64,000 bases of DNA from positions 89,611,836-89,675,835 of the forward strand of contig NC_088295.1 of assembly GCF_032854445.1 (NCBI RefSeq), in the 5' to 3' direction. A model generated the notes under the pieces. That model did not search any database, was not told the origin of the DNA, and saw only the letters and a list, made by a program, of their open reading frames with translations. This document shows positions 1-64,000 of the stretch, piece after piece. Position numbers and translations under genes: made by a program. The stretch is from Liolophura sinensis. Its lineage: Eukaryota; Mollusca; Polyplacophora; Chitonida; Chitonidae. Position 1 is the first letter of the stretch. Each line of letters opens with the position of its first letter.

Positions 1-228
1 TGTTTTCAGACATATACATGTATGTGTGGCATTAAAAAGTTTGACTAATATAAGCCACATCGAAGATAGATTCGGTCAAGAATGTAAAACATCATTCGGT
101 AACAGAGATACTACATTACTTGGCTGGTCCATTTATAGGTTTGTATTGTGTCTAGAACCTTGTTACCAGATCAGGTGTAGCTTATATAAAACAAGTATAT
201 TACATTCCTCATGTTCGTGTAACAATAG

Positions 229-877
229 GTCGGATCGGCCTCGCAGGGCCACAGTTCTAAACTACTTCGCGGACGGCGTCTGTTCCGACACTGAGGACGA
301 ACTTCTGAAGGGTATCAAAATAGCAAAGGTGAGTCTCATCGCGTAATTCCACGTGTGCACAGTCTCGAATCACGGGTGACATTATTACTAATAATTCTAT
401 CCGAGTATAATGTTGCATAATCCACAGCAAATTGGTGTAATTCCGCCCATAACATGCAGAAATAAAATCCATATATATGTACCCAAATATTCAGCTGCAT
501 ATAATTGGTGAGAACATGACAGCTACACTGTTTGCTGTTGTATGATGTGAATCTCTCATGAACGATTAGTAGTTTTCATTTCCAGTTAAAGTATGCAATG
601 TTCCTTAGTTCTTACCACAGTCTTCTGAACACTTCGTTCTGCAAACATAACAGCATATAGTCTAATAAAGCCGTCTAGCAGTGTAGCCTGAATTTTGGTG
701 TCCACCAAAAGTGGACCAAGCTGCACGAAATTTAACGACAGAATCAGGAGATTGCGGTAATTATTACTGTGGGAACAGATATGAAAACACACTGATAGCA
801 TTTTTTATTTGCTTCAGGGTAACAAAATGGAAGGGCAGTTTTTCCCGCTTGTGTATGACCCGACCTGGGCAGCGTAA
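229..877 (+). CDS. Phytanoyl-CoA dioxygenase family protein, last two exons (5'-partial)
   Basis: Two exons join in phase: 229-328 (acceptor 'aacaatag', donor AAG|gtgagt) and 818-877 (acceptor 'gcttcag', ending TAA). The first carries the motif RSDRPRRATVLNYFADG and the second ends GNKMEGQFFPLVYDPTWAA. These match the C-terminal part of the PhyH family of Fe(II)/2-oxoglutarate dioxygenases, in which a conserved arginine of the RPRR stretch binds 2-oxoglutarate and the distal iron-binding histidine lies about ten residues upstream. That histidine would be on the previous exon, outside the window. The exon enters in phase 2, so the first G completes a codon begun upstream. The family hydroxylates acyl-CoAs or other small lipids; the substrate cannot be told from this fragment. 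Family confidence is good from the motif order; the exon calls rest on splice consensus and frame only. Confidence 0.72.
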
Positions 878-2613
878 TACCGAGGCTGAAGATTTCTTGC
901 CCATTACCTGGAAATGATAATAATTCAAAACATACGTTTCATTAGCTTTAAATAAATCTAGATAACGAATGAAACGAAATATCTAGATTTTATATTCTAA
1001 TTATTGGATGTTGGTATCCACTATTATGCTAGTATGTGCCTCCGTATTTTGTTTGTGAAATATTTACAGTCAAAGCATCTTTAATTGAATATGTTAAAGA
1101 AGAGTATTTAGAGCGGCCTAGTCAAGATAAACAATGTATTTTAAAGGAACGTCTCATAAATTTTAAGACTCAAAATTGCAATGTCATTTGTGATACACCA
1201 ATGTTTCATTTTACCATCTGATCACAGAACCAGTTTACGAACAGTTTAAGGTTTTGTAAAAACTATTCTTATTCTGCATTTGCCTTCAAGGAAAAGCCAA
1301 GAGCTGTTTTGATAACGCACCCCATTTTATTATTTGATCCTGCACACCACTGGTTAATTTGAATGTAATTTCAGCATTGAAGTGCCATCTAATTTTTATT
1401 CAAAACTGAGTATTTAGAGGTATATATATTGCATATATATTATTTTTAAACCATCACATTGACTAAAGCACTACACAAAATTATAATATAACAACACGTG
1501 TGAATGTTAGAAAATAAAGAGAAATTATAACATTTCGGAACCCACGTTCAGTTGTACTTCATATCATAAAGCATTAACCCGACCTTCTTGTCCGAACTGG
1601 TCACCTTGTAATAACCTTTCATTTTCTGACGAGGAAATGGGATGGTGTCGGTATCGATCTTATGACGCTTGCCATGGGAGTATACAAGTGACAGTGAAAT
1701 GTTAGGGGTACAGGATTAGTCATGCACAAAACTTTCACTCGCGTAAAGTAAAATTCTCGCATCGATATGGAGTCCTACAATGTTTGGTGAAGGAGCTTCA
1801 ATGTTCCATAAGCCCGGACCAGAATAGGACGTTTGTAAATTCCCTTACTCCCACTGTTTACATGCAGGGATCTTGGGGACCATATGTGATTGGGTGGCTT
1901 TTTGCACAGTGTATGACATTCATTGATTTTTTTTTGTCCAAAAATGTTCACGTCACTACATTGAGACGCCGTATTACTCTGTGAATAGAGGCTGGAGCAA
2001 TACGGAATGTACACGAGAAACTTATATTGGAAAACGTTTGACATACCATTGTGGGCAATTGGTTTCTAAATGGGCTTGTCATGGTACATGTTGTACATTT
2101 TAATGAGTAAAAGAGTATTACATTTTGTGTATTCCCTTATGGTAAAGTGACTCTTGGATAGGTTGTAGCTTATTCATTAGTCGGACGAGGTAGCATAGCA
2201 AAAGTCATATTATTTACGTCAAGTTATTCATTCTCGGTAACGGCAATATAAAATGTGGTTTTCAATTAAAGAAAAAATACCGTTTATATCGTCCAAAAAT
2301 TGTTGCGTTCTAGCCATGTCCCCCACAGTATCACTGGATGCATTTACCTGTGCTGATGGATGGAAGAGCGGCACGATCAGAGAGGCCTGATCCCTTGATA
2401 TTCCAGGTTGTAATTATAATTAATTAACACCTTCATTAGCCCAGTTCTGCATGCCACATAAAACCGATGGGTACGAGACGATAGGACAGTCGGAGATTCT
2501 CCAAGCGCAGAGATACCGTAAGTACTTTTCTAAGTAGTATAAAATTCTGCCAACATGTAACCATTCACACTTCATCCAGTGTCATACGAAAAATTACGCG
2601 GTCATTTTTGTGT
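878..2613. other. Intergenic, no gene seen
   Basis: AT-rich sequence downstream of the dioxygenase gene. Several short ORFs occur, the longest about 60-90 codons, none with recognisable motifs or matching splice sites. It presumably holds the dioxygenase 3' UTR; no clean polyadenylation site could be fixed. Confidence 0.5.
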
Positions 2614-2773
2614 TTTCTCACTTTAGAAGTACATGTAAGTTGTAAAGGATGTTGTCAGTCATTAAAATATCTTAACTATTAAAAGAAGTCTTCTTTCTCA
2701 CTTTAGAGGTACATGTAAGTTGTAAAGGATGTTGCCAGTCATTAAAATATCTTAACTATTAAAAGAAGTCTTC
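2614..2773. repeat. Two-copy tandem duplication, 80 bp unit
   Basis: The sequence from 'ctcactttaga' through 'aaaagaagtctt' occurs twice with an exact 80-bp offset (2617 and 2697). The copies differ at only a few bases (for example gaagtac/gaggtac and gttgtcag/gttgccag), so the duplication is recent. Confidence 0.9.
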
Positions 2774-2959
2774 AGGTCTCAAAATGTATACGGTTTGTGA
2801 GATCTTTTTTAATTGTGAAAGGAAAAGTTGTATTTTAGTTTCTGTTTGAAGTTATCATAAATTTCTATCAGTCATTGAAATATTACGCTTTATTTGGCCT
2901 AACATCGAGTTAAAAACATTTTTCACAAGTTTCAGAACGTTTCCGTTCATCCGGATAGG

Positions 2960-3620
2960 GGCTTGCCTCATATTCCTGTTTTATAGATATTACCGTTATC
3001 TATAACTTGTTTTTCTGTATTTGATAACATGATCCCCTCAATTGTCTTCTTGCCTTTATTTAAAACCTGGTCCCGTGGTTCTTTTTTTGGACCACCCCTC
3101 CCTAAGTATTGGCGCTGTAACCGCGCTTTAGAGGGTTGTTTTAGTGTTTTTCTTCATTATTATCGCCTATGTAGAATATTGCCCAAGTTGTCTCGGCATC
3201 TATAACGTTATTCCCTGTGGTTGTTTACAGGATCTCACCGAATATTACCATGATCTTCCGTTTTTGTTCGAATGAACTAATGTAATCGATATTGCCTTCG
3301 AGCAATGTTTATAGAGAGTTCCTTGGTTTTGTGTCCTGACCACCCCACTGACAGTTGCCCTTACGGTGGTGTCTATAATAAATGTAATAATTTGCGTATT
3401 GCGGCAGTAGCCAAGTCTGTAACATAACCACCGTGCTTTTGTCCATATAAATGATGCCACTGAGTATTTCGACTATAACAGTATCTGTAACATACCCCGG
3501 TTGTATTGGTCTGTAGGGCCTACTGATGCACCTAAATATTGTCTTCGTAACCATGTATGTATTGTATACCAGTTGTATTTGTACGTACAGATGATGCCCC
3601 TGAGTATTGCCGTTATTGCT
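2960..3620. repeat. Decayed ~70-bp tandem array running into a start codon
   Basis: Loosely repeated units contain variants of 'ttgtatttgt...gatgccNctgagtattg'. The clearest pair is 'atgatgccactgagtatt' at 3451 and 'atgatgcccctgagtatt' at 3591, 140 bp (two units) apart. The last unit overlaps the first codons of the 12-cysteine gene. Similarity falls off upstream, so the left edge is approximate. Confidence 0.5.
3446..3451 (+). promoter_or_regulatory. Possible TATA box of the 12-cysteine gene
   Basis: TATAAA lies about 140 bp before the ATG at 3591, inside a unit of the decayed upstream array. The next unit has a different sequence at this place. No transcript support; the assignment is speculative. 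Confidence 0.25.
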
Positions 3621-6600
3621 CTGTCAGTCCTGGGCCTAGTGTCCGGCGAGGACAGCTGCTTTGCCACCGCTTCTGACAAATGTGAAAACTTCAACAGGGG
3701 TCGGATTTCTACAGTGATGAATGGCGGAATCGTGGATTACACAGCTGCCTGTGAATCCATCAAGGTGAGCCATTACACAAGGCCTTTTATTCCTCCTTGT
3801 GAGAGAAGGGGAATCTGTCGGGTGTAGAAATGGTGGAATTGTAAGGCAGATGGAGACACAAATGTACACAGTATTACTTGTACAATTTAGTACAAATGGC
3901 CAAATGGCAAAATTACACCGCATAAATAAGCAGATAGGCTCCATGTGGAAGTAACTACATACATTGTCATGATTGGTTGATATTTAGTGATTATGACATT
4001 TCAGAAATATAAGGTCCATTGCCAATGTGACAATATGTGTTGAGAAAAGTTTAACTAAATGGTCAAACTATACTTACTAGTGCTCCCAACTTATCTTGTT
4101 GATAGCCTATTTTCATCGGGGTAATATGTGTGACCAAGTGTCACTCTGTCGTCACTGCTCATTACCCTCCATGCTGTTGTCTTTTTTGTGTTTTACTTTA
4201 TATCTGTTTTAATGTTACCTAAAACTCATGGTTTTTTGTTTTACTTTATACCTGTTTTAATGTTATCTAAAACTCATGGGTTTTGTTTTTCACGTACAGT
4301 GTGATTACCATGAATATATACATTCCACCCATTCACTTAAAAGTTGCCAGGTGTGACTTCGTGATTAATCCATGAGTTACTTAATGCTCTTCACACAGGT
4401 GTACTTAAAAGAGGAGACTGTGGCTTCCTCGCTTGGCGTTCAGCTTTAAGGGGTTAGTGCAATGACTAGTGAACCCGTCTCAGTGAAGCTGCACTAGATA
4501 AAAGAGCGGTGCAAATCCGTCCTGCAACAAGGAGGCATATTACACGTACATACACTCTAATGACTCCTTCGTCGTCATATAACTGTAAAATTGTTAAGTA
4601 CGACGTTGAACCCTAAGCACTCACTCACTCATTCACTCACTCACAGGGGTGTACTGTAAACAACCAGCTGTCGATTTCACAGATACTGTATATACCTCTG
4701 TCTAGTGTTGAACTAGATACTTGATGCTTTGGTTGTGTAATGGACATCATAAATCTCCACTCAGATAGCAAATGCCAGGGCCTAACGATGGTCAACTATA
4801 AATTCTTTCACCTTTCAGTTGTCGTGATCCAGGGTAATTTAGTAATTTGTTGTCTGGAGGGTTTGCCTGCAGCTCTCTTTGATCTCTGGCACCACTGCTC
4901 AAGGCAGTCTTTGCTAATAGAACTACAACTGATTATATCCAGATATCATTCCACATACCAAGGGCTTGATTACGTGTTAATGGGCATGCCTATTACCAAC
5001 AGATATGCTGGATACCTTGCATGCAACTCGCTGCTTTTATATTTACATGTTGAGAAACCCTGCTGTTCTTCAAGTGCACATTAATAATTGTTTTCAATAG
5101 AAATCTTAAGTTGATTTCATGGAATCGCTGAATTTTATTTGATTTATTGCATATATTAAATATCCACTGACAGCCTGATAGCTTTACTAAGGGATTTTAC
5201 ACTTCTACGGCGGCGGTCATTTTTATGGCACGAGGAATTGCGTAACTACTTATGCCTATATACATGTGCATGTAAATTGAGAATTTGAACAGAATTTGAA
5301 CAGAATTTGTTGTATAGCCTCTCGAACCATACGTTTCAAAACAGTTGACTAGAATCTTGTTAGAAATTTTAATCGTGGGCATTCATTTGGTTCTAAAACT
5401 GTAGAGTCCCTCCCTGAATTGGTCGCTTGGGATGTTGTTCTTGCTGAAGAGGAATGACCAGTGATGATGTATTGTCAAGCTGTATGGTGGTTTTGTCCGC
5501 GAAGCTTTGTGTCAGCAACTTGTTGTTTTCGTTTGGAAGGCATTGTATTATAAATAATGTCCTTTTGTCCTGACGTTTCCTCCGGGTTTACGATGGAGTT
5601 ATTCCAAGTGATGATTTACATTTACTTTAAGTCGAGAGGTACGTATGTAGTGGTTTTCCTCGGCGGCTTTAAGTCAGAAGGTGTTTTTATTGACCCATCC
5701 TGGATCTCTCGGGTTTGCATCAGCAGTTGTTTCCATTGAAGGTTTCCTCCTTCCTCTGTCGGCTTTAGTCAGAAGGTGTGTCAATTGATGATTTCCTCCG
5801 GGCGGTTTTTCGTCAGGAAGTATATCAGTTGGTATAGTGCGTGTTGGCCTACGGCTGAAATACATTTCACTAGGAATGTCAGTAGGTGGTTTCCTTCGGA
5901 ATGATGTCCAAGGAATAGCAATTGTTGGTTTCCTTCGGTCTCTGTTAGTTTTACTCCAGCCATAAAACTGGCCTCGTGGTAGAATTGAAAACAGCATGAG
6001 TGCAGCGAAACTTATGAACGTATCTGTTTTCACTGGAACGTTGTCGTTTACTGTTTGGCCTGTAGAAACGAGTGGCGTGTGGGATCGAGGCGGAATGTGA
6101 AGAGGGACCCTGGGACCCAACGGACGACTTCCTGTCCTACATGTTACAATTCACGGAGGAGAGTGGGTTGTGTGGTGGAGAGAGTCAAGGTTAGTCATTA
6201 CCTGTCTTGAATCTTCTACGGGAAGATTACAGTTCGTATAGGAGAGTCGGTTGTGTGGCGGAGAGAGTCATGCTAAGTCATCACCTGTCTTGGATCTTCT
6301 ACGGGAAGATCACATTTCGCATAGCAGAGTGGGTTTTGTGGCAGAGAGTCAAGGTAAGCCACCATCTGTCTTGAATCTCTTACAGAGAGGTTACAGTTCA
6401 TGGAGGAGAATGGGTTGTGTGGTGGAGAGAGTCAAGGTAAGTCATCACCTCACCTGGATCTCCTACACGGGAAGATCACATTTCGCATAGCAGAGTGGGT
6501 TGTGTGGTAGAGAGAGTCAAGGTAAGTCATCACCTGTCTTGAATCTTCTACAGGGAGATTACAGTTCGTATAGGAGAGTCGGTTGTGTGGCGGAGAGAGT

Positions 6601-7707
6601 CATGCTAAGTCATTACCTGTCTTGGATCTTCTACGGGAAGATCACATTTCGCATAGCAGAGTGGGTTGTGTGGCAGAGAGAGTCAAGGTAAGTCATCATC
6701 TGTCTTGAATCTCTTACAGAGAGATTACAGTTCATGGAGGAGAATGGGTTGTGTGGCGGAGAGATTCAAGGTAGGTCATCACCTGTCCTGAATCTGTTAC
6801 TGGGAGATTACAGTTCACCGAGGAGAGTGAGTTATGTGGCTAACAGAATCAAGGTAAGTCATCACCTGTTCTGAAACTCCTAAAGGGAATCTACAGTTCA
6901 CGGAGGAGAGTGAGTTATGTGGCTGACAGAATCAGGGTAAGTCATCACCTGTTCTGAATCTCCAAAAGGGAATCTACACTTCACGCAGCAGAGTGGGTAG
7001 TGTAGGGGCGAGAATCAAGATAAGTCATTTCCTACAGGGAGACTACATAAGGCCGCCCTTCTGTCGAATCATGTGGGTTGGAAATTAAAACAAATCTTAC
7101 CTCGCGACAAATGCATTAGACTACACAGGCCTACCTCGCTGCTCTCCGAGAACACAACACACAATGTTTCAAGTGTCATATAAAAGACCGAAAGATTGTC
7201 AGTGTTATGATTGCTATAGAAGTTTAACAAGAAAACGTCCCACATCGCCTGAACAACAACTGTGTTCTTGACAACTGTGTTCCTGGCGATATTGTCATAA
7301 GGGTACGGCTTCCACTTGACTAGTCACCACAATAACGCCTACATACTACCACTGTGGGGTCAGTCCTATCCAAACCTACTTCTTTCAGTTGTTCTATTAA
7401 TTGTTATATGTTTTTCTCTTCCCGTGCTTGGCTTTCAGTCAGTGAATGTGGACGAAGGGTGTCTCAGAATTGCCTTAACGACCTTGTCGTGGGCATGAAA
7501 GGCAAGGATGCCTGTTCCTATTACGGCGACTACGCGGCTTGTTTGATCCGGGAGACGGTGGGCTGTGATGATGAAACCCTCATGATCGTCGCCACTCTGA
7601 TGATGGACCAGCTAGCGGATAATTACCCCACGGTGGTGGGTGGAACAACCACAGCCAGCTGTCCCAACTGGAGCACCAAGTACGCCAAGTTTGTTGTTAA
7701 GAAATAA
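3591..7707 (+). CDS. Small secreted 12-cysteine protein, three exons, family not recognised
   Basis: Exons 3591-3764, 6066-6189 and 7439-7707 join in phase (0, then 1) to give 188 residues. Exon 1 starts MMPLSIAVIALSVLGLVSG, a clear signal peptide, so the product should be secreted. Exon 2 uses acceptor 'ggcctgtag' and donor CAAG|gttagt; exon 3 uses acceptor 'ctttcag' and ends KYAKFVVKK with a stop inside AATAAA. The mature part has 12 cysteines and appears internally duplicated: Cx7C, a spacer ending DYTAAC, then Cx8C in the first half; Cx7C, a spacer ending DYAAC, then Cx7C in the second. This looks like a disulphide-rich helical module found twice. I do not recognise a named family and assign no function. 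Intron 2 is mostly an array derived from exon 2. The first of the two starting ATGs is used here; the second is equally possible. Confidence 0.75.
4405..4645 (+). mobile_element. CACT-tailed tRNA-derived SINE, 5' truncated
   Basis: Shares with the fuller copies near 7859 and 20442 the body words 'cctcgcttggcgttcagc', 'gtgcaatgactagtgaacc' and 'tcgtcgtcatataactgtaa', the end 'ttaagtacgacgtt', and the closing simple repeat (CACT)n. The tRNA-like head is absent. Confidence 0.8.
5560..5960. repeat. Decayed ~50-bp tandem array upstream of exon 2 of the 12-cysteine gene
   Basis: Recurring words include 'gtttcctccgggcggttt', 'ggctttagtcagaaggtgt' and 'gtcaggaagtatatcagttgg', spaced about 48-52 bp. 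The word 'ggctttagtcagaaggtg' loosely resembles the 3' splice site of exon 2 (ggcctgtag|AAACGAGTGG), but the match is weak. Confidence 0.45.
6386..6436 (+). other. Candidate cryptic cassette exon, 51 nt, phase 1-1
   Basis: Preceded by 'ctcttacag' and followed by gtaagt. Read in phase 1 after exon 2 it would add ERLQFMEENGLCGGESQ (17 residues) without shifting the frame. No stop is present. Whether it is ever spliced in is unknown. Confidence 0.35.
6720..6770 (+). other. Candidate cryptic cassette exon, 51 nt, second copy
   Basis: Same structure as the copy 334 bp upstream: 'ctcttacag' before, gtaggt after, 51 nt, phase 1-1. It would code a near-identical 17-residue insert differing by one residue (Ser to Ile). 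The donor is slightly weaker. Confidence 0.3.
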
Positions 7708-7858
7708 ACATATGAGCTTACTGTGACTTTCTGTAACTTGTCCTTACACCTTGTCACTCAGAGAAGCTCTTTCATATTTTATATGTTTGTTTTTGTCAAT
7801 GGTATTTCAGGTTCTCTGAAACGTATTATAGGCCGTTTCAAGCAAATGACAGTGGTGG

Positions 7859-8195
7859 GACCACCTCGGTGGCCTAAGGGTTAGAGCCTCCGGTTCGAAG
7901 TCTGGAGTCGTAGTAGATCATACTAAAGACTTGGTACTTGTTGCTGCCTCGCTTGGCGCTCAGCACTAATAGGTTAAATGCAAGGAGACAAGAGTGGTTG
8001 TCCCAGTGTCAGTATAATGTACCTGATGGGGTGTCCATACTGGTGTCTTCGGCATGATACTTCAGTGGGGACAGCACTATGGTGACAAGGACACAAGAAG
8101 ACATGGTATATCTACTCATATTTAATGAGACATCGTAGTCATATGACTGAAAAATTGTTCAGTACGACGCTAAAGTCCAGCACACATATGCACAC
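7859..8195 (+). mobile_element. CACT-family tRNA-derived SINE
   Basis: The head 'cctcggtggcctaaggg' and 'ggttcgaagtctgga' resemble tRNA A and B boxes. The body has 'tcgcttggcgctcagcac' and 'cgtagtcatatgactg', with the end 'ttcagtacgacgctaaag'. The simple tail is eroded. It lies just after the 12-cysteine gene. Confidence 0.8.
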
Positions 8196-8271
8196 ATACA
8201 CGTTTATGATGCTGGTTTATGTAATGAGTGATTGTGTTTGTAACATGCAGCTTTTACTGATTGATTTTAAA

Positions 8272-8400
8272 CTCTATATTTAAGAATTTTTCACTTATAC
8301 CATGGTTGTTTTTATGGTTGGATGAAACCCGGGGTAAACCACCGACCGTTGCTGAGTTACTGACGAACTTTCCCACGTGTGGTGTACACATTTCAACACA
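8272..8400 (-). mobile_element. Diverged ATTT-family SINE fragment
   Basis: 'tttttcacttatacca', 'gaaacccggggtaaacc' and 'tttcccacgtgtgg' line up in order with the body of the ATTT-tailed SINE seen complete near 20074. Clearly older than that copy. Confidence 0.5.
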
Positions 8401-9371
8401 AGTGGTCTTCAGTTAAGTCAGACTGCGTGAGCAGCCCCACGGGCACCTTCTAACGCTTATTCACAGTTTTGCAGTGATGCCATTGCTGCTCTGCCAATCT
8501 TCCGCACAGGCGACTAGAGTACTGGATGTGAAAACAATGGTAGGCCTTGAAGGACTTTTTAGCATAGAAAATGAAAGTTTTTGGTAAGAAATTCTTTCTG
8601 GAAAAAGTAATCAGAATGTGTCTACTCTTCAGGTATGAAGTACTTTAAAAGGAGTCGGCCAAAATAAGCCTATTTAGCTTCTTGTTATTTATCACGTCCT
8701 ACTTCTTGCGAAGAAGCCAGATGCTCGAAACTATGAATTGCCAGCAAAAGCGAAGAATTCACTGTGCATAGCCAAGATTGGACCCGCACCCTGTTTTCCT
8801 CGTGGTTAGAACTGGAGTTCCTTACTGAGCCTCATCCGGCTTCGCATCAGCAACTACTGACATATTGTATAAAAGGCTGTGCAATTGCGGTTTGAATCTT
8901 AAGGATCTTAGGTGATAAATAAGAGAATTCAAGAGCTTGGTGAACTTGATACAATAAACCAACACAGCATTTCACACCATGTTCGCCTAACATGCAGCTG
9001 GCACACTTATTGATCTGGACCCGTATTTATAAATGCCTAAAGGGGTAAGTCAAAACTTCAAGTACAGTTAAAACTAAAATGTTTTGTTCTAGGAAGCTTA
9101 AAATTTGTGCACTGATTCTTTAATGACTTACCAACGGCAATTTATACCACTATGAATTAAGTCTTAAGCTGCTTAATAAATACGAGACCATGACGTTTAA
9201 TGTTGTGCTGGAATCTTTCCACAAATTCACCCGAGTTCATTAATAAACTACTTTCTTTGGTTTAAATAAAACCGTTTTATCTGCGATGTATACCTTTCAA
9301 ATACAAACATGGGATCGGTGAAAAAGTGAATGTTATCTCAAAGTCCGTGTGGCGTGGTCAGTCGTTCTTGA

Positions 9372-12300
9372 TTAGTGGGTCTCGGAGGAAATCCAGTCTA
9401 GGAAAGTCGCTACTCGCGTGTACACCTGTGGAACGCCCTTTAGGTCGCAATCTCCTCTTTGGCGGAATGAGTTCAGCCCAAACAGGTAAGTTTTATCGTC
9501 GTATTCACAAACCAGCGGAGAGCCGCTATCCCCCTGTAACACCAAATACTCATGACTGACATAGAAAAGGTACAAAAGATGCAAGCATAATGTAAAACCA
9601 AACGAAGACTGGTCGCATTGCGTAAAAAGTGACAAACAACGTATTCCCGTTTTCAGTCATTGACATTCAACTTCGTTGATAGAACAGATTGCTTTGCTTT
9701 TACCATCTAAATCCCAAACGTGTCGACTGTTACTTTCAATCTGAAAATGACCCTCATCTTAGTAGGAATAAAATATACAGCGTAGAGTATATGTGTACCT
9801 ATTGCGCGATCTAGTCAATACGTGAAGGCCACTGAACCTCCGTCAGATATGCATGTATGCGATGGATTTCCATGTGACATTGTCAAGGGCGGCTATTTGT
9901 AAAAATAGTTTTAACCAGATTATATCTCGTAAGCTGGCCAAATCAAAACGTTACATTGACTAGTTTGTCCGTGTTCTGTTTGCCTAGGTGTTAACACCAT
10001 GTCTTCCAGAAGATACATAAGGACATGTATATAGGATGTCAGAGGTCACGTTTATTAGCCTTCACCTCAGCTCTCGGAACCAACCATTATATTTCTTGAT
10101 TGGATAGGGCACTGTTTCATACCAACTATCCATCCACGATCAGTTGGTAAGAAAACAGTAACAGTCCAACCCTAAAGTTAATATAAAGTGATTGCATGGG
10201 TATAGATGTTTATAGTATGTATGGGTTACTCACAAAGCAAGGGAAGGCTTTTCCATCAGCACAGATGTGGTCTTCAGTCAGGAAACCCAGGAAGAATGTG
10301 CCACATTTACTGGTCTTGGTGATTTTCAGCGAAGCTGTCCTCAAGAAACGAGTGAAGAGGTTATCTGTGACACCGTGAGCTGCAACCAAGTAGAAATATA
10401 TATGCATGTACTGTATGCTCTGAATATGTCTTCTTATACCCTGTCGACATAGTAATTCCCCAAAATAATTTGCAATTCATCGTGAAATACTTTGGGAAAT
10501 TCATGATGAAATTCATCGTGAAATACTCAACATTCAAGAAACATTATATCCCATTTGCGTTCTTCCACATGAGCCGATACGGGCCGTACCTCGCAATACT
10601 TTGCTGTGTCAGAAAAGTTAACTCTAATTAATAACGTTAACTGCACATCACACAGAGCGATCACTTGAGAGTTGTCTCCCCTGGTCATGATATCTTTGCT
10701 GTTTTATTCACCATATTGTTTGTTCTCGACGTAATAGATTCGTTTCTCCACAAAACAATGCCTTACTCAGTAAAATGATATTTTCTTATAAAAATGTGAA
10801 CCCCAGTCAGCGACCCATATAATGTTTTACCGTCCACAGTACCATGTATTTAAGTTATATTTTTTAGCTATATGGTAGGAGCTTTGGCGATTGCGTTTGG
10901 GTAAATGCATTGGAATAGTAAAGCAGTTCATTCGACTCACTCAGGAACCAAAAAAGTGCAGACTCAAGCATTCTAAGAACTGAGTATTGCGTATGCAGGA
11001 TCAGCATTAATGACTTCACAAACTGGTACTTCCCTGGTTCGGTGAATCAGAGTGGAAGACGATTAGTCTATTAACCTGTACAAAAGATAGCCACAAAGTA
11101 ATATATTCAAATTTCGAAGGCTATAGTGATTTGGAGATCTGCTTTCCAGTCCATTCAAACTTACGAGGATCCTTGATCAATCCCCAGCCGAAGAAATGAC
11201 AATTTTTGAGCTTGGAATCCGGGATGTCGGGCGGAGGTAGAGCGAGGGCGGCCACGTGGTCATTGAAGGCACATGGTGTGTTCAGTGTGATGATGGACAG
11301 GTCATTGTTGAATACATCCGTCACCGTGTAATCAGGGTTCTCAAAAACAACAAAATGCAGTCATAGCTATGCACAGTGTACATTTCTGTAAGGAGTATCT
11401 GACGATACATTACATGGTGTTAACTTTTGTGTTCGACACAACTGTGAATGAGATGTCGATAGAAAGTATTCATCGAAATGTCCACAAACACTATGCTTGT
11501 GACGTTTGATGCATGACATGAGTTTCAGGGTATGCGTTGTAAATTTTTGTGCTCAACGCAAATATTTAATTATTTTATCGGAACTTTACAGCTAAAGTTA
11601 AACATTGGCTTACCCACTGTCGTAGTTAGCGTCCTCTGGTACACGGTGGTGGTAGGTCTGAACCGATCAGTACAGGAGACAAAAAGCCCGACCAGACCGT
11701 CAAAATAGGGACATGGTCCAGTCTAAGACAATTTCTTACTTGTGAGATTTTATCATCGTTTTATCAGGATATCATTTGCTAATCTTTCCTTTCTTGTGAG
11801 CTGAGAAAATGCTAAGGTAAAGTTCATGTTGACTTAGGATAGGGTAGTTGACAGGTATGGTCTTAATTGACACACAATATATGGTGACGTCATATATTAC
11901 TGCTGTGAATCAGGTCTCTATCCTTTCTGAATGACTGGACCTGTGAGTACTAACCGAAAGTTACCCAGTTCGGTTCAGTGTCTCTGTATCCACCTTCAAA
12001 TACAAACAGGCCTATGTGTCAGATAGAGAAAATTCTATAGATATTTCTAGTAACCGGCGATCATTGGACAAATTCAGCTGGATTGGCCTACGGGTCACTA
12101 CATGTTTAAACCGTGAACTCAGGCATGCTGTCAGCTAACTCTGCAGCTAGGTTAGTATAACGTACGATGTACACCAGGAGAACTTACGAGCACTGCGCTG
12201 GCCTCCTTGCCGTCCAAGGCGAATATCTGGACGTCGTCAACTTTTCCCCAGCTGTTGTCAGTGAGTCCCAGCACCACGTATATAGTGTCTCGATCGTCTC

Positions 12301-15300
12301 CTATATCGGGAACGTTTTCGTCGCTGAAACGAGCCAAAGATACTCGCTGGAGGGAGGATCTGTTTTACCATAATAAGAGAAACATACAGAAAATGTCGAA
12401 CTCATAGTTCAACAGGTATTTAAACATATATCACGCGAATTTATAGTAAACGGCACCATAAATGAAGTATGAAATACTTGCAATATAAAAACTCGAGTAA
12501 TAACACATGGAGATTCTCATCTTTATTCTCGCATGAATCTCCCAGACACTCTTAAACCGACTGTGTACAAATAAATGTACATATCTAAAATTATACTGTG
12601 TGTCAGTGGCACACCAATACTCTGTCAATGTCCATACGCCATATGCCCTACGTACAACAGTTTTTGGTAACAGCACACGTAATATTCATTGTATATTACA
12701 TAACCGCTGCTAAGACAACAATAAAAAAATCCAGCCCCAATACCCCCACCCCCCCACTCACCCTCACCGCGATGACAATTCAATACACAACAAAGATAAA
12801 CGTTCCATAGTATGTGTGCATTGTGAACAATCTGGTCGGACAAATCTGTTTAAAATTACACATAACACCTTTGCCTTACAGTCGTTTAGGATTCCAGATG
12901 ATAGGACCACGTATATGAGAACATTAGTCTTGCTACGTTTAGTACTCGTAACTTGTTCACCTTTCCTCAAACTTTACCACAACATATTTGGCAAGACACT
13001 TATCAAATGGAGAACTTTCATTAAACACCTTGCATCTAATTAAAACTAAACAGTGAAATTACAACAACAATTATCTACCACGACATTTTTGTTCTACAAA
13101 CCCAAGAAGATTATTGAAACAAGAAACTGAGAACAATAAACACATATACTACTAACTTATATGGGAAGTTTTCTATTATTTTAAACCATACAAAATGATA
13201 TACCAGATCAAAATGTCATCAGCGTGTGACGAGAAATGGCAGATGTACAGGCATAGAATTATAAGAAAAATAACTCACATTGTGAAGCTAATTAGGTCCA
13301 GTATTTAAAAATAATTCTGAACAAGATAAGAGAGCAGTAAAATAGCGTAACTAAAGAAATTCTGAAACAACAGCTACGAAACAGAATAAAACATTGTAAA
13401 TTGATCTGGCAGAATCAGGTTTTATGAAGGGTGAATTCACACAGCAACGATTTAAGAAAATGACGTTATACATATTGCAAAACTATCTACAGACAACAGC
13501 AGTGCAAACTATCGACATACACTACCAAGTACAGATCTATACATAAGAGAGTTAGCGGTAGAAGGTACACCAACCTCTTCATAAGTGTTAGGTAATTTGG
13601 TCTGTAAATCAAACGAGTGTTACACAGAACAACTGACGAAGAACGAAAATCATATTTTAAGGAGAACGTTGCTAGGAATGGTCAAGAAGATAAATACTAT
13701 CTACTATACCAAGTTTTCTCAGTGATATCCTTATACGTGTACATTCAGGGTATTATTTGCATTTTTCTCTGGAGAAAATTCTCACTAGCTATATGTAGTT
13801 GTTGTTTTGCGAGATGCAATGGTAATAGCGGTGTGCAGACAATGACTTTAACATTCTCAAGTTTGCTCTATTCTATACTAATTTCATTTTACTTTTTGTG
13901 GGTTAAACTACATCAAAGTAGCAAGCCGAAGCAAGCGCCTATTTGATTGACGTTGCGCTGATACTGTCAAAGAGGTAAAGCAATTATTTTAAACAACAAT
14001 AAATAGGCACATAGAAATACAACATACGGTTTACTTCATGCCTAATTTACCTGCCAACTGGTGGAGTCCTGAAACAGTTTTTGAAAAAATAAGATCCTCC
14101 GTCAAGTTTTACACTGTGAGTCGAATGGATAATGTTTAAGTGCAACGCTTCTCTGAAAAACTTACGGATATGCCATAGGTTTGGTAAATTCTTGCTTTCT
14201 TCAAATGTTCAAACGGGTTACGGTGTATTGTAAAGGCCAACAGAAAAGATGTCTGGAAAAATGCAAGCTATTATGTACACTATCTACTGAAAGCGAAAGC
14301 GGCCAAGGTGAGGAGGAAAGGAATACCGGGAAAGGTGCCTATCTCTACGACCTAGAGGGGCTATATGTAGATTGATGTCACACATGCAGAGATCACGAAC
14401 TATGTGCACTGTACGCCTATCGTCTATAGGCCTATCTGTGTGACAGTTAAGCACTTTCTCTGGAAAACTAGAGGTCAACAGTGCTTATAAAAATACTTAC
14501 ATGTGACCACCTTTATACAGTGCAGCGGTCTATGTATGCCTATGTTCCAATATGTGCCTATGAAGCATTCTTCGCGCATGTGCGCAGGAGGTAAGCTTTG
14601 TAGACATTGCTGAATTGTGTTGAACATGTGCCATTGCTGAATAATGATGCTAGCCAAAGCATACACCAGCCGTTGTTATCACTGGCTTGCATAAGTTGAC
14701 ATACTCTATGATATAATGTAATATAATTTGCTTAACTGATAGATTAGCAATCTGAACAAAGAAAACAGTTAACCAGTAGAACACCATGTATCATATTCGG
14801 TGTCTGAAACAAGTGGAAGGTCGAAAGACACGGTATGCTAATGCTTAACCAAGTATAATTCCGGTGACATCCCAGTAACTGAGACATTTTCTACATTCTG
14901 AGCAATGGAGTTAAGGAGCATGAAAAGTAGGTACTGTGCCTTAACAGCATCTAAGTTACCGTAATGTAAACTGCTGACAATGCTTGTAATATATATGTAA
15001 AGCTAACTGTGATCAATTCGACGATGTAAATATTGCGGCAACAAAATTTACATTAAATGGTGCAGATAAAGTATAGGTTGTATATAATGTGGACTTACAC
15101 GCAGTGGGCAGTGCCTAGGATGTGCTGGTTGTCAATGACGACTAGGCCGCACACGATGAGGAAGGGTCTGGGCTCGTCAGGACCGTTCTTGTAGGCTAGC
15201 ACTGCCATCCAAGGCTCGCCGTCAGGCACTGGCTCACCATTGATCAGCCTCCGCACGCGGTGTAATACTAAAGAGGTAAACACAAATAAACATTGTCGCA

Positions 15301-15525
15301 AGTTTATTCCTGGTTGAAGTGTACGTATTTTACCAAAATTAATCTGTCTCTTATACAAAAAGGAGCAACACGTTATTTCTCGTTAATCATTAAATAGATT
15401 GGGTGAGTTATGGAATAAGTAAAGTTAAATGAGACCTGAATAAGCTTACCTGCATCCTCGGCTTCGGTCAGATCAAGACCACATGCAAAAAGAAGTACCC
15501 CAAGGATGGTATATCTACCCAACAT
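9372..15525 (-). CDS. Secreted chymotrypsin-fold serine protease P2, six exons
   Basis: Exons on the reverse strand: 15525-15450, 15267-15099, 12359-12188, 11339-11165, 10379-10234 and 9533-9372. Intron phases are 1,2,0,1,0 and the product is 299 residues. It starts MLGRYTILGVLLFACGL, a signal peptide. A short pro-region ends RVRR, before LINGE, the likely activation cleavage. The catalytic triad is complete: His80 in GTAHC, Asp152 in NNDLSIITL, Ser249 in GDSGSP. GWG and CxGDSG are present, but the position equivalent to trypsin Asp189 is Phe, so trypsin-like specificity is unlikely. The C-terminus reads VYTRVATFLDWI, the usual final helix. The start at 15525 is chosen over an in-frame ATG at 15576 because it begins the signal peptide. 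The exon 5 acceptor could be 'ttgcag' (used) or 'gtcacag' a few codons later. Paralogue of P1; both are probably extracellular. Confidence 0.85.
12360..15098. other. Intron 2 of protease P2
   Basis: AT-rich, 2.7 kb, without clear repeats apart from a C-rich stretch near 12735-12770. Short ORFs here lack recognisable features. No exon-derived array is present, unlike the introns of P1. Confidence 0.6.
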
Positions 15526-18500
15526 TTTATCCTCCAGGACTGTGCACCAAATACCGTTTCTTGGCCCTGATAACAAAGAATGTGTGTATTTTTTATCACT
15601 TAGAGAAGTTACATTGTCTAAACAAACTTAGCGCGAAAAATATTGCCTATAGAGTGGCGTATCGATAATATTCCGTTATATCGACAGCCATTTCCGTGGG
15701 TTCGTTCCCATTTTCGGATAAGGAACTTCTAGCATTCCCTGCTTTTATTATTCTCAAGGCCTTCGTGACAGCCAGTAGTCGAGGCTGCTGTCTTGTATGG
15801 TCTTGCATAAAGTTAGCAGGAAATCACTTGCATTACACCTATATCACTGATGTCACAAAGAGAAAAATCTCAGTATATCTCACCAAAGATGTATGGTTTA
15901 CTCCATCCGGGCACTTCTGTTTCCTGCATCAAGCGATAACTGACCTCCATTCATCGTGGAAGCGAAATTTTATTTCTTGAGTGTGCCGCTAAACAATAAC
16001 CTAAGACTTAAGCAGCTGGTACTAAAATTTTTAAGAACATGCACTACAAATAGAGCATGAGTTAATTTTGAATCTGACATAACTGTATAATGACTCGCAA
16101 CGGTATTGTGAAATAGATCAGGCACATGAAAATGAAATGTTGATAATGCAGAGAAAACCAAGGACGAACCAGTTAATTACACTGAAAGGGTAGTCGAAAT
16201 CAGACACCGTCCTGACCATGCCCACAACACCCAGGATGCGTGACTACGGTGGATGCTGTTGTCGTCACTATTAAACCCTGACTCACCTTCTGGGTCCTCA
16301 CCTCAGGGCTGGCCGACTTTCAATACGATCCGTTTATATATAAGTTTGTATCGGTGGTCAGGAAGAAGCCGACAGACGTAATGACACTAAGCGACTGCTA
16401 TAACTAATGCTAAATTGTAAAATCCATGACATCTAGAAAAAATCAGATATAACTTCAGGGAGCTTTGATTGACGCCTTCAGATCCTTATTTCTCCAGCTC
16501 ATTCCATCTGTCATTATCAACAACTGAAAGCATCACTTTTGATGATTGTATTGAAGACTGATGTGATCCCATTTTATTTCAATGCCAAATCTCAATTATA
16601 CTATAGACACAGACATCTCAGGTGAAAGAAATGACAGATTTCCCTATGATTTCCATTGCTTCACATTTTATAGCCGGCAAATTTTACACTTAAAGGCAAT
16701 GTTTTATTTATTGATATAATTTTACTGTATTAAATCTGAAATGTTAAATATTATTTTAAATAATGTTAAATCCATCATTTTGGTAATGGCAGAGGATTGA
16801 AGACATTTACAATGTTAGGATAATAGAAAATGATTAGAAAATTTTGTAGGTTAAAAATGTCTTATGTCAAATTGTTCCTCATTGGTCATGTATTCCGCAT
16901 AATAAACGTTAACGTTTTTTTTAATCTAACATTATGGTACAACCTGTAAGCAAGCATAGTTTGGCTTAGCATTGTAAGATATTCGCACTGCCATTTTACA
17001 CCGTTTAAGATACTGTTCCATCTTAGGCCTAATACTTAGAAAATGTTGACATTTGCGTTTTAAGATCGTAGATATTAAATTCTTAGAGAAAAGTGCGAAC
17101 TCAGCACACTGAATATCGTACTTTGTTTACAAATTTTACTTTATTCACAAAATCTTGCCAGAATCAAACAGATGTTAAGGGATATCTTTGCATTACTCAC
17201 TCAAAACGAACATACATGTACGAAACATCAGTTACTTTAAAACTGTATGATATTTAAACCTCAATAACTTCCTCAATACAGTGTACCATCAATGTGATCA
17301 TTTTGTCATATGTATACCCTAGGCTTCAAAGACTTGGGAAAGGCATTGCTTTTTCTTTTATTTTGTCGCATCTTGAAAAATTAAATTTAAAATCAAAACC
17401 GAAACCGAAAGAATCTCAAACACGTGTGTGAACACCGGGTATGAATCAAAGTGCGTTTTTGTTGAATGTGGCCGTGTGGCTTTATGCTGACAGTTTACCC
17501 TATGACTGCCAAATGCACACACCACACCTCACGACACGAGATGGAGGTTAAGGTGAAGATGAATCAAACATTTTATAGGAACATAAAAGATAAAAGAAAC
17601 ATAAAAAGTTTTTCTCAGAACTGTACAATGATTCATCTGAGTCGAGAATGACGTCCATGGGGCTTTTGACACTGAGTTAAGATGTTTGATGCTTCCAGTG
17701 ATATGATAACATTTAAAGAAAGATGAGTTCTATTCAAAAATAAGATATCATTGATTTTCCGTGATATTGTCAATTCTCCCATGTTTGGACAATGCCATCC
17801 AATATCCGATACTGGCCTTCATGAGAACACCAACGGTTTCAGCACAAACAGGATATTGCAGAAGTGGCGTTTTTTCATTTGTCTGAACGCCTTGCCTTTC
17901 GATCTTAGATTCCAATCTTAGGAACAATGGCAACGCCTACTGGTATTCCAATAAGTTATATGCTAACAGATTTATCTCTTCTTTGTGATGTATGATTCTG
18001 ACTTTAGCCTAGGAGTACAGTGGGTACAATACTAACAGACAGTGGCGAGTGTTGTGGTCGTAGGAAGGGGTGGGGGGGGGGGGGTGCGGCGGATGGGTGG
18101 GATGAGGCAAGGAGGCAGCAAACTTTTTTCGCTATGTCTAGACAAAGTAGACCTGACTATTTCTCATTACTAGTTTTGACACATATTAGAAAATGGAGTT
18201 ACAGTTTACATATGTCTTAGTATTATATACTGAAGCATAAGTTTGTCTTTCTTCTCAGTTTCATTTTACACGTCAGACTGTACGCACGCTAGTAGTAATG
18301 TACAAGCCTGAAACATTTTTTTGATGTGAGTTGTTGTTGTAATCTGTTTCTCTCTGTAAACGCGTCAAAAAGGAAGAATACCAACGCCATATCTCAGAAA
18401 AAGTTTATCATTGCCTTGCCAGAGAAAACCGAAAATTTGTTATGCTTTGTAGTTTCTTCACTTTTATCACATTTCAGTGGCTCACGTATGAGATAGGCCT

Positions 18501-18685
18501 ATCACTTGTATTAGAGGAGTCGAGTGTTTTGATTAGACAAAAACAGCATTATGGAGCTAAATCGAACCGGACAATTACCTATATTAATTTTCCATGCATG
18601 GTATTATTTTCACATGAAGTATTTTTTTCTCCATCGTAATGGTCACTAATGTAGTCTAGTCCGTATGAATACTAAATAAAAGGCA
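15526..18685. other. Left part of the region between the two divergent proteases
   Basis: No gene recognised. A run of G with a few interruptions lies near 18067-18090. 'ttttttatc' near 15585, about 60 bp upstream of the P2 start, could serve as a TATA-like element on the reverse strand, but the evidence is slight. Confidence 0.45.
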
Positions 18686-19590
18686 TACTTTCCATCTGTT
18701 TGATCTGCAAATGCCATACACAATCCCAATGTTACCACTTGATTGGACTACAAATGTCATACACAATCCCAATGTTACCACTTGATTGGACTACAAATGT
18801 CATACACAATCCCAATGTTACCACTTGATTGGACTACAAATATCATACACAATCCCAATGTTACCACTTGATTGGACTACAAATGTCATACACAATCGCA
18901 AAAGCAACGGTGTCCTGGGCTTGTTCTATAAATGTCATGCACAAAACCAATGTTGCCATCTGTTTATTCTGCAAATGTCATACACAAAAGCAACGGTGCC
19001 CTGTGCTTGTTCTACAAATGCCATGCACAAAACCAATGTTGCCATCTGTTTATTCTGCAAATGTCATACACAAAAGCAATGGTGCCCTGTGCTTGTTCTA
19101 CAAATGCCATGCACAAAACCAATGTTGCCATCTGTTTATTCTGCAAATGTCATACACAAAAGCAACGGTGTCCTGTGCTTGTTCTATAAATGTCATGCAC
19201 AAAACCAATGTTGCCACCTGTTTATTCTGCAAATGTCATACACAAAAGCAACGGTGTCCTGTGCTTGTTCTATAAATGCCATGCACAAAACCAATGTTGC
19301 CATCTGTTTATTCTGCAAATGTCATACACAAAAGCAACGGTGTCCTGTGCTTGTTCTATAAATGTCATGCACAAAACCAATGTTGCCACCTGTTTATTCT
19401 GCAAATGCCATACACAAAAGCAGCAGTCTCCTGTGATTGTTTTATAAATCTCATATGCAAAACAAATGTTGGCATCTGTTTGTTCTACAAATGTCATACA
19501 CAACCAAAGTGTCATCGGTTTATCTGGCAAATGTCATGCACAATGCCAATGCTGCTGTTATCTTTTTTGTAAATCTTATACATAAAAACA
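18686..19590. repeat. 43-bp minisatellite with 86-bp higher-order units
   Basis: About 20 units. The first four are nearly uniform ('aaatgtcatacacaatccc'). The later ones alternate two 43-bp types, one containing 'aaaagcaacggtgtcc' and one 'aaaaccaatgttgcca', so the array repeats every 86 bp. Because 43 is not a multiple of three and stops are rare, long ORFs appear in several frames. They are not taken as genes. Confidence 0.92.
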
Positions 19591-20061
19591 TGAAGATGTA
19601 ATGTATACACACAGGCGTAGCATCGGGCGTAATGGAGCAAAATGAAAAGTATCCTTTGCAACTAGATGGAAAACCTGTCGCCTAGAGCTATTGCCAACCT
19701 ACTCAAAGTAACAGATCGTCTGCGAAATAACGCATGGGTTTTCCCGGTATGCAGTTAATGTTATTATGTAATAGGTGTGGCCGATGTAATAGACCAAGCT
19801 GAAATATTCGTTGCTAACCATCAGCCTACTCTATGCCGTTAAATGCATAGGATAATACCGTTTTCTGTTTAATGTTGGTACTTGAAACAGGTTTTCTTAC
19901 GAATTATACCGTGAATATATGACAGTGTCTTCAATGGACGTTCATTACGAAGCTAAACTGATAAACATGTGCCCCGCTTTCTCAATGAAATTGTACGATA
20001 TGCTGTTAGCTGAAGTAAACAGCGTTGAGCTGTCATCGGAAGAATACTGTATGCATTTACA

Positions 20062-20346
20062 ATAATATATTTATTTATTTATTTGATTGGTGTTTTACGC
20101 CGTACTCAAGAATATTTCACTTATACGACGGCGGCCAGCATTATGGTGAGTGGAAACCGGGCACAGACCGGGGGAACCCACGACCATCCGCAGGTTGCTG
20201 ACAGACCTTCCCACGTACGGCCGTAGAGGAAGCCAGCATGAGCTGGACTTGAACTCACAGCGACCGCATTGGTGAGAGACTCCTGGGTCATTACGCTGCT
20301 CTAGCCCGCTAACCAACTGAGTCACGGAGTCCCCATAATATATTTA
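20062..20346 (-). mobile_element. Full-length ATTT-tailed tRNA-derived SINE with target-site duplication
   Basis: On the reverse strand it begins with a tRNA-like head ('gtgactcagttggttag' as A box, 'gttcaagtcc' as B box). The body contains 'caacctgcggatggtcg', 'cggtttccactcacc' and 'gtgaaatattcttgag', then the tail (AAAT)n. A 12-bp direct repeat ATAATATATTTA flanks it (20062-20073 and 20335-20346). Confidence 0.92.
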
Positions 20347-20441
20347 AAATTATTTAACATATAGCTTGACAATATAGGAAGAAATATAAAAAAAAGAATT
20401 TCTTGTGTGGTTCAAATTCCTCTCCTCCATTACCTCACACC

Positions 20442-20805
20442 GGCCCCGATGGCACAGTTGGTAGAGCGTCCGCCTCGAGAGCGGTAGATCCAGGGTCAAT
20501 CCTGGGTCCAGTCATACCTAAGACTTTAAAAGATGAAGTTGTAACTTCTTCGCTTGGCCTTCAGCATGAAGGGGGTAGTGCAACGACTGGTTGACCCGCA
20601 TCATTATAATGGTTCGGGCAGGGCAGTTTACTTGCCTTTAGTAAGACGTCTGGGTGAAGCAGTACTAGATAAAAGTGCGGTGGAAATCCGTCCTGCAACA
20701 AGGAGGCACATAACATGCACCCTAATGATTCCTTCGTCGTCATATGACAGAAAAATGGTTAATTACGACGTTAAACCCCAATCACTCACTCACTCACTCC
20801 ATTAC
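20442..20805 (+). mobile_element. Full-length CACT-tailed tRNA-derived SINE
   Basis: Head 'ggcacagttggtagagcg' and 'gggtcaatcc' resemble A and B boxes. The body has 'cttcgcttggccttcagc', 'gtgcaacgactggttgacc' and 'tccgtcctgcaacaagg', then 'tcgtcgtcatatgac', 'aattacgacgttaaaccc' and (CACT)n. The most complete member of this family in the window. Confidence 0.9.
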
Positions 20806-21615
20806 CTCACTTTGTTAAGAACTGAAAAAAAATTATGTAATCATAGGAATCGAACTCGTGATGCTATTCGACACTAGAGTTTCAAAAAATGCATGTTACT
20901 GCTGAACTAATGGGGACAATGCGTAAAAATGCCATGAAATATTATGGTGAATGTAGAGTTCTTCTGAACTTCCAAATTATTTCATTTTTTTTTTCGATTT
21001 ATTAAAATATGAAACAAATCGATAATTCGTCATAGCTTACTTGTCCCTAACTGGACACCAAATATTCGGAAATGATTTTGGTTCACGTAGTCATGTTTTT
21101 ATTTTAAAGGGAGTTCTTAAAAATATATGCAAAAAATACTTCTCGCCTTTTTTAACACTAGATTTATCACTTACCACATGCATACATACCTTTGATTGAC
21201 ACATTTTAATGTGAGGAAAATGTAATCTATGGCCAGTTGTAATAACGCTCTCAGCTAACCTTCATGAAAGGTGCCTTACGATGAATTAATGACATAATAT
21301 ACAACACTTGGGTATAAGTTGACAAATCTATTTAGATTGTCACGTTGTTCGCCTTGAGTAATGGTGTTAATTTGCTTTCCGTTAGGAAATTGAATTTGGG
21401 AAGCCGTTCCTATATATGCTGTGGTAACAATGCATGTTCCTCCAATTTGTTTTGTCTGTAGTGGTCTTTTACTACTATACAATTACCATGTCAATATGTG
21501 GCTTATCATTGACACATTAACAACCTTAGCATAGTTGTTAATTTAGATGCAATCCTTTATTTACATACAGGTAATGATTAGACAGTCGTTATTTTCTACA
21601 GGTTATTTTACCTGA

Positions 21616-21621
21616 TATAAA
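21616..21621 (+). promoter_or_regulatory. Candidate TATA box of protease P1
   Basis: TATAAA in 'cctgatataaatgc', 105 bp upstream of the chosen start at 21726. This spacing would give a short 5' UTR of about 75 nt. Confidence 0.4.
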
Positions 21622-21725
21622 TGCAACACCAGGTAACGCGCGTGAACAGACCTCACCATTCTCTCTTTCCTCACGGAGGTGTAGAATCGACTGGGAAACA
21701 ATTCCTTGAGCAAAACCCACACAAG

Positions 21726-24700
21726 ATGCACTCTAAACCACGGGTCGTGTTGTTGATGTTTACGATAGCGCTTCTTATCCACGTGAATGTCAGTACGGGT
21801 AAGCTAAAAGGATTTTATTCTTTGTATAAGGCAAATTCTGAATATATATTTGCTCTACAATAGGCCAGATGTGTTTCAAACCAAAATCGGGATCTGACTC
21901 AGACGGTCAAGGAGCTGTCTTGTTGATAGTGTCAGACAGAAGGTTTGCCAAGAGCCTGTCGAAGGTCGGTGGTTTGATCGTTGTAATAGTTTTTTCTGCC
22001 TATAAAAATGACCAACATCATATATATTCTTCGACACGTCGCTAACACCAATCAAATAAATATTTATTTATTTATTTGATTAGTGTGTTACGAGGTACTC
22101 AAGACTATTTCACTTATACGACGGCGGCCAGCATTATGGTGCGAGGAAACCGGGAACAGCCCGGGTGAAATTCATGACCATCCGCAGGATGCTGCAGACC
22201 TTTCCACATGCGGTCGCAGAGGAAGCTAGCATCAGCTGGACTTGAACTCCCAAGAACTGCCTTGGTAAGAGGCTCCTGGGCCATATGCGCCGCGCTGGCG
22301 CATATGGTCACGGAAGGGCCCAATCAAATAAATAAACAAATAAACATAAAAGCACAAAGCTGGTTATTTGAGAGATGTTCGTATAATCAAGTTCAGCCAT
22401 TTGTACGAAACATCTGCAATGTTAAAAAAAATGTTTGCATTATTATAGAACTTTTCTAATACCTCATGGTATTTACATTTGCGCTTTGGTTGAATTATTA
22501 ATGTTTTCGTTTAAAAATTCAGAAGCCCATCAGAGTTCGTTCAGCGAATCCAGATCTAGTTGTGTCATACAACTATCCGCAAATTAGTTATGTCTAGATA
22601 GCCTCTTCACAATAGTTCTGTACGATGATTTAGAGTTAATTTCAACAATTGTCATTAAAGATCTGGTGTTTTGTAAACTTCAAACTGTTATCAGCAACAT
22701 CATGTAGTTTTAAACACTTCTGTGCGTTAAAAGTTCTCTTTAACATATTGTATATGTAGTGTTATAGTTCTTTTTAACGTAATGTAGCGGCCTAGATCTT
22801 GTAAATGTAGCCTCATTGTTATATTTAACATTTTGTAACGCCATAACTCTCTGATGATTTACCACCATAGTTCTAATTAACACGATGTAGCATAGTTTTC
22901 TTTGCAAGATGTAACGTTGTAGTTCTTTTATCATAATGTGGTGGTATAGTTCTCTTCAACGCTGCGTTGTGTTGTTGCGTTGATGTTCTCTTGTAACACA
23001 ATGAAGCTTGCCAGTTCTTTTCACATGATTTTGCAGGATAGTTCTCTTTAACGGAATATAGCGTCAGTTTCCTGTCGTTGCTGAAATTTTCGAGCACAGC
23101 ATGCCGTAGCACCGTAGTGCTGATGTTAATCAGCTTACATAATAGCATAGCATGGTACTGATTCTGAAGAGTTTGCAACATAGCATGAAGTACTACCGAT
23201 TCTGATGAGTTTCCTGTTTGGTGTGGTGTAGTGCTAATTGTGACCATTTCCCGTAGCATGGCGTGTAGTACCGATTCTGAAGAGTTTCCTGTTTGGTGTG
23301 GTGTAGTACTAACCGTGACCATTTCCCGTAGCATGGCGTGTAGTGCCGATTCTGAAGAGTTTCCTGTTTGGTGTGGTGTAGTGCTAATTGTGGCCATTTC
23401 CCTTAGCATGGCGAAAAGTGCCGATTCTGAAGAGTTTCCTGTTTGATGTGGTGCAGTGCTAATTGTGACCATTTCCCATAGCATGGCGTGTAGTGCCGAT
23501 TCTGATGAGTTTCCTGTTTGGTGTGGTGTAGTGCTAACTGTGACCATTTCCCGTAGCATGGCGTGTAGTGCCGATTCAGAAGAGTTTCCTGTTTGGTGTG
23601 GTGTAGTGCTAATTGTGGCCATTTCCCATAGCATGGCGTGTAGTGCCGATTCTGAAGAGTTTCCTGTTTGGTGTGGTGCAGTGCTAATTGTGACCATTTC
23701 CCATAGCATGGCGTGTAGTGCCGATTCTGAAGAGTTTCCTGTTTGGTGTGGTGTAGTGCTAACTGTGGCCATTTCCCATAGCATGGCGTGTAGTGCCGAT
23801 TCTGAAGAGTTTCCTGTTTGGTGTGATGTAGTGCTAATTGTGGCCATTTCCCATAGCATGGCGTGTAGTGCCGATTCTGAAGAGTTTCCTGTTTGGTGTG
23901 GTGCAGTGCTAATTGTGACCATTTCCCATAGCATGGCGTGTAGTGCCGATTCTGAAGAGTTTCCTGTTTGGTGTGGTGCAGTGCTAATTGTCACCATTTC
24001 CCGTAGCATGGCGTGTAGTGCCGATTCTGAAGAGTTTCCTGTTTGGTGTGGTGTAGTGCTAATTGTGGCCATTTCCCTTAGTATGGCGAAAAGTGCCGAT
24101 TCAGAAGAGTTTCCTGTTTGATGTGAAGATTTCACAGTTCTATATAGTTCTTTGTTCAAGCATAGTGTTATATCAGTTTTGAACAGAGCCCGCCGCCTGA
24201 TTGACGGTGAAGACATGGTGGACGGTCTGCCCACGGTGGGCGTGTTGGCCTATAAAAATGAGCGCACCCAGGCCAGGCCGTATTTCATATTGTGTACCTT
24301 GGTTCTACTGGATAAAGACTGGGTCCTCACCAGCGCTCACTGCCTGTAAGAGTATAATTATCTTGTGCTGTTAATATTTTAACCAAGTTGTTTTCTATTT
24401 ATTTATTTATTTATTTATATATTTATTTATTTAATGATCTGATTGGCGTTGAATATGGAGGCTATACATAATGACTTTTCACGTATAAGACTGTGGTCAG
24501 GTTTATGGCTGGAGGTAACCGACGTGCCCGGAGCATGCGGCCGCCCTTGGTCAGGTACTTGACAAATCTTCTGACTTAAAGCCACTGCCACGCTTCTTGC
24601 CTATTCTTGGATTCACCCTGTGTAGGAAATAATGTGTCTTATCCATTCAGTATTATTTGGGTTTATTTTGTTGCAAATCTGGGAAATAGTATAGGCTAGA

Positions 24701-27700
24701 AGTAGTCAGTTAATGAAAGAAAAACGTATTGTTCGTATCTAAAGGAGAATGCTAAACCGTCTGCGCCAAATATCGTCAGCCCTTGCAAGTTCAGAAGTGG
24801 GGTTTTGCTTTAAACATTGGACAAGTTTAATTAGGCCAGCACACCTGGTTATTGTTCCGCGTATTCCTTACAGGGATGAATCGGCCACCCCTCTCAGGGA
24901 GGGTGAGACTTTGTATATTGTTCTGGGCCTAACAGATAACAGCTGGGCGTATAGTCCGAGCGACGTGCAGGAGAGAGGTGTCTTCGAGCAGTCACAGGTA
25001 CGTGTATGCTATGTAAGGTTGAGAATATGCACACTATGGGTGAGGTATGCACACTGTGAGTGAGGTATGCACACTGTGAGTGAGATATGCACACACTTTC
25101 AGTGAGGTATGTGTACACATCTCGTGAGTGAGCTGCTTATACCGCCAACAGTATGTCTCTGATTTGAAATGAGAGCTCATGTCATGAGTAGTATACCATG
25201 AGGGTTATAACTTACCGGAAGTTGTGTGACATACATTATAGACCTTTAGTTACAAGTTACAAGTTTAACTTGCAACTTGTAACTTCAAACTAGAATAGGT
25301 AAACTAATTATAGTCTGAAGTTAAAAGTTGCAACTTGTAACTAAAGATCTCTGATGAGAGGGTTGTAACTTTCCGAGAATGGTGTGACATACGGCGAGAG
25401 CGTTGTAACTCACCATGGGTGGTGTGACTTACACTGACAGTGTTTCAACTTACCGTGAATGGTGTAAGAGAGTTGTAACTTATCGTGAGTGCTGTTACAT
25501 AGAACGATTGGGTTGCAACGGTGGTATGACATATTGTAACTTATCGAGAGCTTGCCGTAGGTGTTGTGACATATGGTGACAGGCTTGTACCTTACCGTGA
25601 GTGCTGTGACATAAGGTGGGAGGGTATTAACTCGCCATTGTGAGCGGTTGTAACTTACCGTGAGTGGTGTGACGTACAACGATTGGATTGTACCTTTACC
25701 GTGAGTGGTGTGATTACAGTGAAAAGGCTGTAACTTACCGTGAATGGAGTGGCGTACAGTGAGAGGGTTGTAACTTGCGCTGAATTATGTGACATGCGAT
25801 AAGCGATGTGTAGCTTACTGTTACTGGTGTGATATGTGGTGAAAACGTAACTAATAGTGGGGCTTATGACAAGTGGATCATAACTTACCGTGTGTAATGG
25901 GATATACACACGCATTGTGAGTGAGCTGCAGCATGCGGTAAGTAAGAGTTCCCACCTGGGGTTGAGGTGTTCAAAATAGATGACCATCCAGTCGAGGCCG
26001 TCTTGTCATCTCGGTCGCTTCGCGACCCCTGTGACACCTCGGCTGTGTATCATTTAGCCTGAACACCTCAACTTCAGGCTGTAATTGACTTCCACAGTGG
26101 TTTTGTTCTTTGGCAAGATTTATTCGTTTCATGAAATCGCAGTTTTACCGATTCAAGTCGGACGAATTTTTCTAAATATTAAAATTCAGTCTTAATTAAG
26201 ACATGTGACGCGTATGTATAAGCTTGTAAAACTATATATTTTACTAATTTTAAGAAGCCAAAGTAGGTTTAGGAAAACATGCGATGAAACATTGACACTG
26301 TTTATGGCAAATACATCTGTGTGTATATCTCTGAAGCTGTCGAAATGAACAATGGCTATCCGCCATATTGATGTGATCTTATAAGAAGCTTTTAAGATGT
26401 TATCCATTGCACTCGGTAAGCATTGCACAGGTTTACCACATACGATAAATTCGTATTATCGCTTGTGTTCCCATAGACCAACTTGGTTAGTTTTTAAAAG
26501 AACACAAAAAAATGTTAGCTTAAACTTGCCTGAAAGAATGTTGAAAATTTCTATATTTATAGAGCCTTCAAACGCGTTTTGCCAGCAGAACTTGATCTGT
26601 TGAGGGACTCAAGGGAAATGATATTTTCTCAACACGGTAATTTCTCTGAACAAATGCCAAAGATGAAAAAGTATGCCCAGCAATGTTCTGTGTACTACTA
26701 TACAGATACGTGCAACAACTCATTTAGAAGCTTTATTAGATATTTTCTGATTATTGCAAATAACAAATGTGCTTGAAAAATAAATCCAGCAGTTCCACAG
26801 TAATTTAATCCACAAAACTAAAAATGGTAACATGCCAGTGTTTAGTTTTTTTTTAAATAGTTGGGACGAAAGGCGTTATACTCGACGCGATGCTGTTGTC
26901 GTCGTTGACCGGTTTCAGTACATGAAAGATAGTACGATGTTATGATTATGGCCTTCCGGATTCCATATAAAGCTGTAACGGGACCAGCTTTCTAGTGCTT
27001 AGCAGAAGCAAGAGAGAACTACCCAATAGTTCAGATTGTAGATAGCTAGATAAGGGGAATTTAGGGTCCAATTTCAAATTCCGGCGAGTGAAACAGCCAG
27101 TTTTTAAAAAGAAATTAGAACTGCGAAACTAGTACGTCACTTGAAAACCCGGTATGTATTACTTGAACAGCGAATACGTCACTGGAACACCAGTTATAGG
27201 TTACTTGAACACCTGTGGCTCCGCGCTAACAATGGCGCCAGTGTATATGGCCACCCAGTTGATCCTCGGTGAAATGTCACCTTTGTCCCTCTTTGTCTTC
27301 CTAGCATCCTGAGTACTGTGCACGCTTTCTTCTCCACCACGACATCACCTTGATGAAAGTGTCTATACCATTCACGTTGAATGACCGGGTTCAGCCGATA
27401 GAGTTGCCACCTGATGACATAGAGGACAGTGAGACGGGAACCAAGTGTAACATTGTGGGCTGGGGAATAGAAAACTTCCCGAGTAAGTTTGTTTTGTTTG
27501 CTGAAGGTTAGAAAGCCTCGGAGGTGAATATTCATTGTGGGCTGGGGAATAAAAAGCTTCCTATGTAACTATGCATTGTGGACTAGAGAATAGAAAAGCT
27601 CCCGAGTAAGTATTCATTGTGGGCTGGGAAATACAAAGCTTCCAGCGTAAGTATTCATTGTGGGCTGGGAAATACAAAGCTTCCAGCGTAAGTACGCATT

Positions 27701-30700
27701 GTGGGCTGGGAAATACAAAGCTTCCAGCGTAAGTATGCCTTGTGGGCTGGGAAATACAAAGCTTCCAGCGTAAGTATGCATTGTGGGCTGGGAAATACAA
27801 AGCTTCCAGCGTAAGTATGCATAGTGGGCTGGGAAATACAAAGCTTCCAGCGTAAGTATGCATTGTGGGCTGGGAAATACAAAGCTTCCAGCGTAAGTAC
27901 GCATTGTGGGCTGGGAAATACAAAGCTTCAAGCGTAAGTATGCATTTTGGGCTGGAAAATACACAGCTTCAAGTGTAAGTATGCATTTTGGGCTGGAGAA
28001 TAGAAAGCTTCCTGGGTAAGTATTCATTATGGGCTGGGGAATACAAAGCTTCCTGATTAAGTAGGTATTGTGGGTCGGTGTATAGAAGGCTTCCCCAGTA
28101 AGTATGCATTGTGCGCTGGGGAATAAAAATCTTCCCGAATAAGTATGTATTGTGGGCCAGGGAATAAAAAGCTTCCTATGTAACTATGCATTGTGGACCA
28201 GAGAATAGAAAGCTTCACGAGTAAGTATGCATTGTGGGCTCGGGAATACAAAGCTTCTTGGGTAAGTGTGCATTGTGGGCTGGGTAATAGAGCGTTTCAA
28301 GGCTTCCCGAGTAAGTGTCCTCTGTGGGCCGGGGAATACAAAGCTTCACTAGTATGTGTGCATAGTGGACCGGGGGATACAAAACTTCCCGCGTAAGTAT
28401 GTATTGTGGGCTAGGGAATAAAAAGCTTCCCGATTAAGTATGCATTGCGGACCAGGGAACAGAAAACTTCACGAGTAAGTATGCATTGTGGGCCAGGGAA
28501 TAAAAAGCTTCTTGGGTAAGTGTGCATTGTGGGTCAGGGAATAAAAAGCGTCTTGGGTAAGTGTGCATTGTGGGCCAGGGAATAAAAAGCGTCTTGGGTA
28601 AGTGTGCATTGTTGACCAGGGAATAGAAAGATTCACGAGTAAATATGCATTGTGGGCCGGGGAATAAAAAGCGTCTTGAGTAAGTATGCATTGTGGGTCA
28701 GGGAATAAAAAGCGTCTTGGGTAAGTGTGCATTGTGGAACAGGGAACAGAAAACTTCACGAGTAAGTATGCATTGTGGGCCGGGCAATAGAAAGCTTCCC
28801 CAGTAAGTATGCATTGTGGGCTGCGGAATACAAAGCTTCCGGAGTATGTATGCATAGTGGGCTGCGGAATACAAAGCTTCCGGAGTATGTATGCATAGTG
28901 GGCCGGGAATACAAAGCTTCCTGAGTATGTATGCATTGTGGGCCGGGGAATAAAAAGCGTCTTGAGTAAGTATGCATTGTGGGTCAGGGAATAAAAAGCG
29001 TCTTGGGTAAGTGTGCATTGTGGAACAGGGAACAGAAAACTTCACGAGTATGTATGCATAGTGGGCCCGGGGAATACAAAGCTTCCGGAGTATGTATGCA
29101 TAGTGGGCCGGGGAATACAAAGCTTCCGGAGTATGTATGCATAGTGAGCTGCGGAATACAAAGCTTCCGGAGTATGTATGCATCATGGGCTGCGGAATAC
29201 AAAGCTTCCGGAGTATGTATGCATAGTGGGCCGGGAATACAAAGCTTCCTAGGTATGTATGCATAGTGGGCCGGGAATACAAAGCTTCCTGAGTATGTAT
29301 GCATAGTGGGCCCGGGGAATAGAAAGCTTCCCGAGTATGTATGCATAGTGGACCGGGAATACAAAGCTTCCAGAGTATGTATGCATTGTGGGCTGAAGAA
29401 TAGAAAGCTTCCTGAGTATGTATGCATAGTGGGCCGGGAATACAAAGCTTCCGGAGTATGTATGCATAGTGGGCCGGGGAATACAAAGCTTCCGGAGTAT
29501 GTATGCATAGTGGGCTGCGGAATACAAAGCTTCCTAGGTATGTATGCATTGTGGGCTGAAGAATAGAAAGCTTCCTGAGTATGTATGCATAGTGGGCTGC
29601 GGAATACAAAGCTTCCTGAGTATGTATGCATAGTGGGCCGGGAATACAAAGCTTCCTAGGTATGTATGCATAGTGGGCCGGGGAATACAAAGCTTCCTAG
29701 GTATGTATGCATAGTGGGCCGGGAATACAAAGCTTCCTGAGTATGTATGCATAGTGGGCCCGGGGAATAGAAAGCTTCCCGAGTATGTATGCATAGTGGA
29801 CCGGGAATGCAAAGCTTCCTAGGTATGTATGCATAGTGGGCCGGGGAATACAAAGCTTCCTGAGTATGTATGCATAGTGGGCCGGGAATACAAAGCTTCC
29901 AGAGTATGTATGCATAGTGGGCCGGGGAATACAAAGCTTCCGGAGTATGCATGCATAGTGGGCCGGGGAATACAAAGCTTCCTGAGGAAGTGTGTTATGT
30001 GACGTGGTGAACAGAGAACTTCCAGTGTAAGTATGCACTTTGGACTGAAAAAAATAACGCTTTTTATGTGGTTAAGGTGGAGTACTGGGGAATTCCATGC
30101 TCCCAGTAGGTATAGGCACGGGCTGCTAGGCAATAGAATGCTTTCTGTGTGAGTCAACACGGAGGGCTGGGGAATAGAAGGCTCCCTTCAAGTATGTGAG
30201 CCAACACGGAGGGCTAGGGAATGGAAGGTTTCCTATCTAAGTCAACACAGGCGGCTAGAGAATGAAACCCTTCATATGTGAGTCAACACGGAGGGCTAGG
30301 GAATAGAAGTTTTCCTATCTAAGTCAACACAGACGGCTAGAGAATGAAACCCTTCATATGTGAGTCAACACGGAGGGCTAGGGAATAGAAAGTTTCCTAT
30401 CTAAGTCAACACAGACGGCTAGAGAATGAAACCCTTCATATGTGAGTCAACACGCAGGGCTAGAGAATATAAGTCTTCCTATGTGAGTCAACACAGAGGG
30501 CTAGGGAATAAAAATCTTCTTATATTTCAAACTGAGGGAAAGGGAATAGAAAGCTTCATGTGTGAGTCAAGACGGAGGGATAGGGAATAGAAAGTTTCTT
30601 GCATGTAAGTGACAAGATGAGGGATAGGATTGAAAAGCTTGCTATGCGAGTCATGACAGAGGGATGGGGAATACAAAGCTTGTAATGTGTCAAGACGGGT

Positions 30701-33148
30701 GGTTATAGATTAGAAAGCGTTTATGTATCAAGACGGAATTAGGCTTTAATAGAAAGCTTTAAGTCGACCGTGAGGCTGGAGAAAAGAAACTTTTCGAGTG
30801 AGTCTGTTTCCCTTTCCATTTCACGGAGTGTGTTGGAGAATCCTTCAGGTGAATCGATTTTCCGTTTTTAGTCGACAGTGTGGGCTGGATAATAGAGAGT
30901 CTCTCGGGTTAGAAGGTGCTCTTTCCTTTCCTGTATTAATAAATCAATATACAAAATTCATTAATTTTCTTGATTGGGGTTTTACGCTGCACTCAAGAAT
31001 ATTTCACTAATACGACAGCGACCAGCATTATGGTAAGTGGGAAGGGGTGGGGGGGCTGGGCTGGACTCGGCGAAAACCCTATTATCCACAGGCTGCTGAC
31101 ATGCCTTCCCGTACCACAGGGGAGAAAATTCCGTATACTGACCTCACTTGAATTATAATATGCTATGACTTCAACATTTTCACTACGTTACATTCAAAGA
31201 ATCTTGAAAATCAACATATATCTATCCTGAAACATGTCTGTATTTTTCTTCATGAAGCGAATTTGAAGTATGTTTCACAACTTATATTCCTAGATTAAGG
31301 TACTAAGTAAACTGCTCTCGTTTTTATTTTATATGTAGTTACCGAAGAATCGTTCCCTCGCTATATTAAGCAAGGTCGGATGAGCCTGGGAAGTTGTGAA
31401 AACCAGTTTGGAAATTTACTGGGAGATGATCACCTCTGTGCCGTCGGGACAAGCGTCACGCCTTGCAGTGTAAGTTGTATTTTGTAAAGATTAAACTTAC
31501 CAAAAGTGACGCCGGGTAGGGCAAGTCGTACAGTAAAGTTATCCAGCCTTGGGGCGTGAATTCCAGATGCCATCAGATGCCAAACCAACCACTGTAAGCC
31601 ATGACGTTTTAGATATAGGTGTACATACCAGATACCAAGCCATGCAGCGTCAGGTATACATGTATATTAGATACCAAGTCGTGCAGTGTCAGGGATATTT
31701 GTATAATAGATACCAAGCCGTGCAGCGTCAGGGATACGTGTGTATTAGATACCAAGCCATGTAGTGTAAGGTATACTTGTACATTTGATACCAAGCCATA
31801 CAACATCAGATATACTGCACGTGTATATTAGATACCAAGCCTTGTAGCGTCAGGTATACGTGTACATATTAGATAATAAACCAGCGTTTGGGGTACGTGT
31901 GCATTGAATACCAAGCCATGAAGCGTCGGGTATACGTGTATTTTAGATGTCAATCCGTACAGTGTCAGGGATACGTGTACGTATCAGATATAAAGTCATG
32001 TGGCGTCAGGATACGTGTATATTAGATACCAAGCCATTTAGTGTCATGTATACGTGTATGTTAGATACCAAGCCGTGCAACGTCAGGGACACGTGTACAT
32101 TAGATACTAAGCCGTGCAGCGTCAAGTATACGTGTATATTAGATTACAAGCAATGCAGCATCAGGGAAACGTGTACGTATTAGAGACCAAGTCATGCAGC
32201 GTCAGAGACACGTGTATATTAGATACCAAGCAATGCACCGTCAAGTATACGTGTACATACTGGATACCAAGCCATTTAGGGTCAAGTATACGTGTATATT
32301 AGATACCAAGCCATGGAGCGTCAGGTATACATGTATATCAGATTCCAAGCCATGTAGGGTCAAGCATACGTGTATATTATACACCAGACCTCATTTTTTT
32401 GAAGCTTGCTTAATAAGTAGGCTTTATCTAAGTGATTTTCATATCGGCAACTTGCTTGCCATGGTACATGTAGTTAACGGCTTACTTAGCTAAGGGTTCT
32501 TCATGAAGCCAGAAGATAACCATGCCAAACCAAGCACTGTAAGCTGCTTATTTGTGATTATTCTTTGTCGGTGATGGTCAGTTCTGCAGGCGGCGCAGAT
32601 AAGATATGCCAGCCAAGCCATGATGTCAAGCCGTGCGACGTTACCAGATGAGCACAGTGCAGAGTCAGTTGTCATATATCAAACCCTGCACCTAAAGCTA
32701 TCTGATGAAGCTGTGCAGTGCAAGTTACATGTATCTGATGTCAAATAGTGCAATGCAGGTTATCTGATGCATAAGCGTATATCACTTATCAGCCAAAAGT
32801 CGTATAAGGTTAACCTCTGGATCATACAAGGTAAGTTACTGGAAATGTTGGTGACCGTACGTGTGGTTAAAGTCACTGGGTCACGCGGGACGTAAGCTCA
32901 ACATTAAACGTATAAATACGTGAAACCATGAAACCATGAGTCTAATGAAGTTATTCGTTTGCTAACACCCACAGGGAGACAGTGGAGCCCCTGTGTTCTG
33001 TGATATCGGCGGAAAGTCTTATTTTATCGGCATCGACTCCTTCGGGCAGTTTGAAAACTGCGAGGACAACCCATTACAAGTTCTCACCCGAATTAGCTAT
33101 TTCTTGGACTTTATTGAGGACACCATGGAAGAGGAGACAGACGACTGA
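21726..33148 (+). CDS. Secreted chymotrypsin-fold serine protease P1, six exons
   Basis: Exons 21726-21798, 24177-24345, 24835-24997, 27305-27482, 31339-31469 and 32975-33148 give 295 residues, with intron phases 1,2,0,1,0 as in P2. Signal peptide MHSKPRVVLLMFTIALLIHV; probable activation before LIDGE, after RARR. Catalytic His79 (TSAHC), Asp148 (HHDITLMKV) and Ser241 (GDSGAP) are all present, so the enzyme should be active. The trypsin-189 position is Thr and the SWG stretch is SFG, so specificity is not trypsin-like; the substrate is unknown. The C-terminus lacks the usual GVYT but keeps the final helix (RISYFLDFIED) and adds an acidic tail. Acceptors of exons 2 and 3 were chosen because they restore alignment with P2 (V-LNRARRL against V-LHRVRRL). 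An in-frame upstream ATG at 21621 lacks a signal peptide. Introns 1, 3, 4 and 5 carry minisatellites. Confidence 0.87.
22021..22062 (+). mobile_element. Tail fragment of an ATTT-family SINE in forward orientation
   Basis: 'atattcttcgacacg' followed by 'aacaccaatcaaataaata' matches the 3' end of the family in plus orientation. The adjoining full SINE is in minus orientation and its target duplication is taken from this tail, so the two lie tail to tail. Confidence 0.6.
22048..22334 (-). mobile_element. Full-length ATTT-tailed SINE inserted in the tail of an older copy
   Basis: Complete body and head in reverse orientation, flanked by a 15-bp direct repeat CCAATCAAATAAATA (22048-22062 and 22320-22334). 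That target sequence is itself the 3' tail of the same SINE family. It lies in intron 1 of protease P1. The tRNA-like head contains the imperfect palindrome 'catatgcgccgcgctggcg'. Confidence 0.88.
22725..23150. repeat. Decayed ~35-40-bp repeats in P1 intron 1
   Basis: Variants of 'tagttctttttaacgtaatgtag' recur irregularly. The stretch just before exon 2 of P1 ('tagttctttgttcaagcatag' at about 24145) is of the same type, so the 3' splice-site region of exon 2 may belong to this family of repeats. Confidence 0.45.
23150..24125. repeat. 75-bp minisatellite in P1 intron 1
   Basis: About 13 units of 75 bp containing 'gattctgaagagtttcctg', 'ttggtgtggtgtagtgc' and 'catttcccatagcatggcg'. As 75 is a multiple of three and the unit has no stop in some frames, long ORFs run through it on both strands (453 codons reverse, 221 forward). 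The period alone explains them. It ends about 50 bp before exon 2. Confidence 0.93.
24391..24560 (-). mobile_element. Diverged ATTT-family SINE fragment in P1 intron 2
   Basis: (ATTT)n followed by 'gattggcgttgaatatg', 'cttttcacgtataagactg' and 'gtaaccgacgtgcccgg', in the order seen in intact copies, with many changes. The head is missing. Confidence 0.6.
25026..25110. repeat. Short ~20-bp tandem repeat after P1 exon 3
   Basis: 'ctgtgagtgaggtatgcaca' repeated about four times, starting about 30 bp after the exon 3 donor (CACAG|gtacgtgtatgc), which it partly resembles. Each unit holds a gtgagt word. Confidence 0.7.
25190..25960. repeat. Degenerate ~40-bp minisatellite in P1 intron 3
   Basis: Units read approximately 'gagagggttgtaacttacc' plus 'gtgagtggtgtgacatac'. 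Around 17 units can be followed, with variable lengths. A hairpin element interrupts it near 25240-25350. Several units contain a gtgagt donor-like word. Confidence 0.8.
25240..25350. mobile_element. Hairpin (MITE-like) insertion inside the intron 3 array
   Basis: The left arm 'agacctttagttacaagtt' and the right end 'aacttgtaactaaagatct' are inverted copies, with similarity extending about 35 bp inward around a short loop. The flanking sequence on both sides is the 40-bp array, so this is an insertion. It has no coding capacity and its family is unknown. Confidence 0.6.
27120..27215. repeat. Short ~28-bp repeats upstream of P1 exon 4
   Basis: 'tacgtcacttgaaaaccc', 'tattacttgaacagcg', 'tacgtcactggaacacc' and 'ggttacttgaacacc' form three to four loose units. 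Confidence 0.6.
27452..30010 (+). repeat. 41-bp minisatellite derived from the end of P1 exon 4 and its donor site
   Basis: The last 31 nt of exon 4 (attgtgggctggggaatag... to cttcccga, coding IVGWGIENFP) plus about 10 nt of donor (gtaagtatgc) form the 41-bp unit. It is repeated roughly 60 times downstream. Most copies keep a donor-like word: gtaagt in the first third, mainly gtatgt from about 28850 on. Units between 27640 and 27900 are almost identical, showing recent spread; groups with an extra or missing base occur later. As 41 is not a multiple of three, frames shift from copy to copy, so the long reverse ORFs here are not genes. Confidence 0.95.
30010..30930 (+). repeat. Decayed continuation of the exon-4-derived array
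   Basis: Units such as 'cggagggctagggaatag' plus 'ttttcctatctaagtcaacac' keep the 'gggct.gggaatagaa' core but have drifted. About 18 units can be followed, the last near 30880 ('gtgggctggataatag'). Some form an 82-bp higher-order pair (30230-30450). Confidence 0.8.
30958..31135 (-). mobile_element. ATTT-family SINE fragment in P1 intron 4
   Basis: 'gattggggttttacgctgc', 'actcaagaatatttcac' and 'accagcattatgg' match the family body in reverse orientation. It ends before the tRNA head, about 200 bp upstream of exon 5. Confidence 0.8.
31560..32790 (+). repeat. ~39-bp minisatellite in P1 intron 5, resembling the end of exon 5
   Basis: The well-preserved core (31620-32390, about 20 units) reads 'agataccaagccatgcagcg' plus 'tcaggtatacgtgtatatt'. 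Exon 5 ends CAAGCGTCACGCCTTGCAGT|gtaagttgtatt. The unit shares CAAGC, the GC.TGCAGTGT core, and in some copies gtaagg at the donor position ('gccatgtagtgtaagg' at about 31757). Flanking looser units (31565-31620 and 32510-32790) contain 'cactgtaagcc' and 'gtgcagtgcaagtt'. Confidence 0.8.
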
Positions 33149-34589
33149 TTTAACTGTTTACATTTTTCGTATCTAATTATCTCAGAAACAAACTCACACA
33201 AGACAAACGCCAGGTATTTATATACCTGTATATTCCTAATGAGGGATGGTTATTATACACAGGTGGTTGGGGGTATCTTTAAAACATAATTGTGTGACGG
33301 GTGTTTTTAACAACCCTATACGTTTATACTTATTTTTAATGGTGGCAGACATTTGATAAAATTAGAGATACATGTACATTTAATGATGTCCAGTCGACTT
33401 TCGGTTCCTAGATGCATTATGCAATCAACGTCGCCGTACATGAAGTCGGTGTATATGCATGTGTAATGTATATTGAATCATCAATTATACGACATCGACA
33501 GTCAAAATACGAACGGCGTAGAGAATTGTGCAGGCTGGGCTCAAATTACCATGGATATAAGGAAAGTTCTCCGGGAGGTCTTCACTCCTACAGCAGCATG
33601 GTGTACATCTAGCTTGTCCATACATATTGTCCTTGGCCTGTGTATATACAGAAATAGTTCTATCACGGTTTTTAGGGTCGATTTTGATAGTTGAGTAAAT
33701 GGTTATTTATACCTTGTATGTAAATATATATTATACTCTGTTATCTAGGAACAATCGTTGAACGCACACCGCAAGTTTGGCCGTTTCCTCAGTTACACAC
33801 ACAATGCTCATTGAAGGAGTGAAGCTTGCACGATCAGTGCCTCTATAGGCCTATACTAGCCTAAATAAAATAAACAGGCTGAAATTTTTCACAAATTATT
33901 CCAGGAAATGAAAGTAAAGTCCTTATGCGCGGAAAACGTACATCATGCACATTGCTAAATATATACCCAGAATGATGCACGCGTATATATACATGTATAA
34001 TGTGCATGTGTGATTTAAATATAGTCAGGCTTCCGAGTTCATGGTGCATGCAGTTGACGACCACTTATAACGGAAAAGCAACTTAGGCCTACGTTGGGCC
34101 TGGTCTCACCAGTTTGTTTACAGAGATGCGGAATTGATTAACTATATTGTCGGTTTAAATCGTAAACATTTTGTTGCATTTAAATGAATCATACATATAT
34201 ATATGCTAAATTAAGGGATTAATAGACCTGGTGCTGGGAATTAAACAAACATATATGTACATATTTGTTCGTTTTTAATATCCTGATGAAATCATTTTTT
34301 GTCGGATTGGCAGATCTATTGACTGAGTATTTGATAACTTCAGTGACTGATTGATTGATTGATTGAAGATTAAAAGATCAAATGTGGATTAATTGTGGAT
34401 TATTATTGACTATACAAATGGAGATCACGTTATTGGCCGACTTACAGATGTAAATCATTTTGATACATTAACTGACGTGATATTCATCACACCAAATGCA
34501 GAAGGACTTTTTCCAAGTGCATGCATGTACATAATTACCACAATGGTAGGGAGAGGGGGGGGGGGGACTTTCGAACAATCTGTAGGCCT
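33149..34589. other. Downstream of P1, no gene seen
   Basis: Holds the P1 3' UTR and intergenic sequence. ORFs up to 73 codons have no recognisable features. A short G run (34555-34567) starts the next repeat zone. Confidence 0.5.
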
Positions 34590-34826
34590 ACATGGCTTAA
34601 CGACGAGGAGTCATACGATCTGTGTAAACGCCATGCCGTCTTGTGGTCGTCACTAAAGACACCACACCACACCCAGTAACACAGTCTACTGACCCCGGCT
34701 CCACCAATCCTGTTTTCTTCCTCTAACTTATCAGTGCTGACCAGCCCCAATCAACTTTTGGTGTGACCATGTCCATGCAGGTCTCCCGATTTCCATGCGG
34801 ACGCTCCAGCCACTAGGCCACTAAAA
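34590..34826 (-). mobile_element. tRNA-headed SINE related to the CACT family, partial
   Basis: On the reverse strand the head reads 'gtggcctagtggctggagcg' followed by 'ggagacctgcatgg'. The body further on has 'tgataagttagaggaag' and 'gtcagtagactgtg'. The far end is not clear. Confidence 0.6.
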
Positions 34827-34988
34827 CGCTTTACTCGCTAATGATTTCAAATCTGTTAAATTTAACAGAAAATCTGTTATCTGAGTGATGCTAAAATGTA
34901 TTATGTTATTGCAGCAGATTATTCTGTTAAATATGACACACACGTATTCTATTAATTCAAGATAACCATTCTATTAGACTAACATTTA

Positions 34989-35155
34989 TATATTTATTTA
35001 TTTGATTTGTGATTTACACCGTACTCAAAAATATTTCACTTATACGACGCTGGCTAGCATTATCGTGGGAGGAAACCGAGCACAGCCCGGGGAAAACCCA
35101 CGACCATCCGCAGATTGCTGACAGATCCAACTTACGGCCGGAGAGAAAGCCACGA
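34989..35155 (-). mobile_element. ATTT-family SINE, head missing
   Basis: (ATTT)n tail, 'aaaatatttcacttatacg', 'agcattatcgtgggagg' and 'acccacgaccatccgc' in order; it stops at 'cggagagaaagccac'. Confidence 0.85.
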
Positions 35156-35295
35156 TATTGTGTTATAATAACAGTACACTTTCTAAAGTCACCCAGACAT
35201 CAGTCTTTCCGTTAAATTTAACAGATTAATTTTGTGTGTGTACCTGTACTATTTACTGTTTTAAAATTGTTCTAAATTAAAAAGAAAACGCACTA

Positions 35296-35395
35296 TATTT
35301 ATTTATTCATGTGATTGGTATTTTACGTTCGTACTCAAGAATATTTCACTTATACAACGGCGGTCAGCATTATCGTGAGCGGAAACCCACCCGCT
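35296..35395 (-). mobile_element. ATTT-family SINE, 3' fragment
   Basis: Only the tail-proximal part is present: tail, 'gattggtattttacg', 'actcaagaatatttcac' and 'cggtcagcattatcgtg', then unrelated sequence. Confidence 0.85.
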
Positions 35396-35399
35396 TTAT

Positions 35400-37779
35400 A
35401 AATTTTAGGAATGTTATTGCCGATTTTGAATGGTATCATGGGGACAGACCAGCCTAGTTTTAATTCAGATAATACTTGGCCGTCTGAGTACTCATGTTTG
35501 GGGTAGATGACCGAAAAGCTGCAGAACTGCATGGTATATAGCCCACCACCAAAAAACTGCACAGGGCCTGTACACCCATGCACGTTTGACATATACCGCA
35601 TTCCGATAGGTACATGACTTGTATATAAGTGACACAGGCACAGTTAGTGAATTCTCAAATGTAGATGGATTATTCACACGACCGTAATAGATGTTGGTTA
35701 TGATCGAACCGATGACCTTGGTGTGTCACACTGGTTTGTGAGTGATTTAAAATAGCATTCTTCTGCTTTGGAGAGAAAGGATTTTTTAACTAAACACGAC
35801 ACCCTGAAAAACTCACATACAGCCACTTTCACATGGTGCGAGGTTCAGAGTTTTAGACTTTTTATTTTTATATAGGCTATTTGACGTATTTCTACAGCAG
35901 CATTGGTATTCGAATAGACTGGAAGAAAGCAAAGAATTGTACCGAATAAGTGATTGCACAAGGGGAAATAATTCGAAAAATTTGAGCTTAAGTGGTACAC
36001 AAAGCGTAAGTGTTTATAATATGAATTATATCTTTCAGCTTGAAAAACTCTGATTACATTTTGGACAATGAGTAGGACTATACAACTCACTGAACGTGCA
36101 AGTCATGTTATAACTGGACGTGCATATGCAAGATTGTAGCCGCATGGACGTGCACGTGATTGTAACTGAACGTGCACGTCATTTTATAACTGGACGTGCA
36201 TATGCATGACTGTACCTGTATGGACGTGCGCGTGATTGTAGTTGAACGTGCACATCATTGTAACTGAACGTGCATATCACTGTAACTGAGCACCCACATC
36301 ATTGTAACAGAAAGCTCGTTAAGACCCACGTTTTTAACGTGATAAACCTAATCAGCGTGTTACAGCGTGCTGCATACAGCCCATTTCATTCATATATGAT
36401 AAAGCTGAGTGCCATTTCGTGACACTGTGGCTGAAAGGACTTTAATAGTCGCCTCAATATACATGTACAAGCCGATAAATTAAGTTACAAACGATGAAAA
36501 TACATGTGAAATGTATAAGTTATCCGGCCAGTCGATAAATGGACTACGAGTGTCGGGCCTGTACATGAAGGCCTAGTTTTCAAAAAAGCACAAAATTATA
36601 AACAGTTAACTTCTTTAGTCTCTTTTACCTCCAAGGATGTAACACTTCGCAAATACCAGTTTCAAATAAAAACAAATAAAGCTGAATACTGACTTTCGTA
36701 TACAATCCAGAACCAGAGATGAACTATGTACTCATTGTGCATAGGGCCTTGGGCCTAGACACTTATCATGATAATAAGTCATGTATGAACATAGCCGACA
36801 TTAATAGGTCTGACAAAAGAATATGTATGATGTAAACATGACAAAATTTCGTATATGTGCATGTATATACCGATAAACCTGTATTTACGATATTTGAATA
36901 TATACTTGATGCATACACAGGAAAAACTGATAGGCATATACATGTTAAAATAAAAACGGCTGTTTGACCACTCTAGTAGACATGTCATATTTTTGTATAA
37001 AACACCAGTGTTTTGGAGAGAACGTTGAAATGATTTACTGAAAACGTCACTGTTATACAAAGGATATCAGCCTATGTTTTTACCAAAATGAATGTGTTTA
37101 TAGTCCCACCATATACATGTAATGCGTTCATGGATAAGACGTCTGCCTTCAAATAAAAACAGCAATGCGTTTGCACATTAATGCCTATGTTTTTTATAAA
37201 CACATGTCATGTGTCGTTAATATCTACACTACAGTGTACATATACATACCCATCTGTTAAATTTTAAACCACTGTATTTTAAATTGTAGTCCTATTTCAT
37301 TCATCCATTCTTATCTGGCCAAATTCACAACACATATTACAGATATGTACATACGTATGTATCGTATAATGACAGATGCAAATAAAAAATATTGTAGGGG
37401 CGGAGTTGGGGAAGTTGATTTAATCTGTGTGTCATTTGGCAAAATCACCATATTATTCCCCACCTGTATAAATACGTTTATGAGAGCCATTTTATGATAA
37501 CCCTACCTACGTGTACGTATTACCTGTAAACCAGTGGGGGACCTTACTTATTGGTAAGATTCACTGATAAATGTTATTTTGCTTATGTATTCCCGCTTTG
37601 GCCGAACAGTACCGAACATACCCGAAGCGAACGTTGGCAACGACATCACGTGACTCTACGCGGTCACAACCCGTTACCCCTAGCTACCACTGACGCTGTC
37701 GACACCGTAATACAGGTAGCGATTCAGAGGACGGACAGAGGCAGTTAATGTGAGTGACAGAGAATAATCACACAGAAGC
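35400..37779. other. Intergenic between P1 and CFAP68
   Basis: No gene recognised. Contains a loose 24-bp repeat near 36082-36312. Upstream of CFAP68, 'tcacgtgac' (E-box, about 37644) and 'gttggcaac' (about 37632; its reverse complement starts GTTGCC, half an RFX X-box) are possible promoter elements. Confidence 0.5.
36082..36312. repeat. Degenerate 24-bp tandem repeat
   Basis: 'attgtaactgaacgtgcac' and variants ('ataactggacgtgcatatg') recur about nine times, grouped in a roughly 75-bp higher-order pattern. Confidence 0.75.
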
Positions 37780-39792
37780 ATGAGTGTGGACAAAGAGCCA
37801 GCATTCAGATCGACAGTGCGGGCGTCCGGGTTAGGCGAAGTTTGGACGCACAGTAATGACGACAGTAAATTCCGGCAGTTCGGCTGGAGATGCACTACAA
37901 ACGAGAGCTCGTTCTGCAACGGTACTCTCGTGGGAAACTGGAATGAAGAAAAGTTTGACACAAACGAAGTGAGGAAAGCCGAACGTTTGCCTTCTCAGGT
38001 AGGCCCACTGTTGTGGTATTTGGAAAAAAGAAATTCAAAACCTGCAAGACCTGTAGTTTGCCCTTTTTAGCCTACATGCCTAACATATGAAAGAATATAT
38101 GAATAGGCCCCAGTGCGGACATACTGTACATGAAAGTTAGGCCTATGTACATAGGCTACATTCCGATGGATATTATTTATGTCACTCGTAAACCAGCACT
38201 GACTGCTTATTAATACATAGCTGTTTCCATATCTGATGTCCCGGTGCCGTATCGGAGTTGGCTCCATTTCAGGATATATAAGCCTACCTAACCAATTATA
38301 AGTTTTGAGCATCCGGGTTCTTCGTGAGTTCTGCAGTGTAGAGAACAACAGGACAATGAAACTATCACATCTGAAGGTTAGACACATTAAGATTAAGAAA
38401 TTGTAATTTGCTACCTAAAATACAGAAGGTCCAAATGAGAGTAGACGCATGGTTTTCTTCTGTGACGTTGCATTGCGTGTGTACTTCATAGGCCTATATG
38501 TTTTATGAGCACACATACATGGTTAATTGTGACGTAATAAAGGGAAGAATCCATGAGTTCACAGCTTTGGACTGTCTTGATGCAAGCCGGAAGGAGTTTT
38601 ATGAGTCCCCCATTAAGGTACACCAAAGTTACGTCATGGTAAAGGATTGTTGATCGAGTGCACATGTGCACGAGCTAACACTATGGCGAAACTACAAACT
38701 ATCAAACTACATTATATATGGGCATATTTACCCTGCAAGTACATGTAATACAAAATTTTTACATGCGTTGGAAAATCAGTTGTATCTTGGAGACATATAT
38801 CGCTAACTTCTTAAATCTTTATTTATTTATTTATTTATTTATTTATTGTAGCTCAGAAGCACGTTTTAACTTCTTTATTTTCAGTACGACCATTATTATG
38901 AAAGGACTTATGGGGTCAGTTACAACACAGTACCACGTGAAGTTCCGACGGATCTTAAACACCTGAAAGGTACCGTACATTATACATTATATATAATGTG
39001 GTGGAAAGGGGCCTGTAAAGTTGACTACATGTTTAACTGATATCGTATTCAACAGTGTGCAGTAATTTAAAAAGAAAAAATTTAAAGCGGCAAGAAAAAA
39101 AGTTCAGTGCAGGCTGATATACTCAGTAATGAAGAATGCATCTACCAGTGGGCGTATGGACATAGATATATACTCAGATCCTATAGCTTGTGTTTACTTT
39201 CTGTAGGCTTTAGCCCACAGCTGATATCAGTAACACAGCTGAAGACGAACGTTTTTTAGGCTATATGCCTATCTACTTCATGTCCGCATGTCAGTCAATT
39301 CACCACACGTCAAATATTCATGCTCACGGCGTTTGATTAACAAACAGGTTTGGCCGGCCATGGTATTCATGGTTTCATATAAAGGATAGTTTTACGTTAG
39401 ATCCCACAACCTGTAAATGTATGGATATACACCAAAGCCCATAGATCTATATGCCCTGTATTGCGTCATAAGTAATATAAATAGCAGGCCTGTGTTGCAT
39501 GGAATAGAAAACATGCATCTGCTTATAATTGCACGAAGTTTCTGCTGAGAATTCTCTACTTTCTGTTGTGATGGCTCACTTATGGGTCTACTCATTCTTA
39601 TCTTTCTTCTTACCCTCAGCCCCGTACCCACACGCCTTTCCTGGTCACCAGCCGGAGCTCGACTCTCGGGCCATGAAGGCCGTCTATAACAGCTGGCAAA
39701 CGACGAATAGAATGGACTATATCCATCCGGACGTTCGGCGCGCCCCGGTCCAGACGAAGACCGCAACAGTCAGCCCGTCACAGACAAGCTAG
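37780..39792 (+). CDS. CFAP68: Cilia- and flagella-associated protein 68 (C11orf1 homologue), three exons
   Basis: Exons 37780-37998, 38885-38969 and 39620-39792 (phases 0, 1) code 158 residues; the human protein is about 150. Diagnostic stretches in order are GEVWTHSNDDSKF, FGWRCTTNESSF, GTLVGNWNEEKFD, LPSQ|YDHYYERTYGVSYN and FPGHQPELD, all close to what I recall of the vertebrate protein. CFAP68 is a microtubule inner protein of axonemal doublets, so the product should act inside motile cilia and sperm flagella. It is cytosolic, with no signal peptide or membrane segment. Splice sites: CAG|gtaggc, ttttcag|TAC, AAAG|gtaccg, ccctcag|CC. The C-terminal tail after MDYIHPDV is poorly conserved. 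A half X-box lies about 150 bp upstream, in keeping with RFX control of ciliary genes, but this is only suggestive. Confidence 0.9.
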
Positions 39793-40160
39793 TTGTACCA
39801 TATTCACCATAGACAGCTACATTGCTCATCCATTATAATCTAAAAAAATGTAATCATAATAATTAAACAATATGATTTAGAAAAAAAAAGTAAACAAAAA
39901 ATGGAGCAAATACTAGGACTGACTCACTCATTCACACGAGCTGAATAACTTATTTGACGAGTGCAGTGGATGTGTTTTGTATTTTGGGGGATACGCTTTT
40001 CACGATTGTATATACATGCGCCAGTACCTATTGTCATCCATCACTTTTCCTTCTTTATTCGCTGTTGCAATAAGACATCGTGCAATGTGACGTTGCCTTT
40101 TTTTATAATAAAATCCTAAGCCTTGTATATATATGTTGCAATTTCTATATTTTATTATAT
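39793..40160. other. 3' flank of CFAP68
   Basis: AT-rich. 'aataaa' at about 40108 may serve polyadenylation. Nothing else seen. Confidence 0.4.
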
Positions 40161-40164
40161 TTAC

Positions 40165-40378
40165 TTGTTAATTTTGATTCGTGTTTTACTCAAGACTATT
40201 TCACTTTGACTTTCTCTTTCTCTTTGACTGTACGTGGCAAAGTCTACCAACAACCTGCGGATGACTGAAGATCCCCTCCCACCTCCACCCCCGGGCTCTT
40301 TCTAGTTTCCTCCCGCTGGTCGCCGTCGTAGAAGTGAAATGTTCTCGAGTATGGCGTAAAACACTATTATCAAATAAA
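40165..40378 (+). mobile_element. ATTT-family SINE in forward orientation with an inverted 5' fragment
   Basis: 40245-40378 reads in plus orientation ('aacctgcggatgac', 'gaagtgaaatgttctcgag', 'ggcgtaaaacac', tail). 40165-40205 is an inverted piece of the same end ('gtgttttactcaagac', 'tatttcacttt'). The two ends could pair as a hairpin. Confidence 0.65.
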
Positions 40379-40379
40379 C

Positions 40380-41030
40380 AAAAACAAGCCTTCAGATACA
40401 TGTATCTTAACTTTGACTGTCTTTTATTTCATTTTCACAACAAAATCACTAAAGGAGACTAAAGTATATTACGACAGATATCAAAAGCTTTAAATGTAAG
40501 TTTATGCATAGTTAAACACTATTAACATTTATGGAGAGTCATATAAAGTCAAAACATTCGGCACTTACAAGTCTTAAACAAAGAAATCTTTCATTTTGAT
40601 TCATCCTGTCTGAAACTTGATTATATTTGGTGAGATGCAATCGTTCCGTATCCGTCTGCTTTACTTCTTTCAGTTTATCTGTATATTTACCGTAAAAGTA
40701 AAATGATCTTTAATCCTACCGAATAAAATACTATAATCCGTATATACTGTATTGAATGGATTATACCAATTCCAGAAATTCTACAAGTGTACTTTTATAC
40801 ACAAATTAATCACAACACATAAAATAATACAACTGCATTATTTCTCATCGGGACAATTAAGTCAACGAGTTTGGTGTTTTCACCTAACACGTGATGTATG
40901 TATAGGGTAGATGATGTAAACACTTGAAAATATACAAAGCTGATGATTACTTATTTTATTTAATTGTTTACAAATACACAACTGAAAAAAGTAGGGAATA
41001 TTCTATATAAATGAACCACATCTATTTATT
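40380..41030. other. AT-rich intergenic, no gene seen
   Basis: No ORF or repeat of note. Confidence 0.4.
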
Positions 41031-41031
41031 T

Positions 41032-42156
41032 GACACTTCAGTAATCATAACTTATTCTGGTGCGTTTTACTCCTACTCAACATATTTCTTGCACTTATAT
41101 GAGGGCAGCCAGTGTTAGTGTTGGGGGTAACAGAGCAGAGTTTGAGAGGGAGCCACGTCCATTCACATTTAACTCGTTTATCGATAATACTGCATGAGAT
41201 ATATGATGATAGAAACGAGATAGGGGTAAATATTATACAGTCCTGATCTTATTAGCCAAATGTACGGAATCTGACAAATTTGAATAAAAACCTGAGAACG
41301 TACCCAACCTTATTCACTTGCATATCGTATAAAAGCTTGCAATTAAAGGCATTGGTATGTTTTAACAACTTTCATGACACGTCGGGAGCAGCATAACTCT
41401 CCATTCGTTGTCATCTGCATACATGTAATCGCTTATTCGAGAAATATCCACACAAACATGAACATCTTCAACATACATGTTTGAAAAGTATATAACCACG
41501 TTACCAAGGGTCAACGGTTAGCGGAGGAAACCACTAGTGTCCTGGAAAAGAAGTAAACCTGACAAGCAGGAACCTGACTAACACTGTTTGTGAACCAAAC
41601 TAGCTGCAGCTGGATTCGAATAGTGATCTCATTGGGCTATATAGCTATGGTGACATTATTGTTCACATGGTCTCAGTTGATGAAGAAAAAAACATCAAAG
41701 TTCACGCTATTCCTGTGCATTTTCGACGAATACAAATCTTGTACATATGAATTATGTGTAATTGCTGTAATGAAGAAGGACATATACATCTATAATCCAA
41801 ACAGCTGTTAAAGGGTAAGACCAACGAATTTTTACTGGCCTACAATTTTTTCTTGGTTCTTTTTTTATTAACATAGCATCCACTAAAATTTGTTCTCATA
41901 CAAGTGCCTTCTTACACAGGTTTATGTATATGTGGTTATTAATTAACAAAGCCTCGGCATCTTTCTAACTGGGGCCAATTAAGGGATATACATGTCAGGT
42001 GTAACGTACTGCCCTATCCCGTCGCCTATGTCGTGCCTGTAGCTCACAGTTCAGGACATTTTATAGACAACCTCATCATAGAACACGTCCATAGGTTTTT
42101 ACTGACACTTCAGTAATCATAACTTATTCTGGTGCGTTTTACTCCTACTCAACATA
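41032..42156. repeat. Pair of identical ~54-bp direct repeats about 1.07 kb apart
   Basis: The stretch 'gacacttcagtaatcataac' through 'tactcctactcaacata' occurs at about 41032-41085 and again at about 42104-42156 without visible difference. The first copy runs on into a diverged ATTT-family SINE (to about 41165); the second stops abruptly. Confidence 0.85.
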
Positions 42157-42694
42157 ACGAATTCGTGGGCCTAAACCATGCATACTAATCCACACAAACA
42201 AGGGACACAACTATGCTCTAGCACGCCGTAATATAGGATTGTTTCCCCTTCAATTTGTTGAGTTTGTATCTGTCATCAAAAATGGTGACATGGTCTCTGA
42301 ATGACAATAGTATTATGTGAAGGCCCACACAGAGGAGATGTGCTAAATTCAGCTCTAAGAACTTCGATGGCGTCTTCTTCATCAACATATATGCTGTGTC
42401 ATGTTACGTGGCGTCCTGCGTAAGCCGCTGTATAAGATTTCCATAAGGGTGGCATTAACACATAGGCTTAATTTAATCCGCATAGTTATACCGACATACA
42501 TGTAATCAACATCGTCGTTTAAAACTGATTATATTTAAATGTAAGACAAAAGTGATAATCTTGAACAAATGTATTAATACAAAATACAGAATCAAAAGAT
42601 TGTATGTTCACATACATGAACTGGCCAACATGGACTTATTATTTTTTTATTATTATTTATTTATTTTTAACACTTCTCATGTGTTCGTTTACGA

Positions 42695-42785
42695 TTTATT
42701 TATTTATTTATTTGATGTTTTACGCCGCACTCGAGAATATTTCACTTATAAGACGGCGGCCAGCATTATGGTGGGTGGAAAGCGG
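42695..42785 (-). mobile_element. ATTT-family SINE, 3' fragment
   Basis: (ATTT)n, 'gatgttttacgccgcac', 'tcgagaatatttcactt' and 'ggccagcattatggtgg', then a break. Confidence 0.85.
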
Positions 42786-42978
42786 GGTGTTCATTTACGA
42801 TGATGGATGACCGGAACGTGGTTTTCGATGTTGACAAAATATGTGGACACAGAATTATGGGTAATATATTAATATTCCCATATAGATGTCCATTAAAGCC
42901 CTTAAAGATAAGATAGAATGCAGAATGGATGGAATGCATAGGCCTGTGTTTACATCATCACTGTTTTTGGCTCCATTT

Positions 42979-43177
42979 TTACTGTGCACCAGTTTCGACC
43001 ATGCCAGCCTCGTTTTCAGTCATCCTCGGCATTGTCAGCTGTTGTAGGGCTTTTACAATGAAACCCGTTCCTGACCTAGCCAGTCCCAGGCAGTCTATGA
43101 GATGGCCCCGGAGTGTGGATAACGTATTCTGTAACCTAGTGACGCGCACTCGGCCCGATGACGTATCTTCCAAATAA
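42979..43177. CDS. Unassigned short open frame on either strand
   Basis: This GC-richer patch is open on both strands. Reverse, 43173-42979: 64 codons beginning MEDTSSGRVRVTRLQNTL. Forward, 43001-43177: 58 codons beginning MPASFSVILGIVSCC, signal-peptide-like, with its stop inside AATAAA. I recognise neither. The reverse frame would start about 30 bp from a CCAAT box and be divergent from capicua. Either, or neither, may be real. Confidence 0.2.
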
Positions 43178-43194
43178 AGAAGTTGGCCTCATTT

Positions 43195-44110
43195 TACTAA
43201 GCGTGATTGGTCAAGGTTTACGAGGTTGACGTTTTGGGGGCTGTGCCTATGAACACGGACAGTAAATCGTGCAGATTGCTCTCAAATTGACAAAATTCTC
43301 CAAATATAGCGTTGCAAAGATGAGTTTCGTGTACGAGTATAATAGACCAACATCTATGCTGTATTGTGCAATCAAATTTTTGTGGCTGTCTTGTCAAATA
43401 AAGAGAGACGAAAGCCATGAAATTTTCGCAGACTCACTACTAGTGTCTGAGATACTCGCTGAATAAACAGTATCTCCAGCCCAGTCAGACGCATCGACCA
43501 ATCACACCTGAGCTTGTTTTGTATGAAGCCCACGTGACTGAAGCTTAGCCAATAACATCGCGTAATTTTTCGACGCATATGCTCATTCACCTTTTTTAGT
43601 CTCAGGACTATTTTCTACAGCGAGGAGGTAAAGAACTAGAGAGCCTTTAAAGTTACGTCATTTTGGTAAGTTTTTCAACCATTATTGCAAACTTTGTATT
43701 ACTAGGTTGATAAATAAGTAGTCATTTCATATGTTTGACCATCTTACTCCTTCAAGTGAATCCACGAAATGGAACTAGGAGGGACAAAAGTTGGAGGTAG
43801 TTGCGGCAGCTCTGACATCGCCCCTGTCGATCGAGCCGCGATTTCGAGGCCACAGATTTTACAATAGCCGGGATCTGGGGTCGCTCTCGTTTCGAAATGC
43901 CGTTGAAATTCATCAGTGTTCTGAATGAACGGAATGGTTTTGTGATTGTTGACACTCTTTAAACACTTGTAGTTGCTCGTTTCATTAGTGGGGGCTGGTT
44001 TTTAGGATGCATTTTGCAGCGAGAGGGCAATGTTTGGAAGCGTAGTGTACGGAGTAATTTGCCGTTTGGGAAGAATGCCGGAGTAACTGAGGTCTACGTG
44101 GTGAAATCGT
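43195..44110 (+). promoter_or_regulatory. Probable capicua promoter and 5' non-coding exon region
   Basis: CCAAT-type boxes occur at about 43205 (gattggtca, reverse), 43497 (accaatcac) and 43551 (gccaataac). CpG-dense sequence follows (43800-43900, for example 'gatcgagccgcgatttcg'). A non-coding first exon ending TTTTG|gtaagt at 43665 is plausible, as the coding exon begins after an acceptor at 47469. The reverse CCAAT box would also suit a divergent transcript. Confidence 0.4.
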
Positions 44111-45746
44111 CTCGTATGCCGAGACTGGAATGTGTGTGACGGCCACAACACAGCCAAGGCCCACAGCTCATGGCAAGTTATGACGACCTGGTGTTGTTAC
44201 AACCCATTTAGAAACCGTCTACTTTTCCTTCAAACCTGTATTTTAATTGTTTGTAATGTGTTTAATTGTAGTTTCTAGAGTAACGTCCTTTTATGTAGTT
44301 TAGAAATAGCTTTTGAGGACATGATGTCATTCGGAGCGAACAAGCTGACAAATGGCCTACTGTGTCAGTTTTATGACCACATACAGGTCTGCTTCCCCCC
44401 CCCCCATAATAGGATGTAGCAACGTACAGGTTACACAGATGCCCTAAATTTAGAGATATGGCGGTTTGTTTTTTTCTCTCCATCTTTTTATGGAGATATG
44501 GTAGATTTACATGATATGGTAAGTATGACATTTAAATGTCATTTCCCTAATATTTGGTTCAGCTTTTTACTAGTGTATTTAATTTAAATTTGGTTAATTA
44601 AATTAGTTAATTAAAATGGTCATTTACTGTTCTTTTTTGGCTTGGTTCTCCATCATAAGGTGATATATGCTTGGTACATGTAGGGGTCGTCTAGGCAGTC
44701 TTGTGCCTCTGTTCTTTGATGGATTCATGTCCATTGTCTACAGTGTTTGGTGAGACATTCCTGTGAGGCAGTTAGAGCACTATAACTTATGTTTCACCCA
44801 GTCTATACATGCGGTGATAAATATTATATATGGCCCCTTTGGGTGATTTCACCAGTGAAACCCTACAAGTTAAAGAATGTCTTCTATCGAGAATTCCCAT
44901 GAAGTGAAGTTATGGAAATGTCAATTTGAACAAGAACAAGAGGTGTACTCATTTTGAAGCAGTCACAGCAAGTGCCTGGTTTAACGTTCTTGGTAACATA
45001 TAGTGAAGAGATGTATATGACCATCACAAATAGGCCTCATGTAATATTGCAATAATGTTGCAGTCTTAATTCAGGCTGAATTAGTGGGTCCAGTAATGAG
45101 ATTTGTAACTTTTGTAACTTGTAGTAGCATGTCTCAGTTGTCTTCCCATAAATTTTCTTGGACCAGCACAGTAAATAACACAGCCCTTTAAATGTTTTTT
45201 GTAGCTCTAGTACACCCAAGAGTCATGCTGTGATCAGAAAATACCTTTCTTAACTTTCAGTCATAACACACATTTGACCATAAGACAGACTGTCCTAATC
45301 GCAGATGCAACACTGAACAACACCATCTTGTATGAAAGCCTGAACAATATCCATTTAGTAATAATTAAGAAGGACGTTCGGATAGTAACAAAGGTGTGTA
45401 TAGGAATGAATAACATTCTAAAGTTTTAGAGATTTGCATGTATTGTACATAAAGTCCTAATCATCTTGTACTAAATTATCCTTTCTTGTTGGTGGAGGTA
45501 ATGAATCAGAATGTAGAACGTCATTTTAAACTATGTGTTATGCGAAAGCCAACTTACACGTATGTAAACTTGACATTCTGGGGACACCCACAAAACTTCG
45601 TAAATCATATTTCCCTCGTGAAAGAGGGCCCAGGTTATAAATATTATGAAACATCCCTTTGAATTTCAACTTTCGCATCAGTGCAAATCATGGAAAGGTA
45701 GACGAGTCCAGAAGAGTTATATTTACTTGCAGTATCTGAAACAGGA

Positions 45747-45777
<31 letters not shown>

Positions 45778-47469
45778 ATTTGTAATGCTTGTAGACTATT
45801 TGTTAGTGTTATAAATTTGTGTTCTTCCTTCGGACAGTGACTGAGGTAGAGACAGTGGATAGGCCTGGCAGTAACTAGTGTACAGGGAATGACAGTCGGG
45901 TGTATTTATAGTTTTGTGTCAATGGAGGTTATGCTTCACTAACTACATGTGCCTATTTTGTGCTGGGTAGAAAACGTAGGAAGCGGGATAAGCTTATATC
46001 AGAATTGATTCAAACTGTGCAAAAGTATGACCTTTTTTTTCTTTTCTTTTTTTTTTTTATTCATATATGTGCGTGTTAAGAAAGAAAGGAAAGATTGACA
46101 GAAAAAAAAAAAAAATTTGTATCAATAAAACACATCAGATGACAGCTCTCACTGCTAGTGTTCTGTCCTATGCAAGGGACCTGGCCGTAGATTCAACCTG
46201 GTGTTTTCCTAACTTCACATGAAAGAATATCTGAAATATCTGGGTCACCATTCAACATGGCCGCAACATGTGGTTTGACAGTCATTGACGCTGTGCTGTA
46301 GCGTAATGGGGATGTCAGAGCTTCCCTGTAGGTGTGACAGGACTGGTACCTTAGCAGACTTTACTTTTTTTGTACCTGACCTAGCCGATGACATGCACAT
46401 CAGTTGGCTTCTGTAAGGCTGTACTCTTCCTGAACTCACCATTTTCCTTTGTACATGTACACGTAGCTTCTAGACTTTGTGTGATGGTTAAACACTTATG
46501 TGCACAATTGATTTACATAAGAATTTACGTAAGAATTTTTCTCTCTTACAGCTTTACTTGCATTTGTCAAACTATTTGTATTTTCACAACTTGTTACTAT
46601 TTTCTGAATCTAGCAATATTTTCACAATTCATCATTTTCAAAAGCCGTAAATATAACATTTATGATTTATATCCTCAGAAAATCATCTTGTATACATTTA
46701 TCCATCTACAGTATTTTATTTGTATGAAATTATATCACATGTACTGTGCATGGTCATGTAGACAGTCAACAAATAAGTAAGCTACTGAAGTTAAACCACC
46801 AAGAAATAATTAAGTTTGATTTCCAAATTACATCGAACATCTTTTTTTTCTTTTGTACAAATGTTGAGAAATGGAATGATAATTTATTAATTGAATTTAA
46901 GGATTGATTTTGAACAAAAACTTGGCACAGGATTTCCACACTTGAGTCTTGCAGTGACACGGGAAGTGTGTTGTGTTTATTGACATGAACATGCATTCTC
47001 ATTTTCCCCTTCCAACAAGATCTGCGGATAATATGCTGATTTTGTTGCAAGAACATTATACACTTATTCAAACAATATGTATACATGTTATTCACATTCC
47101 ATAATAACATGTACATGTAAATGCTCATCTAAAGTTGACTTTCAGTCGCCTTTGTAACTTAGTGATGCATGTCATGGAGTTGCAACATGGCCAGAAGCAT
47201 TACAAATGTCATATCTTTACGGCTTTGAATTTTCTGTTGCAAGTTCACATTTTACAGGCATCTGGTCAAACAGTTTACCTCTCATTTTTCTGAGTGAAAT
47301 GCAGGAGAGACTCATTTTACATTATTACAGTGCACACATACTTGTTCTTGGCATTGGGTACTTAGTCCCCTGCTTCAAGAGTAGATAGTGCTGCATGTTA
47401 GATGTGTTCCCTTGCAGAAAATTTTCGTGTTTTCGTGTTTTCCTACAACATATTCTATGTTTTTCACAG
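43666..47469. other. Intron in the 5' UTR of capicua
   Basis: About 3.8 kb without recognisable coding sequence. Homopolymer tracts include T runs at 45750-45772 and 46032-46060 and an A run near 46100-46115. The true first exon is uncertain. Confidence 0.45.
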
Positions 47470-47480
47470 GTTCAAAAGCT

Positions 47481-47504
47481 ATGAGTAGTTTAAGTGCATT
47501 ATGA
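47481..47504 (+). promoter_or_regulatory. Upstream ORF overlapping the capicua start (ATGA)
   Basis: ATG at 47481 opens a seven-codon frame (MSSLSAL) whose TGA at 47502-47504 overlaps the main ATG at 47501-47503. It lies within the same exon, after the acceptor at 47469. Such an arrangement can reduce or couple translation of the main frame. Confidence 0.55.
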
Positions 47505-50135
47505 ATCGTCGTGGAGAAGGACGTGTCCGGCGTGGAAGATCTAACAGTTCATCTCCCACATCCACTAGAGCAAAATCCAAGCGACGAAACACTGGGGCCA
47601 CAGACAGTGTTGAAGAGTCGCCTTCGCAGAGTGCACTTACACAGAAAGCCCCTAAACCAATTCCCTCGACCACTGCATGCTCCCCAGGTGAGACAGATGC
47701 TGTGGGTAGACGACATAGTGCCAGAAACAACTCTAACAAAGATGGAGACTCCAAAAAATCAGCCAATAAGGCATCAAATCGAGCCAGCAAGAAGGCAGCG
47801 AGTCCTCCGCCCCCTGCTGAATCCTCCACAGTAAGCATGTCTTCGTCTTCTACACCTGTTCGTGCAGATAGTGCAGAGGTCTGTGAGACTCTTGAAAACA
47901 AGAAACCTATTGCTAAGCCTCCCAAAAAGAGAAAAGGGAGTAGTTTTGAGAGAGAAGCCAGTCCACCGCCGCCCCCAGCCAAGCGACCTGCCATTGACTT
48001 GCAGGACTGGAAGAACCAGAGAGTTCTTGCTCGCAGAAATGGCATTTTTCAGCCAGGATGTATACAGACAATAAAGCAGGGTCGTCATGTGGGAATTCTT
48101 TTTGATGGAGAAAAGACAGAAGTGTTGATAAATGATGTTGTTGATTCCAAACTTCCTCTGGTGATAAGCGATTATTGTCCTATGGCAATCATGATGAACG
48201 TTGGGGTGCATGTGTGTGTGCGGATTAGCTCTGAGGAGAACTTGTTCTATGAGGGAATTGTCCTGGAAAAGAAACCGCCAAGCTACAAGATCAAACTGAC
48301 TTCAGCACCTGCTGGAAAGGAGAAGGAAATTCTGGCCCCAAGAGCCCACATTCGTCTCTTACAGCCACCCTGGTTTGAGGACTTGGAAGAGCCTTGTGAT
48401 GAGGTACGCACTCCAATACCTCCTCTTGTTATGGCCTCGCCCATCCCAACAGCCTCTGGTCCATCTGGTCAGATGTCTACGGTGATGCTGTCTGCTGGAC
48501 GGACACCATCCAGGACAGAAAGCTTTGAGATGAAATCAGACTATGATTCCTCAGAAGATGAAATGAAGGAGGAAAATGTGAATTTCAATTCCTCTGGCAT
48601 GAGCACACCTCGGTCTGGCAGCGCCACTCCAGCCTCAGCTCAGTCCAAGAATGGTCGAGACAAAAGTAAACAGCCATTGAAAAAGAGGGAAATGGCCAGA
48701 AGTCGAAGTACAACTTCAATTGAAAGTAATCGCTCAAGTACGCCAAGATCCCCAAATCCAACCAAGTACAAAAAGGGAGATGTTGTCTCTACTCCCAACG
48801 GAGTGCGGAAAAAATTCAATGGGAAGCAGTGGCGGCGGCTATGTTCTAAGGAGGGGTGTGCCAAGGAGTCTCAGCGTCGAGGATACTGCTCTAGGCACTT
48901 GTCACTTAAGGGGAAGAGCCTTCGCACAGCCTTGACCTTCCCGGGGGGCAGTAAAGACGGGCAGTATGAATGGGAGGAGACTTCCAGAGAAAGTGAGTTT
49001 GATCCTGAGCGCAGGTCTCAGAGTAACTTTGATGAGAAAGAGGCTGCAAACATGTTGGTGTGCTTGGGGAACTCACGATCAACAACACCTGCCATGTCTC
49101 CTGGCCCGTCCCCTCATCTGTTACAGGGCCAGTCCCCCACCTGCCACCTTGCGTACCGGGGAGGAGGGGCCACGTTCACGCCAATCTCCCCCCAGTCTCA
49201 CACCCATCACCATGCCTCTGTGTTGGGCTCCCCATCAAGACACTGGAGCTCAGCCTCTGCTAAGTCAGGCAGCTCATCCTCAGAACTCATATCGCCTGTA
49301 ACCCCGCAGCATCCTCATGGCTCCCCAGCAACATTCCCCATGCCCGGGGGTGGGTCTCAGATCAGTCCCAGCGACCAGCATGTCTCGCCCAACATAAGGA
49401 GCAGCAAGCATCGCATTGAGAGCTTCCTCAAGCACGAGCAGAGTCGCAGTGAGGGAGGGGACTCCGGGATAGATGTGCTTACCCCTACCTCAATGGGACA
49501 ACGAGGGTCGAGTTCTCAGGAGCCCGACCACACTCGAGGAAGGTCTGCTTTCCACCCCACGTCTCAACATGCCATTACATCAGCCATTCAGCAAAGACTC
49601 TCCTCTAGTGCTTTATCCTCAGAACAAAGTGTAAAGTCGCCGGTCACAACTGGCTACAAACCAGAAACTAGTGCCCTTAGTGTCCCTAGCCAGCCTTCTG
49701 CGACCCCAAGCAAACCTCGGAATCGCCACAGTCTGCTACAGCAGAGCCTTCAGTCACCCCCTGCCCCTAATGTCAGCTCGGTGATTCTGCCACAGAACTT
49801 GGGCGTGGCTCACTCCACTCCCATGGACATCGTCACTACTGCACCTGTAAGTGTGCCTCCCCCAGGTGCACAGCAGAGGGGTGTCATTCAGTCCACAGGG
49901 TCTGTACAGAGTGCTCATGTTCATGTGCAGCCTGGACAACCAGTGGCCATCTCAACTGACCTTCATAGTGTGACCAGTGAAGCAGTGTCACCAAGTCATT
50001 CCCAGCATGTCCCCTACCAGACAGTGGCTGTGCACCCAGCTCCCACATCCCTCCTGCCTGTTATGCCCATTGGGAATGAGATGAAGCAGAGCTCCTTTGT
50101 GGGAATAGAGGTGGCCTCTGGGCAGGATCATGATG
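47501..50135 (+). CDS. CIC: Capicua (CIC), long-isoform N-terminal exon (3'-partial)
   Basis: One exon codes 878 residues and ends GQDHDG with G|gtgagt, phase 1. Capicua is the HMG-box repressor released by receptor tyrosine kinase/MAPK signalling. The DNA-binding HMG box and C1 motif are on later exons outside the window. Diagnostic parts are residues about 166-295 ([42 protein letters not shown]), the conserved N-terminal domain of the long form; about 422-468 ([17 protein letters not shown], then [19 protein letters not shown] and [11 protein letters not shown]); and about 509-530 ([18 protein letters not shown]). The rest is low-complexity Ser/Pro/Gln. The exon end corresponds to the boundary where vertebrate long and short isoforms meet. 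The N-terminus is basic and likely nuclear. The start is the first ATG giving the long frame, just after a short uORF. Confidence 0.95.
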
Positions 50136-50544
50136 GTGAGTACAGTTACATGTACACATTAAAGTCTGCCCACCTTTATAGATGTAGTTTATGTTACTAG
50201 TACTCTGTACAATCGTAGCTTTTTACAGTGTACCCAGCATCTACATGTATCTTCACCAACTGATTCATCATAAAAGTCATCAGAATGTGTTGTTCACTGT
50301 TTTCATAACTGGTTTATTCAAGAAATTGTGAAAAAAGGTGGTTAGGAAACTGGTGAGGAACTACATGTAGAGGTTTACACCTCCCATTTTAAAAAGTACT
50401 CACCAAAATACTTCAGCTTGCATTTACAATATCTCCTCAAGATCAATGTTTAATCCATTATTGTAATCTTTCATCTTTCTCTGTGTAATGATTGGCGACC
50501 TGTCTTATACAGAATGGTTTATCTCCTGACTGCATGCATTGCAC

Positions 50545-51322
50545 ATCCCAACTGTGGAACCACAGGGAGCAGATCTGATCGAATATTTGCAGGATCATGA
50601 TAAGTTAACATGTACTATACATTTCAACTGTGGAGGCACTATTGTGACACACCACAGGGAACAGATCTGATCGAATGTTTGCAGGATCATAATAAGTTAA
50701 CATGTACTGTAGATTTCAACTGTGGAGGCACTATTGTGACACACCACAGGGAGCAGATCTGATCGAGTGTTTGCAGGATCATAATAAGTTAACATGTACT
50801 GTACATTTCAACTGTGGCAGCACTATTGTGACAAACCAGAGGGAACAGATCTGATCGAGTATTTGCAGGATTTCAGTATTTCAACTGTGGAGGCACTATT
50901 GTGACACACCACAGGGAGCAGATCTGATCGAATGTTTGCAGGATCATAATAAGTTAACATGTACCGTACATTTCAACTGTGGAGGCACTATTGTGACACA
51001 CAACAGGGAGCAGATCTGATTGAATGTTTGCAGGATCATAATAAGGTAACATGTACTGTACATTTCAACTGTGGCAGCACTATTGTGACAAACCAGAGGG
51101 AACAGATCTGATCGAGTATTTGCAGGATTTCAGTATTTCAACTGTGGAGGCACTATTGTGACACACCACAGGGAGCAGATCTGATCGAATGTTTGCAGGA
51201 TCATAATAAGTTAACATGTACTGTACATTTCAACTGTGGAGGCACTATTGTGACACACCACAGGGAGCAGATCTGATCGAGTGTTTGCAGGATCATAATA
51301 AGTTAACGTACTGTACATTTAT
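50545..51322 (+). repeat. 92-bp minisatellite resembling the end of the capicua exon
   Basis: Nine units containing 'ggagcagatctgatcgaat', 'tttgcaggatcataataag' and 'ttaacatgtactgtacat'; two units are shortened at 'gcaggatttcagtatttc'. The exon end GGGCAGGATCATGATG|gtgagtacagttacatgtacac shares 13 of 13 bases (GCAGGATCATGAT) with the first unit, then GTTA(A)CATGTAC after a short gap. Confidence 0.88.
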
Positions 51323-52040
51323 GCTGACGATTATTATGCTGAACCTATGCATTGTGTTTACATGTAGGAATTCACCGACTTTGTCCCAAGTGAACATTGA
51401 ACCTTTTGATTAAACAGATTATGAAATATTGACAATGTACATGGGTTTTATAAGTAGTTTAGATAAATGTAAATGTACACACACCTTTGTAAACGACAGG
51501 ACTAAGTTGCTCATTTGTCCCGATTGTGGGAGTTGTATTGATCTTATATAGGTGTCTTCAGTTTTGTTTGAAGGAGGATATCATACTCTGAAAGAAAAAA
51601 ACCCAGGTACATATTTCGGCACTGAAAGTAATATCTTACGACATTTATTTGTCTCCAAAATGCACTTTTCAGGTCGAAATTTTAGGTCATTTAGGGTAGT
51701 ACATGCATACAAATATGTGTGTGCATGTACAGTCAAACATACACAGGTATTTATTGTTGGCATCAGTTTTCCTCAACTTTAACTCACAGACACACACCAA
51801 AGTTAGGTACACGTAGGCTAAGATAATGTACTCTTATTTACTTGCTTTGAATAAGATGTGGATTGCATTCATGAATTTTCTGGAGGCTGGCCAAACTACC
51901 TGCACACATGTACATATCCTACTTAATACTGTGTAGGTGCAGAGAACGACCATGAATGCTGAAAAAGATGAGTGGAGGGCTATCAAAAAAACACAAAAAA
52001 ATGTATTGGCCATCATTGACATGAATAAAACCCAATAAAC
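51323..52040. other. Capicua intron, no feature seen
   Basis: Short ORFs only, none supported. Confidence 0.4.
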
Positions 52041-52049
52041 ATAGCCATG

Positions 52050-53178
52050 TTCACTGTTATATGGTCTGTAACAGATTGCATGTGTGAATACACTGTACCG
52101 TGACATGGTCTGTAACAGACTGCATGTACATGTACACTGTACCCTTATATGGTCTGTAACAGACTGCATGTGTGTGTACACTGTACCCTTATATGGTCTG
52201 TAACAGACTGCATGTGCGTGTACACTGTACCCTTATATGGTCTGTAATAGACTGCATGTGCATGTACACTGTACCATTATATGGTCTGTAACAGACTGCA
52301 TGTGCGTGTACACTGTACCATTATATGGTCTGTAATAGACTGCATGTGCATGTACACTGTACCATTATATGGTCTGTAACAGACTGCATGTGTGTGTACA
52401 CTGTACCCTTATATGGTCTGTCAAAGACTGCATGTACATGTACACTGTACCCTTATATGGTCTGTAACAGACTGCATGTGCGTGTACACTGTACCATTAT
52501 ATGGTCTGTAACAGACTGCATGTGCGTGTACACTGTACCCTTATATGGTCTGTAATAGACTGCATGTACATGTACACTGTACCATTATATGGTCTGTAAC
52601 AGACTGCATGTGCGTGTACACTGTACCCTTATATGGTCTGTAACAGACTGCACGTGCGTGTACACTGTACCCTTATATGGTCTGTAATAGACTGCATGTG
52701 CGTGTACACTGTACCATTATATGGTCTGTAACAGACTGCATGTGCGTGTACACTGTACCCTTATATGGTCTGTAAAAGACTGCATGTGTGTGTACACTGT
52801 ACCCTTATATGGTCTGTAACAGACTGCATGTGCGTGTACACTGTACCCTTATATGGTCTGTAACAGACTGCATGTGCGTGTACACTGTACCATTATATGG
52901 TCTGTAACAGACTGCATGTGCGTGTACACTGTACCCTTATATGGTCTGTAATAGACTGCATGTACATGTACACTGTACCATTATATGGTCTGTAACAGAC
53001 TGCATGTGCGTGTACACTGTACCCTTATATGGTCTGTAACAGACTGCACGTGCGTGTACACTGTACCCTTATATGGTCTGTAATAGACTGCATGTGCGTG
53101 TACACTGTACCATTATATGGTCTGTAACAGACTGCATGTGCGTGTACACTGTACCCTTATATGGTCTGTAAAAGACTG
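52050..53178. repeat. 44-bp minisatellite with a recent nine-unit duplication
   Basis: About 25 units of 'atggtctgtaacagactgca' plus 'tgtgcgtgtacactgtaccc' and a short 'ttat' link. The order of variants at 52490-52780 recurs at 52886-53176; for example, the rare 'gcacgtgcgtg' variant sits at 52651 and 53047, 396 bp (nine units) apart. Confidence 0.95.
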
Positions 53179-55560
53179 ACATTCACTATGTTTAGTTTAA
53201 CCTAAACCTGTGATTCTGACATCCAAGATATTCACAATGCACATGGTAAGTTAGGCTGATGGTGTTGTTTTTTCTGCTGAAAGATACAGTGCATCTATAG
53301 TACAGGTCCTTGTATTTTCATGGACATACTGTCATATATTTATGTAAAATCTATGTGTAAACTAAAGCGTAAACATGTGGATCACACAAACTTGTACAGG
53401 TATACAGGACATAAATTACAGAACTTTGATCAATGATGCGGTTGTACATTGTACATCTACTTGTCTCACAGTCACTTAAAACACAAGGCGGCGGTTCAGT
53501 CACTGACTCCTGGAGTTTAGATTTCCTTGCCACCATTGTTCTCGCAACTCATTCTGCTGTGGCTGTGATCTGACTTGTCGCAGTATAGTATACACTTTGT
53601 AAGTCAAACTCTGTATGTTATGTGTCGGTGTGGAAAGTTCTTAGTTTTTTACCAAAATCCATTGTACATATACTGGTGGCACAATGAGTGGCATTAAACA
53701 GGAGTCGATCAATTAAAAAATCAGTCAGTTAACCAACGTACAGTTTTATTTGATAGGAATGTGGAAGTCTTGGAGATCAATGGGCCTCTCACAATGCCTG
53801 GAAGAAAGAAACCACAGTTTATACATGTACATGTATGCAGAAAGGGTTAAGAGGCAAAAAAGGAGTTGTTTGTGAGCTTTGTTACAGATGTAGTACACTG
53901 TGTTTGGATGATAACAGTCAAAGCATTGTGGTCAGTGTTGTAAACAATACAATTTCTGGCCTGTAAAAGAACATTATAAATCTCATCAGTCTGTCCACCA
54001 ACTTGGTAGGGAAGGGTCCTTCGTGCATGTAACCCACCTGTGGAGCAGTGAAGTTTTAGTCACATCTGGTGTCTGTTTCATTAGACAGCGATCAAGACAG
54101 AAGTGTATAAAAATGTCAAGTCCAAAAGACATTGATGGGAAGGGGGTTGGGTTCAGTGTCCTCTTGTTTACATGGAGAAACTGTGTGGGTGCTTCACAAT
54201 GTGGTGACATCTCAGGGGAGAGGATGATAATGCTAGCAGTCCCAAACACCTGCCCACTGTCAGTAGAGCTCTGACCTTTTCTAGAACATTGCACATTATA
54301 GAACATGTGAGCCCTGTGACCACACAGCCAATATCGGGGGACCTCTCTGATCATAATACATGTACACGGACACCTTAAGAATGTCAGCATCCAAGTAGAT
54401 GGGCTATATACCCTGTACACAAGTAATACAACTCACTGCCCACACATTATATATCGGACCTGTGATTTTGCAAGGGCTAGGTAACCAGTGGTGGGTGGGT
54501 ATTTTAACATCCAAACTGTATTAACTTTTTTACACTTTTAGTATCATGTGTTGTACTCCTAGATACCAGTATTCATGTCAGTGCATATGTAGGCCTATAT
54601 GTCTACATATATATAATGTGTACATGTGGAAAATAGGTACATGTAATGTTGAGTTTGGTGTATAGCATTTCCATCTTGGAGATATGAAATAACTTGAGTT
54701 TTGGTATTTTACTGTAGCTAGCGTGTGTACGTGTTATGATGTGGTTTCAACTCTAAAACTGTGTGACATTGGATAGGATGTATAGTATAGATCTATAAAT
54801 GTGTGGCAGTGTTGGAATACTACGACATCACGCAGTTTTTATTACAATTTGAGTTGTCCATGTACATACACCTCATATTTTTGTTGTTTTTTTTGTTTGA
54901 TATTTTGATATTGAAGTTTTAACTCCTATGTGCGGAATTTTGCACACTAATCAAAACTGAAAGACAAGTTACAATTACAGTGACATGTAAAAGTGTGTTG
55001 AGTATGAACAGTACTATCTGTCAAAGTTTGAGTGTTAATGTACAAATCTAGGCTTGACCAATGACCACCTCCACATGTATTGAAAAGAGTATTTTCTTTG
55101 CATTTTAGATACACAAACAGGATGTTTTGCTGCAAAATTTCACATGTGAAATTTACTTGTGTACCTGGCATAATGTCAGAAACTTTGTGGATTTTTCTGG
55201 CCATCAAATCAGGCCAGTATTAAAGATATATTCAATGGGGGTAACCTGATCCCAAAAAAGGCCCTATTCCTTTTGCTCGCGTCGTTAGATTTACTCGTAA
55301 TTACTTTGAAATCCCTTAAAATTCATTAGCCAGAATAAAAATAAAAATTCACTAACAATCTACATAAATACAGTATCCCTATTTCTTCTAATTTTTGGGA
55401 CAGATATGAGCAGTGCTGGAAGCAATTATATTTCTCTCTCCGTCTTGGGGAAAGTAGAGATATGAATATGTTGATCATTCGATCACTACATGTATTTTGG
55501 TCACATAGAGCAGACCAGGTGTCCCAAAAATTAGAAGAATTGGGGTATTTGTTGACAGAA
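53179..55560. other. Capicua intron, no gene seen
   Basis: Includes a 144-codon reverse ORF (53986-54420) with no recognisable features, taken as chance. Confidence 0.4.
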
Positions 55561-55569
55561 TTGGATTGG

Positions 55570-55690
55570 ATTCCACACCCCCCACCCCCCCCCCCCCCAC
55601 CCCCACCCCCCCCACCCCACACCCCAACAAGAAATTTTTAAGATTGGCATCATAACACCATCTACTCACACCCCCCACCCCCTCCCTCAC
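55570..55690. repeat. C-rich low-complexity tract
   Basis: Runs of C broken by single A bases. The complementary strand has several G runs of four or more and could form G-quadruplexes. Glycine-rich reverse ORFs through it are artefacts. Confidence 0.85.
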
Positions 55691-56539
55691 CCCCACGCCC
55701 AGCAACTGACTACATACATGTACCACCACACTTGCACATTTGTTGTTATCCATGCTGGTATGCACTGGCAAGGATTTATATGTTAATCAACATTGTAACT
55801 GTACACAAACACAGAGATGTATGATTGTTTGTCATTGATTGCCTTGTGTTTACAAACATGGCCATCAGTTAATTGTAGTGACCTGTGATATGTACATGTC
55901 ACTTGGTACACCTTGTACTTACATACATGTACATATGCCTCTAGCAGTACAGTCATGTAATATTATGTGCACAGTGCACAGGTACATTGGCCCAGATCTA
56001 CATGTTGATCCTTTAACAGTGTAAATCATAAAGAAAGGCCTCCTTTTCTTTTCTATCCTTTTTTTTTTGCCTGAATCCAAATGTATGTCTGTAAATTGTC
56101 TTTGCGGGAATCCACCAGAATCTAGCTTTAAGCAAGAATCACAAAGCCTTTGCTCCAAGTGAAGGGTTCCATGAATGTACATGTATGTATCTGTATGGAG
56201 TACCTGTCATAAATGTCTAGCTCATGTCTACTTGTCCCAATGAGCTACAGTACAGATAGGAACTGAAATGTTGAACACTTGAACATTTTGAAAATTATTT
56301 TTATGAGAATCTGCTTGGTTTTCCACATTTTTTGGTTCATGCTCATGTAAAGTCACAATGAGAGTTGCATTCTGAATTCATTTGCCCTGTGAAGAGCTTA
56401 ACTGGTGTTATTGAAGTCAAGGTTGGTGGCTTGGCCTCGGGCAACCTGGAGTACTGCACCAATAAACACAACAGACATCAATTATAAACTGGAAAATACA
56501 AGAGCACTGCATTTAAAAGCCAATCTCATATATATATGT

Positions 56540-56824
56540 ATATATTTATTTATTTATTTGATTGGTGTTTTACGCCGTAAATTCACTTAATATTTAATTC
56601 ACACAAATATTTCACTTATACGACGGCGGCAAGCATTATGGTGAGTGGAAACCGGGCACAACCCGGGGAAACCCACGACCATCCGCAGGTTGCTGTAAGA
56701 CCTTCCACTTACGACTGGAGAGGAAGCCAGCATGCGGTGGACTTGAACTCACAGCGACTGCATTGGTGAGAGACTCCTGGTCATTACGCTTCGCTAGCGC
56801 GCTAACCAACTGTGCCACGGAGGC

Positions 56825-56826
<2 letters not shown>
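56540..56826 (-). mobile_element. ATTT-tailed SINE, near full length, with a small internal rearrangement
   Basis: Tail, 'gattggtgttttacgccgt', body and tRNA-like head ('gtggcacagttggttagcg' on the reverse strand) are present. An insertion of about 30 bp with 'attcacttaatatttaattc' splits 'cgccgtactcaagaat'. Both ends abut CATATATATAT, a possible target duplication. Confidence 0.88.

Positions 56827-56868
<42 letters not shown>
56826..56868. repeat. (AT)n microsatellite
   Basis: Uninterrupted TA dinucleotides directly after the SINE head. Confidence 0.95.
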
Positions 56869-56869
<1 letters not shown>

Positions 56870-56870
<1 letters not shown>

Positions 56871-58139
56871 TATAAAATTTTGTTGTTACATAATTGTTGG
56901 TGTATGCATATACATGTATGTACATAGAGTATACATTTACCTGAAAGGACATTCATTTTTGCATGAAGACGCACATACACTGTACACACATGTATCATAG
57001 AAGGAATAGTTCCCCTGATTCCTGTACATATCAAGGGCCTGTTGGACATGTACATGTACACAGCCTCCCAGGTTGTCATTGTGCTCAGTTCCATTTCCTC
57101 AGTTGGCCTATGGCTGGCTGTGAATGGTGTTGCCTACTGCTGCCTTGATATTGGCCATGCCCAAACTGAAACCCTTCATGTACGTTCCCTGTATCTTTAC
57201 ATGTAGGACTGTAGGCATTCATTGTAGATCCGCACACATTCGTATGGGAGAAAGTGAGTCCTGTACTTGACAGTATTGATGAGGAATACATGCTTGTTAT
57301 AGTACACAAAAAAACAAAAGCTGATATAAATTAATTCAGACTTCATGTAAATGTGTGTGGGTATCTACATCTATGTATTGTTGAGGTGAACTGGAGGCTG
57401 GATCTGCCCCTGGGTATGGGGGAATTACACCTTGATGTGTCAATGTACATGTATTGTAGTCTTGTGTGCAGTGTGTATACATGTACATGGCAAAATGTGT
57501 AGTATTCAGAGAGAATACATTTGTACAAAAACTTGTACTGTACATCATTCCCCTGCTCTGAATGACAATAACCCGTCGATGACACTCATGTGGCCATGCG
57601 CTCAATCTAATGTGTGTTCAAGAGCAATTTCCTTCCACCAAAATGATGTGCTTACCTGTATGTTTGAATCACATGTGAGAAAGTTCTTCAGTAACTTGCC
57701 AAATATCGGTGGTTTACACCAGGAACTACACAGTTTCCTTCACCCATGAAATTCACCCCCATCATATAAATGGAAAATTCAGGGCTCTTTCAGGGTAAGA
57801 GGTGAAAGAACAATCAAATGAACAAATGTGCTGCTCAGGTACGATGATTACAGGACGGTTATTTGTCGCTGGGTGTGAGGAGTTATGATTCGTCACTCGT
57901 TATAATGATAAACGCTGAAGCCCACATTGCATGCGCACAAATGCACATGTTTAGTCCACTGGCAAATGACATACATCCAGTATTCCACAAGGCATACATG
58001 TACACATACGTGTCCTTTGATGTCACCAGAGGGTTTAGACCACACCTCCTAGTGTTACATGTATATTCGAATTCTATTCTGCATTATATGGTCATACAGA
58101 ATAGATTCAGTACATGTACACAAAACTTGTACATGTGGG
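56870..58139. other. Capicua intron, no gene seen
   Basis: Short ORFs with no supported features; rich in 'acatgtac' words. Confidence 0.4.
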
Positions 58140-58470
58140 ATGTCTGGTTGACCTGTGATTGTGACAACTTGCTGGTTGACTCTTGCCTCACTTAGAGCTG
58201 TCAGTGTATTAAACCTCAGCACAGGGAAATGTGTATCTATACAAGTGTGGAAGTGTGTTGTTTGTTTGATTTATGGTCATAACAACCTGCTGGTTGACTC
58301 TTGCCTCATCTCTTTCAGTGTGTTATAAGCCTCAGCACAGTGCTGTGTAGATCTACAGCTGTCCATGTACACAAGTTTGGCATTGTGTTGTGTGGTTGGT
58401 TTGTGATCATAACACCCTGCTGGTTGAATCTTGCCTCATCTCTGTCAGTGTATTAAGTGTCAGTAGAGGG
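58140..58470. repeat. ~125-bp tandem repeat, about 2.7 copies
   Basis: 'ctgctggttgactcttgcct', 'gtcagtgtattaa' and 'cctcagcacagg' recur in the same order three times with moderate divergence. Confidence 0.8.
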
Positions 58471-59519
58471 ATGGGTAAACATACTGTCCACCGTTATTCT
58501 CACGGGTACAGGGTTTTCATTTAGAATTAGAATTCAAAAGTAGGCGGCTGAATTGAAAGTAATTATGCCACAATTAGTATTGATTTATATAGTAAGAATG
58601 TTCAAAGTTGGCGGCTAGGGACGGTGGCAGTAGACAGCTGTCTACAGCCTGCTACTTGCTCTTGTTTGAGCACCCTGCTGGTAGTGGCCCTTGTCTACTA
58701 TGGTCTGTGGGCTCTGACCACATTGCTGTTACATAGATGTCTGTGATTTACCAGCCCACTGTCCAGCTCAGGGAATGTATGTCAGTCTTTGTTGCAGAAG
58801 GCATGGTGTAACTGGGTGTGTGAGGTGGTGTGTGAGGTGTAGCTGATGGTGATGGTCTGTACATGTATGTGTGTGAGTGTGTAAAACCAAACTGCTCCAC
58901 TCTCACACAACTGGAGCTGGCTGGCTGGCATGTCGAAAGAGGCCCTAGAGGAGGGGTAAAGCTCATTTCTCAGTTGTTCCAATGACGTGTACATGTATAT
59001 ACTTGGGTGGGTAGCTTTATGAATACATTTATGGGTAGCAATTTTTCAGTTGCTTGAAACAAAAGTAGAAATAAAATAAATTGGAATGATTTCTCTGGCA
59101 TAAAGCTACACACATCTTGAACTTATGCAGGTGTACATGTATTTTTTGTTTGCTTTTGTGTACTCTCAAGCTAGATATTGTAGAACAGCATGGTATAGGC
59201 AGTATTTTATTTAGAGTTATTACTCAGTGTTTTGTGTGGATTTGTATGGGTTGCCTTGCATGGGGGTAGATGGGGGGATGAGGGGACATGCCACAATAAG
59301 ACCTTTTTCCACCTTCCCGACTAGTTAGCTGTAGTTTAGATCTCTACTGGACAGGTCCTTTGTAGGACCTATTGGTCACATACCTGTCCCCACACTGGTC
59401 AATACAGACTGACTCAAATAGCCTTCCCTCAGTCTAAACTGTGTTAATGTCAACATCAGACTGACTGCACAACAGATACCCCTCTCTGGAACCCCATGGA
59501 AATAGTTATCCTTCCCTAC

Positions 59520-59700
59520 AACCTGCTGTCATGGGAAAACAGGTCCCAATCTTGATCATGTGATGGGCGGGTGTTCCCCGACACAGCAGCCAATGGAATG
59601 CTGGCTTGTTGTGGGTGATTGATTGGTGGAGGTCACATGACTAGGCTCTAGTATAACTGGAGTAGTGATGATGTGGTTATACATGTTAAGTGATCATTGG
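59520..59700 (+). promoter_or_regulatory. Possible alternative capicua promoter
   Basis: Contains 'agccaatggaatg' and 'gattgattggtgg' (CCAAT boxes in both orientations), 'gtcacatgact' (E-box-like) and 'ctagtataact' (weak TATA) within about 90 bp. Its place in the long intron suits a short-isoform promoter as known in vertebrate CIC, but no first exon could be fixed. Confidence 0.25.
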
Positions 59701-60149
59701 GATAAATAGAGAGGGTGTAGAGGAGTGGTATCATAAGTAATGTGTAAATGACAGGCATCACAATGATTCCTCTCCTTACAGTATCTCATGGAACACAGAT
59801 CTTCATGACGGTGTGAAAATAGACGGGCCAAGAAATTATCAGTGTATCTGTACTCATGTGCATTTGTAAAATGGAGTGAATATTTTTCACAGTTGCTTTA
59901 ATGCTGTATGTTGTGTAACTTTCATTTCTGTAAGAATGGTAAATTTACAGTGGACTACATAAAGGAAGCGTGTTTTATGAGGTAATGTTCATCTTTAATA
60001 CATTCACCTGAAACTGACCTTGATTGAAGACCTACATCATATTCATAGCCTTACTGAAAATTCAGTACTATACATATGCATGTGGTATGATCACAGTTGT
60101 CAGGTTTCATATGATATGTACGTATTGAATCACTCCGGTTGCATTGGCC

Positions 60150-60680
60150 AGTCCTGGTGACATTTTAGCCCAGGTTAGAGGTATCCGGATGGGAGCTTAC
60201 AATCTTTGCCAGTGTTGGCTGTAGGAAATGTGTGTGCATCGAGGCTCGCAGCTGTGCACTGGTAGCGGCGCCTGGCAGCTGTGTTATAGTTGTAGCACTG
60301 AGTGCATCTGTGCTGGAGATGCTGCAGATCTTGTCAGACATTTACCAAGCCCTGTGTGTTGTGGCGCTGCTGCACCAAATTGCAGACGCAACAAACCAGT
60401 GGGTGTTGGGTTATCCAGGGCGTTGATCGATGTGTATTGATGACGGTGCAGGGGCTTCGCTGCCTCTGAGTGAAGTCTGCGAGAACCTGAAGCTCTGCTT
60501 CCCTCTGATTGCCCCACTGCGTAATTGTCTGCTACAGCCAGCCTGCTCTGACAGCAGCCCTCTGCCAACATGCAGGTCAATGTATGCTGGGGGGAGGGGG
60601 CCTGCCTCTCGCAGCTCCCCATCAAAACCACCAGAATTGGACAGCCACAGACGAGCTACCATGCCGCCTGTAAACACTGT
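60150..60680. other. GC-rich island in the capicua intron
   Basis: Noticeably richer in G+C and CpG than its surroundings, with overlapping ORFs on both strands (up to 115 codons) that I do not recognise. It could be a first exon of a short isoform or another regulatory island; donors here do not clearly match the phase 1 needed. Confidence 0.3.
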
Positions 60681-61339
60681 CTTTGTTCTCAAAATTGTGC
60701 ATGATCCTGTAGTTCCACATCACCATCTTAGGCTTTAGCACTTTGTTGTCACCATGGTATTTTTCCCATTTCCATTCAATCACACATTCATGTAATAAAC
60801 CTTCCATGGTCACAATGTTTGTAGATACTGATGGTTATAGTATACAAATGAGACCTGATCCTGTTTGTGTTACATGCATTTGTGTTGTATATCAGTACAC
60901 CATAAATGGACATAAAGTAGCAAATTGTGTCAATATGTATCTATGCATGATATACTCAGATATACATGTACTGTTCATATACTTGTTGATAGATGTACAG
61001 GTAGATATGGTGATGAAGATGATGTGCTGTTCTAGTACCATGTATGAAGCTCTCTAGCTGTGATGGGTGGGGAATAACCACCCACCAGCCCACCTCGGGA
61101 GCATTAAGTCCCTGCCTTGTGCCCATGTGTGACTCATCCATGGTTTCTGTTTGGGAACTGGTTAAATTGTCAGGGTGGTGTGGGTATGGGATTGCTGGTT
61201 AAGGAGGTTACTACATTGTATATGTACATTGCCAGCTGTGTGTGCTTACTTGAAATGTTACCAACACAGACACACACACCTTTGTTCATTCAGGCAGGAG
61301 TTAATTACTCCAGTATCTAGGCCTACTGCTTTACAGTGG

Positions 61340-62045
61340 CTGCATCCATGTACATGTGTGCACAGCTACCTATATGATGGCATAATGCCCCCCGTAGATA
61401 CATGTGTGCACAGCTACCTATATGATGGCATAATGCACCCGTAGATGTACATGTGTGGACAGCTACCTATATGACGGCATAATGCACCCGTAGACGTACA
61501 TGTGTGCACAGCTACCTATATGACGGCATAATGCACCTGTAGATGTACAGGTGTGCACAGCTACCTATATGACGACATAATGCACCCGTAGGCGTACATG
61601 TGTGCACAGCTACCTATATGACGGCATAATGCACCCGTAGATGTACATGTGTGCACAGCTACCTATATGATGGCATAATGCACCCGTAGATGTACATGTG
61701 TGCACAGCTACCTATATGACGGCATAATGCACCCGTAGACGTACATGTGTGCACAGCTACCTATATGATGGCATAATGCACCCGTAGGCGTACATGTGTG
61801 CACAGCTACCTATATGACGGCGTAATGCACCCGTAGACGTACATGTGTGCACAGCTACCTATATGATGGCATAATGCACCCGTAGGCATACAAGTGTGCA
61901 CAGCTACCTATATGATAGCATAATGCACCCGTAGATGTACAAGTGTACACAGCTACCTATATAATGGCATAATGCACCCGTAGACATACATGTGTGCACA
62001 GCTACCTATATGATGGCATAATGCACCCGTAGACGTTCATGTATG
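61340..62045. repeat. 49-bp minisatellite
   Basis: About 14 units of 'tacatgtgtgcacagctacc' plus 'tatatgatggcataatgcac' and 'ccgtagacg'. Highly uniform; variation is mostly single bases (gatgg/gacgg). Confidence 0.95.
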
Positions 62046-62287
62046 TACATGAATACTGGTAAACAACAAAATAATGTGCAGATGTACGTGTACTGTTTGT
62101 GTACTTCTATACCTCAGAATATATAATAATAATATAAATATAATTTATCTCTGGCTTACGAGGTTCCAGGCTCATATGTGTACCAGTATATACATGTACA
62201 TGTATGTAGCCATGCTTGAAATTATTGTGACTTGTCATGCGTTGTTCAGTCTCTCAGTCTGGGATTCCTTGCCTTGATCTGCTCCTA

Positions 62288-62362
62288 CCCTACCATCCCT
62301 CCCCCACCTCCACCCCCCCCCCCCCCCCCCCCCACCTCCACCCCCCCCCCCCCCCACCACCC
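62288..62362. repeat. C-rich low-complexity tract
   Basis: Long C runs with scattered A and T; G-quadruplex-prone on the other strand. Proline-rich ORFs here are artefacts. Confidence 0.9.
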
Positions 62363-63610
62363 AACACACATACACACCAACTCAATGTCATGTGTCTACA
62401 CTTACCTGACCTGTACACCAATGTTTGCCCACACTACATACCAGGTACATCTACATGTACATTGGGCCCTTGAGACTGATTTGTTGAGAAAAGCCAAGTC
62501 TGAGCATTATCTCTATTAATAAAGACATACGTGCAAAACTTATTATATACAGTTATTGGGATACTGAGTTACATATAATATACCTGTAGGTACTGGGTTT
62601 ATCCTGTCAACGTGGGCTTGACACTCGGGTATATTTTACATTAATGAAAGTCTTGAATGTTACTACTTTCATACTGAAATTAAACCCAGTAACACATTGC
62701 CACATTTTTTTTTTTATGAGATCAATCAAAATACACTTTATAACTATTTATGAAGCGTATACACACTTCCCCTATAGCTTATGTGAAGTACTGTTCCTTG
62801 CTTCCTCAAAGTGAGTTTTTAACTTGTCACAATTTGAAATAATCTCTTTTTTCAAATCCTGTACATGAATTGTGAACAGTCAAATTTTAGACCAAGATAA
62901 ATCTCTTACAATTTGAACTCTGTGGACCATGAATTCAGCATTGTTAATTCAAATTATGACTTCAGTTAAAGTTCAACCCGCTTGCTGGGATTAGCACCAC
63001 GACATGTACATGAAATCCCAGCAGTATTTGTTCCAGGTGCTTGAGCATGGCTATGGTTACTTTGTTGATCTGTTTTTAATAAAATATTTATAATTACATA
63101 CACAGATTAGGTTCGGTGTGGCTCAGTTGTAAAGAAAGAGCTAGCTTATAGTGAACTGACCTTTGATCATCAACCAGTGTTTGCGTGTATGTGGATGTAG
63201 TACATGTAGACTTGGAACAGTCTCAGTGTGGCTTATCTGTGGTTATAAAGAATACATGGCTATAGGTTAGAGGCTTTCACCTGTTCACCTGTACACATCT
63301 ACACTGTATATGTGCGTATTTGTGTGCTTATTTTAGTTCTCCAGAGTGCTACTATATGTTAATAACACCCAGTGTGTGTAGGTGGACAGATAGGTGAGCC
63401 CGCTGGCATTAAAGGGTGGGGTGTTGTGTTTAATACAGATTTAACTGACCACCTGAACTCAGCGTGCTGACATAAAGCCTCTCGGAACACTTCATGTATT
63501 AAAATAGATAACCATTTGTATCTCTACATGTAGGTCATGTTGCTCAGGTAGACATCAGTCAAGTTACACCTGTAACAAGGCAAACTAGGTCAGACTCCTC
63601 ACTAATCACT
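62363..63610. other. Capicua intron, no gene seen
   Basis: AT-rich with no supported ORF or repeat. Confidence 0.4.
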
Positions 63611-63617
63611 TACATGA

Positions 63618-63782
63618 CACACAGGAGAATCTTAATGATTACTAGGTTACACAGGAGAATCTTAATGATTACTAGGTTACACAGGAGAATCTTAATGATT
63701 ACTAGGTTACACAGGAGAATCTTAATGATTACTAGGTTACACAGGAGAATCTTAATGATTATCATTTTACACAGGAGAATCA
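63618..63782. repeat. 30-bp minisatellite, five copies
   Basis: 'acacaggagaatcttaatga' plus 'ttactaggtt', nearly identical in each copy. With 30 divisible by three, ORFs run through on both strands; not genes. Confidence 0.95.
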
Positions 63783-64000
63783 ACCCGCTGGAACATACAT
63801 ACAGTGTGCATGTAATACATAGAGGGATATAGATTTTGTTTATTCTTAGTTGGGCAGGTTTGATATGACAATAAATATTTGGTGTTATATATTCCAAAAC
63901 ACAAACCTCATAGATATTATTCTGCATTTGAAAATATTTATTGTTTTTGCATAGGTTTATTTATGTACGTAGTTTATTTTATTCAATTTTGATTATGGTC

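What the first reader, a model, noticed from the sequence alone, without database searches (positions are those of the whole stretch)
6129..7038. Exon-derived array containing ready-made in-frame cassette exons (12-cysteine gene intron 2)
Eleven 83-bp units repeat about 60 nt of coding exon 2 plus its donor. In at least two intronic copies (6386-6436 and 6720-6770) the coding-derived sequence has turned into a 'ctcttacag' acceptor. This leaves 51-nt segments that start and end in phase 1 and have no stop, each able to add a 17-residue insert with one extra cysteine. This looks like exon birth by tandem amplification.
Basis: partly seen in the sequence, partly recalled or inferred. Interest (0 to 1): 0.88.

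Follow-up and report, generated by a model that had tools for sequence, protein, structure and literature searches.

The report
Splice-boundary minisatellite with decoy mini-exons
The end of a gene's second exon, together with its splice signal, has been copied ten times into the following intron, and two of the copies happen to look like complete small exons; a second gene in the same stretch of DNA carries the same kind of array, so this is probably a recurrent by-product of DNA duplication rather than a proven new exon.

Summary
The array is real: one authentic exon-2 end plus ten intronic copies (6144-7019, partial tail to about 7045), mostly spaced 83 bp. Two copies (6386-6436, 6720-6770) are open, phase-1, 51-nt cassettes whose splice sites score above those of exon 2 itself.

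Two details of the finding are wrong. The copied exon piece is 46 nt, not about 60. The 'ctcttacag' acceptor comes from the intron-derived 37 nt, not from coding sequence. The two cassettes are one lineage doubled by a block duplication (U1-U3 copied as U5-U7), not two births.

Nothing found points to selection for use. Eight of ten copies carry stops, variants fit neutral expectation, and intron 1, with no exon-derived array, also holds a chance 51-nt cassette.

Most useful new result: a serine-protease gene in the window shows the same thing. The last 32 nt of its exon A plus 9 nt of intron recur in 64 further copies (41-bp unit). There the exon end encodes the protease GWG motif, so the exon came first.

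Closest known kind: amphioxus 'mirages', minisatellite-like duplications of intron-exon boundaries, for which recruitment of copies as exons was already proposed. Cassette use needs long-read RNA; I put it at about 20%.

The parts
3591..3764 (+). Exon 1 of the 12-Cys secreted-protein gene (signal peptide; ends phase 0, donor GTGAGC)
   Evidence: open frame MMPLSIAVIALSVLGLVSG...; joins exon 2 and exon 3 in one open frame of 188 aa with 12 Cys
6066..6189 (+). Exon 2, 124 nt, ends phase 1; donor AAG|GTTAGT scores 7.85
6144..6189 (+). Exon-2 end (46 nt) that seeded the array
   Evidence: alignment to all ten copies; no significant homology upstream of 6144
6190..7019 (+). Ten intronic copies U1-U10, each 37 nt intron-derived plus 46 nt exon-derived (U2 lacks 2 nt, U4 has 2 extra); copy ends 6272, 6353, 6436, 6521, 6604, 6687, 6770, 6853, 6936, 7019; partial tail to about 7045
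6386..6436 (+). Candidate cassette in copy U3: 51 nt, phase 1-1, open; acceptor 8.47, donor 11.97
6720..6770 (+). Candidate cassette in copy U7: 51 nt, phase 1-1, open; acceptor 8.47, donor 9.99
6190..6436 (+). Block U1-U3, duplicated as U5-U7 (6522-6770)
   Evidence: U1/U5 4, U2/U6 2, U3/U7 5 differences of 83
7439..7707 (+). Exon 3 (acceptor 8.25, starts in phase 1, ends TAA)
27305..27482 (+). Serine-protease exon A (catalytic Asp region to GWG motif), ends phase 1 at donor GA|GTAAGT
27451..30681 (+). Second exon-end-seeded array: 41-bp unit = last 32 nt of protease exon A + 9 nt intron; 64 further copies at 26/41 or better lie between 27533 and about 30916; TRF splits the region in two
31339..31469 (+). 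Protease exon B; the 39-bp array at 31619-32386 may derive from its end (weak)
   Evidence: p 0.03; p 0.10; no excess
32975..33148 (+). Protease last exon (GDSGAP ... TGA)

Best explanation
This is a minisatellite seeded across an exon-intron boundary. An 83-bp segment (last 46 nt of exon 2, donor, first 37 nt of intron 2) was tandemly duplicated and then amplified by slippage or unequal exchange, including a three-unit block duplication (shown by alignment; mechanism inferred). If the first donor keeps working, every new copy lies inside the intron and leaves the protein unchanged, so such duplications escape purging (inferred). Copies inherit a donor and an open phase-1 stretch from the exon. 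A YAG in the intron-derived half gives some of them an acceptor, in frame about one time in three (inferred). Copies U3 and U7 are the one surviving lineage with acceptor, open frame and donor together. Most likely the array is spliced out whole (6189 to 7439) and the cassettes are used rarely or never.
For: Ten copies in register, 46+37 structure. Block duplication U1-U3 to U5-U7. A second, independent array of the same logic in a protease gene, whose exon end encodes the GWG region and whose joined exons score E = 5.5e-22 to Pfam Trypsin and align across both junctions to the best solved chain, 1dlk_B (one alignment printed; 461 distinct sequences matched); its copies. A simulation of neutral decay from a consensus unit leaves 17-50% of copies with acceptor, open frame and donor at 20-8% divergence; observed 2 of 10 copies, one of about five lineages. 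No codon-position or synonymous bias. Amphioxus 'mirages' have duplicated splice signals, yet Adh3 data and RT-PCR suggest regular splicing (PMC3087553, passages read).
Against: By simple PWM the two cassettes' sites score above the authentic exon-2 sites, and intronic donors beat the real donor in 7 of 10 copies, so non-use is not obvious from sequence. Two strict cassettes in one intron is itself uncommon: 3 of 300 Markov sequences, 0 of 188 stretches off the array. U3 is the copy closest to exon 2 (3 of 46 differences; the other nine copies 5-9). The same mirage paper says the copied signals could act as cryptic sites giving alternative transcripts. No homologues or RNA could be examined, so exon-first direction for this gene rests on the protease parallel.
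Confidence: 0.78

Rival explanations
1. Real exon birth: the U3 and/or U7 cassette is spliced into a fraction of transcripts, adding 17 or 34 residues and one or two cysteines to the secreted protein.
For: Both cassettes have acceptor 8.47 (exon 2: 6.18, exon 3: 8.25) and donor 11.97/9.99 (exon 2: 7.85); open and in phase. At least one equal-quality cassette was found in only 16 of 300 Markov sequences and 9 of 188 stretches off the array. Inclusion of both gives an even cysteine number, 14. Precedent for a new small exon from intron 2 of a gastropod gene for a secreted peptide: a 63-bp exon in Conus Tx3-KP01 (PMC3862624, passage; no repeat array is mentioned there).
Against: No sign of coding constraint. 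A single cassette gives an odd Cys count, 13. A similar chance cassette lies in intron 1 at 4300-4350. Known mirages were reported not to disturb splicing (PMC3087553, PMC3902484; passages).
Confidence: 0.2
2. Alternative-donor array: the weak first donor (GTTAGT) loses at times to stronger downstream copies. Any such read-through meets the TAG at once (...ESQG*), giving a truncated product of exons 1-2 with 6 Cys, or decay of the mRNA; the array would tune output.
For: Seven of ten copies have donors scoring 9.99-11.97 against 7.85 for the authentic one. Read-through gives KRVACG...GGESQG*. The human 6-16 minisatellite is titled as providing multiple splice donor sites (Turri 1995; seen only as a reference entry in PMC2572611).
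Against: The donor of the nearest copy U1 is dead (ATG|CTAAGT), so the first usable one is U2's at 6353, which would make exon 2 at least 288 nt instead of 124. No RNA evidence.
Confidence: 0.12
3. Array first: an intronic minisatellite was recruited as the end of exon 2, rather than the exon end being copied.
For: No homologue of the 12-Cys protein could be found to show that residues LQFTEESGLCGGESQ are ancestral (Pfam and PDB; the large protein database could not be asked).
Against: In the sister array the exon part encodes a protease motif shared with solved proteases, so exon-to-array is the direction there. Exon 2's end supplies the sixth of twelve cysteines (sequence; count of 12).
Confidence: 0.06

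Closest known systems
Amphioxus 'mirages' (Adh3, globins BflGb6 and BflGb9, TnC; PGBD5 similar)
   Same: Minisatellite-like tandem duplications of an exon-intron boundary, many units carrying splice signals; BflGb9 holds a duplicate of the 3' boundary of exon 2, the side seen here; the globin paper's Figure 7 legend already models a mirage unit being recruited as an exon (PMC3087553 passages; PMC3902484 passage).
   Different: Here two unrelated genes within 64 kb carry donor-side arrays of ten and 64 intronic copies, and one lineage has an in-frame acceptor, so it forms a complete 51-nt cassette. The species is not known to me; length polymorphism and splicing are untested here.
Human 6-16 (IFI6/G1P3) minisatellite with multiple splice donors (Turri et al. 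1995)
   Same: A repeat supplies several donors to one transcript (title only, seen as a reference in PMC2572611; the paper is not held).
   Different: Details of that repeat are recalled, not read; no acceptor-bearing cassette is known to me from it.
Human internal tandem repeats at exon-intron boundaries in segmental duplications
   Same: Repeats at the boundary can change splicing and form new introns (PMC2812944, abstract and passages).
   Different: Units average 30 bp repeated 4 times and half of the repeats lie in coding exons; here exon pieces sit in an intron.
Intron gain by tandem duplication (Rogers model; potato RdRp case)
   Same: Duplication of a piece holding a splice signal can remodel gene structure (PMC4974935, title and abstract start in listing; Rogers cited in PMC3087553).
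   Different: No new intron in coding sequence is shown here; the authentic exon-2/exon-3 junction keeps its phase.
New exon from intron 2 of a conotoxin gene (Conus Tx3-KP01)
   Same: A small extra exon inside an intron of a gastropod gene for a secreted Cys-rich peptide, shown in cDNA (PMC3862624, passage).
   Different: 63 bp, no boundary-derived repeat mentioned in the passage seen; not tested for relation to this gene.

Membership tests
Mirage-type boundary minisatellite | Tandem repeat whose unit spans an exon-intron boundary | tested here: met
   46 nt exon + 37 nt intron, ten copies; 32 nt exon + 9 nt intron in the protease gene
Mirage-type boundary minisatellite | Repeat units carry the splice signal | tested here: met
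   7 of 10 copies keep the donor GT; 55 of 64 in the protease array
Mirage-type boundary minisatellite | Regular splicing not disturbed by the copies | not testable with these tools
   No RNA data available
Mirage-type boundary minisatellite | Length instability between haplotypes | not testable with these tools
   One sequence only; the internal block duplication fits past instability
Tandemly duplicated alternative exons | Copies are whole exons with both splice sites and open frame | tested here: not met
   Only 46 of exon 2's 124 nt are copied; 2 of 10 copies have acceptor, donor and open frame
Tandemly duplicated alternative exons | Coding constraint on copies | tested here: not met
   9 syn, 18 non-syn, 3 stop among 30 distinct variants, near neutral expectation; small sample
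Minisatellite supplying multiple used donors (6-16 type) | Several repeat donors used in transcripts | not testable with these tools
   Strong donors present; use unknown
Intron gain by tandem duplication | Intron absent in orthologues, flanked by duplicated AGGT exon sequence | not testable with these tools

The most novel reading that the evidence does not exclude
In this genome, exon 3' ends with their donors recurrently seed minisatellites (two clear cases and one weak among five located donors in 64 kb), and these arrays act as a continuous source of trial exons: copies inherit frame and donor, need only an acceptor, and the U3/U7 lineage is an exon caught at birth and already included at low level.
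Probability: 0.15. Interest if true: 0.78.

Novelty: new member of a known kind. Interest (0 to 1): 0.45.

Why it matters
How new exons arise from non-coding DNA is usually studied with transposons (recalled). Boundary-seeded minisatellites give another route in which the donor, the reading frame and exon-like sequence come free, and only an acceptor has to appear. Two arrays in unrelated genes in one 64-kb stretch suggest that the process may be common in this genome and can be counted. If the cassettes are used even rarely, the array is a series of failed and successful trial exons in one intron; if they are not, it shows that strong-looking splice sites are ignored, a hard test case for splicing models.

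Tried and rejected
Coding origin of the acceptor: rejected; exon 2 upstream of 6144 does not match the unit beyond chance.

Independent birth of two cassettes: rejected; U3 and U7 are sister copies from a block duplication.

Selection on cassettes: tested by codon position, synonymous fraction and pairwise divergence of halves; nothing found, with small numbers.

Paralogues of the 12-Cys gene in the window: none of note by tblastn beyond the array, apart from a short match at the exon-1 start. Family: no Pfam match for exons 2+3 or the whole protein, no PDB match, no relative in viral contigs for the exon-3 peptide.

Other arrays as boundary-seeded: 11 regions (covering 12 of the 16 arrays I listed) were compared with their flanks up to 2 kb. 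Four exceeded all 60 shuffles on one flank or more: 18700, 23196 and 25362/25646 at 39-40 against a shuffle maximum of 22-25, and 25026 marginally at 24 against 22; none of these matched places was shown to be an exon end. The 39-bp array at 31619 against protease exon B gave p = 0.03 and 0.10, and 17 in its 5' flank against a shuffle mean of 17.8: inconclusive, leaning negative. The protease His exon end (p = 0.49) and the 12-Cys exon 1 end (p = 0.93) have no detectable copies in their introns. The Capicua-like and CFAP68 genes were not resolved to exon ends and so were not tested.

Enrichment: 2 of 5 located donors lie in the seed of one of 16 arrays; expected 0.05; P = 0.0014; leaving out the given array, P = 0.037 for one. 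The donors were located partly because arrays drew my eye, so these values flatter the case.

Branch points were not scored.

Control recount: the 196 stretches (11 with a strict cassette, 1 with two) included 8 that touch the array; without them it is 9 of 188, none with two.

Literature: eight searches were answered; one was rejected for a bad term. The two aimed at molluscs or gastropods listed three papers: the abalone paper PMC6905558 (passages) reports an intronic 27-bp minisatellite, not at a boundary in the passages seen; the Conus paper PMC3862624 (passages) reports a new exon, with minisatellites only in its references; PMC3902484 is the lancelet paper. No claim is made beyond these searches.
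Full report
Gene. A three-exon gene on the + strand encodes a predicted 188-aa secreted protein with 12 cysteines: exon 1 3591-3764, exon 2 6066-6189, exon 3 7439-7707, joined in phases 0 and 1. It matches no Pfam family (exons 2+3 alone) and no solved structure. The gene model is inferred from sequence; no RNA was available.

Array. Intron 2 opens with ten copies of an 83-bp unit, in register with the exon-2 end (spacings 83, 81, 83, 85, then 83 six times). Each copy joins 37 nt homologous to the first 37 nt of intron 2 and 46 nt homologous to the last 46 nt of exon 2. Ten non-overlapping copies match 6144-6226 at 51 to 72 of 83 ungapped positions; the best of 200 shuffles of the intron gave 39. 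Exon sequence upstream of 6144 has no significant counterpart in the unit (p = 0.10).

History. Pairwise differences over the unit are 4 (U1/U5), 2 (U2/U6) and 5 (U3/U7); all other pairs differ by 7 or more. A three-unit block was duplicated, and the two cassettes are one lineage. An AG at the acceptor place is present in 5 of 10 copies (U3, U5, U7 as CAG; U9, U10 as AAG), and the majority consensus reads CTCCTACAG there, so it is more likely old and lost in some copies than newly made in two (inference). U5 has the strongest acceptor (9.97) but a stop and a dead donor.

Cassettes. With thresholds set at exon 2's own sites (acceptor 6.18, donor 7.85), intron 2 has 4 acceptors, 7 donors and exactly two in-frame open cassettes, 6386-6436 and 6720-6770. 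Looser thresholds (3 and 4) give four, and (0 and 3) eight, two of these outside the array. At the strict level at least one cassette occurs in 16 of 300 random Markov sequences (two or more in 3) and in 9 of 188 window stretches off the array (two or more in none); at the loose level in 82% of 300 and 52% of 196 (the 196 include 8 that touch the array). Intron 1, which has no exon-derived array (a 48-bp array of about two copies lies at 4184-4289), also has one strict cassette of 51 nt at 4300-4350. The cassettes are thus good-looking and uncommon but not extraordinary. Given a unit that already carries coding phase and donor, they are expected: a neutral simulation leaves 17 to 50% of copies with all three features at 20 to 8% divergence, against 2 of 10 seen.

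Constraint. The other eight copies have a stop in the exon-homologous frame. Thirty distinct variants in the exon-derived part fall 10, 8 and 12 on codon positions 1, 2 and 3, and are 9 synonymous, 18 non-synonymous and 3 stop; expectation for random changes is 23, 70 and 7%. The open pair is no better conserved than two stop-bearing pairs. Against my reading, U3 is the copy closest to exon 2 (3 of 46), which could reflect constraint, conversion or chance.

Donors. Seven of ten copies keep GT, with scores of 9.99 to 11.97, above the authentic 7.85. Reading through the authentic donor meets TAG at once (ESQG*), so use of a downstream donor would truncate the protein after six cysteines.

Second array. 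The window also holds a serine-protease gene on the + strand: His exon ending at 24345, exon A 27305-27482, exon B 31339-31469, last exon 32975-33148. Exons A-C spliced score 5.5e-22 to Pfam Trypsin and align across both joined junctions to the best solved chain, 1dlk_B (the one alignment printed; chymotrypsin 1acb_E is second in the list). Exon B alone had no Trypsin match in Pfam; it rests on the joined protein. Intron A-B begins with a 41-bp array: the last 32 nt of exon A (encoding IVGWGIENFP) plus nine nt from the donor, GTAAGTTTG. Sixty-four further copies reach 26 of 41 identities; 50 shuffles gave none; 55 of 64 keep the donor GT. Because the C...GWG stretch is conserved across this protease family (recalled; seen in the alignment), the exon is older than the array. 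No strict cassette occurs in that intron. A third array, 39 bp at 31619-32386, may derive from exon B's end, but the tests are weak (p 0.03; p 0.10; no excess).

What is known. Boundary-spanning minisatellites were named 'mirages' in amphioxus. The globin paper reports repeats at the start of exon 2 in BflGb6 and a duplicate of the 3' boundary of exon 2 in BflGb9, says that Adh3 data and RT-PCR suggest regular splicing is not disturbed while cryptic use of copied sites is possible, and proposes that a unit may be recruited as an exon (PMC3087553, passages). PMC3902484 (passage) adds PGBD5 and cites Adh and TnC. Human repeats at exon-intron boundaries can form new introns (PMC2812944, abstract and passages). 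This finding is a new member of that kind, with the extra feature of a complete in-frame cassette lineage and a sister array nearby. I do not know the species; SINE-like tails recalled from molluscs suggest a gastropod, untested. If it is not a lancelet, the kind is wider than the two lancelet papers I saw passages of.

Verdict. Array and cassettes: real. Origin by boundary amplification: well supported. Exon birth: possible (about 20%), unproven, with nothing in the sequence that demands it.

Noticed in passing
27451-30681: 41-bp minisatellite seeded by the last 32 nt of a serine-protease exon plus its donor, 64 further copies found; a second boundary array in the window.
   Followed up: yes
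31619-32386: 39-bp array just after protease exon B whose unit resembles that exon's end (CCTTGCAGTGTAAG vs CCATGCAGCGTCAG); statistically weak.
   Followed up: partly
3451-3468: An 18-nt near copy (94% by blastn) of the exon-1 start lies 140 nt upstream of the start codon and reads MMPLSISTITVSV in frame.
   Followed up: no
47489-50200: Long open frame with DUF4819 (9.7e-15); I recall this as a Capicua domain.
   Followed up: partly
37792-38007: CFAP68 (cilia- and flagella-associated protein 68) exon, Pfam 1.5e-25.
   Followed up: no
23196-24125: 75-bp array, period a multiple of three, with long open frames on both strands (224 aa on +, 458 aa on -), directly upstream of the protease His exon.
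   Followed up: no
4300-4350: A chance 51-nt open cassette with strict splice scores in intron 1 of the 12-Cys gene, a useful control; it lies just after a small 48-bp array (4184-4289).
   Followed up: yes
25026-25776: Three short arrays (20, 40, 40 bp) in the protease His-A intron carry GTGAGT/GTAAGT words; no match to the His exon end (p = 0.49).
   Followed up: partly
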